Below, one piece after another: positions 1-64,000 of a DNA stretch of 64,000 nucleotides. The translations under genes were made by a program, and so were the position numbers. Under the pieces are notes generated by a model. That model saw only the letters and a list, made by a program, of their open reading frames with translations. It did not search any database and was not told the origin of the DNA. Source of the DNA: Synechocystis sp. PCC 6714 (lineage in GTDB: Bacteria > Cyanobacteriota > Cyanobacteriia > Cyanobacteriales > Microcystaceae); contig NZ_CP007542.1 of assembly GCF_000478825.2 (NCBI RefSeq), forward strand, positions 620,001 through 684,000, read 5' to 3'. How positions within the stretch are numbered: the stretch's first letter is position 1; every line of letters starts with the position of its first letter.

Positions 1-195
1 GCGGCGGCCCAGGGCAATGTGAACCTGCCGGCAGTCAACGACTCGATTCAGCTTAAGCAGTCTCTTCAAACCCTCGGCGGCATTAGTAGCGATCGCCTAT
101 TGGCCATTGAGGTGCTCTGGACTCCCCAGGCGGAAGGAGACACCCTCAGCAGCAACGACATTATCAGTGAATATCCTGACCTGAGATTGGTGTAG
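1..195 (+). CDS. C-terminal end of a DUF1517-like protein (partial)
   Basis: An open frame runs in from the left edge and stops with TAG at 193-195, leaving 64 visible residues. The visible end contains TLGGISSDRLLAIEVLWTPQ followed by an acidic tail ending in YPDLRLV. That pattern, with a statement of the type LLALEVLWTPQ near the C-terminus, is what I remember for cyanobacterial and plastid DUF1517 proteins, which are membrane-associated and of unknown function. The 5' part lies outside the window, so length, signal sequence and start cannot be judged. A hairpin terminator follows at 324-351, and a small TA-flanked repeat sits between the stop and the terminator. Family assignment is from memory of the motif and is moderate in certainty. 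Confidence 0.6.
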   Translation, partial: AAAQGNVNLPAVNDSIQLKQSLQTLGGISSDRLLAIEVLWTPQAEGDTLSSNDIISEYPDLRLV

Positions 196-205
196 TGGAT
201 TAGAC

Positions 206-299
206 ATAGTTGATTTAATTGAAAGTAAGACACTGACCGGAGCTAAAAGCCTCTTTGGTAAAGGATTTGGCCGTCTCAATCTTACTTTGATTGACTATA
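206..299 (+). repeat. MITE-like repeat, copy 1
   Basis: About 94 bases beginning ATAGTTGATTTAATTGAAAG and ending CTTACTTTGATTGACTATA. The two ends are imperfect inverted repeats: the reverse complement of the right end reads TATAGTCAATCAAAGTAAG, matching the left end with a short insertion. A second copy lies at 459-553 and a third, inverted, at 35587-35680. No reading frame of its own is seen. Most easily read as a small non-autonomous element or a structured intergenic repeat. Confidence 0.7.
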
Positions 300-323
300 C
301 AACTGAAGATTAAATTTCTAAGG

Positions 324-351
324 GCCTAGGTCAGTTTACCTGGGCTTTTTT
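324..351 (+). terminator. Rho-independent terminator after the DUF1517-like gene
   Basis: GCCTAGGT and ACCTGGGC form an eight-pair stem (one G-U pair) around a six-base loop, directly followed by TTTTTT. It lies 129 bases after the stop of the partial gene, with repeat copy 1 in between. Confidence 0.7.
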
Positions 352-458
352 GTTACACCCTAACAAATCACCAAAGGGGCTTGGCCAGTGAAAAATCGAC
401 TTTTCAGTCTTCTCTGACCCCGGGTAGTCAACAGAACCTCAACTGCTTACGCTAGGAC

Positions 459-553
459 TATAGTTGATTTAATTAAAAGTAAGACACTGACCAGAGCTAA
501 AAGCGTCTTTGGTAAAGACTTTAGTCGTCTCAATCTTACTTTGATTGACTATA
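459..553 (+). repeat. MITE-like repeat, copy 2
   Basis: Second copy of the element at 206-299, same orientation, differing by a handful of substitutions (for example AATTAAAAG for AATTGAAAG). Both ends carry TATA, so the unit is bracketed by TA dinucleotides. Confidence 0.7.
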
Positions 554-683
554 ACAAAGCTTTTAACCCAGTTTTATGGTCGTTTCTAGTAAGACTGACG
601 CAGTCAAATTCACCGAAAAGCTTGTCAATAAAGACTTAAGCAGTCTCGAAATTATTTGAAATAACCATAACAAAAGGGAAAAT
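554..683. other. Intergenic, no gene seen
   Basis: Together with 196-458 this is the 488-base gap between the DUF1517-like gene and proC. Apart from the terminator and the two repeat copies I see no gene, RNA or clear promoter. The stretch 588-672 shares short words with the repeats (GTAAGACTGA, TCAATAAAGACTT) and may be a decayed relative, but the match is too weak to call. Confidence 0.4.
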
Positions 684-1487
684 TTATTTTTTGCCTAGTT
701 CCTGGGAACGGCGATAGGCCGCCCGCACTGCCTCAATGACAGCAGAGCGAAAACCCATCTTCTCCAATACCGCTACCCCAGCAATGGTGGTGCCCCCCGG
801 ACTCGTAACTTTATCTTTAATCTGGGCAGGGTGCTCTTCCGTTTCCTTAATCAGTTCCGCTGTGCCTAAGACCGTTTGCAAGGCCAATTTATGGGCGATC
901 GCCCGGGGTAAACCGGCCAAAACTCCACCGTCCGCCAGGGCTTCGATCATCAGGGCCACATAGGCGGGGCCAGAACCGGACACCCCTGTGACCGCATCCA
1001 TTAAGTTCTCTGGTACTTCCACCACACTGCCCACTGCGGAAAAGATAGCTTTGGCTTTGGTCAATTGTTCCGGCTCTACCATTTTGTTAACGGCGATCGC
1101 CGTCATGCCAGCCCCAACGGTGGCGGGAGTGTTGGGCATGGCCCGAATGATGGCGTGGTCGGGAAAACCCTTTTGAATTCTTTGCAGAGAAACGCCGGCC
1201 AAAATGGAAATCACTAGGGGACGGTTGGCGCCTCCGGCTAAGCTGGCCAGCACCCGGTCTAGCACCTGGGGTTTGACTGCCAACAGCAGCACTTGAGAAA
1301 CATTGGCCGCCTCTTGATTATCGGGGGAAACTTTAACTTGATAGGTTTTTTGTAAGTAGTCCCGCCGGGCACCGTGGGGTTCCCCCACAATTATTTCTTC
1401 TGGGGCATAGGTTTTTTCTGCAATTAAACGGGACAGGATGGCTTCAGCCATAACCCCTCCCCCGATGACACCAAGTTGAATGGACAC
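684..1487 (-). CDS. proC: Pyrroline-5-carboxylate reductase
   Basis: Catalyses the last step of proline synthesis, NAD(P)H reduction of 1-pyrroline-5-carboxylate, in the cytosol. The 267-residue product starts with the Rossmann motif GVIGGGVMAEAIL, carries the central RAMPNTPA segment and ends with the family block SPGGTTIAGV before the C-terminal dimerisation helix. Length is normal for ProC. I place the start at the GTG at 1487 (MSIQLGVIGGG), because the frame upstream to 1595 encodes a proline/tryptophan-rich stretch unlike the family; GGAAAGGA a little upstream can serve as ribosome binding site. It is the downstream partner of prlC, 117 bases away on the same strand. Confidence 0.93.
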   Translation of the reverse strand: MSIQLGVIGGGVMAEAILSRLIAEKTYAPEEIIVGEPHGARRDYLQKTYQVKVSPDNQEAANVSQVLLLAVKPQVLDRVLASLAGGANRPLVISILAGVSLQRIQKGFPDHAIIRAMPNTPATVGAGMTAIAVNKMVEPEQLTKAKAIFSAVGSVVEVPENLMDAVTGVSGSGPAYVALMIEALADGGVLAGLPRAIAHKLALQTVLGTAELIKETEEHPAQIKDKVTSPGGTTIAGVAVLEKMGFRSAVIEAVRAAYRRSQELGKK

Positions 1488-1604
1488 TGTAATTTTGGCT
1501 TTTCCTTTCCGGAGAATATCCCAAATTATACCCCGAACCCCACCGGCCCCCCATGGCCAAGCAAGGACTGGGAGGGGGAAATAGCCAGGGAGCAATGGAT
1601 TCGA

Positions 1605-3689
1605 TTAGCTGGCGTTGGGTAGTAAACCGTTATGGCGCAACAGAGGAGCCGTTTCCGGTTGTCGTCCCCGGAATTTTTCAAACACCACTGCGGGGGCTAA
1701 GCTTCCCCCCAGGGCTAACACGGTGTCCCGAAAACGTTTACCCGTGCTTTGCACAGCGGCTTCATTATCCAATCCGGCTTCCTCAAAGGCGGCAAAGGCG
1801 TCGGCACTGAGCACTTCTGCCCATTTATAGCTGTAGTAACCGGCGGCGTAACCCCCGGCAAAGATGTGACCGAATGAACAGAGGAAAGCATTTTCCGGCA
1901 AGGGAGGCAAAATGGTGGTAATTTTCCCTAGGCGATCGCCAATTTGCTCAATGGTTTCCGGGCCATTGGGACGATAGCGATGATGCAATTCCAAATCCAC
2001 CAGGCTGAAATTAATCTGCCGGAGCATGGCCGAGCCGGTCATAAAGTTGCGGGTGGCAAGGATTTTTTCGTATTCCGCCTGGGGTAAAGCTTCCCCGGTT
2101 TGGTAATGTTTGGCCAAGCTGAACAGGGTGGTCGGGTCGTAGCACCAATTTTCCATGAACTGGCTGGGCAATTCCACTGCATCCCATTCCACGTTATTAA
2201 TGCCCGCCGCACCGCTGTAATTAACCGTGGTCAGCAAATGTTGCAACCCATGGCCAAACTCGTGGAACAAAGTGGTTACTTCATAAAAAGTCATCAGGCT
2301 GGGCTGATCCCCCACCGGCGGCGTTTGGTTACAAATCAAGTAGGCCACCGGCAACCGCAGGGACTTTTGACCATCTACTAACTCTTGACCCCGGTTTAAG
2401 CAATCCGCCATCCAAGCACCGCCCCGCTTTTCCGCCGGCCGGCTATAGGCATCTAAGTAAAAGTTGGCGATCGCCGTGCCCGATTCATCCAAAACTCGGA
2501 AAAATTGCACATCGGGGTGCCAGACCGGAACCGGATCTACACTGGGTTGAATAGTTACCCCAAATAACCTTTTTGCCAGAGAAAATAAACCTTCCAAAAC
2601 TTGGGGCAGGGGAAAATAGGGCCGCAGAGCCTCCGCATCAAAATCAAATTCCTGTTCCCGTTGCCGTTCCGACCAGTAGGCAATGTCCCAATGGTGTAGT
2701 TCTTCCACCCCAGCAAATTTTTTCAAATCAGCAAATTCCTTTTCCGCCGCCTTGTAACTTGGGTGCCGTAACTCCTCCAACAATTTTTCCACCGCCGCCA
2801 CATCGGGGGCCATTTTGCGGGACAAACTCAACTCCGCATAGGTGGCAAAACCCAACAACTGAGCTTTTTCCAGCCGTAGCGCCAAAATTCTTTCAATCAA
2901 AGGATGGTTATCCCACTGGCCATCCGCCGCCCGACGAATAAAGGCACGATAAACTTTTTCCCGGAGATCCGCCCGCTGACTATATTTCATAAAGGGAAGA
3001 TAACTGGGATAGTCCAAGGTAATTACCCAGGGGCCATCTTCTGGAGTAGCCTTTTCTTCCCCCTTTTGCTGGGCTGTTTGGGCCGCCAGAGCCAACAAAC
3101 TGGGGGGCAATCCGACAATTTCTTCTGGGGTATTTAGCTTCAACTCAAAGGCTTGGCTAGCATCCAAGACATTATTGGAAAATTTGGTGGCTAATTCCGC
3201 AAGTTCCAATTGAATAGCGTTAAACCTGTCCCGTTTTTCCCCCGTTAAACCTACGCCTCCTAGTTCCGCTTCCCGAATATTACTTTCCACAATCCGTTGC
3301 TGGGCTGGCTCCAATTTGTCCCATTCGATGCTGTCCCGCAGGGCCACAAAGGCTTCATAAAGGGGACGGCTTTGCCCCAACCGGCTAATGAAACCCACCA
3401 CCAAAGGTTGCACTTGTTCAAAGCCATGGCGTAATTCGGGGCTATTTTTCACCCCCATCAAATGGGAAATGGTGCCCCAAGTCCAACTCAGTTTTTCCTC
3501 TAAAGTGGTCAAGGGTTCCACCAATCCTTCCCAGGTGGGCTGCACAGTTTTTTCCAACTCGGTCAATTGAGCTTCTAGCTCCTGCACCAAAGTTTCCACC
3601 GCTGGTTCTACGTCAGTGGCTTGAATTTTGTCAAAAGCAGGTAGACCTCGGCCTTGGAGCAGGGGATTGGCAACGATGGCGGTAGTCAT
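1605..3689 (-). CDS. prlC: Oligopeptidase A, M3 family zinc metallopeptidase
   Basis: A 694-residue cytosolic peptidase of the thimet oligopeptidase (M3) family, the usual size for oligopeptidase A, which degrades short peptides including cleaved signal peptides. The zinc site is visible as FHEFGHGLQH, with the two histidines at about residues 476 and 480 and the third ligand expected in the following ELPSQFMENW stretch, all typical of M3A. No signal peptide is seen; the protein begins MTTAIVANPLL. Transcribed toward proC, so the two could share a message, though the 117-base gap leaves that open. Function in cyanobacteria is inferred from the family. Confidence 0.93.
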   Translation of the reverse strand: MTTAIVANPLLQGRGLPAFDKIQATDVEPAVETLVQELEAQLTELEKTVQPTWEGLVEPLTTLEEKLSWTWGTISHLMGVKNSPELRHGFEQVQPLVVGFISRLGQSRPLYEAFVALRDSIEWDKLEPAQQRIVESNIREAELGGVGLTGEKRDRFNAIQLELAELATKFSNNVLDASQAFELKLNTPEEIVGLPPSLLALAAQTAQQKGEEKATPEDGPWVITLDYPSYLPFMKYSQRADLREKVYRAFIRRAADGQWDNHPLIERILALRLEKAQLLGFATYAELSLSRKMAPDVAAVEKLLEELRHPSYKAAEKEFADLKKFAGVEELHHWDIAYWSERQREQEFDFDAEALRPYFPLPQVLEGLFSLAKRLFGVTIQPSVDPVPVWHPDVQFFRVLDESGTAIANFYLDAYSRPAEKRGGAWMADCLNRGQELVDGQKSLRLPVAYLICNQTPPVGDQPSLMTFYEVTTLFHEFGHGLQHLLTTVNYSGAAGINNVEWDAVELPSQFMENWCYDPTTLFSLAKHYQTGEALPQAEYEKILATRNFMTGSAMLRQINFSLVDLELHHRYRPNGPETIEQIGDRLGKITTILPPLPENAFLCSFGHIFAGGYAAGYYSYKWAEVLSADAFAAFEEAGLDNEAAVQSTGKRFRDTVLALGGSLAPAVVFEKFRGRQPETAPLLRHNGLLPNAS

Positions 3690-3976
3690 AGGGAGATATT
3701 ATCGAAAATTTTAACGGAAGGGAAAGTCCCACAACCAATAGTGGGTAATGCTCCTAGATTAACAATCGTCAGCAATATTTTCAGGGCGCAGAACCGCACT
3801 TGACAAACAGAAATATCTATTAGTCAGTAGATAAGACATTAAGGTATCAGTCGCCAAGAACACTAATACTTTCTTGTGGCTGAATTTTTACGCTCATCTG
3901 TTTTGCCGTTCTTCAACGCCTTGCTCACTGGGAAATTGCGATCGTAGCAAATAATTTTTTCGAGTGCAGCAATTTG

Positions 3977-4747
3977 TTATGCCCTCGATCTTATAAGCTC
4001 CGCAATCTCGGCCGCAATTTCATCAATGGTATGAGTTGCAGTACTTCTGGCAACCTTGTCAGCCAATGACGGGCTAAAATTAACAACTTGCTGCTTGGTT
4101 ATGTTGTGCCAAATAGGGAGTAAGACCTGCTCTCCGGAGACTGTTCTGGTAACAATCCCGTCAAGCTCGTAATTGGTCCATCCCTTTGAAATAAATGACG
4201 GAGAAAGAACCACCAGACCAACCCGACTATTAGTTAATCCCTTGTCAATTTTTTGCCTAAGGCTGTCTCCGATTCTCAGCGTCATTTCGTCGTACCAAAC
4301 GTTCAAGCCTTCGTCTATCAAGGCATTCGCAAGCGGCCGGACGAAATCATCTTTATCTTCAGAAGCATGAGATATAAATACATCGTGTGTTTCTCCACCG
4401 GTTTCAGTTGGCGGAGGAACATTGTCACGAAACAAGCTGGGCACTTCAGAGAGTGGGCGTTCTCGGATTTCAGGTAAAGTCCCCGGCACAACACGAACAG
4501 ATGCATTTGTGCTGCCGCGCAATCCCTGCATGTCTACGACTAAATACCAATGCCCAGAATTTGGAACGGCAATTCTTACCGGTGATTTCTTTGCCAAGCC
4601 ACCATAGTACTTATACTTTTGTCCGGTTTTATATTTATTGAAATTCGAGCTATCCATTAGTCTTACATTGGCACCGCCAGTCAAAATGACTTCAACTACT
4701 TCACCTCTTTTAATGTTACCCAAATCATACTTTAAGAAATTCAACAT
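3977..4747 (-). CDS. DUF1883 plus TIR domain protein, probable defence NADase
   Basis: The 256-residue protein has two parts. Residues 1 to about 90 (FLKYDLGNIKRGEVVEVILT, later GHWYLVVDMQGLRG) resemble DUF1883, a small beta-rich domain often joined to TIR domains. Residues 121-256 form a TIR domain beginning HDVFISHASEDK, with VWYDEMTLRIGDSL and the segment SKGWTNYEL; E194 in that segment matches the catalytic glutamate of NAD-cleaving TIR proteins. Bacterial TIR proteins commonly cause NAD depletion in anti-phage defence; that role is inference here. The gene stands alone between prlC and lysC, with 287 and 192 bases of empty flank, no HIP1 octamer in or beside it and a more AT-rich, less biased codon use than its neighbours, suggesting acquisition by transfer. 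Confidence 0.85.
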   Translation of the reverse strand: MLNFLKYDLGNIKRGEVVEVILTGGANVRLMDSSNFNKYKTGQKYKYYGGLAKKSPVRIAVPNSGHWYLVVDMQGLRGSTNASVRVVPGTLPEIRERPLSEVPSLFRDNVPPPTETGGETHDVFISHASEDKDDFVRPLANALIDEGLNVWYDEMTLRIGDSLRQKIDKGLTNSRVGLVVLSPSFISKGWTNYELDGIVTRTVSGEQVLLPIWHNITKQQVVNFSPSLADKVARSTATHTIDEIAAEIAELIRSRA

Positions 4748-4939
4748 CGACTCCTTTCAGGCATAACTAACAACTATACTAACATTTTGTGTCTAGTCAA
4801 CGCTTAGAGGACAAAAAGTAGAGAATTTCCGTATATTTACCCTGTAGATAAGGATAGTTAGAAACATTCGGTGTAGAGGGGAGAGGGGGATTATTAAGAT
4901 GCTCTTTTGATCCTTTAGAAAGTGTTTGAAAATTAGGCT

Positions 4940-6742
4940 CTAAGCCGGAACAGTGACTGTTTTTGTCCCTGCCAGATTAAAGGCGCTGTGGGCTGCTTTC
5001 AGGGCATCCACTCCCCTCTCCTGGGGAACTACACAGCTAATTTTAATTTCCGACGTGGCAATCATTTCAATGTTGATATTTTCCTGGGCCAGGGCGGCAA
5101 AGAAGTGGGCCGCCACCCCCGGATGGCCAATCATGCCGGAACCGACAATGCTAACCTTGGCGATGGCTTTGTTGACTACCGCCGCTGCATCGGGCCAATT
5201 TTTGACCAAGGGTTGCAAAATCGCCTCAGCCTGACTGCTATCTCCTTCCGCAACCATAAAAGCAATATCCCGGCAGGGGGTGCCTTGATTAATGCGACAG
5301 CGTTGAGATTGGATAATCATGTCCACACTGATGTTGGCCTCTGCTAGGGCGGTGAATAGTTGGGCGGCCATGCCAGGGCGATCGGGTACGTGGCGAATGG
5401 CGATCTGGGCTTGGTCTTGGTCTAGGGCTACCCCCCGCACCGCTGGTAAATGGGAAGTGTCCGTTTGGTTTTTGGGAGGAGATAGGGTTACCCCAAAGGC
5501 ATTGGACAAAGCGGCGATCGCCCGGTCCGCATCCCGTTGATCAATGACACAACTAACTTTGACTTCGGAAGTGGAAATCATTTCAATGTTGACCCCCACA
5601 TCAGCCAGGGTTTTAAACATTTTGGCGGCAATGCCAGGGCGACCAATCATACCGGCTCCCGCAATGGCGATTTTGGCTATGCCTTTTTCGACAATAATTT
5701 CCGCTTCTTGATCCGCTTCGGGGTAACTGCGGAGGGCTGGGGCAATGGCGCTGGTGATGGCCTCGGCGGTGCCCAATAGGTCTTTGACTACGGTGAAAGC
5801 AATGTCATTACTGTTGCCGTCGTGGATGGATTGAATGATCAAATCAATATCCACCTGCTGTTGGGAAATGTCCCGGAATAATCGGGCCGCTACCCCCGGG
5901 CGATCGGGCACCCGTAGGAGAGCCACTTTGGCTTGGTCAGCATCGTATTCCACCCCGTCCACCGCCTTGGCAATTTCCAGTCCCACCAGGGAACGATTTT
6001 GCACCGGGGGAGCCACTACCCTTGTCCCCGGTTCATCGCTCCAACTGGAACGCACCACCAAAGGAATGCCGTAGTTACGGGCAATTTCCACGGCCCGGGG
6101 ATGGAGCACCTTAGCCCCCAAACTGGCCAATTCCAACATCTCATCACAGGTAATTTCCGCCATGAGTTGAGCTTCCGGCACCAAGCGGGGATCGGTGGTT
6201 AAAATACCCGGTACATCCGTGTAAATTTCGCAAAAATCCGCCTTCAACGCCGCCGCCAGGGCCACTGCGGAAGTGTCTGAGCCCCCCCGCCCCAGGGTTG
6301 TAATTTCCAAATGCTCCACACTGCTAATGCCCTGGAATCCGGCCACTACCACCACTTTCCCTTCCTGTAGATGGCGTTCCAGGCGATCGGGACGAATTTC
6401 CAAAATACGGGCCCGGCTATGTTCCGCTTCCGTGACGATGCCCACCTGGGCCCCCGTTAAGGAAATGGCGGGCTGATCAATTTCCTGCAAGGCTAAGCTT
6501 AGCAAGGCAATGGACACCTGTTCCCCGGTGGAAAGTAACATATCCATCTCCCTGCGACAGGGATTGGGGGAAATTTGCTGGGCTAAATCCACTAAAACGT
6601 CGGTGCTTTTTCCCATGGCCGAAACCACCACCACCAGGGAATTCCCCCCTTGCACAGTGCTTTTAATGCGTTGGGCCACCGCTTGGATACGCTCCACAGT
6701 GCCAACGGAGGTGCCGCCAAATTTTTGAACGATTAATGCCAT
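4940..6742 (-). CDS. lysC: Aspartate kinase with four ACT domains
   Basis: Phosphorylates aspartate, the first step toward lysine, threonine, methionine and isoleucine. The 600-residue product begins MALIVQKFGGTSVG, the nucleotide-binding start of the family, and the kinase domain extends to about residue 240, including the TTLGRGGSDTSAVALA block. Two tandem ACT pairs follow, visible as repeated units of the type VPDRPGVAARLF and GMIGRPGIAAKMF; near copies recur at VPDRPGMAAQLF and GMIGHPGVAAHFF. This doubled regulatory half is characteristic of cyanobacterial aspartate kinase, which is feedback controlled by lysine and threonine. The start ATG at 6742 is the only one fitting the conserved N-terminus. 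Divergent from the tRNA-Leu gene. Confidence 0.95.
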   Translation of the reverse strand: MALIVQKFGGTSVGTVERIQAVAQRIKSTVQGGNSLVVVVSAMGKSTDVLVDLAQQISPNPCRREMDMLLSTGEQVSIALLSLALQEIDQPAISLTGAQVGIVTEAEHSRARILEIRPDRLERHLQEGKVVVVAGFQGISSVEHLEITTLGRGGSDTSAVALAAALKADFCEIYTDVPGILTTDPRLVPEAQLMAEITCDEMLELASLGAKVLHPRAVEIARNYGIPLVVRSSWSDEPGTRVVAPPVQNRSLVGLEIAKAVDGVEYDADQAKVALLRVPDRPGVAARLFRDISQQQVDIDLIIQSIHDGNSNDIAFTVVKDLLGTAEAITSAIAPALRSYPEADQEAEIIVEKGIAKIAIAGAGMIGRPGIAAKMFKTLADVGVNIEMISTSEVKVSCVIDQRDADRAIAALSNAFGVTLSPPKNQTDTSHLPAVRGVALDQDQAQIAIRHVPDRPGMAAQLFTALAEANISVDMIIQSQRCRINQGTPCRDIAFMVAEGDSSQAEAILQPLVKNWPDAAAVVNKAIAKVSIVGSGMIGHPGVAAHFFAALAQENINIEMIATSEIKISCVVPQERGVDALKAAHSAFNLAGTKTVTVPA

Positions 6743-6889
6743 GGTGATTTCGGGTTAGGGCTGGGGAAAAGTCGGCAGTTCCCCATGGTATCAAAAAAAT
6801 CAAGCTGGCTATTATTTCTTGACAAAACCCTGTTGACTTCCAACCAATCCTGGGGGATGATGATCTTTCGGTAAGCAAAACCACCGCAA

Positions 6890-6973
6890 GCGGAACTGGC
6901 GGAATTGGTAGACGCGCTAGATTCAGGTTCTAGTGTTCGTAAGGACTTCCGGGTTCAAGTCCCGGGTTCCGCA
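6890..6973 (+). tRNA. trnL-CAG: tRNA-Leu (anticodon CAG)
   Basis: The acceptor arm GCGGAAC pairs with GTTCCGC, the anticodon arm is CTAGA-TTCAGGT-TCTAG giving anticodon CAG, a long variable arm follows, and the T arm has CCGGGTTCAAGTCCCGG. Discriminator base is A and CCA is not encoded. The long variable arm and A discriminator fit a class II leucine tRNA reading CUG. Only 13 bases separate it from the end of the convergent hydrolase gene. Confidence 0.95.
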
Positions 6974-6986
6974 TCATTGATAAAAG

Positions 6987-7754
6987 TCAGAGCTCAAATT
7001 GTTGGCCCCGTTTGACGAAGCCTAAAAAGCCGTCTTCCACCGCTGGAGGCAAGGGCCCCGGCTGGTAGCCATAGAGCCACATCTTTGCTTTGATGGCCGC
7101 GGGCAACTTACGTAGTTCGTTGTAGTGGGCATGGACTGGGCTGGGGTAAGGGGAAATTTCGCAATCGTGGAAAATGATGTCCGCCCCATGGAAATATTGC
7201 CCCAGGCGATCGTAGCTAAATTTGGTGTCGTTGCTGAAGAAGACCTTAGTGTCACTAACGGCAAAAAAAAGACCATAGGCGGGCATCAACATGGACCCCG
7301 TATCCACATGGTTAAGTTTAATTAATTGGAAAGTAATGTTTTCCCAGGTGAAGGTTTCCCCTGGCCCCAAAGCATGGATGTGAAAATAGCTATCAACTTC
7401 TGTCATGCCACCCTCAATGGCCTCCATGCCCCCCGCCAAAGAACGCTCCCATAAATCCGCCGCAATGTCCTGACTTAGATATAAGTTGGGCTTGCTACAG
7501 CTGGGGTCAAACATGGTACTAAAGCCTACGTACTCCAGTCCTCCCACATGATCTGAGTGGAGATGGCTAACGTAAATATCGGTGATGTCCCGGTGGCTCA
7601 GGCCGAGGGCATAGAGGGAAAAACGAATGTCAGTGCCACAATCAATCAAAAACTTCCTGCCGTTATCGAGGGCGAGAATGGCATTGGACTGAAAATTGTC
7701 TGCCCCCACCGTAAACGCAGAGCCGGAGCCAAGAAAGGTTAAGTTAGCGGCCAC
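6987..7754 (-). CDS. Metallo-beta-lactamase-fold hydrolase, RNase Z / phosphodiesterase-like
   Basis: A 255-residue protein with the strand-loop start LTFLGSGSAF and the metal motif SHLHSDHVGG (H64, H66, D68, H69), followed by FFSNDTKFSYD, an aspartate-bearing stretch that can bridge the metals, and a HAHYNELRKLP segment. This arrangement fits the RNase Z / phosphodiesterase-like branch of the superfamily. The GTG start lies only three bases after the cya2 stop, and GGGGGG at the end of cya2 may act as ribosome binding site, so translation is probably coupled to the guanylyl cyclase. The substrate is not evident from sequence; a cyclic-nucleotide phosphodiesterase role is a hypothesis from context, and a tRNA-processing or other hydrolase role is equally possible. 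Confidence 0.85.
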   Translation of the reverse strand: MAANLTFLGSGSAFTVGADNFQSNAILALDNGRKFLIDCGTDIRFSLYALGLSHRDITDIYVSHLHSDHVGGLEYVGFSTMFDPSCSKPNLYLSQDIAADLWERSLAGGMEAIEGGMTEVDSYFHIHALGPGETFTWENITFQLIKLNHVDTGSMLMPAYGLFFAVSDTKVFFSNDTKFSYDRLGQYFHGADIIFHDCEISPYPSPVHAHYNELRKLPAAIKAKMWLYGYQPGPLPPAVEDGFLGFVKRGQQFEL

Positions 7755-7757
7755 AAT

Positions 7758-10028
7758 CTAGCCCCCCTTTGTAGAGGCAATGGCGGCGGGCTGGGCCAGT
7801 GCTCCTTGGTAGAGTTGATGAAAACGCTGGGCGATGTCGGTGGGCATTGCAGAAAAATGGACGTAAAAACCGTGACTTTCTCCAGGGGCTAAGTCTAATA
7901 CTTTGGCGTAGAGTGCCGGTGTTTTTCCTGGCTCTCCATCTTCCCTCAGGTTAATTTTAATATTGGTTAGACTGTCTGGACAGTGTTGTTCTGAAGAAAT
8001 TTGAATAAATCCCCCTTTAGCGGAGATTTGGCGCAATTTGCCGGGGATTAATGCATCGGTGACGTGTTTTCCTTCCAAACAGACATATTCTAAGGACAAT
8101 GGCTTGGGTATGGGCAAATATTTTTGTTCTTCCACCGCTAGGGAGAGATTATAGGGTTCCCCCACGCCGGCAACGTCCCAAATAACAACGGGATCTTTCA
8201 CTCCTTTGGGTTGTACGGTTCTGTTCCCGTTAACCTGGACTCGATCGCCAGCGGCGTTAAATGTGCTTTCGGAAATAAAAATCTGCCCCCCGGTGGTGTA
8301 GGACTCAATGCGGTAGGTGAGGTTCACCTGGGCTCCCACAACGCCGTATTTGGTGCGTTTTTCGGAACCGATGTTGCCCACTACCACTTCGCCCGTATTG
8401 ATGCCAATGCCCATTTCCAACGGTTGTAGCCCTAACCCCGTCACCTGTTGATTTACTTCCCGCAGGGCCAGTTGCATTTCCACCCCACAGGCCACAGCCC
8501 GGAGAGCGTCATCTTTCTGGGAGGTGGGAGCGCCAAATAGGACTAGGATGCCATCCCCCATAAACTCGTCAATGGTGCCGCCATAGCTGGTGATGACATC
8601 GGCCATTTTGCCAAAATAAATGTTGAGCACCTTAACCACTTCTTCTGGATTCAATCCTTCGGAGGTACTGGTAAATCCCCTTAAATCCGAGGTGAGAATG
8701 GTGATGGGCCGGCGATCGCCTCCCATTTTTAGTCCTTCGGGGTTTTCCAATAGGGTTGCCACCACCTGATCGGTCAAATAACGGCCAAAAGTGTTGCGGA
8801 CTTGAACCCCTGCCCGGGCCATCCAAGTGACAATGAAGACCCCAGAGCCTAATAAACCCAACATGGGGGGAATAACCGGCAACCACCACCCTACCAACAA
8901 TGCTCCATAGGTGATGGCCAACAGCGACCCTACACTCCCCACAATGGCGGCGATGGGTAACCACTGCCCCCCGGAACGCCTGGTGGCATAGCGTAACTGC
9001 CAGGTAATTACCGCTCCCAGGAAAGACCAGAAACCCACCCAAAGCCATTCCACTGGTTCAGACCAATTTTTCAGGAGGGATTGACCTTCAACTCCAGCAT
9101 TAATGATTTGACTGACGATGTTGGCGTGGATCTCCACCCCCGGCACCGCCCTAGACAAACCAAAAGTACTGCTATTGGGGGTGAAATATAAATCCTTAAA
9201 GCTTTCTCCCACCTTGCCCAAGAGGATTATTTTGCCCTTGCCCCAATCCGTCGGCAATCGATCTTCCAACACATCGGTGAGGGAAACTTTGGGAAAAGTG
9301 GATCGATAATCAATCAACAATTGAAAGCCCCCATCATCGGCACGGATATAACCACCGCTGTCCGACTGGAGAGGCGAAAATACCACTTGGTTTAAGCGAA
9401 AGTCATCACTACCTTCCCGCACCGGTTCCGGATAAATTTCCAAATCGTCTAAAAAACGCAGGGCCAGGTGTAATCCAAAACTGTAATGGGGTTCCCCGTC
9501 CCGCACCAAATAAATGAAGCCCCGGCGGACAATATTGTCGGCGTCAATAATTAGATCATTAGCTCCGACTTGGTTATTTTCCTTTAACAACGGCGGAGGA
9601 TTAACGGTTTCAACACCCGGTTTCCCGGCCACCTTTTCAATGCCCACTAAATTGGGGGTATTGACGAATACTTCCCCTAATTCCTCTGTGCCCGGTGGCA
9701 TAGGTAGGTCCCTATAGAGGTCTAACCCGATCGCCGCCGGTTCTTGGGCCTTCAGCTTGGTGAGGATTTTGGTCAATAATTGGTCATCAATGATGGGGGT
9801 ATTGAGGTAGGTGACGTCCTGCTCATCAATGCCCACAATAACAATGCGGTCATCTTCCTGCCTTGGTAACAACCTGACTCCGGCGTCGTAGCTCTGCCAT
9901 TCCAACACCTGTAAAATGCCACTAAAACGGAGCAAAATCACCATGGCGGTTACGGCAGGGGTTGCAATCCAAATACCCCGGGACTGCCAAAGAAACTTTT
10001 TCCAAGCCGCTGGTATGCTCCAACCCAT
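7758..10028 (-). CDS. cya2: CHASE2 receptor guanylyl cyclase, Cya2 type
   Basis: A 756-residue membrane receptor. An N-terminal membrane segment (TPAVTAMVILLRFSGI) leads into an extracytoplasmic CHASE2 domain starting near DDRIVIVGIDEQD, then three membrane helices around residues 330-410, then a class III cyclase domain with metal aspartates in LTSDLRGFTS and EFMGDGILVLFG. At the base-selecting position the motif reads TIDEFMGDG, with glutamate 488 where adenylyl cyclases have lysine; the same change marks the Synechocystis Cya2 guanylyl cyclase, so cGMP is the expected product. The last ~100 residues look like a PilZ-type or similar beta domain. It follows a DUF928 gene by 38 bases and precedes the hydrolase gene by 3, forming a likely operon. 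Confidence 0.92.
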   Translation of the reverse strand: MGWSIPAAWKKFLWQSRGIWIATPAVTAMVILLRFSGILQVLEWQSYDAGVRLLPRQEDDRIVIVGIDEQDVTYLNTPIIDDQLLTKILTKLKAQEPAAIGLDLYRDLPMPPGTEELGEVFVNTPNLVGIEKVAGKPGVETVNPPPLLKENNQVGANDLIIDADNIVRRGFIYLVRDGEPHYSFGLHLALRFLDDLEIYPEPVREGSDDFRLNQVVFSPLQSDSGGYIRADDGGFQLLIDYRSTFPKVSLTDVLEDRLPTDWGKGKIILLGKVGESFKDLYFTPNSSTFGLSRAVPGVEIHANIVSQIINAGVEGQSLLKNWSEPVEWLWVGFWSFLGAVITWQLRYATRRSGGQWLPIAAIVGSVGSLLAITYGALLVGWWLPVIPPMLGLLGSGVFIVTWMARAGVQVRNTFGRYLTDQVVATLLENPEGLKMGGDRRPITILTSDLRGFTSTSEGLNPEEVVKVLNIYFGKMADVITSYGGTIDEFMGDGILVLFGAPTSQKDDALRAVACGVEMQLALREVNQQVTGLGLQPLEMGIGINTGEVVVGNIGSEKRTKYGVVGAQVNLTYRIESYTTGGQIFISESTFNAAGDRVQVNGNRTVQPKGVKDPVVIWDVAGVGEPYNLSLAVEEQKYLPIPKPLSLEYVCLEGKHVTDALIPGKLRQISAKGGFIQISSEQHCPDSLTNIKINLREDGEPGKTPALYAKVLDLAPGESHGFYVHFSAMPTDIAQRFHQLYQGALAQPAAIASTKGG

Positions 10029-10066
10029 TAATCTTCTCTAAATATTCTCTTTTCTTTTTTTGCTGA

Positions 10067-10858
10067 TCAGTGGGCCACCGCGGATTTGTCAGCCATCTGG
10101 CAACATTCCACCACCGGAGCTTCAGCCCAACTTGTAAATCCTCCCGACTGCAAAAATTCCTGCCATTCCCCCGGTTGCTCCTTGGCGATCGCCGCTAGGG
10201 CATTGAGGGCATCCAACCAGAGCCCCTGTTCCGCATAAAATGACGCCTTTACCAGGGAAGAATCCCCCGTACTGGGGGGTTGATCCACAGGGGTGTAATT
10301 CACCGTCAACTCCACTGTCAGATTGTCTTCCGTACTATTGGCATCACAAATCAGGGTCAAGGTAACGTTGTAAAAATCGTCCTCAATGGCACCGGTGGGA
10401 AGATTGACGGGAAAACGCACAATCCCCCCTTCCTTGGGCACAGGGAAACTTGCTTGGATTTGATCTTTAGTGATGGGATCTGCCAATTGCACCTGGGCCG
10501 TTAGTCCTGGCTGGGGGGGCACATAGGCATAAATAAAAGTTTCCTTGCTGGCGGTATTGTAGAAACCGTCCCCCTGGTTATAGTCATGGGGAATTAGCAA
10601 TTGAAAGGGTAAATCTGCCTTGGTCAAGCAACTGCCGCCGCTAGTTTGCCGTACTCCACCACCGCCACTGGTGGCCGTTTGTCCCCTGTCGGTATTAGCT
10701 TGGGGAAATTTAAGGGCTAACCAATTCGATGAAGTAACACCCGCATCCCTGGGAGCATTATTTTCAGCCAAAGCCCCCACAGGCGTTAATGCAAAGGGAA
10801 AAGCGAGGGCCAAACCCATCAAACCGGCAACAAGCAAATTTCCTGGACGGTCAGACAT
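10067..10858 (-). CDS. Exported DUF928 protein (first copy)
   Basis: A 263-residue protein with an N-terminal signal peptide (hydrophobic core LLVAGLMGLALAFPFALTP, cleavage probably after ALA near residue 31). The mature part contains LKFPQANTDRGQ, a glycine-rich GGGG turn with a following SC, LPFQLLIPHDY and a strand-rich middle with TFIYAYVPPQPG, features of DUF928, a cyanobacterial family often found beside CHASE2 or CHAT genes. The C-terminal quarter reads SSLVKASFYAEQGLWLDALN, a TPR-like helical pair. Its function is unknown. It is upstream of cya2 in the same direction and may supply an extracytoplasmic partner for the CHASE2 domain; that is inference. A second member lies at 24757-25518. 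Confidence 0.85.
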   Translation of the reverse strand: MSDRPGNLLVAGLMGLALAFPFALTPVGALAENNAPRDAGVTSSNWLALKFPQANTDRGQTATSGGGGVRQTSGGSCLTKADLPFQLLIPHDYNQGDGFYNTASKETFIYAYVPPQPGLTAQVQLADPITKDQIQASFPVPKEGGIVRFPVNLPTGAIEDDFYNVTLTLICDANSTEDNLTVELTVNYTPVDQPPSTGDSSLVKASFYAEQGLWLDALNALAAIAKEQPGEWQEFLQSGGFTSWAEAPVVECCQMADKSAVAH

Positions 10859-10932
10859 AATTAACGTTTCCTAGCCAAAGCAAAGGGCAAAAACAAAGTC
10901 GTTTTTATCCAAGATAACAAATTATTTCTCCA

Positions 10933-11928
10933 TTACTGTTGTAAATGCCGGTTAAAAAATTGGTTTATTTCCTGAAAAACCGCCGCTGATTCCGGGGTAG
11001 CAAATTGATAGAGATATTCTCCATGGGAAAGCCCCTCAAATATTTGTAAGTCCACCATCACATTACTTTGTCGCAGTTTTCTTTGCAGTCGGGCTGTGTC
11101 GCTGAGCAGTAAATCCCTAGTGCCGCTAATGAGTAGGGTGGGGGGTAAGTTTTCTAAATCGTTGTACAAGGGGGAAATGAAGGAATGGGTGAGGGGGAAT
11201 TCCCCTGCATAGAGTTGGGCCAAACCTGCCAGTAAACCGTCATAGCTAATGGCAGTGCGGTCCACATATTCATTGGTGAAGTAAGTGTCTCCGGTTTTGG
11301 TTAAATCTACCCAGGGTGACAAGGGGGCGATCGCCGCTGGTAGGGGTAAATTTAATTGCCGCAGTTGACAGACTAGAGCCAGTAATAAACCACCTCCCGC
11401 CGAGGTGCCGAACAGGGCTAATCGATTAACATCATGGGTTTTCACCAACTCCTGCCATACTGCCAAAGCATCTTCCAATGCCCCTGGAAAAGGGTAATTA
11501 GGAGGCTGGCGGTAATCAATACTAATTACTTCCACCTGACCATAGTGGGCTGCTAAAATGGCTTCCCCCGTAGCCAATTCTCCCCCGGCTAAAGCGTAAC
11601 CGCCACCATGGAGATGCACCCAAATTCTCTGGCTATTTTCCGGACTAATGATTGGAGGAGTAAGGCGATACGTATTGATCCCGGCGATGCTTTCCTCGGT
11701 TAGCGTCACTGGAAATTGTTGCCGTAATTGTTGCCATAAAACTTGGCTAGCTTGGTCATAGGCGGCAATGAGATTTTGCCAGGCTTGTTTATCCTCCAGG
11801 GGGGGGACATTTTTGATTGCTTCCATGGCTCCCTCCAAAGGTGTGGCGATCGCCTCTTTTAATAGTGGGCTAACGCTGACGGGGACGGGTAAGGAACGAG
11901 ATGGCAATGGGCGGGGGGCATAAACCAT
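10933..11928 (-). CDS. Alpha/beta hydrolase, HSL-type esterase
   Basis: A 331-residue predicted esterase of the hormone-sensitive lipase group. The oxyanion loop WVHLHGGGYALAGGE and nucleophile elbow FGTSAGGG are clear; the acid is probably in ISGTRDLLLSDT and the histidine in GLSHGEYLY. No signal peptide or membrane segment. The substrate is unknown but should be a short-chain ester. The start at 11928 is the first ATG of the frame and agrees with a short leader before the conserved fold, although a later start near MEAIKNVPP is possible. It is separated by 74 bases from the DUF928 gene on the same strand. Confidence 0.85.
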   Translation of the reverse strand: MVYAPRPLPSRSLPVPVSVSPLLKEAIATPLEGAMEAIKNVPPLEDKQAWQNLIAAYDQASQVLWQQLRQQFPVTLTEESIAGINTYRLTPPIISPENSQRIWVHLHGGGYALAGGELATGEAILAAHYGQVEVISIDYRQPPNYPFPGALEDALAVWQELVKTHDVNRLALFGTSAGGGLLLALVCQLRQLNLPLPAAIAPLSPWVDLTKTGDTYFTNEYVDRTAISYDGLLAGLAQLYAGEFPLTHSFISPLYNDLENLPPTLLISGTRDLLLSDTARLQRKLRQSNVMVDLQIFEGLSHGEYLYQFATPESAAVFQEINQFFNRHLQQ

Positions 11929-12101
11929 GGTTTGGTCAGAAATAAAATAATTTTTGTATCAAGTTAATGTCAAAATTCAACTTTAAAATCTGCCAGGGAT
12001 AATAGCCTAATTTAAGCTGGGGATGAACTAGCTTTGCCTATGGAAAAGTCTCTGTATACTGGATCCAATGCTAACCAAATATATGCAGTGGAATACCAAT
12101 C

Positions 12102-12461
12102 ATGACTAATCAACCCAACCAAGTGGATCCAGAGAGCAGAAACTGGGCCATGATCGCCCATCTGAGTACCTTTTCCGGCTACCTGATACCCTTCGGTAAT
12201 ATCATTGGCCCTTTGGTGGTGTGGCTGATGAAAAAAGATGAGTTGGAATTTGTTAATGATCAGGCCAAGGAAGCATTAAATTTCCAAATTAGTATCTTAA
12301 TTTATGTCATTGTTTCCGCTGTCTTGATTCTGTTGTTAATCGGTATTCCCCTATTAATTGCTGTCCTGGTTTTTGATTTGGTGGTAACAATTATGGCAGC
12401 CATCAAGGCCAATGAAGGCATCCGCTACCGTTATCCGCTCAAAATCACCTTTATTAAATAG
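12102..12461 (+). CDS. DUF4870 small membrane protein
   Basis: A 119-residue protein beginning MTNQPNQVDPESRNWAMIAH followed by LSTFSGYLIPFGNIIGPLVVWLMKK and a long hydrophobic stretch ILIYVIVSAVLILLLIGIPL. The layout (an S/H-containing amphipathic start, DELEFVNDQAKEALNFQ between membrane helices, and a short basic end) fits DUF4870, widespread two-to-three-helix membrane proteins without a known function. It is a single-gene unit with an AT-rich inverted repeat after it. Confidence 0.85.
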   Translation: MTNQPNQVDPESRNWAMIAHLSTFSGYLIPFGNIIGPLVVWLMKKDELEFVNDQAKEALNFQISILIYVIVSAVLILLLIGIPLLIAVLVFDLVVTIMAAIKANEGIRYRYPLKITFIK

Positions 12462-12467
12462 TTGTTG

Positions 12468-12512
12468 AACAAATAAGAAGTTAACCGATAAGATACCGGC
12501 AGTTTATTTGTT
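12468..12512 (+). terminator. Possible stem-loop after the DUF4870 gene
   Basis: AACAAATAA at 12468-12476 and TTATTTGTT at 12504-12512 are exact inverted repeats around a 27-base loop that can itself pair CCG with CGG. It lies 7 bases after the stop codon. There is no strong T-run, so it is a weak terminator candidate. Confidence 0.3.
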
Positions 12513-12565
12513 ACCTATTTAAATTTGCTTAAGCCTTTAAACTACTACCGATAGGCTTGGCTTGA

Positions 12566-13186
12566 TTAATCTGCCAAAACCCTTGTCGGTAGATAATGTT
12601 CGATAAAATCCACCACAGTGCTTAAACCAATAGCTGTTTTCAAATTAGTAAACACAAAGGGTTTTTCTCCCCGCATTTTTTTTGCATCCCGATCCATTAT
12701 TTTTAAATCCGCCCCCACCATCGGTGCTAAATCAATTTTATTAATCACCAACAAATCTGATTTGGTAATGCCTGGGCCGCCCTTACGGGGAATTTTATCC
12801 CCCGCTGCTACGTCAATGACATAGAGGGTTAAATCCACCAGTTCGGGGCTAAAGGTGGCCGCCAAATTATCTCCCCCACTTTCCAAAAACACCATATCCA
12901 GGGGCACAAAACGGGCTTCTAGATCGGCGATCGCCGCTAAATTAAGACTGGCATCTTCTCGAATGGCCGTATGGGGACACCCCCCTGTTTCCACCCCCAG
13001 AATGCGATCGGGAGTCAATGCCTCTGCCCGGACCAAAAATTGGGCATCTTCCTGGGTGTAAATGTCATTGGTAACCACGGCCAACTGGTATTTTTGCCTT
13101 AAACTTTTGCAAAGAGCCTCCAAAAGGGCAGTTTTGCCTGAACCTACCGGGCCGGCAATACCAATACGTAGGGGAGTTTGGGCCAT
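12566..13186 (-). CDS. ureG: Urease accessory GTPase UreG
   Basis: A 206-residue GTPase that delivers nickel to urease together with UreD, UreF and UreE. The P-loop [14 protein letters not shown], the nickel-site [17 protein letters not shown], the Walker B-like [10 protein letters not shown]-type stretch ([13 protein letters not shown]) and the guanine motif INKIDL are all present, so the protein looks intact. No other urease gene is in the window; scattered urease genes are usual in Synechocystis. It is convergent with the DUF4870 gene. Confidence 0.96.
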
Positions 13187-13375
13187 GATAACAATGGAAA
13201 AATGAGAAATGGAAGATAATCTCTATTTTAACCCTTAGTTGAAAGTGTAATTTTCCTTTCTTTCCGTCAATTTACTGGGGCGGAATCGGTTTAGTCAGTG
13301 TTAAAATTTGTCCACCATCGAGGGTTTTTCAACATTTCCTAACTTTTTTACCCCTAGCAATATCCGTAGATTTTC

Positions 13376-14818
13376 GTGAACTTGCGCCAGCGTCGACTGC
13401 ACATTCTGCTGATTGAAGACCAGCAATCCCAGGTGGAATTGTTGAAGGTTTTACTGGAGAGTCAGTCTTTTTTGGTTGCACGGTTACAGGTCTCCCAAAC
13501 CCTTTCCCAGGGAATTGATCGACTCCAAAGGGGGGTTTTTGATGTAGTGCTACTAGATTTGTTTTTACCTGATGGTCAGGGTATTGAAGCCTTGGTTTCC
13601 ATACAAAAATTTGCCCCCCATATACCCATTATTGTGCTAACAGCAGTGACGGATTTAAATATGGGTTTAATAGCTTTGCAAAAGGGAGCAGAGGATTATT
13701 TAGTCAAAGAACATCTCAAGGAAAGTCAGATTGCCAAAGCAATTCTCTATGCTCTGGAAAGAAAAAAAGCTAAACGAGAATTACAAGTACAGATTGAGCG
13801 GGAACGGTTGATGGCCCGCATTGTGGAAGAAATTCGCCAGTCATTGGATTTGTCGATGATTTTGCAGACCACAGTGGACGAAGTGCGGAAATTTCTCCAG
13901 GCAGATCAAGTGGCCATTTACCATTGCCATTCCCCCACTATGGGTAGAATTTTGGTGGCGGCCCCCAGTTCTTCCCTCCCAGTCAATGGCGATCGCCGTC
14001 ATAGTTCCCAACGCGGCCCGGATTCTAACGGTGAACCGACGGAGCCAATCCCCGCTCGAACCATAGCTCCCCTTAATCAGCTGTCCCCGAGCACAATAAC
14101 GCCGGCTAAGGCCAAAAATGGAGTGCTCACGGTGCCCATCTGGCAGAAAAAGCCCAACCAAGATGATCGCCTTTGGGGTCAAATTATTGTCCGGGTGGAG
14201 GAGAAAAAACGTCAATGGTTACCCTGGGAAGTGGAGTTCTTGCATCATCTCAGCAGTCAAGTGGCGATCGCCATTCAACAGTCAGAATTATTTACCCAAG
14301 TGCATTACCTAGCCAACATGGATGGGTTAACGGGCATTGCTAATCGCCGTTATTTAGACTACTTTTTGGAGCAACAATGGCAAAAATTAGCCAAGCATCA
14401 TCAATATTTCAGTTTAATTTTGTGTGACATAGATTTTTTTAAACAATATAACGACACCTATGGCCATTTAGAAGGGGATGAATGCCTAAAAAAAGTGGCC
14501 AATTTACTCAAAAAAGTGATGCGTCGGGGAACGGATTTAGCGGCCCGTTACGGGGGGGAAGAATTTGCCCTGGTATTACCCCAAACCAACGGGGAAGGCT
14601 GCCAAAATGTGGCGATTCATCTCCAAAGCGTTTTTAAACGAGCCCAAATTCCCCACCACAGTTCCATTATTGAACCCTATCTCACCCTGAGCATTGGTAG
14701 TGCCACCATGGTACCGTCCCCTAATCTGTCACCAAAAGAGTTAATTGACCGGGCTGATCAGGCATTATTTAAAGCTAAAAAAGCTGGCCGCAACCGCCAT
14801 GTTAGTTATCACGATTAA
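13376..14818 (+). CDS. Response regulator with GAF and GGDEF (diguanylate cyclase)
   Basis: A 480-residue predicted c-di-GMP synthase. Residues 7-125 are a receiver domain (LLIEDQ acid pocket, VVLLDLFLPD with the phospho-acceptor Asp, and a conserved Lys in DYLVKEH). A short coiled region leads to a GAF domain (about 150-315, starting [15 protein letters not shown]) and then a GGDEF domain whose active site reads RYGGEEF. The inhibitory I-site RGTD sits five residues before it, so both catalysis and product inhibition should be intact. The start is a GTG at 13376. Its last 17 bases overlap the end of the convergent GT-C-like gene. The cognate kinase is not identified. Confidence 0.92.
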   Translation: MNLRQRRLHILLIEDQQSQVELLKVLLESQSFLVARLQVSQTLSQGIDRLQRGVFDVVLLDLFLPDGQGIEALVSIQKFAPHIPIIVLTAVTDLNMGLIALQKGAEDYLVKEHLKESQIAKAILYALERKKAKRELQVQIERERLMARIVEEIRQSLDLSMILQTTVDEVRKFLQADQVAIYHCHSPTMGRILVAAPSSSLPVNGDRRHSSQRGPDSNGEPTEPIPARTIAPLNQLSPSTITPAKAKNGVLTVPIWQKKPNQDDRLWGQIIVRVEEKKRQWLPWEVEFLHHLSSQVAIAIQQSELFTQVHYLANMDGLTGIANRRYLDYFLEQQWQKLAKHHQYFSLILCDIDFFKQYNDTYGHLEGDECLKKVANLLKKVMRRGTDLAARYGGEEFALVLPQTNGEGCQNVAIHLQSVFKRAQIPHHSSIIEPYLTLSIGSATMVPSPNLSPKELIDRADQALFKAKKAGRNRHVSYHD

Positions 14819-16331
14819 TTTGGTAAAGATAATATTGTTCTTCTTGAATAAAGCTATGGCGAAATTGTTCTAGAGGAGTAATGGTTAAACCGGGCTGGGT
14901 TATTTCTAGGGGGTAATTTAACATCAAAATTATCGGGGACTTTAGTTCTGTGTCTAACTTTTGCTCGATTTGTGCCAGAATTTCCTGTTGATTAACTTCC
15001 CGACGTTCGGCAGTGAAAATTACAAAACTTCCCCAGGCTTGGCTTTCTGGGTAATAAATTTTTCTGTTTAGGTGGGCGGCAATGGGGCTAGCCATAAAAT
15101 CATTACTGCCCACTAAAGTTGCTTCTTGTAGTCCTTGGTTGACTAAATAATCTGCCACTGCTCGACTGGCGGAATAGGGTAAAAGTAAGTCCCTGCCATA
15201 GCCCACTAAACCGCCAATTAATTGACAAACTAAAATTACACTGAAAAGATAGGGAATTGCTTTTTGACTCCATTGTTTAGCCCTAAATAAAAATTTTTCT
15301 TTCAATAGGGGAGTAGGAAAGAGGTAAAACTTCAGCCAATAACTAGCAATTAAAACTAAATACAAACTGCCAAAATGCCGGGGAGCTCCCAAAAATCTGC
15401 CATAGGTAAATAGTAAAATAGCTCCACTACCTAACCAGTAAAACAATAAAATCAGTGGGTAATCACTGAAATATAAGGACCAAATTGCGAACAGGATGAG
15501 GGAAAAAATGCTGAAAATGGCCAGATCTAACGGTCGGCGATCGGAAGGGACTAAAATCGTAATGTAACCATTCCAAACTCGGCTGAGCGCCTGCCCCAAA
15601 CGGTACCAATCCCATTGTAAAACCCACTGATCCGCCCCACCGTGGAGGGTGCTGTCCCCCGGTTGCACCATTACCAACACCGATAGCGCCATAGCCCCGG
15701 CAAATACTAGAATACTCGTCAGTTTGTCCCACCAGGGGGCTTTTAACGTCACTCCCAAGGGTTTTTGCCAAATCCATTCCACCCCCAAGGCGATCGCCAA
15801 ACAAAAACTAATCATCAGGGCATAGGCGTTGCTATTGGCCATGAAAGCCAGACAAAAAGCCAGAGGTAAATAGGTTTGTTTTCTGCGGGGAAATAGGGCA
15901 CAAAAGGCGCACAATCCCAATAGTCCCAAAGCATAATTGCGACTGATCAGTAAATATTCATAAAAGGGCAAATAACCAAGGCAGAAAATTAACTTTTGCC
16001 AACGGGGAAAGGGGCTGTAATGCAGAAAAATGGCGATCGCCGCCATGGCCAGGGTGAGATGAAATAACTGCATGGCCACCAAGTTGGGGGTCAGTTGATT
16101 TAGCCCCCAGAGCAAACCGTACCAAAGCAGGGGATGACCTTCGTAACGCACATTGCGCCAAAAATCTGCCCAATCAACGCTATCCCTGGCAATTAACCAG
16201 CCATTAACCTCATCCCGCCAAGGGGCATGGTTTAACGTCCCGATCAACCCCAGGCAAAAAATGCCCAGCCAGAGCCACCATTCAAACTGCGGCAGGCGAT
16301 CGAGACGACGGGCAAGATTCAGTTTGACCAT
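14802..16331 (-). CDS. Polytopic membrane protein, GT-C glycosyltransferase-like
   Basis: A 509-residue protein with about ten to twelve hydrophobic segments. After the first helix (WWLWLGIFCLGLIGTL) comes the loop APWRDEVNGWLIARD, an acidic pair in the first extracytoplasmic loop as in GT-C transferases that use lipid-linked sugars, followed by GHPLLWYGLLW. The soluble C-terminal part (after about residue 420) holds ATLVGSNDFMASPIAAHLNR. I suggest a lipid-phosphate-sugar-dependent glycosyltransferase of unknown acceptor. The frame stays open to 16790, but that part lies inside the preceding transporter gene; the ATG at 16331, 23 bases after that gene's stop, is the sensible start. Probably cotranscribed with the transporter. 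Confidence 0.75.
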   Translation of the reverse strand: MVKLNLARRLDRLPQFEWWLWLGIFCLGLIGTLNHAPWRDEVNGWLIARDSVDWADFWRNVRYEGHPLLWYGLLWGLNQLTPNLVAMQLFHLTLAMAAIAIFLHYSPFPRWQKLIFCLGYLPFYEYLLISRNYALGLLGLCAFCALFPRRKQTYLPLAFCLAFMANSNAYALMISFCLAIALGVEWIWQKPLGVTLKAPWWDKLTSILVFAGAMALSVLVMVQPGDSTLHGGADQWVLQWDWYRLGQALSRVWNGYITILVPSDRRPLDLAIFSIFSLILFAIWSLYFSDYPLILLFYWLGSGAILLFTYGRFLGAPRHFGSLYLVLIASYWLKFYLFPTPLLKEKFLFRAKQWSQKAIPYLFSVILVCQLIGGLVGYGRDLLLPYSASRAVADYLVNQGLQEATLVGSNDFMASPIAAHLNRKIYYPESQAWGSFVIFTAERREVNQQEILAQIEQKLDTELKSPIILMLNYPLEITQPGLTITPLEQFRHSFIQEEQYYLYQINRDN

Positions 16332-16354
16332 GGGGAAAAAGTTTAATTTGTTTG

Positions 16355-18181
16355 CTAGACACCGTAAATCAGCATTACCAATAGGGGCGTAGCTAGGGTG
16401 AGAATAACAGTTAGAGGGGCGCCAATGCGGGCAAAATCCGTAAAACGGTAGCCCCCAGGGCCGTAAACCATAGTGTTGGTTTGGTAGCCAATGGGGGACA
16501 TAAAGCTGTTGGAAGCAGCGAAGGTGACCACAAACATAAATGCCAACGCATTTAAACCCAAACTTTGGGCCACCTGAAAAGCAATGGGTAACATCAACAC
16601 CACTGTGGCATTGTTCGACAAAATCTCCGTTAACAGGGCTGTGGCTAGGTAAAACAGCAGTAACAGAGCGTAACCAGAAAGGTGGCCCCCTGCGTCGGCC
16701 AAAAAGCCAGCAAACCAGGCGGTGGTGCCGGAATTTTCCATGGCGGTGCCTAGGGGAATTAAACCCGCCAACAGAAAGATTACATCCCAACGGATGGCAC
16801 CATAAATTTCCCCTGGCTTCAGGCAGCCGCTAATCACCATGGCCATTACCCCAGCCCAACTGGTGACGCTAATGGGCAAAATGTCAAACCCAGCCACGAT
16901 AATGACCAAGGCCACAATGGCGATCGCCGTTTTTGCTTTATCAAGGCGGAGATTATCCAGGGGTTTTTCTTCCAACACCAACAATTCCCGGGTAGTTTGC
17001 AAACCGAGGAAACTTTCCCTAGGCCCCTGGAGTAATAGTAAATCTCCAAATTTTAAACGCACTTTCCCCAACCGCTGGCGAATTAATTCCTCCCCCCGGC
17101 GAATGGCAATCACTGTGGCGTTATAGCGTTGACGAAAGCGTAAATCCTTCAGGGTGGAACCAATCAAACGGGAGTTGGAGAGAATTAGTACCTCCGCCAC
17201 CTTTTCTTCGGAGGATTCCAGTGGTCCCCCATTGCCCCCTTCCGTATCAACAAATTGCACATCAGCTAAAATTTCCACCCCCCGTTCGTCCTTAATTCTG
17301 AGCAAATCTTCCCGCCCCGCCCGCACCAGCAAAATATCCCCCATGGTCAACATCCGATCCGCCAACGGTTGGGGGAAATGGGTATCGTTATGGATAATTT
17401 CCAGCACATCAATGTCAAATTTCCGCTGAATTTCGCTTTGCCGCAGGGTTTGGCCAATCAGACTAGAACGGGGAGGAATAATAATTTCACTGACATAGTC
17501 TTTAATTTGATACTCCGCCGCCACATTACCATCGGAAATATTACGTCTAGCCGGTAATAGAATCGGGGCCGCCAGGATAATGTAGGTCAAGCCCAGGGTA
17601 AAAGTGAGTAAACCCAGGGGGGTGAACTGGAAAATACTAAATTCCTGCCCAGTCAATTTTTCCGCCAAGCCGCTGGCAAGAATACTAGTAGAAGTACCCA
17701 GGAGGGTGATCATCCCCCCGAGAATGGTGGCATAGGAGAGGGGAATCAATAGTTTGGAAACGGATATTTGTCTTTGCCGGGCCCACTCTTCAATGATGGG
17801 CAAAAAGATGGCCACGATCGCCGTGTTGTTAAGAAAGGCAGAACTGGGGCCGACAATCATCCCCATCAGTAAAAGTTGTCTGCGTAAACTATTGCCGCCA
17901 AATTTGATCAGGCTATCGCGAATAATTTGGATAATGCCAGTGCGGGTGATGCCGTAGCTTAAAATGAACATGGCCATAATGGTGACAGTGGCGGAATTAC
18001 TAAACCCCGCTATTCCCTCCGTGGGGGTGACCAAACCCAGCACCATTAAAATCACAGCCACCAGAATGGCGGTGGTATCAATGGGTAACCATTCCAGCAC
18101 AAACATCATCAACGCAAAAACAATAACTGCCAGAGTGAGGGGAATTTGATAGTCTGCCAGCCAGGTTTGCAAAAAGGCCAT
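16355..18181 (-). CDS. SLC13/DASS-type anion permease with two RCK_C domains
   Basis: About 608 residues. The N-terminal half of the transport domain (IPLTLAVIVFALMMFVLEWL, later FSNSATVTIMAMFILSYG and LNNTAIVAIFLPI) and the C-terminal half (LSNNATVVLMLPIAFQ) carry the paired SNNTA-like motifs of the divalent anion/sodium symporter family. Between them, residues about 200-380 hold two TrkA-C/RCK_C modules (SSLIGQTLRQSEIQ and SRLIGSTLKDLRFR). In cyanobacteria such proteins are annotated as sodium/sulfate permeases; the actual ion is not shown by sequence. I prefer the ATG at 18181 (MAFLQTWLADYQ) over one at 18235 because the conserved fold begins there and the longer form would run into the region before the divergent csaB gene. 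Confidence 0.85.
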   Translation of the reverse strand: MAFLQTWLADYQIPLTLAVIVFALMMFVLEWLPIDTTAILVAVILMVLGLVTPTEGIAGFSNSATVTIMAMFILSYGITRTGIIQIIRDSLIKFGGNSLRRQLLLMGMIVGPSSAFLNNTAIVAIFLPIIEEWARQRQISVSKLLIPLSYATILGGMITLLGTSTSILASGLAEKLTGQEFSIFQFTPLGLLTFTLGLTYIILAAPILLPARRNISDGNVAAEYQIKDYVSEIIIPPRSSLIGQTLRQSEIQRKFDIDVLEIIHNDTHFPQPLADRMLTMGDILLVRAGREDLLRIKDERGVEILADVQFVDTEGGNGGPLESSEEKVAEVLILSNSRLIGSTLKDLRFRQRYNATVIAIRRGEELIRQRLGKVRLKFGDLLLLQGPRESFLGLQTTRELLVLEEKPLDNLRLDKAKTAIAIVALVIIVAGFDILPISVTSWAGVMAMVISGCLKPGEIYGAIRWDVIFLLAGLIPLGTAMENSGTTAWFAGFLADAGGHLSGYALLLLFYLATALLTEILSNNATVVLMLPIAFQVAQSLGLNALAFMFVVTFAASNSFMSPIGYQTNTMVYGPGGYRFTDFARIGAPLTVILTLATPLLVMLIYGV

Positions 18182-18258
18182 AGTTATCCCAAAAAGGTAA
18201 TTACACAAATTCTTCCCCATTGCCAGCGAGTTCACAAGAGGAAATATTCCAATCCACC

Positions 18259-19290
18259 ATGCGTGTCATTCTCTGTGGTTACTACGGTCAAGACAATGCC
18301 GGGGACGAGGCGTTATTGGTCTGTTTATTGCAAATGTTACCCCCCTGGGTTGAGCCGGTGGTGCTATCTGCTAACCCCCCAGTTACCAAAGAGAGATACG
18401 GCGTTGAAGTTTGTTATAACCGGGACTGGGGCAAAATTTGGCAACTTTTAGGGCAATGTGACGGTTTTATCTGGGGTGGCGGCAGTTTGATGCAGGATGT
18501 GACCAGTGTGGCCAGCCCCCTCTATTACGGTGGTTTGATGGCGATCGCCCAGATGCGGGGACTAAAAACCGTTGCCTGGGCCCAGGGCATTGGTCCCCTA
18601 AGACGGCCGCCGTTGCGCTGGTTTACCCGGCAGGTGCTCCGGGGCTGTGCTGGCATTAGTGTGCGGGATGAAGTGTCCCTAACATTGGTTCAACAATGGG
18701 GACTAAACGCTCTCCTCGCCGCGGATCCGGTTTGGTCCCTAGACGCTGAAAAGACCCCTTCCTCCCCCAGCCCATTGCCCGTGGTGGCGGTTAATCTGCG
18801 GAGCCATGGCCTGTTGACCCTAGAACGATTAGCGGTCATTACCGAAGCCCTAGGCAATTTTCAACAACAGACCCAAACCCATATGCGGCTCATTCCCCTG
18901 CAACAGTCCCAGGATTTGGCCGTTGCCCAGGCGATCGCCGTGGAACTACCGGGGAGCTACGAAATTCTTTACCAGCCAGACCCCAGACAATGCAAGGGTT
19001 TATTTCGGGGGGCGGAATTCACCATTGGCATGCGACTCCACAGCTTAATTATGGCAGCAGCGGAAGGTAGTACCTGTTTTGCCCTCAGCTATGACCCCAA
19101 AGTTAGTCGTCTTATGGCGGAGGTAGGGCTGGCTGGTTTGGAATTGGCTGATCTACCCATGGACAGCCAGCAACTGAGCCAACTTTGGCAGCAATGTTTT
19201 CAACGACGGCAACCTTGGATGGGGCAAGGAGCCCTGCAACGATCTGCTCTCCAACACCAAGCCTTGCTGCAAAAAGTTTTTGCTGGCTAG
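18259..19290 (+). CDS. csaB: Polysaccharide pyruvyl transferase family protein CsaB
   Basis: A 343-residue protein of the CsaB family, which adds pyruvate ketals to cell-wall-associated polysaccharide and so allows SLH-domain proteins to bind the wall. The start MRVILCGYYGQDNAGDEALL is the family N-terminus; IWGGGSLMQDVTS, VAWAQGIGPLRRP and TIGMRLHSLIMAAAEG are the other typical blocks. I chose the ATG at 18259 because the family begins there, rather than the in-frame ATG 39 bases upstream. Divergent from the SLC13-type transporter, sharing a 77-base gap. Confidence 0.9.
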   Translation: MRVILCGYYGQDNAGDEALLVCLLQMLPPWVEPVVLSANPPVTKERYGVEVCYNRDWGKIWQLLGQCDGFIWGGGSLMQDVTSVASPLYYGGLMAIAQMRGLKTVAWAQGIGPLRRPPLRWFTRQVLRGCAGISVRDEVSLTLVQQWGLNALLAADPVWSLDAEKTPSSPSPLPVVAVNLRSHGLLTLERLAVITEALGNFQQQTQTHMRLIPLQQSQDLAVAQAIAVELPGSYEILYQPDPRQCKGLFRGAEFTIGMRLHSLIMAAAEGSTCFALSYDPKVSRLMAEVGLAGLELADLPMDSQQLSQLWQQCFQRRQPWMGQGALQRSALQHQALLQKVFAG

Positions 19291-19719
19291 CTTTTTCGAT
19301 GGAAGTGTGGTAAGAATAATAGCCCGTGGGAAACAGTTCCCCGTTCTGCCGGAACCTTAAGCTTTATTTAACTATTGCCCTGGTTCCAAAGCCCGAATAT
19401 GTCGCAAGATAGATTGCAAGCAAAGACGACTGTCCTAGGCTAATATCTAACCCGCGACTTCCATAGCCTTGACTGTAGGGTTTCAGTTTTAAACTGGTTG
19501 CAAAGTTTTGGTCTGTTGAGCTGTGTTCCGCCGTTGCCCGGTGGCCAAAACCTTTGATATTTGGGTGTGTGGAATAAAAAATTAGTCCTTCTGTCCATCG
19601 TTGACCTAGTGACGAGGGGTTGGGGGGGATTGTTGCGCTGGCTGTAGCAAAAAATTCCGTCAAAATTCAGCCGATTCGAAATAGAGCCCAAATTTTAGAA
19701 AATATTTTTTCTGTCCTCC
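19291..19719. other. Intergenic stretch of 429 bases, no gene called
   Basis: Between csaB and the DUF2949 gene. A 99-codon open frame exists on the minus strand (19364-19663) but has no recognisable domain and no convincing ribosome site. I looked for a tmRNA, 6S or SRP RNA signature and found none. A promoter for the DUF2949/DUF39 pair must lie here, and AT-rich TTTAGAAAATATTTTTT at about 19694-19710 is just upstream of the start codon. Confidence 0.4.
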
Positions 19720-19923
19720 ATGAGTCAGCCCAATTACTATCAAAACCTTTTAAATTTCCTCCGCCAAGACCTTTCCTTGTCCGCAGAGTCCCTGGCGATC
19801 GCCGAACGTACCGCCTTTAGCACCACCGATAATAGTAACAATTTGCCTATCATCCTCTGGCAATACGGGCTCATTAGCCTGGAGGAATTAGACCGGGTTT
19901 TCGACTGGCTAGAAAAGTTTTAA
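19720..19923 (+). CDS. DUF2949 small protein
   Basis: A 67-residue soluble protein. The pattern MSQPNYYQNLLNFLRQDLSL, then LAIAERTA and a C-terminal half LPIILWQYGLISLEELDRVF followed by DWLE matches DUF2949, small proteins found almost only in cyanobacteria, with no known function. It ends 13 bases before the DUF39 gene and is probably cotranscribed with it. The reading frame is supported by family resemblance rather than length. Confidence 0.8.
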   Translation: MSQPNYYQNLLNFLRQDLSLSAESLAIAERTAFSTTDNSNNLPIILWQYGLISLEELDRVFDWLEKF

Positions 19924-19936
19924 TAGGGCCATCTCC

Positions 19937-21133
19937 ATGGCGACGATCGCCGAAATCAACGATAAACTCAGCCGGGGCAAAGCAACGGTTTGGACAGCGG
20001 AGCAGGTCAAGGCTGGGGTGGCCGAACTGGGGGTGGCCAAGGTAGCTGCCTTGGTGGATGTGGTCTGTACCGGCACCTTTGAGCCGATGGAATCCTCCGG
20101 GGCGGTGATCAACCTCGGACAAACGGATCCACCCATTAAAATTCGTCAATGTTGGCTGGACAGTGTGCCGGCCTATGCTGGCTTTGGGGCGGTGGATTTG
20201 TATTTAGGGGCGACGGCGGCGGCGGATACTGTCAGTGGCGGCGATAATCTCAATGAAGGGGAAAGTCTAGCGGAAAGGGGCGGCGGCCATATCATTGAAG
20301 ACTTAATTGCCGGTAAGAGCATTCCCCTGCGGGCAGTGGGTCAAGGTACCGACTGCTATCCCCGCACTAGCCTAGAAACCATAATCAGCATCGACCGCAT
20401 CAATCAGTTTTACCTCTACAATCCCCGTAATCTCTACCAAAATTTTATCGTTGGCGTCAACGGTGGCGATCGCCTCCTATACACTTACCTTGGCCCCCTG
20501 CAGCCCCGCCTAGGTAACGCAGTTTATTCTAACCCCGGCGCCATTGCCCCCCTGTTTAATGACCCCCTCCTCCAGGCGATCGGCATTGGCACCAAAATTT
20601 TTTTGGGGGGAGGCGTAGGTTACATTGCCTGGGAAGGCACCCAGCATTTCCCCTTGCAAAAACGTTTAGCTAACCAAACCCCCATCGGCCCAGCGGCCAC
20701 CCTGGCCTTAATCGGTGATGCTAAACAAATGGATGCTCACTGGGTGCGGGGCTGTTACCTGAAAAATTATGGCCCTTCTTTAATGTTGGGGGTGGGGGTG
20801 CCCATCCCAGTGTTGAATGAACAGGTCATTGAGCAATGTGCAGTCAAAGATGAGGACATTGTCGCGCCGGTGGTAGACTTTTCCATTCCCCGTCGAGTCA
20901 GGCCCACCTTTGGTTTAGTCACCTACGGCCAGCTTAAAAGTGGCAAAGTTACCATTGAAGGCAAAACGGTGCGGGTAGCCCCCCTGGCCAGCATTGCCCG
21001 CTCTAGGGAAGTGGCGGAAATCCTCAAAGCTTGGTTAGAGGCTGGTACTTTTTCCTTAACGGAGCCGGTGGCTCCCTTGCCGATGGATCGTATTTTCCTA
21101 GCCCAGGATCCCATCGGTAATTTATCGATCTAG
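19937..21133 (+). CDS. DUF39 / homocysteine biosynthesis-type protein
   Basis: A 398-residue soluble protein of the DUF39 (HcyBio) family. In methanogens this family, with a ferredoxin partner, forms homocysteine from aspartate semialdehyde and sulfide. The nearly invariant block VGQGTDCYPRTSLETII, with Cys140, is present, as are the N-terminal FEPMESSGAVINLG and the C-terminal VDFSIPRRVRPTFGLVTYG. The CBS or ferredoxin domains seen in some archaeal members are absent, which is usual for cyanobacterial forms. Whether it makes homocysteine here or assists another sulfur transfer is inference. It follows the DUF2949 gene closely. Confidence 0.85.
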   Translation: MATIAEINDKLSRGKATVWTAEQVKAGVAELGVAKVAALVDVVCTGTFEPMESSGAVINLGQTDPPIKIRQCWLDSVPAYAGFGAVDLYLGATAAADTVSGGDNLNEGESLAERGGGHIIEDLIAGKSIPLRAVGQGTDCYPRTSLETIISIDRINQFYLYNPRNLYQNFIVGVNGGDRLLYTYLGPLQPRLGNAVYSNPGAIAPLFNDPLLQAIGIGTKIFLGGGVGYIAWEGTQHFPLQKRLANQTPIGPAATLALIGDAKQMDAHWVRGCYLKNYGPSLMLGVGVPIPVLNEQVIEQCAVKDEDIVAPVVDFSIPRRVRPTFGLVTYGQLKSGKVTIEGKTVRVAPLASIARSREVAEILKAWLEAGTFSLTEPVAPLPMDRIFLAQDPIGNLSI

Positions 21134-21140
21134 AAAAGGA

Positions 21141-21899
21141 TTAGAACCCGAAGCGGGGTAGGGGAATGGAGACCGGCAAACTGGGAATGGGGATAGGGGG
21201 GGAGTAGCTGGCGCCACCGGTGGAACAACTCAGTCCCGGCAAAAGATTGGAACACATGGTTTGCAGAGCACCGTCGGGGGTAATGGGAATGCTGAAACCG
21301 TTGAATAGACTACCACTCAGCAGGGCCACCAATTCTTCGGGAGCCATGGGAATAACAGAACCGAGAATGCCTTCTAAAACACTGACCTTTTCCCCTGCTT
21401 TAACCCTGGTGGTTTGCCCCGGATTTTCCGGATCGCTAACTAACACAGCCCCCTCCAAAACTTTAATTTCCCCCGATTGACCCTCATTTTTCTCCATCAC
21501 ATACACTGTGCCAGTTACTGCCACGCTTACCCCCGCCATGCAACCATTGACAGGGCCACTAGCTAGCAATTTACCCCGCTCCAATTCGACACATTGACCC
21601 ACAATAACGCTGGCATTCTGACTCAACCGACCAGCGGCACCATTGTTAAACAGTATCCCGGCTCTGGATTCTTTGGTGACAATCACCTGGCCAAATTCCG
21701 CTTGGTCATCTACTTTGGCTTGGATTTCTTCGATGTAAACCTGGGGTCCATCCAGAATTTCCTGCACCACCGCCTGACTAATCTGAGCTTGACTGGGGGC
21801 CACTAACCATCCCAGGGCCATCAAAGGAGCAGACCCCACCAGACTGAGGTTAAGAATTTTACGAATTTGGGAGTTGGATAGATGGGAACGGGTAATCAT
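21141..21899 (-). CDS. Exported FecR-domain protein
   Basis: A 252-residue protein with a signal peptide (core LSLVGSAPLMALGWLVAP, probable cleavage after SQA near residue 38). The mature region has the FecR-type beta domain: FGQVIVTKESRAGILFNNGA, VSVAVTGTVYVMEKNEG and IKVLEGAVLVSDPENPG followed by VKAGEKVSV. Classical FecR proteins are inner-membrane regulators, but cyanobacterial versions without the membrane anchor often sit beside CHAT or CHASE2 genes and are presumed periplasmic ligand- or stress-sensing modules. The C-terminal tail is proline-rich. It is divergent from the CHAT gene with about 130 bases between, where both promoters must lie. It is convergent with the DUF39 gene, 7 bases apart. 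Confidence 0.87.
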   Translation of the reverse strand: MITRSHLSNSQIRKILNLSLVGSAPLMALGWLVAPSQAQISQAVVQEILDGPQVYIEEIQAKVDDQAEFGQVIVTKESRAGILFNNGAAGRLSQNASVIVGQCVELERGKLLASGPVNGCMAGVSVAVTGTVYVMEKNEGQSGEIKVLEGAVLVSDPENPGQTTRVKAGEKVSVLEGILGSVIPMAPEELVALLSGSLFNGFSIPITPDGALQTMCSNLLPGLSCSTGGASYSPPIPIPSLPVSIPLPRFGF

Positions 21900-22027
21900 C
21901 GGAAAGCACTGGGAAAAGGGTCAGTGGAAGGACGTACAAGTACAATCGGTTAGGGTGACAGAGGCGTTGGCCTTTGCCGCCTCCATCTTAGCTGTTCATT
22001 AACTGTTTGACCGGAGAAAAAGTGGCT

Positions 22028-24829
22028 ATGGCAATCCGTTTTGGGCTCAACTTAATCCTTGCCTCGGTGGCCGTTATTGCAACTTTTTGGGCGGGGCCAC
22101 AGGGTAGAACTTCTTTGGCCCAGGCTGACCCCAACAGTGCTGTTGATCAAACAGGAAAACCGGAGGCCATAAACGCCCAGGAATATTTTAAGCGGGGTTT
22201 AAGCCATTACCAAAAATCAACTTTAACGGATTTTCAATTGGCACAAAGTTCCTGGGAGCAAGCTTTAGCCCTCTGGAGACAGGAAAATAATCTAGCTCAG
22301 GTGGCGGTTACTTTAAATTTTCTTTGCTTAGTTCAGCGTCAGTTAGCTCCTCCAGCGGTGGCTTTAGCTTGTTATCGGGATTTATTAACCACAGCAGAGA
22401 CCCTGGAAGATTGGCAAACCCAGGCTAATAGTCAGGTGGCGATCGCCCAATTGCAATTACAGCAGGGAGATTACCAAGGGGCATTTGAAAGTTTAGAAAA
22501 GTCCTTACCCCTTTGGAAGCGAGCCAATTTTAAAACCGGTGAGGTGATTAGTCACAATGAGTTGGGGCAGATATATGCCACCCTGGGGGCAACCGAACAA
22601 GCTAACTATTTTTATAATCAAGCTTTGGCCCAGGCGCAATCTTTGGGCAATTGGGGCAATGTTGCTGGCATTGAACATAATTTGGCCCAGGTAAAATTAG
22701 CCGCAGGGGATATTGATGAAGCCCTAGCCCTAGAGGAAAGTGCTTTTCAACATTGGCAAAGTCTAATTGATGATCTTGGTGGTCGGGCCACACCGGATCT
22801 TAGCCGAGGTCAAGCGGCGGGATTAAATAATTTAGCTTTTATGCAAGTTCAAAATAAGCAATTTAATTTAGCCCAAGAAAATTACCAAAAAGCATTAACA
22901 ATCTGGCAACAATTGGGGGATAAAAACGGTGAAGCTAGCAGCCTAAACAACCTGGGTTACCTTGCTTTTTCACAAGGGGATTTATCTACAGCGGTAAATT
23001 ACTATCAACGGGCTTTAACCCTACGCCAAATAAGTGGCGATCGCCTGAAGGAAAGTTTAAGTCGCTATTGGTTGGCGGTGGCTCTCAAAAAACAGGGAAA
23101 TGCGGAGCAGGCAATGACAGAAATAGAAAAGGCAATTTATTTGCTAGAAAACTTAAGGCAAACCATTGGCAGTGATGATTTACGCAGTAGCTTTTTAGCT
23201 TCCAAACAGGACTATTATCAATTTTACATTGACCTGTTGATGGAACAACATCAAAAATATCCTGATCAAGGGTGGGATGGAAAAGCGTTACTGGTGAGTG
23301 AATCTGCTAAAGCCAGATCTTTGCTCGATATTTTAGCCCAAACCCCAGGTAAGTTAACCAAAGGAATTGCACCAAAACTTTTAGGACAAAAGGAAACCAT
23401 TGAACGGCAATTAAACACCTTGCAGGAAAACAAAATTAAGTTATACAGCTCCAATTATGACCCCAATCAACAGGCGGAACTAGACCAAACCATGGCGGAA
23501 CTCCTGCAACAGTACGACCAAGTTTTGGGACAGATTGAGCGGGAAAGTCCTAACTACAATGCCCTTACCCGTCCCCAACCGTTAAACTTACCCCAAATTC
23601 AAGCCCTACTGGACGATAAAACCCTGTTGTTGGAATACGCCCTAGGGCAAGAGCGTAGTTATTTATGGGTGGTGGGTCAATCTAGCCTGGAGAGTTACAT
23701 TTTGCCCGGTACCGATGAATTGGATAGTGCCATTAAAAACTTTCGCCAGTCTTTTTTAGAACCTACCCAACGACTACGCCGTCCCCTAGCGGTTAATCAA
23801 GGGGCAGATTTGTATAAACAGCTAGTGCCAGCGTCGGCCAAAGTTGCCGACAAAAGATTGCTCATTGTGCCCGATGGCGTGTTGCAATACCTTCCCTTTG
23901 GTGCTTTGGTGACGGATAATCCCCCCGGACAAACCCCAACTTATTTAATCGATCGCCATGAATTGGTGACTATGCCTTCCGCTTCCACTTTGGCAATTTT
24001 GCGGCAAAATACCGCCCAGAGGGAACCAGCCCCTAATTTATTGGCCATTTTTGCTGACCCCGTTTTCACCACCAACGATGAAAGGTTAGGAACGGCGATC
24101 GCCCGTCGGCCAGAAAATTTACCAATGGATTTGGAACTTTCCGCCCGGGATGCGGGGGTATATTTTGACCGACTACCCTACACGGAAAAGGAGGCAGAGC
24201 AACTAATGGCCCTATTTCCCGCCGAAGCCAGCTTAAATGAACTAGGCTTTGAAGCCACGAGGGAGCAGGTATTTTCCCGGGCAATGGAGCAGTACCGCTT
24301 TGTTCACTTTGCCACCCACGGCATTCTCAATAGCAAAAATCCCCAACTGTCGGGACTTGTACTTTCCCTCGTCAACCCAGAGGGAGAACCCATCAACGGC
24401 TTCGTGCGTTTATACGATATTTTTAATCTCAATTTACCAGCGGATTTAGTGGTGCTGAGTGCCTGCCAAACGGGACTAGGACAGGAAGTGCGGGGGGAAG
24501 GATTGATTGGCCTGACCAGGGGGTTTATGTATGCCGGGGCCGCCAGGGTAGTGGTCAGCCTTTGGAGTGTAGATGACGAAGCCACTGCCCGTCTCATGAC
24601 TGAATTTTACCGGGGCTTATTGCAACACAATATGACCCCCACCGCCGCCCTGCAATGGGCCCAGCAACGGTTAAAGGAAGATCCACGGTTTGCTTCCCCC
24701 TATTTCTGGGCTGGTTTTACCCTCCAGGGGGAATGGCAAAATTTGCGTCCGGCAGATCAGTTGGCCGTCGAAGGATCACCGCTGGCTTCATCGGTGCCGA
24801 CAAAAATAATCGGCACATCGCTAAATTGA
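22028..24829 (+). CDS. Exported TPR protein with C-terminal CHAT (caspase-like) domain
   Basis: About 933 residues. A signal peptide (LILASVAVIATFWAG, likely cleaved after LAQA near residue 33) precedes roughly eight TPR units (for example NFLCLVQRQLAPPAVALACY, SLNNLGYLAFSQGDLSTAVN), a helical linker and a CHAT domain over the last ~330 residues. The predicted peptidase dyad is visible as FATHGIL (His764) and LSACQTGLG (Cys813). CHAT proteases such as separase relatives and Craspase Csx29 cut protein targets; the target here is unknown. An export signal on a CHAT protein is common in cyanobacteria and means it acts outside the cytoplasm. I place the start at the ATG at 22028; a GTG at 22022, 5 bases after GGAG, is an alternative. 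The last 73 bases overlap the end of the convergent DUF928 gene. Confidence 0.9.
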   Translation: MAIRFGLNLILASVAVIATFWAGPQGRTSLAQADPNSAVDQTGKPEAINAQEYFKRGLSHYQKSTLTDFQLAQSSWEQALALWRQENNLAQVAVTLNFLCLVQRQLAPPAVALACYRDLLTTAETLEDWQTQANSQVAIAQLQLQQGDYQGAFESLEKSLPLWKRANFKTGEVISHNELGQIYATLGATEQANYFYNQALAQAQSLGNWGNVAGIEHNLAQVKLAAGDIDEALALEESAFQHWQSLIDDLGGRATPDLSRGQAAGLNNLAFMQVQNKQFNLAQENYQKALTIWQQLGDKNGEASSLNNLGYLAFSQGDLSTAVNYYQRALTLRQISGDRLKESLSRYWLAVALKKQGNAEQAMTEIEKAIYLLENLRQTIGSDDLRSSFLASKQDYYQFYIDLLMEQHQKYPDQGWDGKALLVSESAKARSLLDILAQTPGKLTKGIAPKLLGQKETIERQLNTLQENKIKLYSSNYDPNQQAELDQTMAELLQQYDQVLGQIERESPNYNALTRPQPLNLPQIQALLDDKTLLLEYALGQERSYLWVVGQSSLESYILPGTDELDSAIKNFRQSFLEPTQRLRRPLAVNQGADLYKQLVPASAKVADKRLLIVPDGVLQYLPFGALVTDNPPGQTPTYLIDRHELVTMPSASTLAILRQNTAQREPAPNLLAIFADPVFTTNDERLGTAIARRPENLPMDLELSARDAGVYFDRLPYTEKEAEQLMALFPAEASLNELGFEATREQVFSRAMEQYRFVHFATHGILNSKNPQLSGLVLSLVNPEGEPINGFVRLYDIFNLNLPADLVVLSACQTGLGQEVRGEGLIGLTRGFMYAGAARVVVSLWSVDDEATARLMTEFYRGLLQHNMTPTAALQWAQQRLKEDPRFASPYFWAGFTLQGEWQNLRPADQLAVEGSPLASSVPTKIIGTSLN

Positions 24830-25518
24830 CCCAAACCGACGGAGTCAAACAGTTCCACCAATTCATCCCGTTGCTCCGGCAGACTGGCCACAATCATCAA
24901 TGTATCTTGCCAAATGCCTTGGTTGGCATAGAGGCTAGCTTTGGCCAGGGGTTCATTGGTTTCTTCAATTTGCTCTGTTATCTCAACGCTCAATTCCTGG
25001 CGCACGAGCCCCGCTTCCACCGCACTGCCCACGACTTGGTTGTCAATGGTACAGTTCACCGCGAATGCCCAGGCATACTCCCCACCAGGTTCCAGGGCAA
25101 TGTCCGTCGGCACGGCGATCGCTAAAATAGTTTCCCCTTCCGGCACCGTCACCGCTTGTTCATGGATTAAGGCTCCGTCTCCATCCACCAGGACAAATTC
25201 CCCCTCTACTCCTCTATTGGCCGGTACATAGACAAACAAACTAGGGGTAGCTGTAGCCGTAAACGTGTCCTGACCGGGGGCGACTATTCTCAAATTTGTG
25301 TTGGCCTGGGTAAAACAACTACCCCCCCTAGTGCCTCCTCCTCCGGAACTTTGGGTGGTACCCCGATCGCCCGCTTGGGGAAATTTTAAGCTCACGAGGG
25401 TTTCCTCTGGGGTCACATTAGAAGATAAATCATCAAACCCAGTGGCGATGGCCTGGGGAACGGTTACCGTAAAGGTCAGGGCACTGGCTAAAAGCAAATT
25501 GAGAGGATGATTAACCAT
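24757..25518 (-). CDS. Exported DUF928 protein (second copy)
   Basis: A 253-residue protein with a signal peptide (core LLLASALTFTVTVP, cleavage probably after AIA). It shares the layout of the DUF928 protein at 10067-10858: LKFPQAGDRGTTQSSGGGGT, then GGSCFTQANTNLRIVAP, PSLFVYVPANRG and a C-terminal helical pair beginning PLAKASLYANQGIWQDTL. Only residues around these blocks are obviously alike, so the two are paralogues that have diverged. Its stop codon lies 73 bases inside the 3' end of the CHAT gene on the other strand, so both C-termini are coded by the same DNA. Function unknown; context suggests an envelope partner of the CHAT protein. Confidence 0.87.
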   Translation of the reverse strand: MVNHPLNLLLASALTFTVTVPQAIATGFDDLSSNVTPEETLVSLKFPQAGDRGTTQSSGGGGTRGGSCFTQANTNLRIVAPGQDTFTATATPSLFVYVPANRGVEGEFVLVDGDGALIHEQAVTVPEGETILAIAVPTDIALEPGGEYAWAFAVNCTIDNQVVGSAVEAGLVRQELSVEITEQIEETNEPLAKASLYANQGIWQDTLMIVASLPEQRDELVELFDSVGLGQFSDVPIIFVGTDEASGDPSTAN

Positions 25519-25640
25519 GGCAAAATCTAGGGATCGAGGACTTGTTGTTCCAGCTTAGCCTACGGTAACCCAGGGCAACGAGTTGATGTTCGGTGAAGGA
25601 ATTGACCAATCAAAATGTCCTTCTCTGCAAGTGAATGGGC

Positions 25641-26216
25641 TTACTGTGCAGTAAGAATGGTTTGAGGACGATAAATGCCCACTTTTGGCACCGTTTGGGG
25701 AACAGGGGGCTGATAACTGCGGCCAAAGCCATAATCCCCCAACCACATTAAGCCGTGGCGTATATTCTCCGTTCCCCCCTCAGCGAAATATTGCCAAAGG
25801 CGATGGACTGCCTTCAATGGCACCGTGGATTGGTCCATAAGGGTTGGATCAGGGCGATCATCCCCCGGCAAGACAAATAGTTTCAGTGCTGGTTTTGTCT
25901 CCGTCAACTCTGCTAACACTTCCAGGCCGTAGGGCCAATAACTTTTCCCCCCCAACAATCGCACCACAACCACTTCAGCCTGGCTAAGCACCCGATCGCC
26001 ATAATCATCGATGGAAAAGGATTGTTGCAAATTAAGCAAATTACAAACCCGCATCGCTGGAAAATCTTTGGGCAACTGGGGCCACACACTGCCGATCGCC
26101 TGAATATCGGTGTCGGCGGCAGTTAGAAAAATAATGGGGGCAGGAGTTTGCTCAACGATGATAACCCCTTCCATGGCTGGATTCCAACCGCCGGGAAGAC
26201 TAGCAAGACGATGCAT
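25641..26216 (-). pseudogene. Truncated cobN (N-terminal fragment of cobaltochelatase subunit)
   Basis: The 191-residue frame starts MHRLASLPGGWNPAMEGVII and continues with QTPAPIIFLTAADTDIQAI, which is the conserved N-terminus of CobN/ChlH-type chelatase subunits; later LGGKSYWPYGLEVL and PGDDRPDPTLMDQST also match. Intact CobN has more than 1,200 residues, so only about 15% is present. It stops after VGIYRPQTILTAQ, and none of the three frames in the 122 bases before the DUF928 gene resumes a CobN-like sequence, so this looks like a deletion rather than a simple frameshift. The fragment probably makes no functional chelatase; an intact cobN elsewhere in the genome is expected but not visible here. 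Confidence 0.75.
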
Positions 26217-26417
26217 AATAGTTAAAAATAGAGAAAGTATATCGGTAAAAATCTATGGGCTAGCAAGGAATTAGCCAAGTAATTTTCCGAAAAAAATCTT
26301 AGATCTTTAAAAATACTTAGATTTTGACGAGTTCGGCAAAAACCTAGGCATGATGGGAAGTGAGATCCATGGGGCTTGGTCGTTGAATGCCGTCGCCCAG
26401 TCTATGTTCAATTCGGC

Positions 26418-28670
26418 ATGCTACCTGCTTTTTCCCCTATTTTCCGTCGCCTCCTACCAGCTATCACCTTTGATCGCCTGCTCCGTTTTTGGCAGACCTT
26501 AGCCCAGCAAACGGGGGATCATGTACAGTGCTTTGTGGGGGATCTACCTACCAGTCTCAAGCCGTCCAACGGGCCGTCGGTGCTCGATGCAGAAATTGAT
26601 CACCGTTTTGCTCTGTTAGTCGGTGCCGGACAGCGGGCCCTATTAGAGGGGGAAAAAATCTCTCCCCACCATTATGCAGTATCGATTACGTTTGCCCAGG
26701 GTATCATCGAAGATTTCATTGACAAGCAAAATTTGCCCGTTACCACTGGGGGGATGACCCCCCTGCCGCCGCTTCAATCCGGTTCCACCATCAGCGAGCA
26801 GTTAACCCTAGGGCTACTGGAAATCCTCAACAGTGATAGCACCAGCTTTTCCCCGGAGCCTTCCCTCCAGGACAGTTTACAGGCTAGTCAAGTCAAAGTG
26901 CTGAGCCAGGTAATTGCCCAAATTCGCCAAAGTTTGGACCTGTCGGAAATCCTCAACAAAGCGGTAACGGCGGTACAGAAATTTCTCTTTGTCGATCGCC
27001 TAGTCATTTACCAATTTCATTACAGTCAGCCATCCCTCATTCCCCCTAGTACAGAACAAATTCCCGCCCCCAAACCCCGGCAACAGTACGGTGAAGTAAC
27101 CTACGAAGCTCGGCGATCGCCGGAAATTGACACCATGCTGGGGGTCATGACCGAAAATGACTGTTTTTCCCAGGTATTTAGCTACGAACAAAAATATCTT
27201 AAAGGCGCAGTGGTGGCAGTGAATGACATCGAAAATCACTACTCCTCTTCCTATTGTTTGGTGGGGCTACTGCAACGCTACCAAGTGCGGGCCAAATTGG
27301 TGGCCCCCATCATCGTGGAGGAACAGCTCTGGGGTCTACTGATTGCCCACCAGTGCCACCATCCCCGCCAATGGTTGGATAGTGAAAAGAATTTTCTCGG
27401 ACAGATTGGCGAACACCTCGCAGTGGCCATTTTCCAATCCCTACTGTACAGCGAAGTACAAAACCAGAAAAATAACTTTGAAAAGCGGGTCATTGAACGG
27501 ACAAAGGAATTGCGGGATACCCTTTTAACCGCCCAGGCCGCCAACCTACTTAAAAGCCAATTTATTAACAACATTTCCCACGAATTACGCACCCCCCTCA
27601 CCAGTATTATTGGGCTTTCCGGTACCCTGCTCCGGTGGTTTGACCATCCCACATCCCTGCCGCCAGCTAAGCAACAATATTATCTGCTTAATATCCAAGA
27701 AAATGGCAAGAAATTGCTGGATCAAATTAACGGTATTATCCAACTTTCCCAACTCGAATCAGGCCAGACAGCCCTCAACTGTCAATCTTTTTCTCTCCAT
27801 ACCCTAGCCCAAACGGTGATCCATTCTTTGCTGGGAATAGCGGCCAAACAACAAATTCATCTGGAGTTGGATTACCAAATTAACGTGGGACAGGATCAAT
27901 TCTGTGCTGACCAGGAAAGGATTGACCAAATTTTGACCCAATTACTCAACAATGCCCTTAAGTTTACCCCCGCCCAGGGGACGGTAATTCTAAGGATTTG
28001 GAAGGAAAATAACCAGGCTATTTTTCAAGTGGAGGACACGGGTATTGGCATTACTGAGCAACAGCTGCCGGTATTATTTGAAGCTTTTAAAGTGGTGGAT
28101 GATAGCTATGGTAGCTTCTACGAAACCGGTGGGGTGGGGTTAGCTTTGACTAAACAGTTGGTAGAACTCCACGGTGGCTACATAGAAGTGGAGTCTAGCC
28201 CTGGGCAAGGAACAATTTTCACCACAGTTATTCCCCAACAAAATTTACCCGTATCCACCAAAGGACCCATGGAGGAAAGGCTAGATATAATTATGCCTTT
28301 TAACTCCAGTGTAATTGTCATTGAACAGGATGAGGAAATTGCCACATTAATCTGCGAACTATTGACCGTAGCAAATTATCAGGTGATTTGGTTGATTGAT
28401 ACCACCAATGCCCTGCAACAGGTGGAGCTACTACAACCAGGGTTGATTATTGCGGATGGGGATTTTGTCGATGTGACAGAGGTGACCCGGGCGATTAAAA
28501 AATCCCGGCGTATCAGTAAGGTAACGGTGTTTTTGTTAAGTGAATCCCTTTCTTCGGCTGAATGGCAGGCTTTGTCCCAACAGGGCATTGATGATTATTT
28601 GCTCAAACCTCTCCAGCCAGAATTACTATTACAACGGGTACAAAGTATTCAACAGGAACCACCCCGTTGA
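26418..28670 (+). CDS. Cyanobacteriochrome-like hybrid histidine kinase with C-terminal receiver
   Basis: About 750 residues with no membrane segment. After a 150-residue N-terminal region I cannot assign comes a GAF domain (about 165-355) of the cyanobacteriochrome type: [30 protein letters not shown] and [11 protein letters not shown]. Two cysteines stand where bilin-binding cysteines occur: C249 in ENDCFSQVF, near the DXCF position, and C280 in [12 protein letters not shown], the canonical position but followed by Leu instead of His. A histidine kinase core follows (His388 in [11 protein letters not shown] box [22 protein letters not shown]), then a receiver domain with Asp680 (LIIADGDF) as likely phospho-acceptor. 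The start is uncertain: the ATG at 26418 has no clear ribosome site, and a TTG at 26376 would add 14 residues. Likely a light-sensing kinase. Confidence 0.88.
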
Positions 28671-28795
28671 TATTCTCCCATCAATCAACAGTTCTAGGGG
28701 GACGATCGCCAGTTGGGGGGAAACTCAGTTTTCGGGTTTGCTCGCCTCGAAATACCCGTAAGATACTAAGATTGAGGGGAGTTGCGGAAAAACCC

Positions 28796-29008
28796 ATGAG
28801 TAAATTTGATAGCGGATTACCCAGTGTCCGCCAGGTACAAAATTTGATCAAAGATCAAACGCCGGTGGACGTTAAACTGCTGACCGGGGACTCCCTTAGG
28901 GGCGTGGTGCGTTGGCAGGACACCGATGCCTTGGGGTTAGTGGATGACTCCGAGCGTTCCACCATTGTGCGTTTAGCGGCGATCGCCTACATTGCCCCCC
29001 GCCATTAA
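28796..29008 (+). CDS. hfq: Hfq, Sm-like protein
   Basis: A 70-residue protein beginning [20 protein letters not shown] and ending [12 protein letters not shown], the short cyanobacterial form of Hfq. The two Sm motifs are recognisable ([20 protein letters not shown] and AIAYIAP). In Synechocystis Hfq does not bind sRNA in the usual way but attaches to the pilus motor ATPase PilB1 and is needed for twitching motility; this is established for the PCC 6803 homologue. The ATG at 28796 gives the family N-terminus. It lies 125 bases after the light-sensing kinase and 200 before comFB, in the same direction. Confidence 0.93.
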
Positions 29009-29208
29009 TAGCCAATGCAAAGCCATGGGTAGCAATTTGACTAGATTTGATCAGACAATTTGATAATTGCCTTGATTGAACAACTACTTTTAATTTTTAG
29101 CCTTAGCCGGTTCCCAATGTCAGTCTAAGCCCATTGTAGCCGTCCTAGTTTTTACCAACCTATCCTACTCGTATCAAGCTAGCCTTTCCACCTTGAACCA
29201 TATTGCCC

Positions 29209-29730
29209 ATGAATATCCAAGAAATTGTCGCTAAAGCACTCCGGGATGGGTATCTAACCCCCACTATGGAAGCAGAAGTGGGTCGCCTTTGTGAAAGTGG
29301 AGTGGACTTGGAGCAAGGGGAGTATGATGCCCTTGATCGCCTAATGGCCGCCCTATTGGCTGGGGAAGTGGTGGCCATGCCCCACAAACAGTTTATTAAC
29401 GTTATGGAAGAAATGGTGCTCACGGAGGTGGTGGCCCAGATATCCAAATACCAAAAAACGGCCGAAAAACAGCCGGATATTGCCGATATTGCCGCCTATG
29501 CCCTTAACCGCCTGCCTCCCCTCTATGCCACCTCCGAAGAAGGGGCTGAATATCAACGGCAACGGGCCTCCGAGGAATTAGAATTTCTCATTCAACAGCA
29601 GGTTAAAGAAGGTTTGGGTAGATATTTCGACCGTCCCAAAATCGCTGACCGGAAGCCCCTGGAACCATTAGTGAAACAAGATCTGATCAGTCAAATGGCT
29701 TTGTTATTGGAAGCCCTAGCCCAGGATTGA
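29209..29730 (+). CDS. comFB: ComFB-family protein, probable cyclic-di-nucleotide receptor
   Basis: A 173-residue soluble protein. The ComFB block is visible as PHKQFINVMEEMVLTEVVAQ followed by DIADIAAYALNRLPPLYATS, the segment that in this family holds ligand-contacting residues. Published work on the Synechocystis homologue reports binding of cyclic di-nucleotides and a role in natural competence and pilus control; I infer the same here. The N-terminal ~60 residues and the C-terminal helices (EELEFLIQQQVKEGLGRYFD) are extra to the core. The start is the ATG at 29209 (MNIQEIVAKALRDG); a TTG two codons upstream is less likely. Confidence 0.88.
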   Translation: MNIQEIVAKALRDGYLTPTMEAEVGRLCESGVDLEQGEYDALDRLMAALLAGEVVAMPHKQFINVMEEMVLTEVVAQISKYQKTAEKQPDIADIAAYALNRLPPLYATSEEGAEYQRQRASEELEFLIQQQVKEGLGRYFDRPKIADRKPLEPLVKQDLISQMALLLEALAQD

Positions 29731-29933
29731 GGGCAGGATAGCACAAATTAAGAACTGCCATAGGCCGTAGTTTTCCTCCCAGCCTCCGGCCATAGGATTG
29801 ATTAATCTATCGGTGGTGATCCTTTGACTGGTCGCATTACCCAGCAACTTTTGCCCTGGTTAATTTTGGTTATCTTCATACTTGTTCAGGGTAACCACCG
29901 CCGATGTTGTCGATTAATTGGGCCTAGTGCAAG

Positions 29934-30785
29934 ATGGGTTTTCGTCACTCTCAACGCTTTTTAAGTTGGATTTTAACCGTTGTTCTCGCCGCTACTGTCA
30001 CCGTCGCCATTGCTTCGCCGGTGCGGGCTCAATCCTGGATGAATTTACTGCTCCAGGGACTACAGGTAATTCAATTGTCCAATCTTTCCGACCAACAGGA
30101 AGTACGGTTAGGGCAACAAATTAATCAGCAACTTTACCAACAGAGGCAATTCCGTCCCCATGGCGATCGCCAACTGCAAAATTATGTCGACGAAATTGGC
30201 CAACGATTAGCTCGGGCCAGTAGCCGCCCCAATATTCCCTACACCTTTCAAGTGGTAGACGATCGCCAAATTAACGCCTTTGCCACCATGGGGGGGTTTG
30301 TCTATGTTAATACTGGCTTGATTGCCGCCGCCGAAAATGAAGCGGAGCTAGCCAGTGTCATCGCCCATGAAATTGCCCACATCGCCGAACGCCATGCAGT
30401 GACTCGAATGCGGGATGTAGGCTTATCCCAGGGATTAATTTCTGCCGCTGGTATGCGGGAAAATAACATTGTCCAGATGGCTATGCAACTGGGCTTTAAC
30501 CTACCTATGAGCCGAGAAGATGAACTCCAGGCCGATGCCATGGGACTAAGGAACCTAGTGCGGGCGGGCTATGCTCCAGTGGGTATGGTTAGCTTCATGG
30601 AAAAACTCCAACGGCAAAGGGGAGCCGCTCCAGAATTCCTCAGCAGTCATCCCCTAACCCAAAACCGCATTAATTCTTTGCAAAGGGCCATTCCGCCCCA
30701 GTACCTATACCAAGGAGATGGATTAGATCCCCAAGCCTACAGCCAGCGCATTGGCCGTCAATCTTCGGTTCCAACCCTCCGTTAG
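29934..30785 (+). CDS. M48 family zinc metalloprotease, exported
   Basis: A 283-residue protein with a signal peptide (WILTVVLAATVTVAIA, cleavage likely after VRA near residue 32). The M48 zinc motif is VIAHEIAHIAERHA, with the third ligand in DELQADAMGLRNL, and the N-terminal DQQEVRLGQQINQQL stretch is typical for BepA/HtpX-like periplasmic members. It probably degrades misfolded envelope proteins. The stop codon overlaps the stop of the convergent histidine kinase gene by a few bases. Confidence 0.9.
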   Translation: MGFRHSQRFLSWILTVVLAATVTVAIASPVRAQSWMNLLLQGLQVIQLSNLSDQQEVRLGQQINQQLYQQRQFRPHGDRQLQNYVDEIGQRLARASSRPNIPYTFQVVDDRQINAFATMGGFVYVNTGLIAAAENEAELASVIAHEIAHIAERHAVTRMRDVGLSQGLISAAGMRENNIVQMAMQLGFNLPMSREDELQADAMGLRNLVRAGYAPVGMVSFMEKLQRQRGAAPEFLSSHPLTQNRINSLQRAIPPQYLYQGDGLDPQAYSQRIGRQSSVPTLR

Positions 30786-32080
30786 GGCAACTGCTCCAGC
30801 AAAATGGTAAAGGTAACGGTGGAACCCAGTCCTTCTCCCATACTGAAAAAAGCCACTTTACCCCCCATGTTTTCCACCAACTTTTGGGAAATTACCAGCC
30901 CTAACCCAGTGCCTCCATAGGCTTTGGAATGGGAACCGTCAATTTGCACAAATTTTTTAAATAACTTCGACTGTTGCTCCAGGGAAACCCCAATGCCCGT
31001 GTCCCCCACGCTCACTTTCAGCAGTCCCGGTTTTTCGATGCCTTCCCAAAGGATGGTGCGGGGAACCACTTCCACGGTGACGGTAATGCCCCCTTCGTGG
31101 GTAAATTTGAGGGCGTTGCCAACAATGTTGAGCATTACTTGCAGGAGCCAGCGTTGATTGCCATAGACCAACAGGGGCCCTTGGCTGGGAGCAGTGAGGC
31201 TAAAGCTGAGGCCTTTATTTTGGGCTTGGGGCAGGGCAAAATTTTCCGTCGCCTGGAGCACTTCGCTAAAGTCCACCACTTCCAACTCAATGCCCACCCG
31301 GCCCGCTTCGATTTTGGCCAGGTCGAGAATGTCGTTGATTAAATTTAGTAGTAGTAGGGCAGATTGGTAAGCTTCTTCGATGAATTCATGTTTTTCCGCT
31401 TCTGAATCAGCCATATCATCTAAAATCAGCCGCAGAAAACCAATAATGCCATTTAAAGGAGTACGGAGTTCGTGGGTGGTACTGGCCAGAAATTCACTTT
31501 TGAGCCGGGATGCTTCCTCCGCTGCTTTGGTAGCTTGTTTTAATTCCTGGTAGAGAATGGCATGGGCGATCGCCGTGCCGGTTTGTTCGGCCAATTCCTG
31601 TAGCAGAGCTTCCGTTTCTGAATGCCAGGGGCCAGGGGCTGGGCCTAGCTGTTGTAGACAAAGATAACCATTGGGCTGGTCTTGGTAGAGGGTGGGAAAA
31701 ACCCAAAGTCCGGCCAGGTCTTCCCCCTGAAATTGGATATCGTAGAGGGCCAGGGGTTGATGCTGTTCAAATAATTGCTGCCAAATTTCACTGTCCTCCG
31801 GCACGATTAGGTTAGTGAAAGCCGGCACCGTGGGCTGACAAAATTCCGCTTCAATTTGCAGATGACGACTCTGGGCATCCCTGGTCAACAATAGACAGCG
31901 GCTCACCCCCAGGGTGGAACCAATGCTATTCACCGCCTCTTGCCAAATGGTGGGAAGATGCAGGCTGTTGCGACGAATTCTTTTGGCGATCGCCGTCAAC
32001 TGAGAAATAACAGGGGGATGCAGGGGATCCAAAGAGGAAATTCGTAGGTTGGATTCCGTCAAATCGCTCTGCTGTCCCAT
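30782..32080 (-). CDS. Soluble GAF-domain sensor histidine kinase
   Basis: A 432-residue kinase without membrane segments. A GAF-like sensor domain covers about residues 45-180 (TIWQEAVNSIGSTLGVSRCL to EQTGTAIAHAILYQ), followed by a coiled linker and the kinase core: His203 in STTHELRTPLNG, N box VMLNIVGNALKF, G1 box DTGIGVS, F box LFKKFVQIDGSHSK and G2 box GGTGLGLVIS. There is no receiver domain and no adjacent response regulator gene, so the partner is unknown. The final bases overlap those of the convergent M48 protease gene. Confidence 0.92.
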   Translation of the reverse strand: MGQQSDLTESNLRISSLDPLHPPVISQLTAIAKRIRRNSLHLPTIWQEAVNSIGSTLGVSRCLLLTRDAQSRHLQIEAEFCQPTVPAFTNLIVPEDSEIWQQLFEQHQPLALYDIQFQGEDLAGLWVFPTLYQDQPNGYLCLQQLGPAPGPWHSETEALLQELAEQTGTAIAHAILYQELKQATKAAEEASRLKSEFLASTTHELRTPLNGIIGFLRLILDDMADSEAEKHEFIEEAYQSALLLLNLINDILDLAKIEAGRVGIELEVVDFSEVLQATENFALPQAQNKGLSFSLTAPSQGPLLVYGNQRWLLQVMLNIVGNALKFTHEGGITVTVEVVPRTILWEGIEKPGLLKVSVGDTGIGVSLEQQSKLFKKFVQIDGSHSKAYGGTGLGLVISQKLVENMGGKVAFFSMGEGLGSTVTFTILLEQLP

Positions 32081-32175
32081 GTCAAAAATAGTTAGGTGGT
32101 GGAGTCAGCGGGGGCGAGGGTCAACTTTTTAGTTACCTATCAGTTACCTAACATCCGCCCTGGGAAACCCAAAAA

Positions 32176-32406
32176 TCAGTCGTTCCATTCTCCTCGGGGA
32201 GGAATAGGAGGATTGCGGCGTAAATTGCGGGTTAGCTCATCATCTCGTTCTTTTTCACCCCTTAACCATTGCTTAACAGCCATTTCAATTACCCGATTCG
32301 GCTCATTGGTTAAATGCTGAATTTGATCCATCAGATCCGAGTCCAACTGAATGGAAACTTCTACTTTTTCGGAGTCCCGGAGCGAAGCGGTGGTGTGGTC
32401 ATTCAT
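32176..32406 (-). CDS. Ribbon-helix-helix-like small protein, orphan antitoxin-type
   Basis: A 76-residue basic/acidic protein. The segment KVEVSIQLDSDLMDQIQHLT followed by NEPNRVIEMAVKQWLRGE has the beta strand plus two helices pattern of CopG/MetJ-like ribbon-helix-helix DNA-binding domains, and the tail NLRRNPPIPPRGEWND resembles the extended C-terminus with which antitoxins hold their toxins. No toxin gene lies next to it: upstream is the divergent PIN/TRAM gene and downstream the histidine kinase. It may be an orphan antitoxin or a small transcription regulator of one of these neighbours. Confidence 0.65.
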   Translation of the reverse strand: MNDHTTASLRDSEKVEVSIQLDSDLMDQIQHLTNEPNRVIEMAVKQWLRGEKERDDELTRNLRRNPPIPPRGEWND

Positions 32407-32580
32407 GGCGGTAGAAACGAGGTCTTCACCAATTATAGTATCCCATCAGTTTCAGGCCAGGCAGATATAATATATGGAACTTCAGGAAAAGTTACCCATT
32501 GGGAAAATCCCCCCGGATTGAACAATTTTTGTAAACTTCCTGCCGTCCCAAGCCATCAACGCCAGTTCCGCAACTCCGCC

Positions 32581-33660
32581 ATGTTAGACGCCGTTATCAT
32601 TCTCCTCTCCATTTTTACCTTTGCAGGGGTCGGCTTCGCCGTGGTGGATCTGTTACCTAGTTCGGTACAAACCCAAATCTCCAACATGGATGCTCTCCGC
32701 TGGCTGGCAGCGGGTTTTATGTCCATTATCGGCCTGGCGATCGGCTTAGTAGCCCAAACCACCTACCGCAGACTGGAAAATCAAATTCGCCAAACCCCCA
32801 TTGAAACCATTCTCACCAGGGCGGTGGGCCTAGTAATTGGTCTGCTGATTGCGAACCTAATGTTGGCCCCTATTTTTCTTTTACCCATTCCAACACAATT
32901 TTCCTTTCTAAAACCGACTCTAGCTGTATTTGGCAGTATTATTTTTGCCTTTCTTGGCATCAGTTTGGCGGACACCCACGGCCGCACTTTTATGCGCTTA
33001 ATTAATCCCAATAGCATTGAAACCATGTTATTGGCCGAGGGCACCCTCAAACCCATCGCCCCTAAAATTGTTGACACCAGTTGCATTATCGATGGCCGCA
33101 TTGAACCTTTATTAGCCACAGGATTCATTGAAGGTCAGGTGTTGGTACCCCAGTTTGTTCTGGCGGAATTGCAACAATTGGCCGATGCCAGCAATGACCA
33201 AAAACGGGTGCGGGGCCGGCGGGGATTGGATATTCTCGGCAGTATCCAAGCGGAGTTTCCCGACAGCATTGTCATTCATTCCGCCGACTATGACGATATT
33301 GCCACAGTGGACGCTAAGTTGGTGCATTTAGCCCAGGAAATTAATGGTATTTTACTCACCAACGATTACAATCTCAGCAAAGTGGCGAATCTGCAAAAGG
33401 TACAGATTCTCAACGTGAACGATTTGGCCCAGGCGGTGCGCCCCATTTACCTACCTGGTGATTCCCTGGAGTTGAAAATTGTCAAACAGGGCAAAGAAGC
33501 TTCCCAGGGGGTGGGCTACCTAGAAGACGGCACCATGGTGGTGGTGGAAGAAGGACGGAACTATGTGGGGTCAGAATTGCAGGTGATTGTCACGTCTGCT
33601 CTGCAAACCTCCGCCGGTAGGATGATTTTTGCTAAAACCCCTTCAGTGTTGGCTTCTTGA
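32581..33660 (+). CDS. PIN/TRAM-domain membrane protein, YacL-like
   Basis: A 359-residue protein. Four hydrophobic segments fill the first 130 residues (VIILLSIFTFAGVGFAVVDL; LAAGFMSIIGLAIGLVAQ; AVGLVIGLLIANLMLAPIFL; FGSIIFAFLGISLAD). A PIN nuclease domain follows, with acidic residues in IVDTSCIIDGRIE, LAELQQLAD and LTNDYNLSK, and a TRAM domain closes the protein (VGYLEDGTMVVVEEGRNYVG). This membrane-PIN-TRAM order is that of YacL-type proteins, putative RNases of unknown target. The ATG at 32581 matches the family start; the frame is open further upstream, but that part is low in likeness to coding sequence. Confidence 0.9.
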   Translation: MLDAVIILLSIFTFAGVGFAVVDLLPSSVQTQISNMDALRWLAAGFMSIIGLAIGLVAQTTYRRLENQIRQTPIETILTRAVGLVIGLLIANLMLAPIFLLPIPTQFSFLKPTLAVFGSIIFAFLGISLADTHGRTFMRLINPNSIETMLLAEGTLKPIAPKIVDTSCIIDGRIEPLLATGFIEGQVLVPQFVLAELQQLADASNDQKRVRGRRGLDILGSIQAEFPDSIVIHSADYDDIATVDAKLVHLAQEINGILLTNDYNLSKVANLQKVQILNVNDLAQAVRPIYLPGDSLELKIVKQGKEASQGVGYLEDGTMVVVEEGRNYVGSELQVIVTSALQTSAGRMIFAKTPSVLAS

Positions 33661-33826
33661 CCATTTCCCCGTAGCCCTAGTGATTATCTATTAGGAAGTT
33701 TGAACCGTCGCCCCTGGTTGCTTTGGCCCAGTAATTTTTCCAGTTAAAACAACTAAAAAGATCAGGCAAGGCCACCGACAGCCCTGATAATGGGAAAGAA
33801 TTGTCGCAAGAGGGTATCAGTCCGCT

Positions 33827-35515
33827 GTGAAACCCCGTTATTTTTTTGTTCTACTGACCGCCGTTGTCGTTTTTCTTTTGGCCATAGCGGGTTGGGGCAC
33901 TGCCCTAATGCTAGGCAATAGTCCTTTGAACTTGGCCCAGGGGGGGGTGAGCCGTGGCCCCATGGCCCCAGGGTTAATTCCTGGGCAATCACCCATTATG
34001 GTGTCTTTGCTGGTTAATCCCGATCGCCTGGAGGCGTTTACCCAGTTGGCAGTTAATCCTGGACGGCGGGGGCGTTCCCATCGGGAATTGGCGGAGTTGG
34101 AGCAGAGTTTACTAGCTAAAACGGGGTTGGACTATCGCCGGGAGGTCAAACCCTGGTTGGGGGAGGAAGTTAGTCTGGCGGTGACGGATTTGGATTATGA
34201 CCATGATGGGAGCAATGGAGCTCAACCGGGTTATTTACTAATAGTCCATAGTCAGGACCCGGAATTAAGCCGGGAATTTCTGCAACTCTCCTACGCCACA
34301 GCGGCGATCGCCGGAGATACGGATTTGGTTCTTGACCGTTACCAAGGGGTAAAAATTACCTATAAACGCCCCGTTAACCCGGTGCCCAACGGCGATTTGC
34401 TTGCCAGTGCGGTGGTGGGGGATTATGTCCTCTTTGCGAACCATCCCCAGGTATTGCGCCAGGCGTTAAACAGTTTGCAGGCCCCTTCCCTCAGTTTGGC
34501 CCAAACGGAAACTTACCAAACAGCCCTAGCTAGCTTGACAGCTCCCAAGCTGGGACTGGTTTATGCCAATTTTCCCGCCCTTGCCGCTTGGCTTGGCCAA
34601 CGACCTGCCCTAGACAAGAACTCCGACCAAACGGCGATCGAGCAGACGTTAACGGTGGCTTTATCGCTCCAAGCCCAGGGATTAGTGGCCCATACGGCCC
34701 TGACGGGGTTATCCACCAATAACCCGGGGGAAAAAGCGGAAAATGTAACTGCCATTAAAACCAATTTAGTTAACCTACCCCCCACTAGTAGCTTGGTGAT
34801 TAATGGTCAAAACCTGGCCCAACAATGGCAACAATTGGCCGATGGTTTAGCTCCCCATAGTCCTCTACAACAAGCCCTAAGCAAGTTAGTAGGTGACTGG
34901 CAACAAACCATAGGTTTAGATTTAACCACGGATATTTTTCCTTGGGTGCAGGGGGATTATCAATTAATCTTTTTGCCCAAAGTTAATCCGAGTCAAAGTG
35001 ATTGGGTATTTGCTGCCCAAGATCTGGATGCTACCGCCACCGATGTAGCTTTGGAATATCTGGATCAATTGGCGATCGCCGCTGGTTACCAATTATCAGC
35101 TCTAGAATTACAGGGACAAAAAGTTATCGCTTGGACTAGCTTACAAACCCTAGCAAAGGAAAATATTACTAGTTTGCAGACCCAGGTACGGGGCATTCAC
35201 TGCCGCGTGGGGGATAGGGTGATTCTAGCCAGTTCCCTCGAAGCTCTATCCCAAGTGTTGGATAAAACTGGCCCTTCCTTGGCGGAGCAAACAGAATTTC
35301 AACAAGCATTATCTACCCTACCCGGTAACAGTTATGTTTACCTTGACTGGCAAAGGGGAGAACAATTTTTTAGCCAGCAATTGCCCATACTCAGGGTCTT
35401 AGAACTATCCCTCAAACCTTTGTTTAAAAATTTACGTTCTTTGACCATTAATCAGGATCCTACTTCCACTTCCATCAGCAACAGCACCATTTATTTAAAC
35501 TTGGGAGTTGATTAG
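33827..35515 (+). CDS. DUF3352 protein, single N-terminal membrane anchor
   Basis: A 562-residue protein with one N-terminal hydrophobic segment (YFFVLLTAVVVFLLAIAGWG) and a large exported part. The pattern PVMVSLLVNPDRLEAF-like start (SPIMVSLLVNPDRLEAFTQL), KTGLDYRREVKPWLGEEVSL and the repeated NHPQVLRQALNSLQ / SSLEALSQVLDKTG stretches fit DUF3352, a cyanobacterial family of unknown function. The two similar halves (about 40-300 and 320-560) suggest an internal duplication. The start is a GTG at 33827 chosen because the membrane anchor begins directly after it. Confidence 0.82.
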   Translation: MKPRYFFVLLTAVVVFLLAIAGWGTALMLGNSPLNLAQGGVSRGPMAPGLIPGQSPIMVSLLVNPDRLEAFTQLAVNPGRRGRSHRELAELEQSLLAKTGLDYRREVKPWLGEEVSLAVTDLDYDHDGSNGAQPGYLLIVHSQDPELSREFLQLSYATAAIAGDTDLVLDRYQGVKITYKRPVNPVPNGDLLASAVVGDYVLFANHPQVLRQALNSLQAPSLSLAQTETYQTALASLTAPKLGLVYANFPALAAWLGQRPALDKNSDQTAIEQTLTVALSLQAQGLVAHTALTGLSTNNPGEKAENVTAIKTNLVNLPPTSSLVINGQNLAQQWQQLADGLAPHSPLQQALSKLVGDWQQTIGLDLTTDIFPWVQGDYQLIFLPKVNPSQSDWVFAAQDLDATATDVALEYLDQLAIAAGYQLSALELQGQKVIAWTSLQTLAKENITSLQTQVRGIHCRVGDRVILASSLEALSQVLDKTGPSLAEQTEFQQALSTLPGNSYVYLDWQRGEQFFSQQLPILRVLELSLKPLFKNLRSLTINQDPTSTSISNSTIYLNLGVD

Positions 35516-35586
35516 CTTTGGGAAGTTCCCTACCCATCTGAATTGGGAGGAAAAGTTTAGGGAAATTTCCTCTGTTATTACCGAAT

Positions 35587-35680
35587 TATAGTCAATCAAA
35601 GTAAGATTGAGATGGCTAAGGTCTTTACCAAAGAGGCTTTTAGCTCCTTTCTATTTTTACTTTCAATTAAATCAACTATA
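35587..35680 (-). repeat. MITE-like repeat, copy 3 (inverted)
   Basis: Inverted copy of the element seen at 206-299 and 459-553, 35 kb away. Read on the minus strand it starts TATAGTTGATTTAATTGAAA and ends TTGATTGACTATA, with TA at both sides. It lies between the DUF3352 gene and the DUF2231 pair and disrupts no gene. Confidence 0.7.
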
Positions 35681-35719
35681 AGGTTATTCTGCCCTTGGTA
35701 AAACTTTGTCAATAAACCG

Positions 35720-36352
35720 TCAAAGATCTATACCTCCTTCACTAAGTACCACGTTGGGATTTTGCCCCATACGAAGAATGTGGGCCGCCGTATTGTGTAC
35801 GCCAAATTCTGCCCCCAGTTGAGCTCCCAAGGTGCCATGGATAGCCATATAGGCCATTAAAAACAACGCAAAACCAAGATAAGCCCAGCTAACTTCATTG
35901 CGACAGTTGGTGCGCCAAACAAAGCGTTGATAGCCCCGCCAAATAGTTGTGCCCACCATCATGACCAAGAGTAAAATTCCCCCTACGCCGTGGAGTAACA
36001 TGGTGGTGCCGGCACCAATGCCCCAATCACTGACCTGATCGGTGGGGGGTTGGGCCAAAAGGATTTCAAAAAAACCCGCCGCCACTGTAAAAAAACTAAT
36101 GCAGGCACCGGCTACGGCATTGTACCAACCCACATCAAAGAAATTTTGCCGTTGGGCTGGGATAGCAAAACCTTTAAGAATTGGCCGTTCCAAGGGGAAA
36201 AATACGCCCGCAAAATCAAAAACCAGGGCAATGATAAATAATCCCAAACTAAAATGCACCAAATTAGGGTGTAGGGGAAAACGGTAGGGTAGGCCGTTGG
36301 TGCCTAGCTGGAGGCCAATTTCTTTAAGTTGGTCAATCAGAGAAGGGTTCAT
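35720..36352 (-). CDS. DUF2231 membrane protein (distal of two)
   Basis: A 210-residue protein with four to five membrane segments. HPNLVHFSLGLFIIALVFDF, with a conserved His followed by a helix, is the DUF2231 signature; a second histidine-bearing helix occurs near the end (MAYMAIHGTLGAQLGAEFGV). Members of the family may bind heme or quinone, but this is unproven. The gene is the downstream one of a tandem pair, 63 bases apart; the proteins share the HP..VHF motif and the WWN/WYNA helix, so they are paralogues. Confidence 0.82.
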   Translation of the reverse strand: MNPSLIDQLKEIGLQLGTNGLPYRFPLHPNLVHFSLGLFIIALVFDFAGVFFPLERPILKGFAIPAQRQNFFDVGWYNAVAGACISFFTVAAGFFEILLAQPPTDQVSDWGIGAGTTMLLHGVGGILLLVMMVGTTIWRGYQRFVWRTNCRNEVSWAYLGFALFLMAYMAIHGTLGAQLGAEFGVHNTAAHILRMGQNPNVVLSEGGIDL

Positions 36353-36415
36353 TGTGGAGTGAGTTCGTCGAGTTGGAATTAAATGGGATGGGAAATGGGA
36401 GATGAAAACTAAAAA

Positions 36416-36904
36416 TTAGGGAATAATGCCTTCTTTGGTGGCTTGAACCACAGGTAGGGTATGGAGACCATATACCCAGTCCACCAGGGAACCGAGAAAA
36501 ATTTGAATGCAGACTAAGATCATAAATACGGTGGCTAACATCAGGAAAGGGAGACTGGTTTTCAGCGGGTTACGCACCCTCAACACTCCTCTCCAGGCCG
36601 TTAGCCCCGCCAAAATGGCCGATAAAGACCACCCGTTGACCGTATGCCAATCCAATGCCGGTTGAGCTGCTGGGTAGGGCATGGCCAGGGCCGCTTCAAA
36701 TTCGCCAAAAATTACGGCAAAAAAAATGGCGATCGCCGCTGTGAGCCAATTCCACCAAGCTACTTCAAAGAAGCGGGGCTTTTTTTGTAGATAACCGACA
36801 AGTTCACTAATGTAAGCAAAGAAAACCATGCCAATAACAAAGTGGACAATGATGGGGTGTAGGGTATCGGGATAGGGTAAATTTTGGTCGTTGAGGCTGA
36901 ACAT
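36416..36904 (-). CDS. DUF2231 membrane protein (proximal of two)
   Basis: A 162-residue protein starting MFSLNDQNLPYPDTLHPIIV and continuing HFVIGMVFFAYISELVGYL, the DUF2231 motif. Four hydrophobic helices are apparent. I use the ATG at 36904 because homologous sequence begins there; the frame is open 60 bases further upstream but reads as a basic stretch unlike a membrane protein. Together with the gene at 35720-36352 it probably makes a two-protein membrane complex. Confidence 0.82.
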   Translation of the reverse strand: MFSLNDQNLPYPDTLHPIIVHFVIGMVFFAYISELVGYLQKKPRFFEVAWWNWLTAAIAIFFAVIFGEFEAALAMPYPAAQPALDWHTVNGWSLSAILAGLTAWRGVLRVRNPLKTSLPFLMLATVFMILVCIQIFLGSLVDWVYGLHTLPVVQATKEGIIP

Positions 36905-37215
36905 GGGCAACTTCCGCAAAGGTATTTTGGATCGGGCAAAAACCAGAGGAATCCTCCTAAGCAAACAGATTCAACTGAATAGCTTTTCGGTGGGTTGACG
37001 CTTCACAGGATGTCGCCGTCGAGGCATTCCGTTACACTAATCCCTACAAATTCAGTTTCTGCTTCATAGCACCAAACTGTACCATAATGCTCTCCATTGT
37101 CCAGAAATACGCTGTATCTGGGGGTAGATCTTTCGGTTTAGCCTTGGTTTTTCCCTCGACAAAAGGTCAATATGGATTAACATCTATTTCCCTATTCGCT
37201 AGCGAAATTTTGTCC

Positions 37216-37953
37216 ATGGCAATGATCATTTCCTCCCCCTCCAGTGACCCAATAACAACGGCACCAGCGGAGCCAGTGGTGGCCATGGAGAATCTCAGTC
37301 ATTTTTACGGCAATGGTAATCTTCGCAAACAAATTTTATTTGACATTAACCTCCGCTTGGAGGAAGGGGAAGTGGTGATTCTTAAGGGTCCTTCGGGATC
37401 GGGGAAAACGACGCTGTTGACCTTGATGGGGGGTTTGCGTTCTGCCCAGAGTGGCAGCTTAAGGGTATTTGGTCAGGAGTTGAACGGTGCGAAAAAAAAA
37501 CAGCTGGTCAATATCCGCCGTCACATCGGTTATATTTTCCAAGCCCATAATTTACTTGAATCTCTCACTGCCCGCCAGAATGTGCAGATGGCGATCGAAC
37601 TTCATCCCCAATACGATGACCATCGGGCCAAGGAATTATCCCTGGCAATGCTGGAGGCAGTGGGTTTAGTGGACCATGTCAACTATCATCCCCATAATCT
37701 TTCCGGTGGACAAAAACAGAGGGTGGCGATCGCCAGGGCTTTGGTTTCCCATCCCAAAATGATTTTGGCCGATGAACCGACAGCGGCGTTGGACAGTAAA
37801 TCGGGCCATGATGTGGTGGAATTAATGCGACAATTGGCTCGGGAACAGGGATCAACTATTTTGATCGTCACCCACGATAACCGTATTTTGGATGTGGCGG
37901 ACCGAATCATTCAACTAGAAGATGGACAACTTTGCTCTAGCACGGTGGAGTAA
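37216..37953 (+). CDS. DevA-family ABC transporter ATPase, without its DevBC partners
   Basis: A 245-residue ATPase. Walker A LKGPSGSGKTTLLTLMGG, signature LSGGQKQRVAIARAL, Walker B MILADEPTAALD and the switch histidine in IVTHDNRIL are complete, so it should hydrolyse ATP. The phrase HFYGNGNLRKQILFDI and the length are those of DevA, the ATPase of DevBCA glycolipid/lipopeptide exporters. No membrane-fusion protein (DevB) or permease (DevC) is adjacent, so it probably works with components coded elsewhere. A longer start at 37087 would add 43 residues of unusual composition; I favour the ATG at 37216. Confidence 0.88.
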   Translation: MAMIISSPSSDPITTAPAEPVVAMENLSHFYGNGNLRKQILFDINLRLEEGEVVILKGPSGSGKTTLLTLMGGLRSAQSGSLRVFGQELNGAKKKQLVNIRRHIGYIFQAHNLLESLTARQNVQMAIELHPQYDDHRAKELSLAMLEAVGLVDHVNYHPHNLSGGQKQRVAIARALVSHPKMILADEPTAALDSKSGHDVVELMRQLAREQGSTILIVTHDNRILDVADRIIQLEDGQLCSSTVE

Positions 37954-38130
37954 AGATTAATTAACCCACACCCAAAACTGAGCTACGAAGTAAATATAAT
38001 AAATGCAATGAGTGGAATTTAGATAATTGGAATTAAACAACCAAGAGGGAGTTTTGGTGGAAATATAAAAAAGCCCAATCAAACTTAACTGACCAATAAA
38101 TTAATCGCCTCAAAACCTAGCAGTGGTTGC

Positions 38131-39018
38131 ATGACCCAAGAGCTCTACCAACTTTTACTTATCGAAGACGAGTCGGCAACAGTGAAAATGATTCTTGACT
38201 TTCTTGAGTCGTCGGCCGTGTCTCCTTTAGCCGAGCGTTTGCTGGTACAAGTCACTGCGGTATCGGATTTGGATGAAGCGGTAAAAGTTTGCCAAAAACA
38301 AGAATTTGAAATCATTCTACTAGATTTATTCCTGGCTGACATTGAGGGGATTGATGCTTTAGTTCAAGCTCGTAAAATTTTTCCTGAACAGTCAATTATT
38401 GCCTATAGCCAGAGTGAAGATGAACAATTGGTCATCCAATCTTTTCAACATGGTGCCGATGGTTATCTGCGGTTAAAAAATCTAGATTCCTACCTACTTT
38501 ATTACGAACTATTATCAGTTTTACAAAGAAAAATATATCAAAGTAAAAGTGAAAGCCAACGCAGTTTAGCCAGTCAGCAAAAAGAATACCTTGACCTAGA
38601 AACTTTAATTAGTTCCACCACCAGTGTCACAGCCCGGATGTTTGGTTCCGACACCATCAAGGATTCTTTCCCAGAATTGTTCGAGGAATTAAAACAAACC
38701 TATGGCAACTTGCTAGATTTGGCTTTGGAACAACGGGCTTTTAAGGTAGAACACGATTTATCTAGTCGATTGAGAAATCTAGCCGATCGCCTGGGTTTTA
38801 TGAAAGCTAGTCCCCGGGATATCATTCAAATTCATACCACTACCCTACGGGAAAAAAACCGTGATACTAACATAGTCAAATCCCAAGCCTACGTTGCCGA
38901 AGGAAGACTGATGGTATTAGAATTGATGGGCTATTTGGCTAGTTTCTACCGTAAATATTATGTTAGCCTAAACAATCTAAGTATTTCTTCACGATTACCG
39001 CCCAAGGATAGTTCCTAA
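38131..39018 (+). CDS. kaiA3: KaiA3: receiver domain joined to a KaiA-like C-terminal domain
   Basis: A 295-residue protein. Residues 5-130 are a receiver domain (LLIEDES acid pocket, Asp65 in IILLDLFLAD, Ser93, Lys116 in GYLRLKN). After a helical linker, residues about 180-285 resemble the C-terminal KaiC-activating domain of KaiA: FMKASPRDIIQIHTTTLREK and AEGRLMVLELMGYLASFYRK parallel the VPEIIEIHMELID and LTLIDVIAHLCEAYRR stretches of KaiA. This is the architecture of KaiA3, reported in Synechocystis as the partner of KaiB3 and KaiC3 in a second, non-standard oscillator. A kaiB gene follows 285 bases downstream, supporting the assignment. kaiC3 is not in this window. The phosphorylation state, if used, would be set by an unknown kinase. 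Confidence 0.82.
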   Translation: MTQELYQLLLIEDESATVKMILDFLESSAVSPLAERLLVQVTAVSDLDEAVKVCQKQEFEIILLDLFLADIEGIDALVQARKIFPEQSIIAYSQSEDEQLVIQSFQHGADGYLRLKNLDSYLLYYELLSVLQRKIYQSKSESQRSLASQQKEYLDLETLISSTTSVTARMFGSDTIKDSFPELFEELKQTYGNLLDLALEQRAFKVEHDLSSRLRNLADRLGFMKASPRDIIQIHTTTLREKNRDTNIVKSQAYVAEGRLMVLELMGYLASFYRKYYVSLNNLSISSRLPPKDSS

Positions 39019-39303
39019 GTTAGGTAAATAACTAATAAGTCTACTTTGGTTGTTCGGTTGCTAAATATACCAAACTTAACCAAATCTTAATACTAGTTTC
39101 ACCTAATGCCACTCCTTGCTCTGTTCTATCCCAATCACCCCTAGCTCTTTTATTTCTCTTTATTTCCCCTGGATTAACCCCCAATTTAGCATTATTAACA
39201 CAATATTATTTTGGAATTATTTTGGAGTGTTAATTGCCTCTACTTAATCTAGATTTATCTGACCAAATCTGCGGATTGATCTTGTTTGCTATCCCCCAGA
39301 AAT

Positions 39304-39582
39304 ATGAATAAGATTGTATTGAGACTTTATATCACAGGGAATTCTGTCCGTTCTCAACAGGCGATCGCCAACATTTACCGCATTTGTCAGGAAGATTTGG
39401 GAGAGCAGTATCGGGTTGAAATTATTGATGTTTTGGAGCAACCCCAACGGGCGGAGGAAGAGAAAATTATGGTTACTCCTACCCTGATCAAACACTTACC
39501 TCCTCCCTTACAAAGGATTATTGGTGACATGTCCAATACGGAGAAAGTTTTACTGGGGTTGGACATTTTACCTGAAGGTTAA
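39304..39582 (+). CDS. kaiB3: KaiB3 clock protein
   Basis: A 92-residue thioredoxin-like protein. MNKIVLRLYITGNSVRSQQA, IIDVLEQPQRAEEEKIMVTP and PTLIKHLPPPLQRIIGDMSN are KaiB hallmarks, including the segment that refolds during binding to KaiC. It is shorter than KaiB1 (about 102 residues). Its orphan position next to kaiA3 rather than kaiC identifies it as KaiB3. The ATG at 39304 is chosen because the conserved strand begins there; a TTG six codons upstream would extend it, and neither start has a good Shine-Dalgarno sequence. Confidence 0.92.
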   Translation: MNKIVLRLYITGNSVRSQQAIANIYRICQEDLGEQYRVEIIDVLEQPQRAEEEKIMVTPTLIKHLPPPLQRIIGDMSNTEKVLLGLDILPEG

Positions 39583-39718
39583 TTGAGTTAACCCTGGGGA
39601 GAATTGATGCTTGGCCCCTAGGCGGTGGAGCAATATTGAGTAATGATTAAAAATTGGGCCCATCACTTTGCCCATTATCTACTCCGGCGATCGCCAAAGC
39701 TCCAGTTTTCCCCGAATT

Positions 39719-40924
39719 ATGTTGTCCAACTCTGACCAACACCGAGCCGTCCAAGCCCTCTACAACACCTACCCCTTTCCCCCAGAACCCCTGTTACAGG
39801 AACCTCCACCGGGTTACAACTGGCGCTGGCACTGGGCTGCGGCCCATAGTTTTTGTCTGGGAAGGCGACCTTTTAATCAAAAGATTCGTATTTTGGATGC
39901 GGGCTGTGGCACCGGAGTGGGAACGGAATATTTAGTTCACCTCAACCCAGAAGCCGAGGTTCATGCCGTAGATATTAGTGAAGGGGCTTTAGCTGTGGCC
40001 CAGGAACGGTTGCAAAAGTCCGGTGTGGGCTGTGGGCGGGTGCATTTCCACCATTTATCCCTAGAAAACCTTGCCAGTTTGCCGGGGCAATTTGACTACA
40101 TCAATTCCGTTGGCGTACTACACCATCTGCCTGACCCCGTTGCCGGTATTCAAGCGGTGGCGGAAAAATTAGCCCCTGGTGGTTTGTTTCATATTTTTGT
40201 TTACGCGGAAATTGGCCGTTGGGAAATTCAACTGATGCAACAGGCGATCGCCATTCTTCAGGGGGAAAAACGGGGCGATTATCGAGATGGAGTGGCGGTG
40301 GGCCGGGAAATTTTTGCCAGTCTGCCAGACCACAACCGCCTAGTAAAACGAGAAAAAGAACGGTGGTCTTTGGAAAATCATCGGGATGAATCCTTTGCGG
40401 ATATGTATGTCCATCCCCAGGAAACTGATTATAATATCCACACTTTATTTGAACTAACTGACGCCGCTGGGCTAGAATTTTTGGGCTTTTCCAATCCCGA
40501 TTATTGGCAACTTGATCGCCTCCTGGGTAAAGCACCGGATTTAATCGAACGGGCAAAAAATCTAGGGGAGCGGGAGCGGTATCGCTTGATCGAATTATTA
40601 GATCCAGAAATCACCCACTACGAATTTTTCCTCGCCAAACCTCCCATTACAATCAGTGATTGGTCGGACGATAAAACCCTACTCAACGCCAAACCCAATC
40701 TCCATCCTTGTATGACTGGTTGGCCCAGCCGCAGTTTATTTGACTATAACTATCAGCCGTTAGAGTTAACCGAAGAGGAATTTAAATTGCTCCAAGCAGT
40801 GGAAACCCAGACAGAAATTCAAGCAAACGTGGAAAAAATTCTGGCTGACCTAGGCGATCGGGCAATCGACTTAGGATTGGTGCGGAGCTTACAAACTAGG
40901 CAACTACTGACCCTCGGAAATTGA
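39719..40924 (+). CDS. SAM-dependent methyltransferase
   Basis: A 401-residue class I methyltransferase. Motif I is ILDAGCGTGVGTEYL, the acidic residue of motif II is in VHAVDISEGAL, and the motif IV-like stretch is FDYINSVGVLHHLPD. The N-terminal YNTYPFPPEPLLQ phrase and the C-terminal 170 residues (PDYWQLDRLLGKAPDLIERA) are found in a cyanobacterial group whose substrate I do not know. It begins 136 bases after kaiB3 in the same direction. The ATG at 39719 is used; an in-frame ATG at 39668 would add 17 residues. Confidence 0.85.
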   Translation: MLSNSDQHRAVQALYNTYPFPPEPLLQEPPPGYNWRWHWAAAHSFCLGRRPFNQKIRILDAGCGTGVGTEYLVHLNPEAEVHAVDISEGALAVAQERLQKSGVGCGRVHFHHLSLENLASLPGQFDYINSVGVLHHLPDPVAGIQAVAEKLAPGGLFHIFVYAEIGRWEIQLMQQAIAILQGEKRGDYRDGVAVGREIFASLPDHNRLVKREKERWSLENHRDESFADMYVHPQETDYNIHTLFELTDAAGLEFLGFSNPDYWQLDRLLGKAPDLIERAKNLGERERYRLIELLDPEITHYEFFLAKPPITISDWSDDKTLLNAKPNLHPCMTGWPSRSLFDYNYQPLELTEEEFKLLQAVETQTEIQANVEKILADLGDRAIDLGLVRSLQTRQLLTLGN

Positions 40925-41066
40925 TTTAAAAGTCCAAAGTCCCCCAGCATTGCCAGAGCTTTGATTGGTCAACTGAGGAGAAAAACTAAAACTTGGCAGA
41001 CAGGCTCTCAGCTATAGCTAGGGACTAGAATTGGAAAGTCACTCCGGTCACAGAGAGGAGACTGTC

Positions 41067-41708
41067 ATGGTGCAAGCTGTTGATCGTCCTAAGCCATTAC
41101 CTTTAAATATTCCCGAAGAACTAGCACTGCAGGTCACGCCGGCACAATTCGCTATTCTAGCAGCGGAAAATCGAGATTTAAAGCTTGAACGTACAGCAAC
41201 GGGAATATTAATCGTGAATCCCCCCACTGGCGGCGAATCAGGTAATCGTAATTTTAATTTGACTACTCAATTCGGTATCTGGTGTGAAGCTAACGGTCTC
41301 CTCGGCAAGGGATTTGATTCCTCCACTGGGTTTGAATTGCCCAACGGTGCCAATCGATCGCCCGATGCTTCTTGGGTTATGCAGGGGCGCTGGGAATCCC
41401 TCACCCATGAACAAAGGCAAGGATTTATTCCCCTCTGTCCCGATTTTGTAGTGGAATTACGCTCTAAAACCGACAGCATCAAAAAACTGCAGGAAAAAAT
41501 GCAGGAATATATGGAAAATGGTGCTCAGTTGGGCTGGCTGATTGATCCCCAAAATAAACGAGTAGAAATTTATCGTTCCGGACAGCCGGTGGAAGTTCTA
41601 GAAAATCCAGCAATCTATCTGGAGAAGCTGTTTTGCCAGGATTTATCCTTTCTCTGCAAAGAATTTTTCGAGTTTAATCACTATACTCTTTGCCAATTTA
41701 TCTATTGA
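41067..41708 (+). CDS. Uma2-family (DUF820) PD-(D/E)XK nuclease-like protein
   Basis: A 213-residue protein starting MVQAVDRPKPLPLNIPEELA. The Uma2 core is visible: NPPTGGESGNRNFNL, FDSSTGFELPNGANRSPDAS, LCPDFVVELRSKTDSI (the PD...ExK-like active site) and YMENGAQLGWLIDPQNKRVE. Such genes are scattered in dozens through cyanobacterial genomes and their role is unknown. The start is supported by GAGAGGAG at 41053-41060, six bases before the ATG at 41067. It ends 10 bases from the convergent last gene of the Hsp70 operon. Confidence 0.9.
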   Translation: MVQAVDRPKPLPLNIPEELALQVTPAQFAILAAENRDLKLERTATGILIVNPPTGGESGNRNFNLTTQFGIWCEANGLLGKGFDSSTGFELPNGANRSPDASWVMQGRWESLTHEQRQGFIPLCPDFVVELRSKTDSIKKLQEKMQEYMENGAQLGWLIDPQNKRVEIYRSGQPVEVLENPAIYLEKLFCQDLSFLCKEFFEFNHYTLCQFIY

Positions 41709-41718
41709 GATCCGCCAA

Positions 41719-42204
41719 CTATTGAGATAATTTTTTTGAAGTGATTACTTCAATTGGTCTCAAAGTACTGTCGCCAATTTTGAAGCCCTTACGCACAACT
41801 TTGGTAATAGTTTTTTCTTCTAAGTCTTCCCTTACTTCAGTGTCAACAACTTGGCAAAAATTGAAGTCTGGCTTATCACCACCAAATTCTATGAGATTGA
41901 CTTCTCGACGTTCTAATATAGTCAATAATTTACTTTGGATTGTTCCCAGAGATTTGGGTAGACGTTTAATAAATCGAGGATTAGGTTCTGGATTTTCTTC
42001 GAGATAAAGCAATAGAGATTCTAGCATATCGAATAATTCTAGAAATTCTAAAAATAGGGCTTCACTAGCAGAACGATTGGATTTTTCTTCTTCTTTTAGT
42101 AGCTGGGCTAACAATCTTTTTTCCTTGAGTAAGCTTTGTAAATCTGCAAGAACTTTATCTCGATAATCAGGGGTTATTTGAAGCAAATTTTGTTGATTGT
42201 TCAT
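41719..42204 (-). CDS. GrpE-like nucleotide exchange factor, last gene of the Hsp70 operon
   Basis: A 161-residue protein. Residues 5-105 form long helices (LLKEKRLLAQLLKEEEKSNR, EALFLEFLELFDMLESLLLY), and the C-terminal 50 residues (FCQVVDTEVREDLEEKTITK, then VVRKGFKIGDSTLRPIEVIT) match the beta domain of GrpE, where the text normally reads KGYxLGDRVLRPA. GrpE releases ADP from DnaK. This copy is short, lacks the usual acidic N-terminal extension and diverges in sequence, so it is probably dedicated to the two unusual Hsp70s upstream. It starts 8 bases after the second Hsp70 gene, as in a translationally coupled operon. The genome's main grpE will be elsewhere. Confidence 0.8.
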   Translation of the reverse strand: MNNQQNLLQITPDYRDKVLADLQSLLKEKRLLAQLLKEEEKSNRSASEALFLEFLELFDMLESLLLYLEENPEPNPRFIKRLPKSLGTIQSKLLTILERREVNLIEFGGDKPDFNFCQVVDTEVREDLEEKTITKVVRKGFKIGDSTLRPIEVITSKKLSQ

Positions 42205-42212
42205 AGATTTAT

Positions 42213-44342
42213 TTAGAGTAAATTACTGATGCTTTTATTAAAATCTGCCATCACCTTAGCATGGAATTCATCTAGATTTTCATTTTCAATTTCTTCAATA
42301 AGCTTAAGTTCTGGCGTTGGTTTATCAAGTTCAGAGATATCGTAACGTTTAAAGCGTAGAATGGGAGGTAATGCTGGCAAAAGATAGTCGGCAACTAATC
42401 GATCTTCATTATTTTTTACGAGTTTATTTCGTGCCGCAGTTAAAATTTTAGGATGACGTTTTTTTTCTTTCATCCTTGCTTTAAAAGCCTTTTCGATTTC
42501 ATCTTTAGAAGCGGCAGGGGAAACACCGAGAATATCGTAGGGATTGTTAGACATGGAATTATATTTTCTAGAAGATAAAATTTTGAGTTTTTTGAGCTTT
42601 TCAAGAGCCACTTTTCTTAGTTCTTCTCTAATCCGTCCATTATCACCTATCATTAAGTTAGTTGCCTGAATGATTTCCCCTGCCAATTGATTTACTTCTT
42701 CATATTCCTTGATTGTAAATTCCCTCTCTTGATTGAATTGATCAATTAATTCTTCCACTTCTTTTGCAATAGCAGTATCTTGATCGCCCCGCCCAAGGGC
42801 ACAACTTACCCTCACAGACTCATCATTACGAAGATGAGCCGTCAACTGCAGCGCCTCGTTTTGCTCGTCAATTTCTGCTATTAAGACAATTTCTGTTCCC
42901 TTGGGGTAGTGTTTATCAAGAGCCAAATAAATTTGTCCAATTGACTCATCAATAAATGGGGAATTTGGCTGATTTTCAACCTCATCAGGAGAAAATAACT
43001 TAAGATTAATAAATCGCTGACCATCAGCTTTTGTTTTAATTATTACTGATGTCTTTAATGGCAAGTACTCTCCTTTTTGAATTAAAAGAAAGCGCGGATC
43101 ATCTGGAAATTCAATATAACAATTTCGAGAAACAGTAAGATTCTTGTCCACTAAACCAGCAGCGACAATAGCAGCTCCTTCTGCAATCGCATAAATGGGT
43201 CGAGGATGGACAACCACCTTATCGTAACCAAAGACCTGTTTCAAGTTTTGCTGAACAAAAGGAATTAATGACGATCCACCCACCATTAGGATAACGTCAA
43301 TATCGTCTTGAGTTATGCCTGCATCCTCAATTGCCTGCTGGCAAATTTTTATTGTCCGGTCCACTAAAGGTAGAATTAACTGCTCAAACTCTGAGCGCGT
43401 AATAAAAGGCATAATAAAAATTAGCGAACCAAACTCATCTATTAAAGGCTCTGCAATACAAATTTGTGTTTCTGTTCGATGACTTAAGTCAATTTTGACT
43501 TGTTCAGCGACCAGCTTAAAACTGTCTATCAATCTCTTTTGTTTTCTACTAGGCATTCTGGCGATTAAAGCATCAATATCATCTAAATCTTCTTCTTGAG
43601 CAACTTTTTGCTTAACTAATTCGATGAGCTTATTGTCAATATCATCTCCCCCTAACCATAAGTCTCCTGCTTTTCCTAATTCACTAAACCAATCCCCGAT
43701 AGCACTAATCACAGAGGCATCAAAAGTTCCGCCCCCCAAATCATAGACAAGAATAGTTTGACAGTCGTCAGAGCCAGGTTTAAATCCGTAGGAGATGGCA
43801 GCGGCAATTGGCTCATACAGTAACTCTTTAACTTCCAATCCTGCTCGTTTGGCGGCATTCTGCATGGCATATCGCTGTTGATCGTTTAAATAGGCCGGAA
43901 TTGCAATAACTGCTTCTGTTATCTTTGTCTTCTGCCCTTGGTTTTCTTGATAAGTCTCGGCATTTTTAACAACTTGCTTAAGAATTTGTGCGGCAATATC
44001 CTCGGGTTCGTATTCTTTCCCCCCCAGGATCACAACTAAACCATCTTCCTTTCCTTGGCTAGGGGCTTTAATCTTGTAACTCAAGTGCTGAGTTTGCCAT
44101 TGGACAATAGGATCGCTATTGTCTCGCCCCATAATGCGCTTAATGGAATCAATGACATTCTCAGGGTCTTGCTTAAGTTGGTAGTAAGCTTTCTCTCCAA
44201 CAATGATCTCCCCATTATCCAGTGCCACAACGGAACGAGTAAGTCCCTTACCTGCCTCATCAGTTACTATCTCGACTTGAGCGAATTTAAAAGCCGCAAC
44301 ACAGTTGTTCAAGCCAAAATCAATGCCAATCGTATTTACCAT
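42213..44342 (-). CDS. Hsp70-like ATPase with altered phosphate loop and C-terminal J-like domain (Hsp70-B)
   Basis: 709 residues. The nucleotide-binding domain spans about 1-380 and keeps VYDLGGGTFDAS, AYLNDQQRYAMQNAAKRAGL and MVGGSSLIPFVQ, but the first phosphate loop reads GIDFGLNNC instead of the GIDLGTTNS seen in its neighbour, losing both threonines. A shortened substrate-binding region follows, then, at about 600-660, a J-like domain (NNPYDILGVSPAASKDEIEK). At the place of the HPD tripeptide it has HPK (about residues 630-632). The sequence is otherwise very like the Hsp70 at 47427-49637, so one arose by duplication. The ATG at 44342 follows TTGAGG nine bases earlier and 11 bases after the preceding stop. 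Predicted cytosolic and possibly ATPase-impaired. Confidence 0.88.
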   Translation of the reverse strand: MVNTIGIDFGLNNCVAAFKFAQVEIVTDEAGKGLTRSVVALDNGEIIVGEKAYYQLKQDPENVIDSIKRIMGRDNSDPIVQWQTQHLSYKIKAPSQGKEDGLVVILGGKEYEPEDIAAQILKQVVKNAETYQENQGQKTKITEAVIAIPAYLNDQQRYAMQNAAKRAGLEVKELLYEPIAAAISYGFKPGSDDCQTILVYDLGGGTFDASVISAIGDWFSELGKAGDLWLGGDDIDNKLIELVKQKVAQEEDLDDIDALIARMPSRKQKRLIDSFKLVAEQVKIDLSHRTETQICIAEPLIDEFGSLIFIMPFITRSEFEQLILPLVDRTIKICQQAIEDAGITQDDIDVILMVGGSSLIPFVQQNLKQVFGYDKVVVHPRPIYAIAEGAAIVAAGLVDKNLTVSRNCYIEFPDDPRFLLIQKGEYLPLKTSVIIKTKADGQRFINLKLFSPDEVENQPNSPFIDESIGQIYLALDKHYPKGTEIVLIAEIDEQNEALQLTAHLRNDESVRVSCALGRGDQDTAIAKEVEELIDQFNQEREFTIKEYEEVNQLAGEIIQATNLMIGDNGRIREELRKVALEKLKKLKILSSRKYNSMSNNPYDILGVSPAASKDEIEKAFKARMKEKKRHPKILTAARNKLVKNNEDRLVADYLLPALPPILRFKRYDISELDKPTPELKLIEEIENENLDEFHAKVMADFNKSISNLL

Positions 44343-44353
44343 ATATTCAAACC

Positions 44354-46873
44354 TCAATAAGGAATCCGTAAAGCTCGATAAAATTCTCGAAAGGCAGGTT
44401 CATGGGGAGCGATTTCATAAGCCCATTTTCCCAATTGCCGAATTCCATCAGCATCCATAGAGCGATTTTCAGCCCCCTTTATTGCTATATCTATGAATAA
44501 TTCTGCCGCAGCAAAACGAATTTTAGGATTAGATGAATTTTTGGCAAAATTGACCAATCCTTCAACATTTCCTGCTTTGATTAATTTGTCAAATTTCTGA
44601 GCATCTTGATAATCTTTTACTTTTTGACATAATTCCAAGACTACGGGATTATGAGGATCTATTTTCTTAAGTTGATTGAAATTTTCTAATGCGGAGTCAT
44701 TGCTAATCTTATCCTTTGCCCATTGTTGTCGAATTGCTTCTGCTTTATATTCTGCTAAATAACTTCTAGAATTTTGGCTTTGCAGTAAATCATACCAAAA
44801 CTCAGCAAATTCAAGATGTTCGCTAAAATCATCAATTTTTCTGCGTTGGGCCGAGCAAAGTTGATCAATATTTTCTCGCCATTCTGAGTTAGATTGGATG
44901 CATGATTTAATATTATTTAATGACTTGATAGATCGCCGCCAATCAAATTGCTGAAGATGATAACGCCCTTCATGATAGTTAACAAAGTTAGAGCTATAAA
45001 TTTCAGCCGGGGACTGAGGGGGATATATCGGTTTAAGATGAATGGCACGAAGAATATGATTGTCCAAGCAAGCCGCTACAGCAAAACCCCAGTCGCTATA
45101 CAATGCACTCAGTTGCTCATTAGGAAAATTAAGGTTTGAAAAGAGATGAGAATATTGATAATAACAACCAGGTAAAATTGTTAGCTGATTAAATTTCATC
45201 CCTCGCAAATTAGTTTCTTGAAGTGTATTTAACACCATCAATTCTAGTCTTAGACCATCCTTCAATCCCTCAACTCCTATTGGATCTTTTTGTTTGAATT
45301 TTTCTATTAAATCGTCTACCAACTTAACTAACTTACTCTGGAGAGTTTCAAAGTTAATATTTTCTGTATCCATCCAAACAATATCATGCAATTTTGGATT
45401 ATGTTCCAAGTTAGCCAATAATGTAAACCACAGACAGATAAACTTAGCAAATAAAGAGAGATCTGCTTCATCATTTTGCGTAATTTGCTCGTGCAATGCT
45501 ATGGTCAGATTATGAAGTGTCGTTATACTAGGGTTTTCCAACCATTCCTTTTCTGACAAATCAATTAGTTCTTTGCTTCCTTTTTTATTCCAGTGCTCAG
45601 CTATCAGCCATGGCTCGATATGTTGAGCCATGTTCCGTTCAACAATACTGTCACTACCAAATTTTTGTAAAAATAATTGGCTTTTATTTAACGCTGACTG
45701 ATGTTCAAGATTTTTAAGATCAACCTCAATATCTTGGATACTAATAAGTCGATCTCTTTTGATTAAATCTTTAAGAATATTTAATTGCTCTTTGATTTCA
45801 GGATTCTGTATTTTACGCCATTCACGGCTAGCTTGTTGCCATTCCTTCAAGCTGGCATAAATAAATCCTTTCAAATAAGCTGAGGTGTCGCAATTTAGCT
45901 GGGCTAAGCATAAAAATGCCTCTTGATATTTTTGCGTTTTAACATAAATTGTAGCAAGCTTTAATTGTATATTACTTATGTTAAAAGATTGGTCAATAGA
46001 TAAAACATCTTCAACAACGGCCGAATAAACTATTTTGGCTTCTTCAAAGTTATTCTTTTTTTCTAGGGTGATAGCTTGTCGAACTTTAGCTTGTACATCG
46101 ATAATTTTGGTTAACTTTTGTAAAAGATTTTTGCCATCGGATCTTCTGAATTCTAAAAGTGAATTTTTACATAATTCTACAGACGCTTCCAATTGATTGT
46201 TAGTTGCCAATAAACGAGCTTTTTTTAGGTTATTTTCGTATTTTTCTTCCCTTTCAATTGAAGCATTATAATCGGAAATTCTTGCATCTAATTGAGATGT
46301 AGGTATAATAGCTTTTGCTTCATTAATTATGACAAGAGCTTTTTTAAAATAAAGTTGGCTGGCTAATTGTTCCGCATTAATTAATTTTTCTTGAAACTGT
46401 TCGTGCTTTTGAATGGTATTGTTTAAATTGTTAATTGATCTTTCTAAGGTTTCGTCATAAACAATTTGTTCAGCTTGCTGATATAAACTTTGTGCTTTGT
46501 TTAGATTTGGTAAACTTTGTTGGTCACAAGGATTATTTTTGGCTATTTCAACTAGTTGATCAGCTGATCTAATTAATTCTTTCGCCCGATTAATATCTTG
46601 TTGCCATTGCTGGTGCCATGTGCTCAATAGCTCAAGTTTGTTTCCTAAGAATTGATTTCTGATCCATTTTTCTAATCCTGAAGGACTAGATTCCCAAATC
46701 GATAAAGTTGACTTGGCCAATCTAGTGGCTTGTACTATTTTTTTTCTTCTGACAAGATAATCAATATCTTGCAAAAATTTGTTTGTTTGTCTACATTTTT
46801 CAATGAGCCTAAAAACTTGCACCCCAAAAATAAACTGGGTTAGTCGGTCAACGAATTGAGTGATAATATTCAT
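44354..46873 (-). CDS. Large TPR-like helical protein of the Hsp70 operon
   Basis: About 839 residues, almost wholly helical, with no enzyme motif I recognise. The first 20 residues are hydrophobic (NIITQFVDRLTQFIFGVQVF) and may touch the membrane. Repeats of TPR character occur throughout: AKSTLSIWESSPSGLEKWIR, AEQLASQLYFKKALVIINEA, AKIVYSAVVEDVLSID, TQKYQEAFLCLAQLN and LENFNQLKKIDPHNPVVLEL. It starts by an ATGA overlap with the stop of the LysM gene (ATG at 46873), and ends 11 bases before the second Hsp70 gene. TPR proteins often present Hsp70 or its clients; a scaffold between the membrane LysM protein and the Hsp70s is my inference. Codon use is AT-rich and there are no HIP1 sites in the gene. 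Confidence 0.8.
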   Translation of the reverse strand: MNIITQFVDRLTQFIFGVQVFRLIEKCRQTNKFLQDIDYLVRRKKIVQATRLAKSTLSIWESSPSGLEKWIRNQFLGNKLELLSTWHQQWQQDINRAKELIRSADQLVEIAKNNPCDQQSLPNLNKAQSLYQQAEQIVYDETLERSINNLNNTIQKHEQFQEKLINAEQLASQLYFKKALVIINEAKAIIPTSQLDARISDYNASIEREEKYENNLKKARLLATNNQLEASVELCKNSLLEFRRSDGKNLLQKLTKIIDVQAKVRQAITLEKKNNFEEAKIVYSAVVEDVLSIDQSFNISNIQLKLATIYVKTQKYQEAFLCLAQLNCDTSAYLKGFIYASLKEWQQASREWRKIQNPEIKEQLNILKDLIKRDRLISIQDIEVDLKNLEHQSALNKSQLFLQKFGSDSIVERNMAQHIEPWLIAEHWNKKGSKELIDLSEKEWLENPSITTLHNLTIALHEQITQNDEADLSLFAKFICLWFTLLANLEHNPKLHDIVWMDTENINFETLQSKLVKLVDDLIEKFKQKDPIGVEGLKDGLRLELMVLNTLQETNLRGMKFNQLTILPGCYYQYSHLFSNLNFPNEQLSALYSDWGFAVAACLDNHILRAIHLKPIYPPQSPAEIYSSNFVNYHEGRYHLQQFDWRRSIKSLNNIKSCIQSNSEWRENIDQLCSAQRRKIDDFSEHLEFAEFWYDLLQSQNSRSYLAEYKAEAIRQQWAKDKISNDSALENFNQLKKIDPHNPVVLELCQKVKDYQDAQKFDKLIKAGNVEGLVNFAKNSSNPKIRFAAAELFIDIAIKGAENRSMDADGIRQLGKWAYEIAPHEPAFREFYRALRIPY

Positions 46874-47403
46874 AAGCATTCACTATTAGGATTAGGAATC
46901 AAAAGCTTATCGCCAATTTCAAGAAAATCTTCTCTTCCTTCAAGACTTGGATTTTTTTGAACAATCAATGTCTGTTGTTCAGCATTGCCATAGAAGCGCA
47001 TGGCAAGTAAAGATAAGGAATCTCCTCCCCTAACGACATACTCAAATCCTTGATTACAAGTTTGGATTGAAGAGGGTTTGGTCGTAGCCTGAATTGTTTC
47101 CGTTTGGGCGATTTTATCTTGAAGTTGGCCGACTTTATTTTGAAGTTGACTAACTGTGTTTTGTGTTGGCCAGTAAACTCCAATACCCCCCAGAACAATT
47201 CCCAAGGCTAGAAAGGCGATCGCCGTTAGGAGTAACCAGGAAGGAACACCTGAACTTTTATTGATGACGGAACTCTGGGGACTAGGAGCAACGGGTAAAT
47301 CCATTAGTCCACGGATCAATGTCAAATCCGTTTCACAGTTTGGGCAAATGTCCTCTACCACTCCAGGGCGATCACAGACGGGACAGGGAATTTTAACAGT
47401 CAT
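46870..47403 (-). CDS. Zinc-ribbon, transmembrane, LysM protein
   Basis: A 177-residue protein in four parts: an N-terminal zinc ribbon (Cys7, Cys10, Cys20, Cys23 in CPVC and CPNC), one transmembrane helix (55-78, LLLTAIAFLALGIVLGGIG), a short coiled coil (SQLQNKVGQLQDKIAQ) and a C-terminal LysM domain (121-171, YVVRGGDSLSLLAMRFYGNA, ending GDKLLIPNP). With the zinc ribbon inside, the LysM would face the periplasm and could bind peptidoglycan; that orientation is inference. It is the second gene of the Hsp70 operon: 23 bases after the first Hsp70 and overlapping the TPR gene by 4 bases. Zinc ribbons of this kind often mediate protein contact with chaperone partners. Confidence 0.85.
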   Translation of the reverse strand: MTVKIPCPVCDRPGVVEDICPNCETDLTLIRGLMDLPVAPSPQSSVINKSSGVPSWLLLTAIAFLALGIVLGGIGVYWPTQNTVSQLQNKVGQLQDKIAQTETIQATTKPSSIQTCNQGFEYVVRGGDSLSLLAMRFYGNAEQQTLIVQKNPSLEGREDFLEIGDKLLIPNPNSECL

Positions 47404-47426
47404 GAATATTCTAAATATGGTTGAGC

Positions 47427-49637
47427 TTATTTTGTTAACCCAGTGGCAACAGTGCCAGTAGCTATTTCTTGATCAAGATACTTTTCGACATCAGGAGATA
47501 GTTGTTGTAACAAACTTTGAACTTCTTGCATATCATTATGTTCAAGTGCATAAAGCATTCGAGCAAATTTATCGGTCATGGCATTAGCCGCAGTTGGATT
47601 AATTTGAAGAGCACGATTAATTGAAACTCGGCATAGCAAAATTAGGTTAACCAGGTCTGGGAGATTTTCGTCTTCCCGTTTTGCGTCCTCCACAAACTTT
47701 TGTAGCCCAGATAAATTATCCTTATCAATGGCATCTTTTAAATTTGCCACTATGTTTTTAATCCTTACCTGTTGCTCTTGGGGAATTGCAGAGTGACAAT
47801 GCTCGATTACAAATTCAAAACGTGAGAGGAAGTAGTAAGCCAAACCATGATCTTCAGAGATACAGGTACGAAACTCTTTAAGTTTTTCATTGGCTACCCT
47901 TCTACGATCTTCCAAGACTCGTCCGTCACTTCCCATCATCGAATTACTAGCTTGAACGATTTCGCCAGCCAATTCATATACTTGCTCAACCCCCCGAGTA
48001 GTCAACTGACCTTTTCTGTTTAACTGGTCAATTAATTCTTCTACTTCTTTGGCGATCGCCGTATCTTGGCCACCTCTTCCAAATGAACAACTTACTCTCA
48101 CAGATTCATCATTACGAAGATGGGCAGTCATCTGCACCGCCTCGTTTTGCTCGTCAATTTCCGATAAAACAGTAACTTCTGTCCCTTTAGAGTAATGTTT
48201 GTCAAGGGCTAACCACATTTGTCCAATCGGCTCATCGACGGATGTGTGATCTAGCTGATTTCTGACTTCATCTGGGGAGAAAAATTTGAAATGAATTAAC
48301 CGCTGGCCATCAGCTTCAATTTTAAAAATATGGGATTGTTTAACTGGTAAATCTTCGCCTTTTTTGATTAAAACAAAACGTGGATCATCGGTAAGCTTAA
48401 TGCAGTAATTACGGGAAACGGTTAAGCTTTTTTCTACTAAACCAGCGGCAACAATACCGGCACCTTCAGCAACTGCATACATTGGTCGGGGATGGACAAC
48501 TACTTTATCTTTTCCAAACGCTTCTTGGACTTTTTGCTGAACAACGGGAATTTGGGAAGATCCCCCCACCATTAAAACAATATCAATTCCGCTTTCAGAC
48601 TCGTTGGCATCTTCGATCGCCTGTTGACAAATCTTGATACTTCGCTCAACTAAGGGCAGAATCATCGGCTCGAATTCTGAACGAGTTATAGCGCATTTAA
48701 TAAAAAATAATGCACCGAATTCATCTATTAAAGGCTCTGTAATTTCAATGTTTGCTTCTGTACGATTACTTAAATCAATTTTTGCTTGTTCAGCTGCTAG
48801 CTTAAAACTACCTATCAACCTTTTTTGTTTTATACTAGGCATCTTACCAATCAAAGCATTAATATCATCCAAATCTTCTTCTTGAGCTACTTTTTGCTTA
48901 ACCAACTCGATGAGCTTGTTATCAATATCATCCCCGCCTAGCCATAAGTCCCCGGCTTTTCCTAATTCACTAAACCAATCCCCAGCCGCACTAATCACAG
49001 ATGAGTCAAATGTTCCACCACCGAAGTCATAAACTAAGATAGTTTTTACATCATCTGAACCAGGCTTAAAGCCGTGGGAGATGGCAGCGGCTGTTGGTTC
49101 TGATAATAGTTCCTTAACCTTTAGCCCTGCCCGTTTAGCTGCATTCTGAGTGGCATAGCGCTGTTTATCATTGAAATAAGCTGGAATGGTAATAACTGCT
49201 TCTGTTATTTTCCCCTTCTGTTTTTGACTTTCTTGATTTTCCTGATAAACCTGAGCATTTTTGACAACTTGCTTGAGAATTTTCGCTGAAATATCTTCGG
49301 GTTCGTACTCCTTCCCCCCTAATATGACGACAAGACTGTCCTCTGTGCCCTGACTGGATTGTTTGATTTTATAACTTAAATGTTCACATTGCTTCTGAAC
49401 AATAGGTTCACCGAAACCACGCCCCATAATTCGCTTAATCGAACCAATAACATTTTCTGGGTCTTGCTTAAGCTGATAGTAGGCTTTGTGTCCAACTATG
49501 GTCTCACCATTGTCAAGTCCCACTACTGAGCGGGTTAGACTTTTCCCACCTTCGTCAGTTACAACTTCGACTTGGGCAAATTTAAAGGCCCCTACCGAAT
49601 TAGTTGTTCCCAAATCGATGCCTATGCAGTTGCCCAT
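47427..49637 (-). CDS. Hsp70-like ATPase with helical C-terminal extension (Hsp70-A), first gene of operon
   Basis: 736 residues. The nucleotide-binding domain carries the complete phosphate-1 loop GIDLGTTNSVGAF, VYDFGGGTFDSS, AYFNDKQRYATQNAAKRAGL with EPTAAAI after it, and VLMVGGSSQIPVVQ, so ATP binding should be intact. The region after about 390 is a divergent substrate-binding domain (RNYCIKLTDDPRFVLIKKGE, DEQNEAVQMTAHLRND), much less like DnaK than the ATPase part. From about 600 the protein is a helical tail (LQKFVEDAKREDENLPDLVN; FARMLYALEHNDMQEVQSLL) with no J domain and no EEVD-like end. Over the first 550 residues it is strikingly similar to Hsp70-B downstream. It differs from the main DnaK proteins in the C-terminal half. 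No signal peptide. Confidence 0.9.
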   Translation of the reverse strand: MGNCIGIDLGTTNSVGAFKFAQVEVVTDEGGKSLTRSVVGLDNGETIVGHKAYYQLKQDPENVIGSIKRIMGRGFGEPIVQKQCEHLSYKIKQSSQGTEDSLVVILGGKEYEPEDISAKILKQVVKNAQVYQENQESQKQKGKITEAVITIPAYFNDKQRYATQNAAKRAGLKVKELLSEPTAAAISHGFKPGSDDVKTILVYDFGGGTFDSSVISAAGDWFSELGKAGDLWLGGDDIDNKLIELVKQKVAQEEDLDDINALIGKMPSIKQKRLIGSFKLAAEQAKIDLSNRTEANIEITEPLIDEFGALFFIKCAITRSEFEPMILPLVERSIKICQQAIEDANESESGIDIVLMVGGSSQIPVVQQKVQEAFGKDKVVVHPRPMYAVAEGAGIVAAGLVEKSLTVSRNYCIKLTDDPRFVLIKKGEDLPVKQSHIFKIEADGQRLIHFKFFSPDEVRNQLDHTSVDEPIGQMWLALDKHYSKGTEVTVLSEIDEQNEAVQMTAHLRNDESVRVSCSFGRGGQDTAIAKEVEELIDQLNRKGQLTTRGVEQVYELAGEIVQASNSMMGSDGRVLEDRRRVANEKLKEFRTCISEDHGLAYYFLSRFEFVIEHCHSAIPQEQQVRIKNIVANLKDAIDKDNLSGLQKFVEDAKREDENLPDLVNLILLCRVSINRALQINPTAANAMTDKFARMLYALEHNDMQEVQSLLQQLSPDVEKYLDQEIATGTVATGLTK

Positions 49638-49715
49638 AACTAAATACCAATATCAACTATAGTAGAAGTGCTTTTCGTGCAATCGTTCCATAATGTTAGC
49701 AACTGAATCAGCTAG
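49638..49715 (-). promoter_or_regulatory. Possible promoter of the Hsp70 operon
   Basis: On the minus strand, TTGCAC and TATAGT are 15 bases apart, with TATAGT about 20-25 bases before the first Hsp70 ATG. The spacing is shorter than ideal, and AACATTATG upstream is another candidate. No CIRCE inverted repeat (TTAGCACTC-N9-GAGTGCTAA) is present, so the operon does not look HrcA-controlled. The sequence TATAGTTGATA also recalls the end of the dispersed repeat at 206-299. Confidence 0.3.
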
Positions 49716-49915
49716 AGGATCATAGTATAAAAAACTTTACATTCTTAGCTTGATGAAGCGGACATCGTATCGACCAGATGTATGTAAAATGCCCGCAATG
49801 ACTCCTTACAGCGTAATCGTTGTAAGAAATGAATGAACGACTCTTTATGTCACGAGGTCCTGACATTTTTAGTACCCAACCACTACTTTGATTGGATGGG
49901 ATATAAAAGACCGAA

Positions 49916-50548
49916 CTATAAAACCCCTTTGGAACTGGGAATGGTATCAGCCCGACGGGGGTCAACTTCGATCGCCATGCGCATGGCCCGGGCAAAGGCT
50001 TTGAACGTGGCTTCGATAATGTGATGGGAATTAATACCGTCAAGCTGGCGGATATGGAGGGTCATTTGACTGTGGTTAACGACGGCCACAAAGAATTCTC
50101 GCACCAGTTGGGTGTCGTAGGTACCTACCCTTTCCGTGGGAATTTGCAGACCATAGCTGAGGTGGGGTCGCCCGGAAAAGTCCAATGACACCTGTACCAG
50201 GGCTTCGTCCAAAGGAGCAATGAAATGGCCAAAACGATTAATACCCCGGCGATCGCCCAGGGCTTCGGCCAAGGCTTGACCAAGGGTAATGCCCACATCT
50301 TCGTTGGTGTGGTGATCGTCAATTTCAATATCCCCGGTGGCGTTCACTTCCAAATCAATCAGACCGTGGGAGGCAATCTGATGCAACATATGATCTAAAA
50401 ACGGAACCCCAGTGGCCACATGGCACAGACCATTACCCATCAAATTCAAACTCACCCGCACATCAGTTTCTTTGGTGACTCGATGCACCGCCGCGGCACG
50501 GGGAGAAAAGTTGGGGACAAGCAAGGATGGGGTGGAGGACTCCGGCAT
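49916..50548 (-). CDS. hisB: Imidazoleglycerol-phosphate dehydratase
   Basis: Histidine biosynthesis step seven, dehydration of imidazole glycerol phosphate to imidazole acetol phosphate. The 210-residue single-function form has the metal-binding motifs [30 protein letters not shown] and [15 protein letters not shown]. It lacks the phosphatase domain of enterobacterial HisB, as usual in cyanobacteria. The start is the ATG at 50548 ([10 protein letters not shown]); a TTG two codons upstream is less likely. A 278-base gap separates it from the Hsp70 operon; I see nothing else there. Confidence 0.95.
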
Positions 50549-50742
50549 GGGCAACAGTTTATGTGAATTGAGGAGGAGACAGACTAGGTAGAATAGGTCT
50601 GCACGGGGAAAGGTACTTCTGTCGAAATTTCAGAATAAATTTCCCCCATTACCATGCTAATCCACCGGGAACCACCGTTGAGCAATCAGATAAATAACAT
50701 TCAAGGGGAATTTGGGGCTATTCACCATCTCTCCCCATCGGT

Positions 50743-51921
50743 TCAGGCGTCGACTGGTAGTGCCAAACTTTCTGCACAGAGCCACAGAGCTCTGGGGACG
50801 TGGAAACAGCCTTTCCATTTACCACCCTTAAGATTGAGCAACACTTCCCCCCGCCGGTTGAGGTAGCCAAACCATTCCCCATACTCCGGATCAGCGAAAT
50901 GACTCCAGGCATAGTCGTGGACCCGCTCAAACCATTGCCAGCATTGCTCCCGCCCGGTAATTTGATGTCCCTTAGCTAGAGCAACGAGGGTTTCTAGGTG
51001 TACCCACCAGAGTTTTTGGTCCCATTCCAATTGTTGGGGAGGGTGACCCTGGCGATCAAGAAAATAAAAGATACCGCCAAATTCTTCATCCCAGGCATAT
51101 TCCAAAGTGTTCAAAACCACTTCAATGGCTTGCTCTAACAACTGGCGATCGCCGTTCCGTTGGGCAATGTCCATCATGAACCACATGGCTTCGATGCCAT
51201 GGCCGGGGTTAAGCAAACGCCCTTCAAAACTATCAACAAACTCCCCCGTGGGGGTCACGGCTTCCCGCATTAGCCCCAGTTCCGGATCAAGGAAATCCGT
51301 CATCACCTCCTTAACGGTTTGGGTTAACACCTCTTCCACGGTGGCAGGGGGTAATAACCATTCCATTTCCAGGGTGAGGTTAGCTAAAATCATTGGCACC
51401 GCTAGGGATTTTAGAGGTCGGGTGCCGGGGTAGGATTTTTCGTATTGGCCCTTAGGGTTATGCTGACGGCGTAGGACGTTATTGTAGGCCTGTAGAGCAA
51501 TGGTTTTAGCTTCTTCTTCTGCACTGGCCAGGGCATATTGACTAAAGGCCATGGCGGCGAAACAATCAGAAAAGACATTATAGGGTTGTTTAAGGGGCTT
51601 TCCTGCCTGATCTAAGGCAAAGTACCAATTACCATCTTTATCCCGGCCGTAGCGGGCCAAAAAATCAGCACCGTGGCGGGCAATTTCTAACCATTGGGGT
51701 CTTGATTCCAAACGGTTGTAAAAAACAGCAAACTGCCACACCTGACGGTTTTGTAACCAAATGAATTTATCGGTGTCAAAAACTTGTCCTTTACGGTCTA
51801 AACAGGTGAAATACCCTCCCCCTTGGTGATCAAGGGAATATTTTTCCCAAAAGGGTAACACGTCCTCGTATAAAGCCTCTTGGTATCGTTGGGCTAGCTC
51901 CTGACGGCGATGGGCAATCAT
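50743..51921 (-). CDS. N-acylglucosamine 2-epimerase (AGE family)
   Basis: A 392-residue alpha-toroid enzyme interconverting N-acetylglucosamine and N-acetylmannosamine. Family blocks: [54 protein letters not shown] with the catalytic histidine, and [14 protein letters not shown] with the second. Length and blocks match the Synechocystis N-acylglucosamine 2-epimerase that has been used in sialic acid synthesis. Nothing in the sequence suggests damage. It is transcribed alone, with hisB 194 bases downstream. Confidence 0.93.
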
Positions 51922-52185
51922 AGACTTAAAATTTTGGGATTAATGTTAGCGTTGGAGTCCTGGGAAAAATGGCTTGCTTTTCAGACAACAACACAACATA
52001 ACATGAGTAGGCAAAAATACGGTTTCGACCTGGGGGAGTTAGAACAGTTTTTTTTCGCTGCAGGTAACTGTGAAAATTTGTTAAAAATCCTTACGTTGTC
52101 AATAAAAAGTGGGATTAATTTCGGCATTTAAACCATCATTAAATAAAGGAGATATTTTTCCCTTCCTCCGCCCAGTATTCCTGCC

Positions 52186-52998
52186 ATGATTTGCCCTAAC
52201 CGCCCCTTTTTGTTTGCTCTAATGGCGATCGCCACCGCTGGTTTATCCCTGTTAGCCCCGGGTCCAGTGGTAATTTTGCCCGTTGAAGCGGCCCTAACTC
52301 CGCCATTTATTGCCCAGGAACAGAATTCTGCCGCCGCCAGAGAACAAAAATTACTAGAGGGCTTCGACGAACTGGAGAGTGGTTCTCCCCTCAAGGCGAT
52401 CGCCATTTTCACCCAGGTGATCGACACCGACAATGGCAATGCCGATGCCTACAATTTGCGGGGGGTGGCCTATATGGTGATTGAACAATATTCCCAAGCA
52501 TTGGCGGATTTTAACCAGGCCATTGCCCTCAGCCCCAACGATCCGGCCATCTATTTCAATCGGGCTAACGTCCATGGGGTGATGAATAACTACCAAGGGG
52601 CGATCGATGATTGTGGCCAGGGTATTTTGCTTGATCCCCAGGATGCGGATCTTTTTATCTGTCGGGGCCAGGCCCAGTTGGGGTTAGAACAAACTAATCA
52701 GGCCATTGCCGATTTTGACCAGGCCATAGAAATCAATCCCCGTTCTGAGGAAGCCCATTATTTTCGGGGTATGGCCCATGCCATGGTGGGTAATTATGAA
52801 CGAGCTTTAGCTGACCTAGGCCGCACCATCCGCCTCAATCCCTACAATGCGGATGCGTTTATTCTCCGGGCTGGTATTCGATCAGAGCAGGGGGAAGTGG
52901 AGGAATCCCTGGACGATATGATCCATGCCATTAATTTGCTCGATCGCCAGGGACAGGGGGAAAGGGCAACGGAAATTCGGCAATTGTTGGGTTATTGA
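52186..52998 (+). CDS. Exported TPR protein
   Basis: A 270-residue protein with a signal peptide (FLFALMAIATAGLSLLAPGP, cleavage near EAA or IAQ). The mature part is six TPR units of the canonical 34-residue type, e.g. AYNLRGVAYMVIEQYSQALA, AIYFNRANVHGVMNNYQGAI, DLFICRGQAQLGLEQTNQAI, AHYFRGMAHAMVGNYERALA. It is a protein-interaction scaffold, probably periplasmic; the partner is unknown. The upstream 264 bases hold no other gene I can support. The next gene downstream is argJ, 148 bases away. Confidence 0.87.
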   Translation: MICPNRPFLFALMAIATAGLSLLAPGPVVILPVEAALTPPFIAQEQNSAAAREQKLLEGFDELESGSPLKAIAIFTQVIDTDNGNADAYNLRGVAYMVIEQYSQALADFNQAIALSPNDPAIYFNRANVHGVMNNYQGAIDDCGQGILLDPQDADLFICRGQAQLGLEQTNQAIADFDQAIEINPRSEEAHYFRGMAHAMVGNYERALADLGRTIRLNPYNADAFILRAGIRSEQGEVEESLDDMIHAINLLDRQGQGERATEIRQLLGY

Positions 52999-53146
52999 CG
53001 GATTTTATTGATCCCATGGTGGGATCGAGCGGAAAAAATTAGTGGAAAATCAGCAATTCCTGACGGGGGTTAAACTGCCGATAATTAACTCGAAGCAGAA
53101 CTGCTATGATTGACCTCTGAATTCGAGCATATGGCAGGCTTTTCCT

Positions 53147-54388
53147 ATGGCTGACTGGCAGGTAATTGAGGGCAATATCACCGCCCCCAAAGGGTTTAAA
53201 GCAGCGGGCATCACAGCAGGTCTAAAACCTTCCGGTTCCCCTGACTTAAGCCTAATTTACTCGGAAACCGAGGCTATCGCCGCCGGTGTATTTACCACCA
53301 GTCAAGTGCGGGCAGCCTGTGTGGATTATTGTCGCCAACGGTTACAGGCCAGGGCCAGCGCTAGGGCCATTTTGGTTAACTCTGGCCAAGCCAATGCGGG
53401 TACCGGCAAACAGGGCTGGGACGATGCGGTGGAGTCAGCCCAACTGCTAGCCCAAGGGTTAAACATTTCCCCCGAAAGTATTCTGCTCGCTTCCACTGGG
53501 GTAATTGGTCAGCGGATCAAAATGGAGCGGTTACGCCAGGGCATCTCCCCGTTGATTCAGTCCCTTTCCCCCACCGGCGGAGATAGTGCGGCCAGAGCGA
53601 TTATGACCACCGATCTAGTCCCCAAGGCGATCGCCCTAGAAACGGAAATTGACGGTCGCCCGGTGAGAATGGGGGGCATTGCCAAGGGTTCCGGCATGAT
53701 TCACCCCAACATGGCCACCATGCTGGCCTTTGTCACCTGTGATGCGGCGGTTTCCACTGCTCTTTGGCAACAAATGCTGAGCCGGGCCACCCAAAAAACC
53801 TTTAACCAAGTGACGGTGGATGGGGACACCAGCACCAATGACAGCCTATTTGCTTTGGCCAATGGGGAATCCCGCACCGCCGCCATTACGGAAATGGGCC
53901 CCAACGCCGAAAAGTTAGAAGCCATGCTCACCGCTGTTTGTCAACATTTGGCCAAGGCGATCGCCAGGGATGGGGAAGGGGCCACCTGTCTGATGGAAAT
54001 TCAGGTTACTGGGGCCCCCGATGACCAAGCCGCTAGGGCTGTGGCCAGAACCATTGCTGGTTCTTCCTTGGTTAAATCCGCTGTCTTTGGTCGGGATCCC
54101 AACTGGGGACGCATTGCGGGGGCAGCGGGCCGGGCTGGTGTTAAATTTGACCAAAATAATTTGCAAATTAAGCTGGGGGACTACATCCTCATGGACCAGG
54201 GACAACCCCTGGAATTTGATCGCCCTGGAGCCAGCAATTATCTTAAACGGGCGGCGGCCGGTGCTTATTTACAGGAAGACACGGTCTTAATTAAGGTTGA
54301 TCTGGGCACTGGTTCGGGCCAGGGTACTGCCTGGGGCTGTGATCTTAGCTACGATTATGTACGGATCAATGCGGATTACACGACCTGA
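53147..54388 (+). CDS. argJ: Bifunctional glutamate N-acetyltransferase / amino-acid acetyltransferase
   Basis: Arginine biosynthesis, recycling the acetyl group from N-acetylornithine to glutamate. The 413-residue precursor cuts itself at an Ala-Thr bond; the motif HPNMATMLAF is present, with Thr191 as nucleophile. Other family blocks are VFTTSQVRAACVDYCR, ILVNSGQANAGTG, FGRDPNWGRIAGA and the C-terminal LGTGSGQGTAWGCDLSYDYV. Length is normal. The ATG at 53147 fits the family. Confidence 0.95.
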   Translation: MADWQVIEGNITAPKGFKAAGITAGLKPSGSPDLSLIYSETEAIAAGVFTTSQVRAACVDYCRQRLQARASARAILVNSGQANAGTGKQGWDDAVESAQLLAQGLNISPESILLASTGVIGQRIKMERLRQGISPLIQSLSPTGGDSAARAIMTTDLVPKAIALETEIDGRPVRMGGIAKGSGMIHPNMATMLAFVTCDAAVSTALWQQMLSRATQKTFNQVTVDGDTSTNDSLFALANGESRTAAITEMGPNAEKLEAMLTAVCQHLAKAIARDGEGATCLMEIQVTGAPDDQAARAVARTIAGSSLVKSAVFGRDPNWGRIAGAAGRAGVKFDQNNLQIKLGDYILMDQGQPLEFDRPGASNYLKRAAAGAYLQEDTVLIKVDLGTGSGQGTAWGCDLSYDYVRINADYTT

Positions 54389-54451
54389 TCGGTTTTCTCC
54401 CTAGGGTAGGATCTAGTTCCATTGCCTCGCCCCGTTGTCAGACTAGTATCT

Positions 54452-55564
54452 ATGACCCGTTCCATTCCCCAAATTCGTGAGCAGTTGACCCAGATCGAAC
54501 ATCAAACAGAAATTCTGGGACATCATTTTGCTGCAACTTACCATCAGCATGCCCAGCGTCTAGGGGAAATTCTCCAACAGCAGGCCGTCTACGCGGTGTA
54601 TCAAATTTGCACCCAAATTTACCCCGATGCTTTTCTCCAGCTAGACTACAATCCTCGCCATAAATTTCAGACCCAACTCCAGAAGGCGATCGCCAACTTT
54701 TATGATCAACTGCTGGCAAACCTAGAAAAAGATGGTATTTTCCTCGACTCCTCCCGTCAGGAGCAAATTCTGGCGGAGCCGGAGAGTGTAGGGGATGAAG
54801 CGGAAGAATTGAGTCTGTTGGAGAGTGGGGAAAATGGATCGGAACAAGGGCCAGCCGAAGAAGATAATATTCCGGATTTAGAAGAGATTAAAGATTTTCT
54901 CAGCCAGGCTTTACAAAAAGAAGGCCTATCTTTAGAAATGCTCCTGCCTCAGGGATTTTCCGCCACGGACACTAACGTTCCTCCTGTAATTAAAACCCCG
55001 GAAGATTTGCATAACTGGCATCTAAAGGTGGAAAAAATACTGCACCGCAGTCTGGTGGTCCTGTCCATGAAAATTAATCGTTTACTCACCGCTGCCAAAA
55101 TTATCCCGCCCAATTTGCCCCTCCATATTCTGGAGATGGCCCTACAGTCTCAGGACGATCGGCTTGCCCCCAATCGGGAAAAAATGCCCCACGTAGTCAA
55201 TCTTTTAATTGAAAAAGCGCAAAGACCAGCCGCTGAAAGTGACAAAGAACAATCCAGTGAATCAACGGAAGAGACAACCGATGATAATGGGGACGAAGAA
55301 CTTTCCTCCGAAGCGATGGAGGAGTTGATTTCCCGCTCCAAACGAGGGCAAATTAGCCGCTTGACAGCCCTTAATTTACGGCTGAAGGATTTGGAATTTA
55401 GTGATGTTAATCTCGGCTTAATTCGCAAGCAAATCCTCACCTATTTGAAAGACTTAAATAAACTAGAGAAACAATATCGTCAACTGGAGCGGCAACAGGT
55501 GGTCGCAAAAGCCGAATTAGCCTGGCGTAGTACTTGGCAAAATCAAGATGGCACTGGGAGCTAA
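54452..55564 (+). CDS. Conserved cyanobacterial protein of unknown function
   Basis: About 370 residues, soluble and helical, with an acidic low-complexity middle (residues ~115-150, rich in Glu) and another at about 265-300 ([20 protein letters not shown]). The start [20 protein letters not shown] and the end [20 protein letters not shown] are predicted coiled coil. I do not recognise a domain. The start ATG at 54452 is preferred over a TTG at 54422. The last four bases overlap the stop of the convergent der gene. Confidence 0.78.
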
Positions 55565-56919
55565 ACTTTGGTCGCTCGGTTACGGTTACCTTCCACTTCC
55601 CGCACCTTTTTACCCCGCCAAAATAGGCGAATGGGGGAACCGAAAAAACCCAATTGTTTACGGAACTGTTTTTCTATGTAACGGCGATAATTGTCGTTAA
55701 AGCGGTTCGGGTCGTTGACAAATAAGGCGATCGCCGGTGGCTGGGTGGAAACCTGGGTGCCGTAATAAATCTTGCCCTGCTTACCCTGACGGGTGGTAGG
55801 AGGAGAGTGCCAACCAACGGCTTCTTCCAGAACTTCATTGATTACAGCGGTGGTGACTCGACGGCGGTGTTCCTGGGCAGCAATATCCACACAATCAAGG
55901 ATTTTTTGCACCCGCAACCCGGTTTGGGCACTAACAAAAATCATCTCCGCCCAATCCATAAAGTAAAGCCGAGCCATTAACTGTTCCCGATGGTCATAAA
56001 TGGTATAGGAATCTTTTTCCACCGCATCCCATTTATTGATTACCAAAACCACCGCCCGGCCATCTTCAATAATGCGCCCCGCTAACTTCAAATCCTGTTC
56101 TGTCACTCCATCTAACACATCCAGCACAAATAGCACCACATCGGCCCGCCGAATAGCTTTGAAAGCTCGGTTAATACCAAAAAATTCGGCACCATAGTCC
56201 ACATTCTTTTTGCGCCGAATCCCCGCCGTGTCAATTAAGCGATATTTCTGCCCGTTGCGCTCCACCACCATATCAATGGCATCCCTGGTGGTACCGGAAA
56301 TGGGGCTGACAATGGCCCGCTGTTCTCCAGTCAAAGCATTAAGTAAACTGGACTTGCCCACATTGGGACGACCCACGATCGCCACTTTAATTTCGTCTTC
56401 GTCCACTTCTTCCTGGGTGGCGGGTAGATACTCCAACAAGGCATCCAGTAAATCCCCTGTGCCACTGCCATGGATAGCCGACATGGGATAGGGTTCCCCC
56501 AGTCCCAAATGCCAAAATTCCGCCGCCTGAATAGCACCCTGGTCGGGAGATTCACATTTATTAACCGCTAGAATAACGGGCACCGACTGTTGCCGGAGCC
56601 ACTGGGCAATTTCCTCATCGCTGGCGGTGGGGCCCTGCTGACCATCCACTACAAAAATGGCTGCTTTTGCCTCCGCGAGGGCTAAGTTAGCCTGCTCCCG
56701 AATTTCCGGTAAAAACTCACTATCGTCGTTAAACACTAGTCCACCGGTATCCACCACCTGAAAATCCCGATCCCGCCAAAAGGCTGGGCGATAGGTGCGA
56801 TCCCTGGTGATGCCAGGTTGATCGTGGACAATGGCCTGCTGGTTGCCCGCTAAACGGTTAACAAAGGTGGATTTACCCACATTAGGGCGGCCGATAATGG
56901 CAACGATGGGAAGAGACAT
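55561..56919 (-). CDS. der: Ribosome biogenesis GTPase Der (EngA)
   Basis: A 452-residue double GTPase required for maturation of the 50S ribosomal subunit. Two G domains are complete: first [14 protein letters not shown] with DTGG and NKCE, second [14 protein letters not shown] with DTAGIRR and NKWD, followed by the KH-like C-terminal domain ([40 protein letters not shown]). Length typical. The ATG at 56919 starts [19 protein letters not shown]. Confidence 0.96.
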
Positions 56920-57090
56920 AGAAAATGTTGAGGACGAAAAATTGACAATGGTGAAGAGAAAGCTAGGGCTGTGGCGAGATCGCCCTGGAAGAAGACATTT
57001 ATTTATGACTTAATCGAGATTAATGCTTGTTTTGATAAATGGGGATATTATGTCTTCTTATTGGTGTGAGTTTGAGTGGGGGACAATTGC

Positions 57091-59601
57091 ATGACTTTCA
57101 AAAAACCGGCTCAGGTGCTTGGTCTTCTTGGGGCATGGTTGGTGCTAGGTGCCTGGAGCAATGACACAGATCACCATGGTATCAGTTCTCCGTTGGCTTT
57201 GGCTGATATACCAGCCCCCAGCGGGCAATTTTCTCCCTCGACCAGTAATGGAAGTCATCATAATTTAACCGCCACCATCCCCTCAGAAACCCTAATCAGT
57301 CAACGCTCCCGTAGTTCTGGCGATCGTTCGACTTTGATTATTGAGGGAGAAGAGGACAATTTTGCCGTTCTCCAAGCTGTTACCCTCACCGTTGACAATG
57401 TCATTTTGCATATTAATGGTCAACAAACTGCCGCCCAACTTACCCTAGACCCTCGTACCAATCGCCTCGCCCTAGTGATGGAAGGGGTAAAACTAGCCGA
57501 TTCCATTCCCATTAATCAAGATAATGCCGGCCCGGATGGCACCCTACTGAAACGTCGCCTCAGAATTAAACAATTGGACCGGGGAGTAGTAGAAATCAGC
57601 CTCAATGCCCAGGAACAGGGTTGGGCCGTCCGTGCCCATAGCCAAGGTTTACTCCTCTCCCCCACGGCGATCGCCAACACCGCAGAAACAGCAGTAATTA
57701 CAGAGGAAGTCAGTCAAGGGAAATTATCTGCTGAAGAAGTTTTAATGCTTTCTCAAGCAACCGCAACCCATGAAGAACAGGTAGAAGAAAACCTAGAAAT
57801 AAAGGCAACCCAGTCACCGCCACAGGTTATTACGGGACAGTCTTCCTCGGTTAATCAAACTAACGAACTTGACATTATCACTGGCCCCCTTGACCCTGCC
57901 ATCCCTGCCACAGAAACTAGTATTGAAACAGTGGAAATAAGCGCAGAAAACAATGGCCGTGGAGATACAGCAGAAATAAAACAGACACAGGAAACAGAAG
58001 CAACGGAATCTGAAACCGCGGAAACCGATGTCATTGACACCGCCCAATTTATCCCGGCAGAAATTGCAGATAATCCCCCAGAAGAACAAACCAAGATTAC
58101 CACTCCCCTATTGCGTCAGCCTTTGCGGCTATTGAATCTACCCACCGCTAACCAACTTTTGCAGGGAGAGGTGCTAGGTACGTTCGGCCAAACCCAAACC
58201 TTTGGTGGGCCAGGGACGGGCAATCAAACCTATTTTATTTATGCGGACTGGGGGCTAACCAATGACCTACAAGTGGGCTGGTCTTTCATGTACAACGACG
58301 ACCCGACCTACAATGCTGTCAATGGCTCTTTTATCGAACAGCTATATCAGTCAACTGGACCTAACCTAAAATACAACATCTACAGCGATGAAAATTGGGG
58401 AATCAGCGTCCTAGGTTCCATTGAACAATTCCAAATTTACAGTGGTCCTGGGCTATTCAATAATGCCAATTCCCCCACCTTGAGTAGAACCGTTGCGGGA
58501 ACTGTACAAGTCCCCATTTCTTATAACTTGAGTGAACAGTTTCAAGTTACTTTTACACCGGCAGTTAATATTTTTTCTGACAGTCTCAATAGTATTCCTT
58601 TTTATGGCACTGTCTTTAGCGTAGGAGTGGGGGCAAATTGGCGTGTTTCCGACCAACTTTCCCTCTTTGGTAATACGATAGTCCCATTGTCTGGGGGGAA
58701 TTCTATCAACACATCTAGGGAAATATCCAAAACTCCCATTTGGTCTTTCGGCGCTAACTATGCCTTTAGCAAAGCAGTGGGTTTTGAATTAAGTTTGACT
58801 AACTCTTTTGGTGGTACTCCTGCCACTGGAGTTTTAACTCTACCCACCGCCGCTAACGAAATTTTGTTGGGAGCCCAATTCAAAATCGCTCCCTTGGCCA
58901 AGGAAATTTACCATATTGACTACACGGATCGACAGAAAAGATTGCTGTTTGATTGGTTTACTCTAACAACTCCCTACGTTTTTCCCACCGATGACTTCGG
59001 TGTCCGCTTTACGGCGGATACAGGGGGAAGTATTGGTGGAGGAATTTTCTACAGTGTGTTGCAAAACTTTCAGATGGAGCTCCTTCTTTCCTATATCGGA
59101 GGTTTTGACACCCAATCGGTCATAGACTCGTCCCAGGGAACAGCCACTCAGTGGCGCCTGGGGGGCAAACTTTTATTTTTAAACCAGGCCGACGGGGACC
59201 CTCTTTCAATCAGTGGCCGTTTAACGGGGGGGCGTGACATCAGTGAAGAAGAACAAGGATATTTTATGCTCGAATTTCCTTTTATGTATGAAGTCAATAA
59301 CCAATTAGCCCTACTATTTTCCCCTAAGGCGGCCATAACCGGTGGCAAAACTCCAGTGGGATTAGGATTAGGAGCCAACTATCAGATATCCCCTGCCATA
59401 CAACTCATTGCTGAAATTACCCCTATTGTTACCGGAGAAAGACTAGTTTGGTCAGCAGGTTTAAGACTATTTCCCCTAGAAAACCTAGCCCTTGATTTAA
59501 TGGGTACCAATGCCACCAGTCAGCTTGATTTAGGAGAGCTGATTGCCGAGCCTGGCACGCGCTTTTCGGCTGGCATACAGTGGCGCTTTGGACAAAACTA
59601 A
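57091..59601 (+). CDS. Outer-membrane beta-barrel protein with an N-terminal exported domain
   Basis: About 836 residues. A signal peptide (QVLGLLGAWLVLGAW, possibly a lipoprotein-free cleavage near LALA) is followed by a beta-rich domain (TLIIEGEEDNFAVLQAVTLT, LDPRTNRLALVMEGVKL), a Thr/Glu-rich low-complexity linker (about 215-330) and a C-terminal barrel of some 450 residues made of alternating strands (NQTYFIYADWGLTNDLQVGW, LFGNTIVPLSGGNSIN, NYQISPAIQLIAEITPIVTG). The sequence ends in RFSAGIQWRFGQN with aromatic residues close to the end, as BAM-inserted proteins do. I do not know its function; a transport or assembly role in the outer membrane is likely. A GTG 15 bases upstream is an alternative start. 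Confidence 0.75.
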   Translation: MTFKKPAQVLGLLGAWLVLGAWSNDTDHHGISSPLALADIPAPSGQFSPSTSNGSHHNLTATIPSETLISQRSRSSGDRSTLIIEGEEDNFAVLQAVTLTVDNVILHINGQQTAAQLTLDPRTNRLALVMEGVKLADSIPINQDNAGPDGTLLKRRLRIKQLDRGVVEISLNAQEQGWAVRAHSQGLLLSPTAIANTAETAVITEEVSQGKLSAEEVLMLSQATATHEEQVEENLEIKATQSPPQVITGQSSSVNQTNELDIITGPLDPAIPATETSIETVEISAENNGRGDTAEIKQTQETEATESETAETDVIDTAQFIPAEIADNPPEEQTKITTPLLRQPLRLLNLPTANQLLQGEVLGTFGQTQTFGGPGTGNQTYFIYADWGLTNDLQVGWSFMYNDDPTYNAVNGSFIEQLYQSTGPNLKYNIYSDENWGISVLGSIEQFQIYSGPGLFNNANSPTLSRTVAGTVQVPISYNLSEQFQVTFTPAVNIFSDSLNSIPFYGTVFSVGVGANWRVSDQLSLFGNTIVPLSGGNSINTSREISKTPIWSFGANYAFSKAVGFELSLTNSFGGTPATGVLTLPTAANEILLGAQFKIAPLAKEIYHIDYTDRQKRLLFDWFTLTTPYVFPTDDFGVRFTADTGGSIGGGIFYSVLQNFQMELLLSYIGGFDTQSVIDSSQGTATQWRLGGKLLFLNQADGDPLSISGRLTGGRDISEEEQGYFMLEFPFMYEVNNQLALLFSPKAAITGGKTPVGLGLGANYQISPAIQLIAEITPIVTGERLVWSAGLRLFPLENLALDLMGTNATSQLDLGELIAEPGTRFSAGIQWRFGQN

Positions 59602-59621
59602 AACCCTAGTAAATAGTCAAG

Positions 59622-59652
59622 CAAAAAGCACCCCCCAATGATAGGAGAGTGC
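59622..59652 (-). terminator. Terminator of psbA
   Basis: On the minus strand GCACTCTCC pairs with GGGGGGTGC around a seven-base loop, followed by TTTTTG. It lies 37 bases after the psbA stop. Confidence 0.75.
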
Positions 59653-59689
59653 CATTTGCAGATTATTCAGTTGATGTTACATCAAGGAA

Positions 59690-60772
59690 TTAACCGTTGA
59701 TAGCAGGAGCGGTCAAAGCCACAGGAGCTTGCTCCCCAGACGCTAAGTCAAGGGGGAAGTTGTGGGCATTGCGTTCGTGCATTACTTCAAAACCGATGTT
59801 GGCGCGGTTCAACACATCAGCCCAGGTGCCGATTACACGACCTTGGCTATCCAAGATGGACTGGTTGAAGTTGAATCCGTTCAGGTTGAACGCCATGGTG
59901 CTTACGCCCATCGCAGTGAACCAGATGCCGATTACAGGCCAAGCACCCAAGAAGAAGTGCAAGGAGCGGCTGTTGTTGAAAGAAGCATATTGGAAGATCA
60001 ACCGACCAAAGTAGCCGTGGGCAGCAACGATGTTGTAGGTTTCTTCTTCTTGACCGAATTTGTAACCGTAGTTCTGGGATTCAACTTCAGTGGTTTCACG
60101 AACCAAGGAGGAGGTCACCAAGGAACCATGCATGGCAGAGAACAAGCTACCACCGAATACACCAGCCACACCTAACATGTGGAAGGGGTGCATCAGGATG
60201 TTGTGCTCAGCTTGGAACACGATCATGAAGTTGAAGGTACCGGAAATACCCAAGGGCATACCATCAGAGAAGGAGCCCTGACCGATGGGGTAAATCAAGA
60301 AGACAGCGGTAGCAGCGGATACGGGGGCAGAGTAAGCCACACAAATCCAAGGACGCATACCTAAGCGGTAGGACAGTTCCCACTGACGACCCATGTAGCA
60401 GAAAATGCCGATGAGGAAGTGGAATACTACCAACTGGTAAGGACCACCGTTGTACAACCACTCATCTAAGGAAGCGGCTTCCCAGATGGGGTAGAAGTGC
60501 AAACCGATAGCGTTGGAAGAAGGTACAACAGCACCAGAAATGATGTTGTTACCGTAGAGTAAAGAACCAGCAACGGGCTCACGGATTCCGTCGATGTCAA
60601 CGGGGGGAGCAGCGATGAAGGCGATGATGAAGCAGGTGGTCGCAGTTAAGAGGGTGGGGATCATCAAGGTACCGAACCAACCGACATAAATCCGGTTGTT
60701 GGTAGAGGTGACCCACTGACAAAACTGTTCCCACAAGGAAGCGCTTTCGCGCTGTTGGAGAGTCGTAGTCAT
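59690..60772 (-). CDS. psbA: Photosystem II D1 protein
   Basis: A 360-residue thylakoid protein that binds P680, pheophytin, QB and manganese. It has the five-helix D1 sequence, Tyr161 and His190 context ([20 protein letters not shown]), Ser264 in [10 protein letters not shown] and the C-terminal [19 protein letters not shown], removed by CtpA after Ala344. Residue 130 is Gln ([13 protein letters not shown]), the form typical of low-light D1 in multi-copy species and standard for Synechocystis. Only one copy is in this window; Synechocystis has three. Which one this is (psbA2- or psbA3-like) cannot be decided here. No neighbour belongs to photosystem II. Confidence 0.97.
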
Positions 60773-60870
60773 TTGGTTATGATTCCTTATGTATTTGTCA
60801 AGGTTCAGATTAGAACTGACTGTTAACAGTCTACAGAGTTAATGAGAGCTTTGTAAAGCTTTGTAACAGC
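60773..60870 (-). promoter_or_regulatory. psbA promoter and AU-rich 5' leader
   Basis: On the minus strand, a -35 TTTACA (60857-60852) and a -10 TAGACT (60833-60828) are 18 bases apart. The -35 element overlaps a direct repeat of GCTTTGTAA on the plus strand (60848-60856 and 60858-60866). The leader of about 50 bases holds AAGGAAT (ribosome site, 60788-60782) inside an AU-rich stretch, as in psbA2/psbA3 leaders where an RNase E site lies. The arrangement suits strong, light-controlled expression. Confidence 0.75.
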
Positions 60871-61174
60871 AAGTTAACATACGCAGTACTTATCTTTTCC
60901 ATAAGTTCTGCTTTTATTGTGTTTTGTTGTTTTGTTGTTTTGTCGGGGAAGACTAGAAAAAATTCCTTGGGGTGGGCGTTGAATTTTTCCCGGATAGGGC
61001 TCGGTTTTTGACGAAGAAGGCGGCAATTGAGGAGGGGATATTTTTGGTAGAGACGTTTTGCCCCTGGGAGAACAGATTCCCCTTGCCATGGGCGACGACA
61101 GGCCCTTACTACTTCAATTTCAAAACTGTATTCTGTGACGGGAAAGCCATCGTCAGAAAAAATCAATACTTTAG
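60871..61174. other. Intergenic stretch between psbA and glpD
   Basis: About 300 bases with no gene I can support. It contains a low-complexity run of (TTGTT)n-like sequence at 60917-60942. An open frame of 123 codons on the minus strand covers it but extends into the psbA promoter and overlaps the glpD end; I do not accept it. Confidence 0.4.
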
Positions 61175-62836
61175 TCAGTTTAAGCAATAGTCGGGGATGC
61201 AATTTTGTTCCATGTATTTATGATACTCTTGAATTTGTTCGTTACATTGCTCCTGGGTCCAGCCACAGTGGTCCATTAACGTTTGGCAAATACCGGCTAG
61301 AGTGCTGAAGCCGTAATCATTGGTCACCATGGCGATCGCCGTGCGTCGTCGGCAAATATCCACCAGGGTGTGGGCCATTTCTGTGCGTATTGAAAAAACG
61401 ATCTGCGCTTTGATATCCGGTAGGGAAGGGAGAATAGATTCCCCTAACTCCGGTGCTTCATGCACTAAAGCTAAAACTTCCCCCGCCCTGGCTCCGTATA
61501 AGCAAAATAAATGTTGGATGGAATGGCGTTCCAGATGATCGCCGTATTTATCCATAGCAGTTTCCAAAGTAAGGGGATAGGCCTCTGCCCCCGGTAAAGG
61601 TTCAGTTAAAGTTTTACAGGGGGGAACGGTGCGCCCCAGTTTTTGGCAAACCCGGTCAACCATTTCCTGGCCCACCTGACGATAGGTCGTTAACTTACCG
61701 CCAATCAAAGAGATTAGATTCTCAACCCCATCAGGGCTGTGGTCGTACAAAATATGGTTACGGGTAATACTGCCCGCTTTTTTACCGTCGCTGTAGGGCA
61801 GAGGCCGCACCCCGGAATAGGTAAAGCGCACGTCTTCCCTGGTTAACTGGGCCGCCGGCATAACCCGATTAGTTTCCGCAATTAGATAATCAATTTCGTC
61901 GTCACTAGCTTTGACCGAATCGAGTGAGCCTTCATACCGATGGTCGGTAGTACCAATTAAATATTTACCTAACCAAGGAATAATAAAGTAGGGTCTTTTA
62001 TCGACAAAAGCTTCCACATACAGTGCCGAAGTTGGTGCCCCCGGAAAGGGATCGACAATAATATGGCTTCCCTTAGTGCCACCAATTTTTCGTCCGTTAA
62101 CGATACTAACGGGATTTCCCCCCTGCTGAGCTAGACCACAAACCCGGTCCACCCAGGGCCCAGCGGTGTTAATGACGATCGCCTGGGAACTATTAACGAT
62201 AAATTTTTCTCCAGTCAGTTGATCTTGGCAATGGATGGCTGTGATCAAGTTATTGTCTTCTTTCTCCAAACCCTTCACCGCCACATAATTGAGCATGGTC
62301 GCCCCAGCCGTTTGGGCCGATAGGGCCACTTCTAAAGCTAGGCGCTCCGCATATTCCACCTGGCCATCAAAATATTGGGCTCCTCCCTTTAAGCCTTTTT
62401 TCTCCGCCGCTCGAAATAATTGCCGAAACTGTTGGGGCCTTAACATGCGATGGGAAGGCAAAGTTTTATCAAAACTGAGAATGTCGTAAAGAATCATGCC
62501 CGCTTGAATTTCCCAATAGGTTCGGCTCGACCAGTCATAAATGGGGATAGTTAATTGCAAAGGTTGCACCAAATGAGGGGCGCTGTGGAGCAAGACTTCC
62601 CGTTCCCGCAGAGATTCCCGCACCAGATTAAATTCAAAATATTCCAGATAGCGCAGGCCGCCATGGATTAAGCGGGTGGACCAACTGCTGGTGCCACTCG
62701 CAAAATCATCCTTTTCAATCAGCAGGGTTTTTAGTCCCCTTAGGGCCCCATCCCGGGCCGTGCCAACCCCATTAATGCCTCCCCCAATCACAATTAGGTC
62801 ATAGGCCGTATTTTGGATCTCTGGGAAATTACGCAT
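61175..62836 (-). CDS. glpD: FAD-dependent glycerol-3-phosphate dehydrogenase
   Basis: A 553-residue flavoprotein oxidising glycerol 3-phosphate to dihydroxyacetone phosphate, with electrons going to the membrane quinone pool. The FAD motif DLIVIGGGINGVGTARDGAL, the DDFASGTSSWSTRLIHGGLRY block and VFTYSGVRPLPYSDG-type segment (RFTYSGVRPLPYSDGKKAG) are complete; the C-terminal DAO_C domain follows. It stands downstream of ggpS, which makes the precursor of glucosylglycerol from glycerol 3-phosphate, so it can set the substrate supply. A strong terminator between the genes suggests separate transcription. Confidence 0.94.
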   Translation of the reverse strand: MRNFPEIQNTAYDLIVIGGGINGVGTARDGALRGLKTLLIEKDDFASGTSSWSTRLIHGGLRYLEYFEFNLVRESLREREVLLHSAPHLVQPLQLTIPIYDWSSRTYWEIQAGMILYDILSFDKTLPSHRMLRPQQFRQLFRAAEKKGLKGGAQYFDGQVEYAERLALEVALSAQTAGATMLNYVAVKGLEKEDNNLITAIHCQDQLTGEKFIVNSSQAIVINTAGPWVDRVCGLAQQGGNPVSIVNGRKIGGTKGSHIIVDPFPGAPTSALYVEAFVDKRPYFIIPWLGKYLIGTTDHRYEGSLDSVKASDDEIDYLIAETNRVMPAAQLTREDVRFTYSGVRPLPYSDGKKAGSITRNHILYDHSPDGVENLISLIGGKLTTYRQVGQEMVDRVCQKLGRTVPPCKTLTEPLPGAEAYPLTLETAMDKYGDHLERHSIQHLFCLYGARAGEVLALVHEAPELGESILPSLPDIKAQIVFSIRTEMAHTLVDICRRRTAIAMVTNDYGFSTLAGICQTLMDHCGWTQEQCNEQIQEYHKYMEQNCIPDYCLN

Positions 62837-62895
62837 GGTGGGTAATGCTCCAATGGCGAATAAATTAGGTTGGGGGTTGAGGAAAAATAGCTGTG

Positions 62896-62938
62896 AAAAA
62901 GTCCCCTAAACTTTAACTCTGAGTGATTTTTTAGGGGG
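62896..62938 (-). terminator. Terminator of ggpS
   Basis: On the minus strand CCCCTAAA pairs with TTTAGGGG around a 19-base loop and is followed by ACTTTTT. It lies between ggpS and glpD, 70 bases after the ggpS stop, so glpD needs its own promoter in the next 60 bases. Confidence 0.65.
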
Positions 62939-62968
62939 ATAGGAATAGGTTTGCAAAGCCCCCTTGAA

Positions 62969-62991
62969 CTCCCCACTATGGGGAGAATTTT
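62969..62991 (+). terminator. Perfect hairpin with T-run, plus-strand orientation
   Basis: CTCCCCACTATGGGGAG is a six-pair palindrome followed on the plus strand by AATTTTTT. No plus-strand gene ends here, so it might stop antisense transcription running toward ggpS; on the minus strand it lies shortly after the ggpS stop and may stabilise the mRNA end. Confidence 0.45.
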
Positions 62992-63008
62992 TTCAGATTG
63001 ATATTTAT

Positions 63009-64000
63009 TTATGCTTGGGGCGGCTCCCCCAATACCACATCGGCGTAGGCTTCCCGCAGTAGGTGGTTAGCCCATTGCTGAACGTCATAACGTTTAATGG
63101 CGGCATACATTCTGCCCATACGTTTTTTCTGTTCTTCCCGATCCATAGCCAGGGCCTGATCAATAGATTCGTCCATGCGGCTAGAAGCGTAGGGATTGGT
63201 GAGCAACGCATCGGGTAGTTCCACCGCACAACCGGCAAATTCTGAGAGAATTAACACCCCTTCCTCGCCGTTTTTGGCCACTACATATTCCTTAGCCACT
63301 AGATTTAAGCCGTCCCGCAGGGGAGTAATCCAAGCAATGTCAGCGGCGCAGAATAGGGCAATAAGTTCTTCGTAGGCCAGGGGAGAGGTAAACAACTTCA
63401 CCGGAGTCCAGGACAGTTTGGCAAAGCGACCATTAATTTTTCCGGCTAACCGTTCAATTTCGTTTTGGGCGTTGCGGTAAATTCGCATACCTTCCGCTGC
63501 TTTTGCCACCGGCACCACCAAGCTAATTTTCCCCTGGAGTTCAGGACGACGCTCTAGTAAACGCTCGTAGCACATCAGCATTTCTTTCGTGCCTTTGACG
63601 TAGTCCACCCGACCAGCGGAGACAATTAACCTTTTACCGCCTAAGTCCTGTTTAATTTCAGCAATTTTTTCCTGCACATTTTCCTTCGCCACGATCGCCC
63701 GAATATTGGCCGGATTAGTGCCCACGGGGAAAGCATCAAGGTTAATTAGGCGATCGCCATAGCGCAGTTGGGTGGTGAGTTCTGGTTCCGCCAGGGCAGT
63801 GCCGTAGGGAGTGAAAGCTTGATCCACCGGCACCCGACGGGTAATTTCCACCGGCTTGAGACTGCGGGCCACTGCCACAAAATTTTCCACATAACGGGGG
63901 ATATGAAAACCACAGAGGTCACAGGCCAATAGACTTTCAACGATCGCCTCCCGCCAGGGCAAAATATTGAAAATATCCACGCTCGGAAAAGGAGTGTGAT
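63009..64000 (-). CDS. ggpS: Glucosylglycerol-phosphate synthase (partial, 5' end outside window)
   Basis: Transfers glucose from ADP-glucose to glycerol 3-phosphate, the first step of glucosylglycerol synthesis, the main salt protectant of Synechocystis. The visible part covers about 330 residues of the roughly 500-residue GT20-family enzyme: TPFPSVDIFNILPWREAI at the edge, then FHIPRYVENFVAVARS, LIVSAGRVDYVKGTKEML, the sugar-nucleotide loop ITPLRDGLNLVAKEYV and ILSEFAGCAVEL. The frame continues past the window edge. Internal GTG at 63980 is not a start. Activity is known to be controlled by salt in Synechocystis. Confidence 0.95.
   Translation of the reverse strand, partial: HTPFPSVDIFNILPWREAIVESLLACDLCGFHIPRYVENFVAVARSLKPVEITRRVPVDQAFTPYGTALAEPELTTQLRYGDRLINLDAFPVGTNPANIRAIVAKENVQEKIAEIKQDLGGKRLIVSAGRVDYVKGTKEMLMCYERLLERRPELQGKISLVVPVAKAAEGMRIYRNAQNEIERLAGKINGRFAKLSWTPVKLFTSPLAYEELIALFCAADIAWITPLRDGLNLVAKEYVVAKNGEEGVLILSEFAGCAVELPDALLTNPYASSRMDESIDQALAMDREEQKKRMGRMYAAIKRYDVQQWANHLLREAYADVVLGEPPQA

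Follow-up and report, generated by a model that had tools for sequence, protein, structure and literature searches.

The five-gene cassette and its products

The window that we analysed is a 64,000-nt stretch of Synechocystis sp. PCC 6714 (NZ_CP007542.1, positions 620,001-684,000; assembly GCF_000478825.2), and it carries five consecutive genes on the minus strand. The first encodes Hsp70-A (49637-47427; 736 aa), the candidate conserved ATPase of the cassette, and is followed by the genes for a zinc-ribbon/TM/LysM anchor protein (47403-46870; 177 aa) and a TPR-like helical scaffold protein (46873-44354; 839 aa), whose ATG at 46873 gives a 4-base overlap with the anchor gene. The fourth gene encodes Hsp70-B (44342-42213; 709 aa) with a J-like tail (42216..42590) related to the J-like protein that most cassettes encode by itself as their fourth gene product, and the fifth a GrpE-like protein (42204-41719; 161 aa) that is a putative nucleotide exchange factor. 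The layout and coordinates given in a preliminary description of this DNA, with gaps of 23, -4, 11 and 8 bases, were reproduced. A CIRCE pattern had no match in the whole window at up to 3 mismatches, and heat-shock control via CIRCE was rejected. Promoter-like sites occurred at chance level (24 found, 23.6 expected) and an Rfam search of positions 36000-54000 returned no matches.

The anchor protein has an N-terminal zinc ribbon (CxxC...CxxC), a TM-like segment at about residues 58-76 and a C-terminal LysM-like domain. The window's copy scores 18.1 against a Pfam LysM cut-off of 20.9 (PF01476) and the family alignment displays the LysM pattern in many members. Zinc ribbon and TM-like segment were present in 47 of 47 anchor proteins, the latter according to a hydropathy scan alone, which has false positives because it also flags 6 of 52 Hsp70 sequences; the anchor ORFs of two loci, L106 and L107, are 74 aa long and too short for LysM. 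The 839-aa protein falls below the cut-offs of the Pfam TPR models. Its AlphaFold model (mean pLDDT 87.8, pTM 0.51) is helical throughout except for two short strands, and compared with the PDB it resembles assorted TPR scaffolds at low TM-scores. LysM-like modules occur on some TPR proteins, the one in L094 lying below the Pfam cut-off. The GrpE-like protein passes the Pfam GrpE model (PF01025; 63.7, cut-off 25.8), and a separate grpE-dnaK pair is found elsewhere in the same genome.

Conservation and insertion of the cassette

The proposal that these neighbours belong together was borne out by a search for the five-gene order across cyanobacteria. With the J-like protein as query and the best 80 of 126 relatives kept, 51 cyanobacterial loci were found; in 45 of them the five genes are all present in the same order and on a single strand, and the remaining 6 lie at contig ends. 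With the TPR protein as query, the same order of all five was found in 22 of 28 other genomes, a sample that overlaps the 51 loci. Among the other 6, L063 has all five genes in a different order, L056 and L061 are cut by contig ends, and L062, L064 and L065 are decayed or fragmentary. This query alone recovered a J-like gene in 27 of the 28 loci and a GrpE-like gene in 27. The usual cassette comprises genes for an Hsp70, a zinc-ribbon/TM/LysM protein, a TPR protein, a small J-like protein and a GrpE-like protein, with median gaps of -4, -4, 14 and 2 bp in the 45 complete loci (starts taken as the first ATG, GTG or TTG). The gap between the TPR and J-like genes exceeds 300 bp in 5 of these 45 and that between the J-like and GrpE-like genes is 1,419 bp in L071; frames are split in four complete loci, the Hsp70 into two ORFs in L072, L086 and L092, and the TPR gene in L084. 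The five genes are a conserved operon-like unit whose members co-occur above chance. Its occurrence is patchy (29 of 386 genomes), and among its bearers are well-studied genera, including Nostoc, Anabaena, Microcystis, Planktothrix and Arthrospira.

Two of the loci L117-L145 were read, namely L118 (Dysgonamonadaceae) and L120 (Oscillochloris); the J-like model gives the remaining 27 scores of 23-33 bits. The TPR protein of L118 was found in none of 197 other genomes of its phylum, and spread beyond cyanobacteria from the L118 relative was dropped as a conclusion. Viral contigs yielded five short matches to the J-like pattern, covering 38-47 query residues.

In Synechocystis sp. PCC 6714 the cassette lies inside an 8.25-kb stretch (41668..49916) between a Uma2 gene and hisB. 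This stretch is missing from two congeners, in which the Uma2 and hisB matches are 28 bp apart, and the GC content of the coding part (41719-49637) is 37.6%, compared with 47.2% for the window. These data indicate that the cassette arrived by insertion between Uma2 and hisB. The Uma2 gene, which had been read as the mark of an island, matches the PADLOC model PDC-S03 at 7.8e-8. However, Uma2 DNA adjoins hisB in both cassette-free congeners; Uma2 therefore predates the insertion and is ruled out as an island member, and its presence does not mark a defence island.

We considered whether the cassette could be a conflict module directed against phage or stress, descended from the HSP70/GrpE/DnaJ/TPR theme of GAP1-N2 systems, in which a sensor of membrane or wall damage would be coupled to a switch based on the Hsp70 cycle. 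The patchy occurrence, the insertion by transfer and the decayed cassettes of L062 and L064 fit the gain and loss expected of such a module, and the GAP1-N2 theme, in the excerpts of PMC7159879, likewise has a second HSP70 and DnaJ or TPR fusions near the membrane. Downstream of the distant cassette of L063, on the opposite strand, lie kinase-like, PP2C and vWA genes that resemble another theme described there. Single flank proteins also match PADLOC models strongly. In a search of 85 flank proteins (411 flank ORFs in all, 145 picked earlier), a type II methyltransferase (3.1e-136), PD-T4-6 (1.3e-97) and pVip (3.1e-88) were each matched by one of the 85, and among the matches listed were OrfB/Cas12f-type models in 3 flank proteins and helicase and MzaA models in one each; the 97 families matched (25 listed) come with no control set and speak for enrichment neither way. 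By contrast, the five cassette proteins matched no PADLOC-DB 2.0.0 family at E <= 0.1, Pfam recognised no effector domain among them, no neighbour gene is common to more than 10 of the 51 loci, and the TPR protein has no relatives in phage and plasmid records. GAP1-M was not found in the window's genome, with a control that matched in 1 of 14 genomes. On balance a conflict module seems unlikely, at perhaps one chance in several. A query for gas-vesicle proteins (PF00741) had no match in the same genome, and control genomes likewise gave none, so that this result speaks neither for nor against a gas-vesicle link.

ATPase and J-like components

Both Hsp70s of the window exceed the Pfam Hsp70 cut-off by a wide margin (315.8 and 308.9 bits, cut-off 20.6). 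Hsp70-A stays below the NCBIfam equivalog cut-offs for DnaK (308.7 vs 648; 295.9 vs 822.55) and those for HscA (265.6 vs 620; 256.6 vs 708.55), and, where the sequences align, shares 29-33% identity with the host's three DnaKs. Seven positions, D8, T11, T12, K70, E171, D194 and T199, are intact in 47 of 47 Hsp70-A sequences (DnaK residue numbers), a count that leaves out the ORFs of at most 700 aa in L067, L072, L086, L092 and L113; L115 is unreadable at most residue sites. With phosphate-loop and catalytic residues intact, Hsp70-A can be placed by its sequence among the Hsp70 superfamily ATPases.

Signalling from the HPD motif of a J-domain to an arginine of the Hsp70 is the accepted common core of Hsp70 action. 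That arginine, R167, is present in 0 of the 47 Hsp70-A sequences, where the position is E in 42, among them the window's own, I in 3, V in 1 and K in 1. N170 is likewise found in 0 of 47, and K occupies the R151 position in 5 of the 47. The VLLLD linker is missing from the window's Hsp70-A, from the 12 aligned cassette Hsp70s of the window's phylum and from L118; L120 is an exception, with R167 present and a linker-like stretch. Judged by R167, N170 and the linker, Hsp70-A does not appear to be a DnaK-type protein with an HPD-driven cycle. At its C terminus the family has a TG[LI]x[RK] tail, found in 46 of 47 sequences (two with one extra residue; 39 of 47 under a stricter pattern) and represented in the window by the final residues ATGLTK. 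In DnaK itself, the excerpts of PMC7289447 report that DnaJ and substrate give no effective stimulation of an R167D variant.

The J-like protein lacks the other end of this contact. HPD occurs in 0 of 78 J-like sequences from overlapping samples, whereas of the 7 other J-domains in the window's genome 6 have it; the window's J-like tail has an HPK nearby. The Pfam DnaJ model (PF00226) gave 22.2 for the tail of Hsp70-B and 24.3 for another J-like protein, both below the cut-off of 27.8, and the family alignment contains invariant positions. A structure model has four helices in the expected order with a short II-III loop. J-domains make up the majority of the 50 PDB matches listed by Foldseek, with E-values of at least 0.078 throughout, and the top two listed are subunits of Tetrahymena respiratory complexes. 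We therefore predict, with modest confidence, that the J-like protein adopts a four-helix J fold. In L085 it carries a SPOR wall-binding module. The claim that the operon holds every role of an Hsp70 cycle was correct as to the Hsp70, J-like, GrpE-like, TPR and anchor proteins; a standard cycle is nevertheless unsupported, because HPD is missing from the J-like module.

An ordinary accessory DnaK system would have a complete Hsp70-A ATP site, as is the case here, and could be served by the six HPD J-domains of the host, leaving the J-like protein as an evolutionary remnant. However, the arginine that contacts HPD is gone from 47 of 47 Hsp70-A sequences, and the presence of the J-like gene in 27 of the 28 loci found with the TPR protein, like its invariant positions, is not what one would predict for a remnant. 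We regard this reading as very improbable.

The second Hsp70 turned out to be a peculiarity of few loci. The "two-Hsp70 operon" of the preliminary description does not hold as the general form, in which the fourth gene encodes a J-like protein without an Hsp70; an Hsp70 copy fused to the J-like domain is found in five loci, the window and four others. Hsp70-B is a duplicate of the window's own Hsp70-A, with a branch of 0.43 compared with 0.085 for Hsp70-A, and carries the ATP-site changes T11L, T12N and T173I. The ATP site is altered in 3 of 4 readable fused Hsp70s (the window, L044 and L051) and intact in L079. The pairwise dN/dS of the two copies is about 0.07, a ratio averaged over both copies with dS near saturation. 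Hsp70-B is thus probably a weak or dead ATPase that is nonetheless conserved, and of the "two ATPases" originally described, Hsp70-A stands with a complete site while the other is doubtful. The recurrence of the fusion in five loci suggests that the J-like protein and Hsp70 touch each other.

A proposed envelope chaperone and its relation to known systems

Taken together, these data lead us to favour, by a narrow majority of our belief, a model in which the five genes encode a self-contained Hsp70 machine, tethered to membrane and wall and insulated from the DnaJ network. We infer that its components form a physical complex on the inner surface of the cytoplasmic membrane that is tied to peptidoglycan. 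Hsp70-A would hydrolyse the ATP and have its nucleotide exchanged by the GrpE-like protein; the TPR protein would serve as scaffold and the zinc-ribbon/TM/LysM protein as anchor. The J-like protein (in the window, the tail of Hsp70-B) would not trigger hydrolysis through HPD and is probably a docking or positioning subunit, to which an extra Hsp70 copy is fused in this strain. Because the residues that answer HPD are gone from Hsp70-A, it would be expected to respond poorly to the ordinary DnaJ proteins of the host. As to the client, our guess is that it is most likely an envelope-associated protein complex. More tentatively, and at somewhat less than even odds, we propose that no HPD-type J-domain takes part in the ATPase cycle, the contacts of HPD with the arginine and linker being replaced at a wall-tethered membrane site by the TPR scaffold, the TGL(T)R tail, docking of the J-like protein and the repeated fusions to degenerate Hsp70s. 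The cassette lacks both signalling ends but retains the ATP site and GrpE, and so offers a natural test of HPD-free Hsp70 function; it also hints at a chaperone machine of the cyanobacterial envelope that is both private and transferable.

The earlier statement that no system of this composition has been described agrees with our search of the open-licence literature, in which we found no description of the cassette. The nearest published analogue is the HSP70/GrpE/DnaJ/TPR theme of the GAP1-N2 conflict systems, which, in the excerpts of PMC7159879 (eLife 2020), combines HSP70 and GrpE with a second HSP70 that has no peptide-binding domain and with DnaJ or TPR fusions of FNIII proteins. Common to both are an HSP70 paired with a GrpE of its own, in some cases a further HSP70, DnaJ/TPR domains on a partner and a predicted membrane site. 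Unlike the cassette, GAP1-N2 systems have DO-GTPase, GAP1 and FNIII proteins, none of which appeared among the five proteins (Pfam) or the Pfam families common to at least two of the 85 flank proteins, whereas an HPD-less J-like protein and a zinc-ribbon/TM/LysM anchor go without mention in those excerpts. The theme is mainly one of actinobacteria and firmicutes, with GAP1-N2 systems overall extending to planctomycetes, verrucomicrobia and chloroflexi (excerpts of PMC7159879). HscA and HscC are similarly specialised bacterial Hsp70s with sporadic distributions and private partners; however, both are inferred not to use GrpE (available text of PMC8215388), whereas a GrpE-like protein is encoded within the cassette itself, as is a partner that lacks HPD.

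In composition the cassette also recalls the mitochondrial PAM motor, with its tethered Hsp70, exchange factor, HPD-less J-like subunit and scaffold; PAM additionally has the HPD-type Pam18 and a channel (excerpts of PMC5773037). By analogy, the J-like protein might correspond to Pam16, GrpE to Mge1 and the TPR protein to Tim44, in a motor that draws a polypeptide across the membrane or into it. Downstream of the cassette in 10 of 51 loci there is a co-oriented gene resembling signal peptidase I, as would suit such a motor, and Peptidase_S26 was matched by 8 of the 85 flank proteins; this neighbour may, however, reflect only the shared synteny of related genomes, and the cassette includes neither a channel gene nor a counterpart of Pam18. 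We hold a translocation motor to be less probable than a conflict module and quite unlikely. The model that we favour, a tethered and self-contained Hsp70 machine of the cell envelope, also has a parallel within the cyanobacteria. DnaK1, DnaJ3 and GrpE, which act in type IV pilus and polysaccharide secretion, are, in the excerpts of PMC9239167, likewise a dedicated Hsp70 system of the envelope, although there dnaK1 adjoins the only grpE of its genome.

Gene content and conservation of the cassette

The five minus-strand genes of the window lie exactly where the preliminary description placed them, at 49637-41719 with gaps of 23, -4, 11 and 8 bases. Pfam searches confirmed two Hsp70s and one GrpE among the five proteins, and matches to DnaJ, LysM and TPR were sub-threshold. 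Besides the cassette, this 3.74-Mb cyanobacterial genome encodes three canonical DnaKs, seven J-domains and a second GrpE match that is stronger than the cassette GrpE and adjoins one of the DnaKs.

We searched 386 genomes of the phylum with the TPR protein only and obtained matches in 29, including the genome of the window. The full set is present in the same order in 22 of the 28 others, and one locus (L063) has all five genes with the anchor gene (zinc-ribbon/TM/LysM) first. Two loci (L056 and L061) are interrupted by contig ends and three (L062, L064, L065) are decayed or fragments. L062 and L064 are decayed cassettes in which gene fragments are present, indicative of cassette loss besides gain. 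A second, overlapping sample came from a search with the J-like protein against one genome per species (84,980 species). Among the best 80 of 126 relatives, 51 were cyanobacterial loci (L066-L116), from genera that include Planktothrix, Arthrospira, Nostoc, Anabaena, Calothrix, Microcystis, Pseudanabaena and Crocosphaera. The order Hsp70, anchor, TPR, J-like, GrpE on a single strand was found in 45 of these 51 loci; the remaining six are at contig ends. Co-occurrence of the five genes, for which the preliminary description had proposed this comparison across cyanobacteria, is borne out in both samples. Median gaps in the 45 complete loci are -4, -4, 14 and 2 bp; the TPR-J gap is long in five of them, and the J-GrpE gap in L071. 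In a Pseudanabaena group (L092, L098, L102, L114), a small gene pair, which we take to be the toxin-antitoxin-like DUF433/DUF5615, apparently lies inside the cassette, in a TPR-J gap of ~700 bp. Distant versions were each seen once: L118 (Dysgonamonadaceae) has Hsp70, zinc-ribbon/TM, TPR, J-like and the start of GrpE, and L120 (Oscillochloris) has TPR, J-like, GrpE-like and Hsp70.

Genomic setting

None of the four congeners in the sample searched had a TPR match. In two of them the Uma2 and hisB matches are 28 bp apart, the remaining two being uninformative there; in the window, 41668-49916 lies between them. The cassette coding stretch has a GC content of 37.6% compared to 47.2% for the window, whose lowest-GC 8-kb segment (location unspecified) has 37.55%. 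Although the cassette may instead have been deleted in both informative congeners, the close spacing of Uma2 and hisB and the low GC make insertion between these genes, with Uma2 the earlier resident, the simplest reading. On this reading, the Uma2 neighbor is no indication of a defense island. The Uma2 frame extends ~41 bases beyond the end of similarity to the congeners (41668-41708), indicating that the inserted stretch supplies its last codons.

No recurring neighbor gene was present in more than 10 of the 51 loci. Peptidase_S26, found in 8 of 85 flank proteins, was the only Pfam family common to more than three. At 10 of the 51 loci an apparent signal peptidase I gene follows the GrpE-like gene on the same strand, at a median distance of 186 bp; the two may be functionally linked or may only share synteny.

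Hsp70-J signaling residues and the second Hsp70

The preliminary description held that every role of an Hsp70 cycle was present. The GrpE and the ATP site of the first Hsp70 (Hsp70-A) fit this claim: seven ATP-site residues (DnaK numbering throughout) are conserved in 47/47 rows and T173 in 46. However, the J-like domain lacks HPD (0/78 rows) and the ATP site of the window's second copy (Hsp70-B) is changed (T11L, T12N, T173I). R167, the arginine that meets the HPD of a J-domain, is kept in 0/47 Hsp70-A rows (E in 42, I in 3, V in 1, K in 1), as is N170, and the VLLLD linker is absent in all 12 aligned cassette Hsp70 rows of the phylum. According to a study of DnaK, the HPD aspartate perturbs R167, and DnaJ with substrate stimulates an R167D variant only poorly (PMC7289447). 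The AlphaFold model of the J-like domain has four helices and a short II-III loop. J-domains made up the majority of the 50 PDB matches listed for this model, all with E-values of at least 0.078, and the top two listed were Tetrahymena respiratory subunits. Judged by these residues, the cassette Hsp70 and J-like protein are a putative rewired Hsp70-J pair. L120 lacks HPD yet retains R167 and a linker-like stretch, so HPD loss may predate loss of the arginine. HPD is present in six of the seven other J-domains of the window's genome; the exception, L171 (C1:2448062-2448247), is part of an open frame of 725 aa, which may encode the division protein Ftn2/ARC6.

A "two-Hsp70 operon" is not the general form of the cassette. 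The fourth protein at most loci is J-like and ~116-233 aa long (489-512 aa in L085, L100 and L101), and the J-like domain is fused behind an Hsp70 only in the window, L044, L051, L079 and L115. In the tree, Hsp70-B and Hsp70-A of the window are sisters (support 100/100), L044 Hsp70-B falls within the group of L044 Hsp70-A (98/93), those of L051 and L115 lie inside an unresolved group of close relatives, and that of L079 is beside the Pseudanabaena group (94/85). The simplest reading of this topology is that second copies arose by repeated duplication and fusion, although gene conversion of one old Hsp70-J-like fusion may be the source instead. ATP-site changes were also found in the fused Hsp70s of L044 (D8C, K70R, D194N and others) and L051 (K70R, R71N, G198N); the site is unchanged in L079 and could not be read in L115. 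The window Hsp70-B has a branch length of 0.43 compared to 0.085 for Hsp70-A, and dN/dS between them is ~0.07, a ratio averaged over both copies with dS near saturation.

Tethers and comparison with known systems

A CxxC...CxxC zinc ribbon and, by hydropathy scan, a TM-like segment were found in 47/47 anchor proteins examined, consistent with the proposed membrane and wall anchor. The LysM part is less uniform: a C-terminal pattern is present in many members of the family alignment, but it is sub-threshold in the window protein and missing from a few short ORFs. Because the scan also flags 6/52 Hsp70 rows, single TM calls are unsafe; it flagged such segments in four J-like proteins (L085, L100, L101 and L110). 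N-terminal LysM-like modules occur on the TPR proteins of L094 (below the Pfam cut-off), L098 and L102. In L085, L100 and L101, the J-like domain is followed by the TM-like segment and then SPOR modules (by Pfam in L085, by eye in the other two), and these proteins are read as a second route that would tie the machine to the wall. Finally, Hsp70-A ends in TG[LI]x[RK] in 46/47 rows by reading (two with one extra residue) and in 39/47 by a stricter pattern; this is possibly a docking tail, similar in idea to the eukaryotic EEVD but different in sequence.

The preliminary description had suggested an envelope or defense role. Of the readings considered, the one with most support makes the five proteins a dedicated Hsp70 machine of the membrane, tethered to the wall and insulated from DnaJ. 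The defense idea has lost its Uma2 basis; the cassette may nonetheless have a conflict role, given a distribution that is patchy and transferable, the single defense-like genes in the flanks and a likeness to GAP1-N2 systems. GAP1-M, however, is absent from the window's own genome, and no GTPase, GAP1, FNIII or effector parts were found among the five proteins. Within the portions of open-licence literature available, we found no published description of the cassette, in agreement with the preliminary description, whose author knew of no described system of such composition. As far as the available excerpt describes them, GAP1-N2 systems share the HSP70/GrpE/DnaJ/TPR set but differ in having the GTPase, GAP1 and FNIII (PMC7159879). 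At L063 (8005-11830, genome G026), the opposite strand carries kinase-like, PP2C and vWA genes downstream of the distant cassette form, an arrangement that resembles another theme of those systems (PMC7159879).
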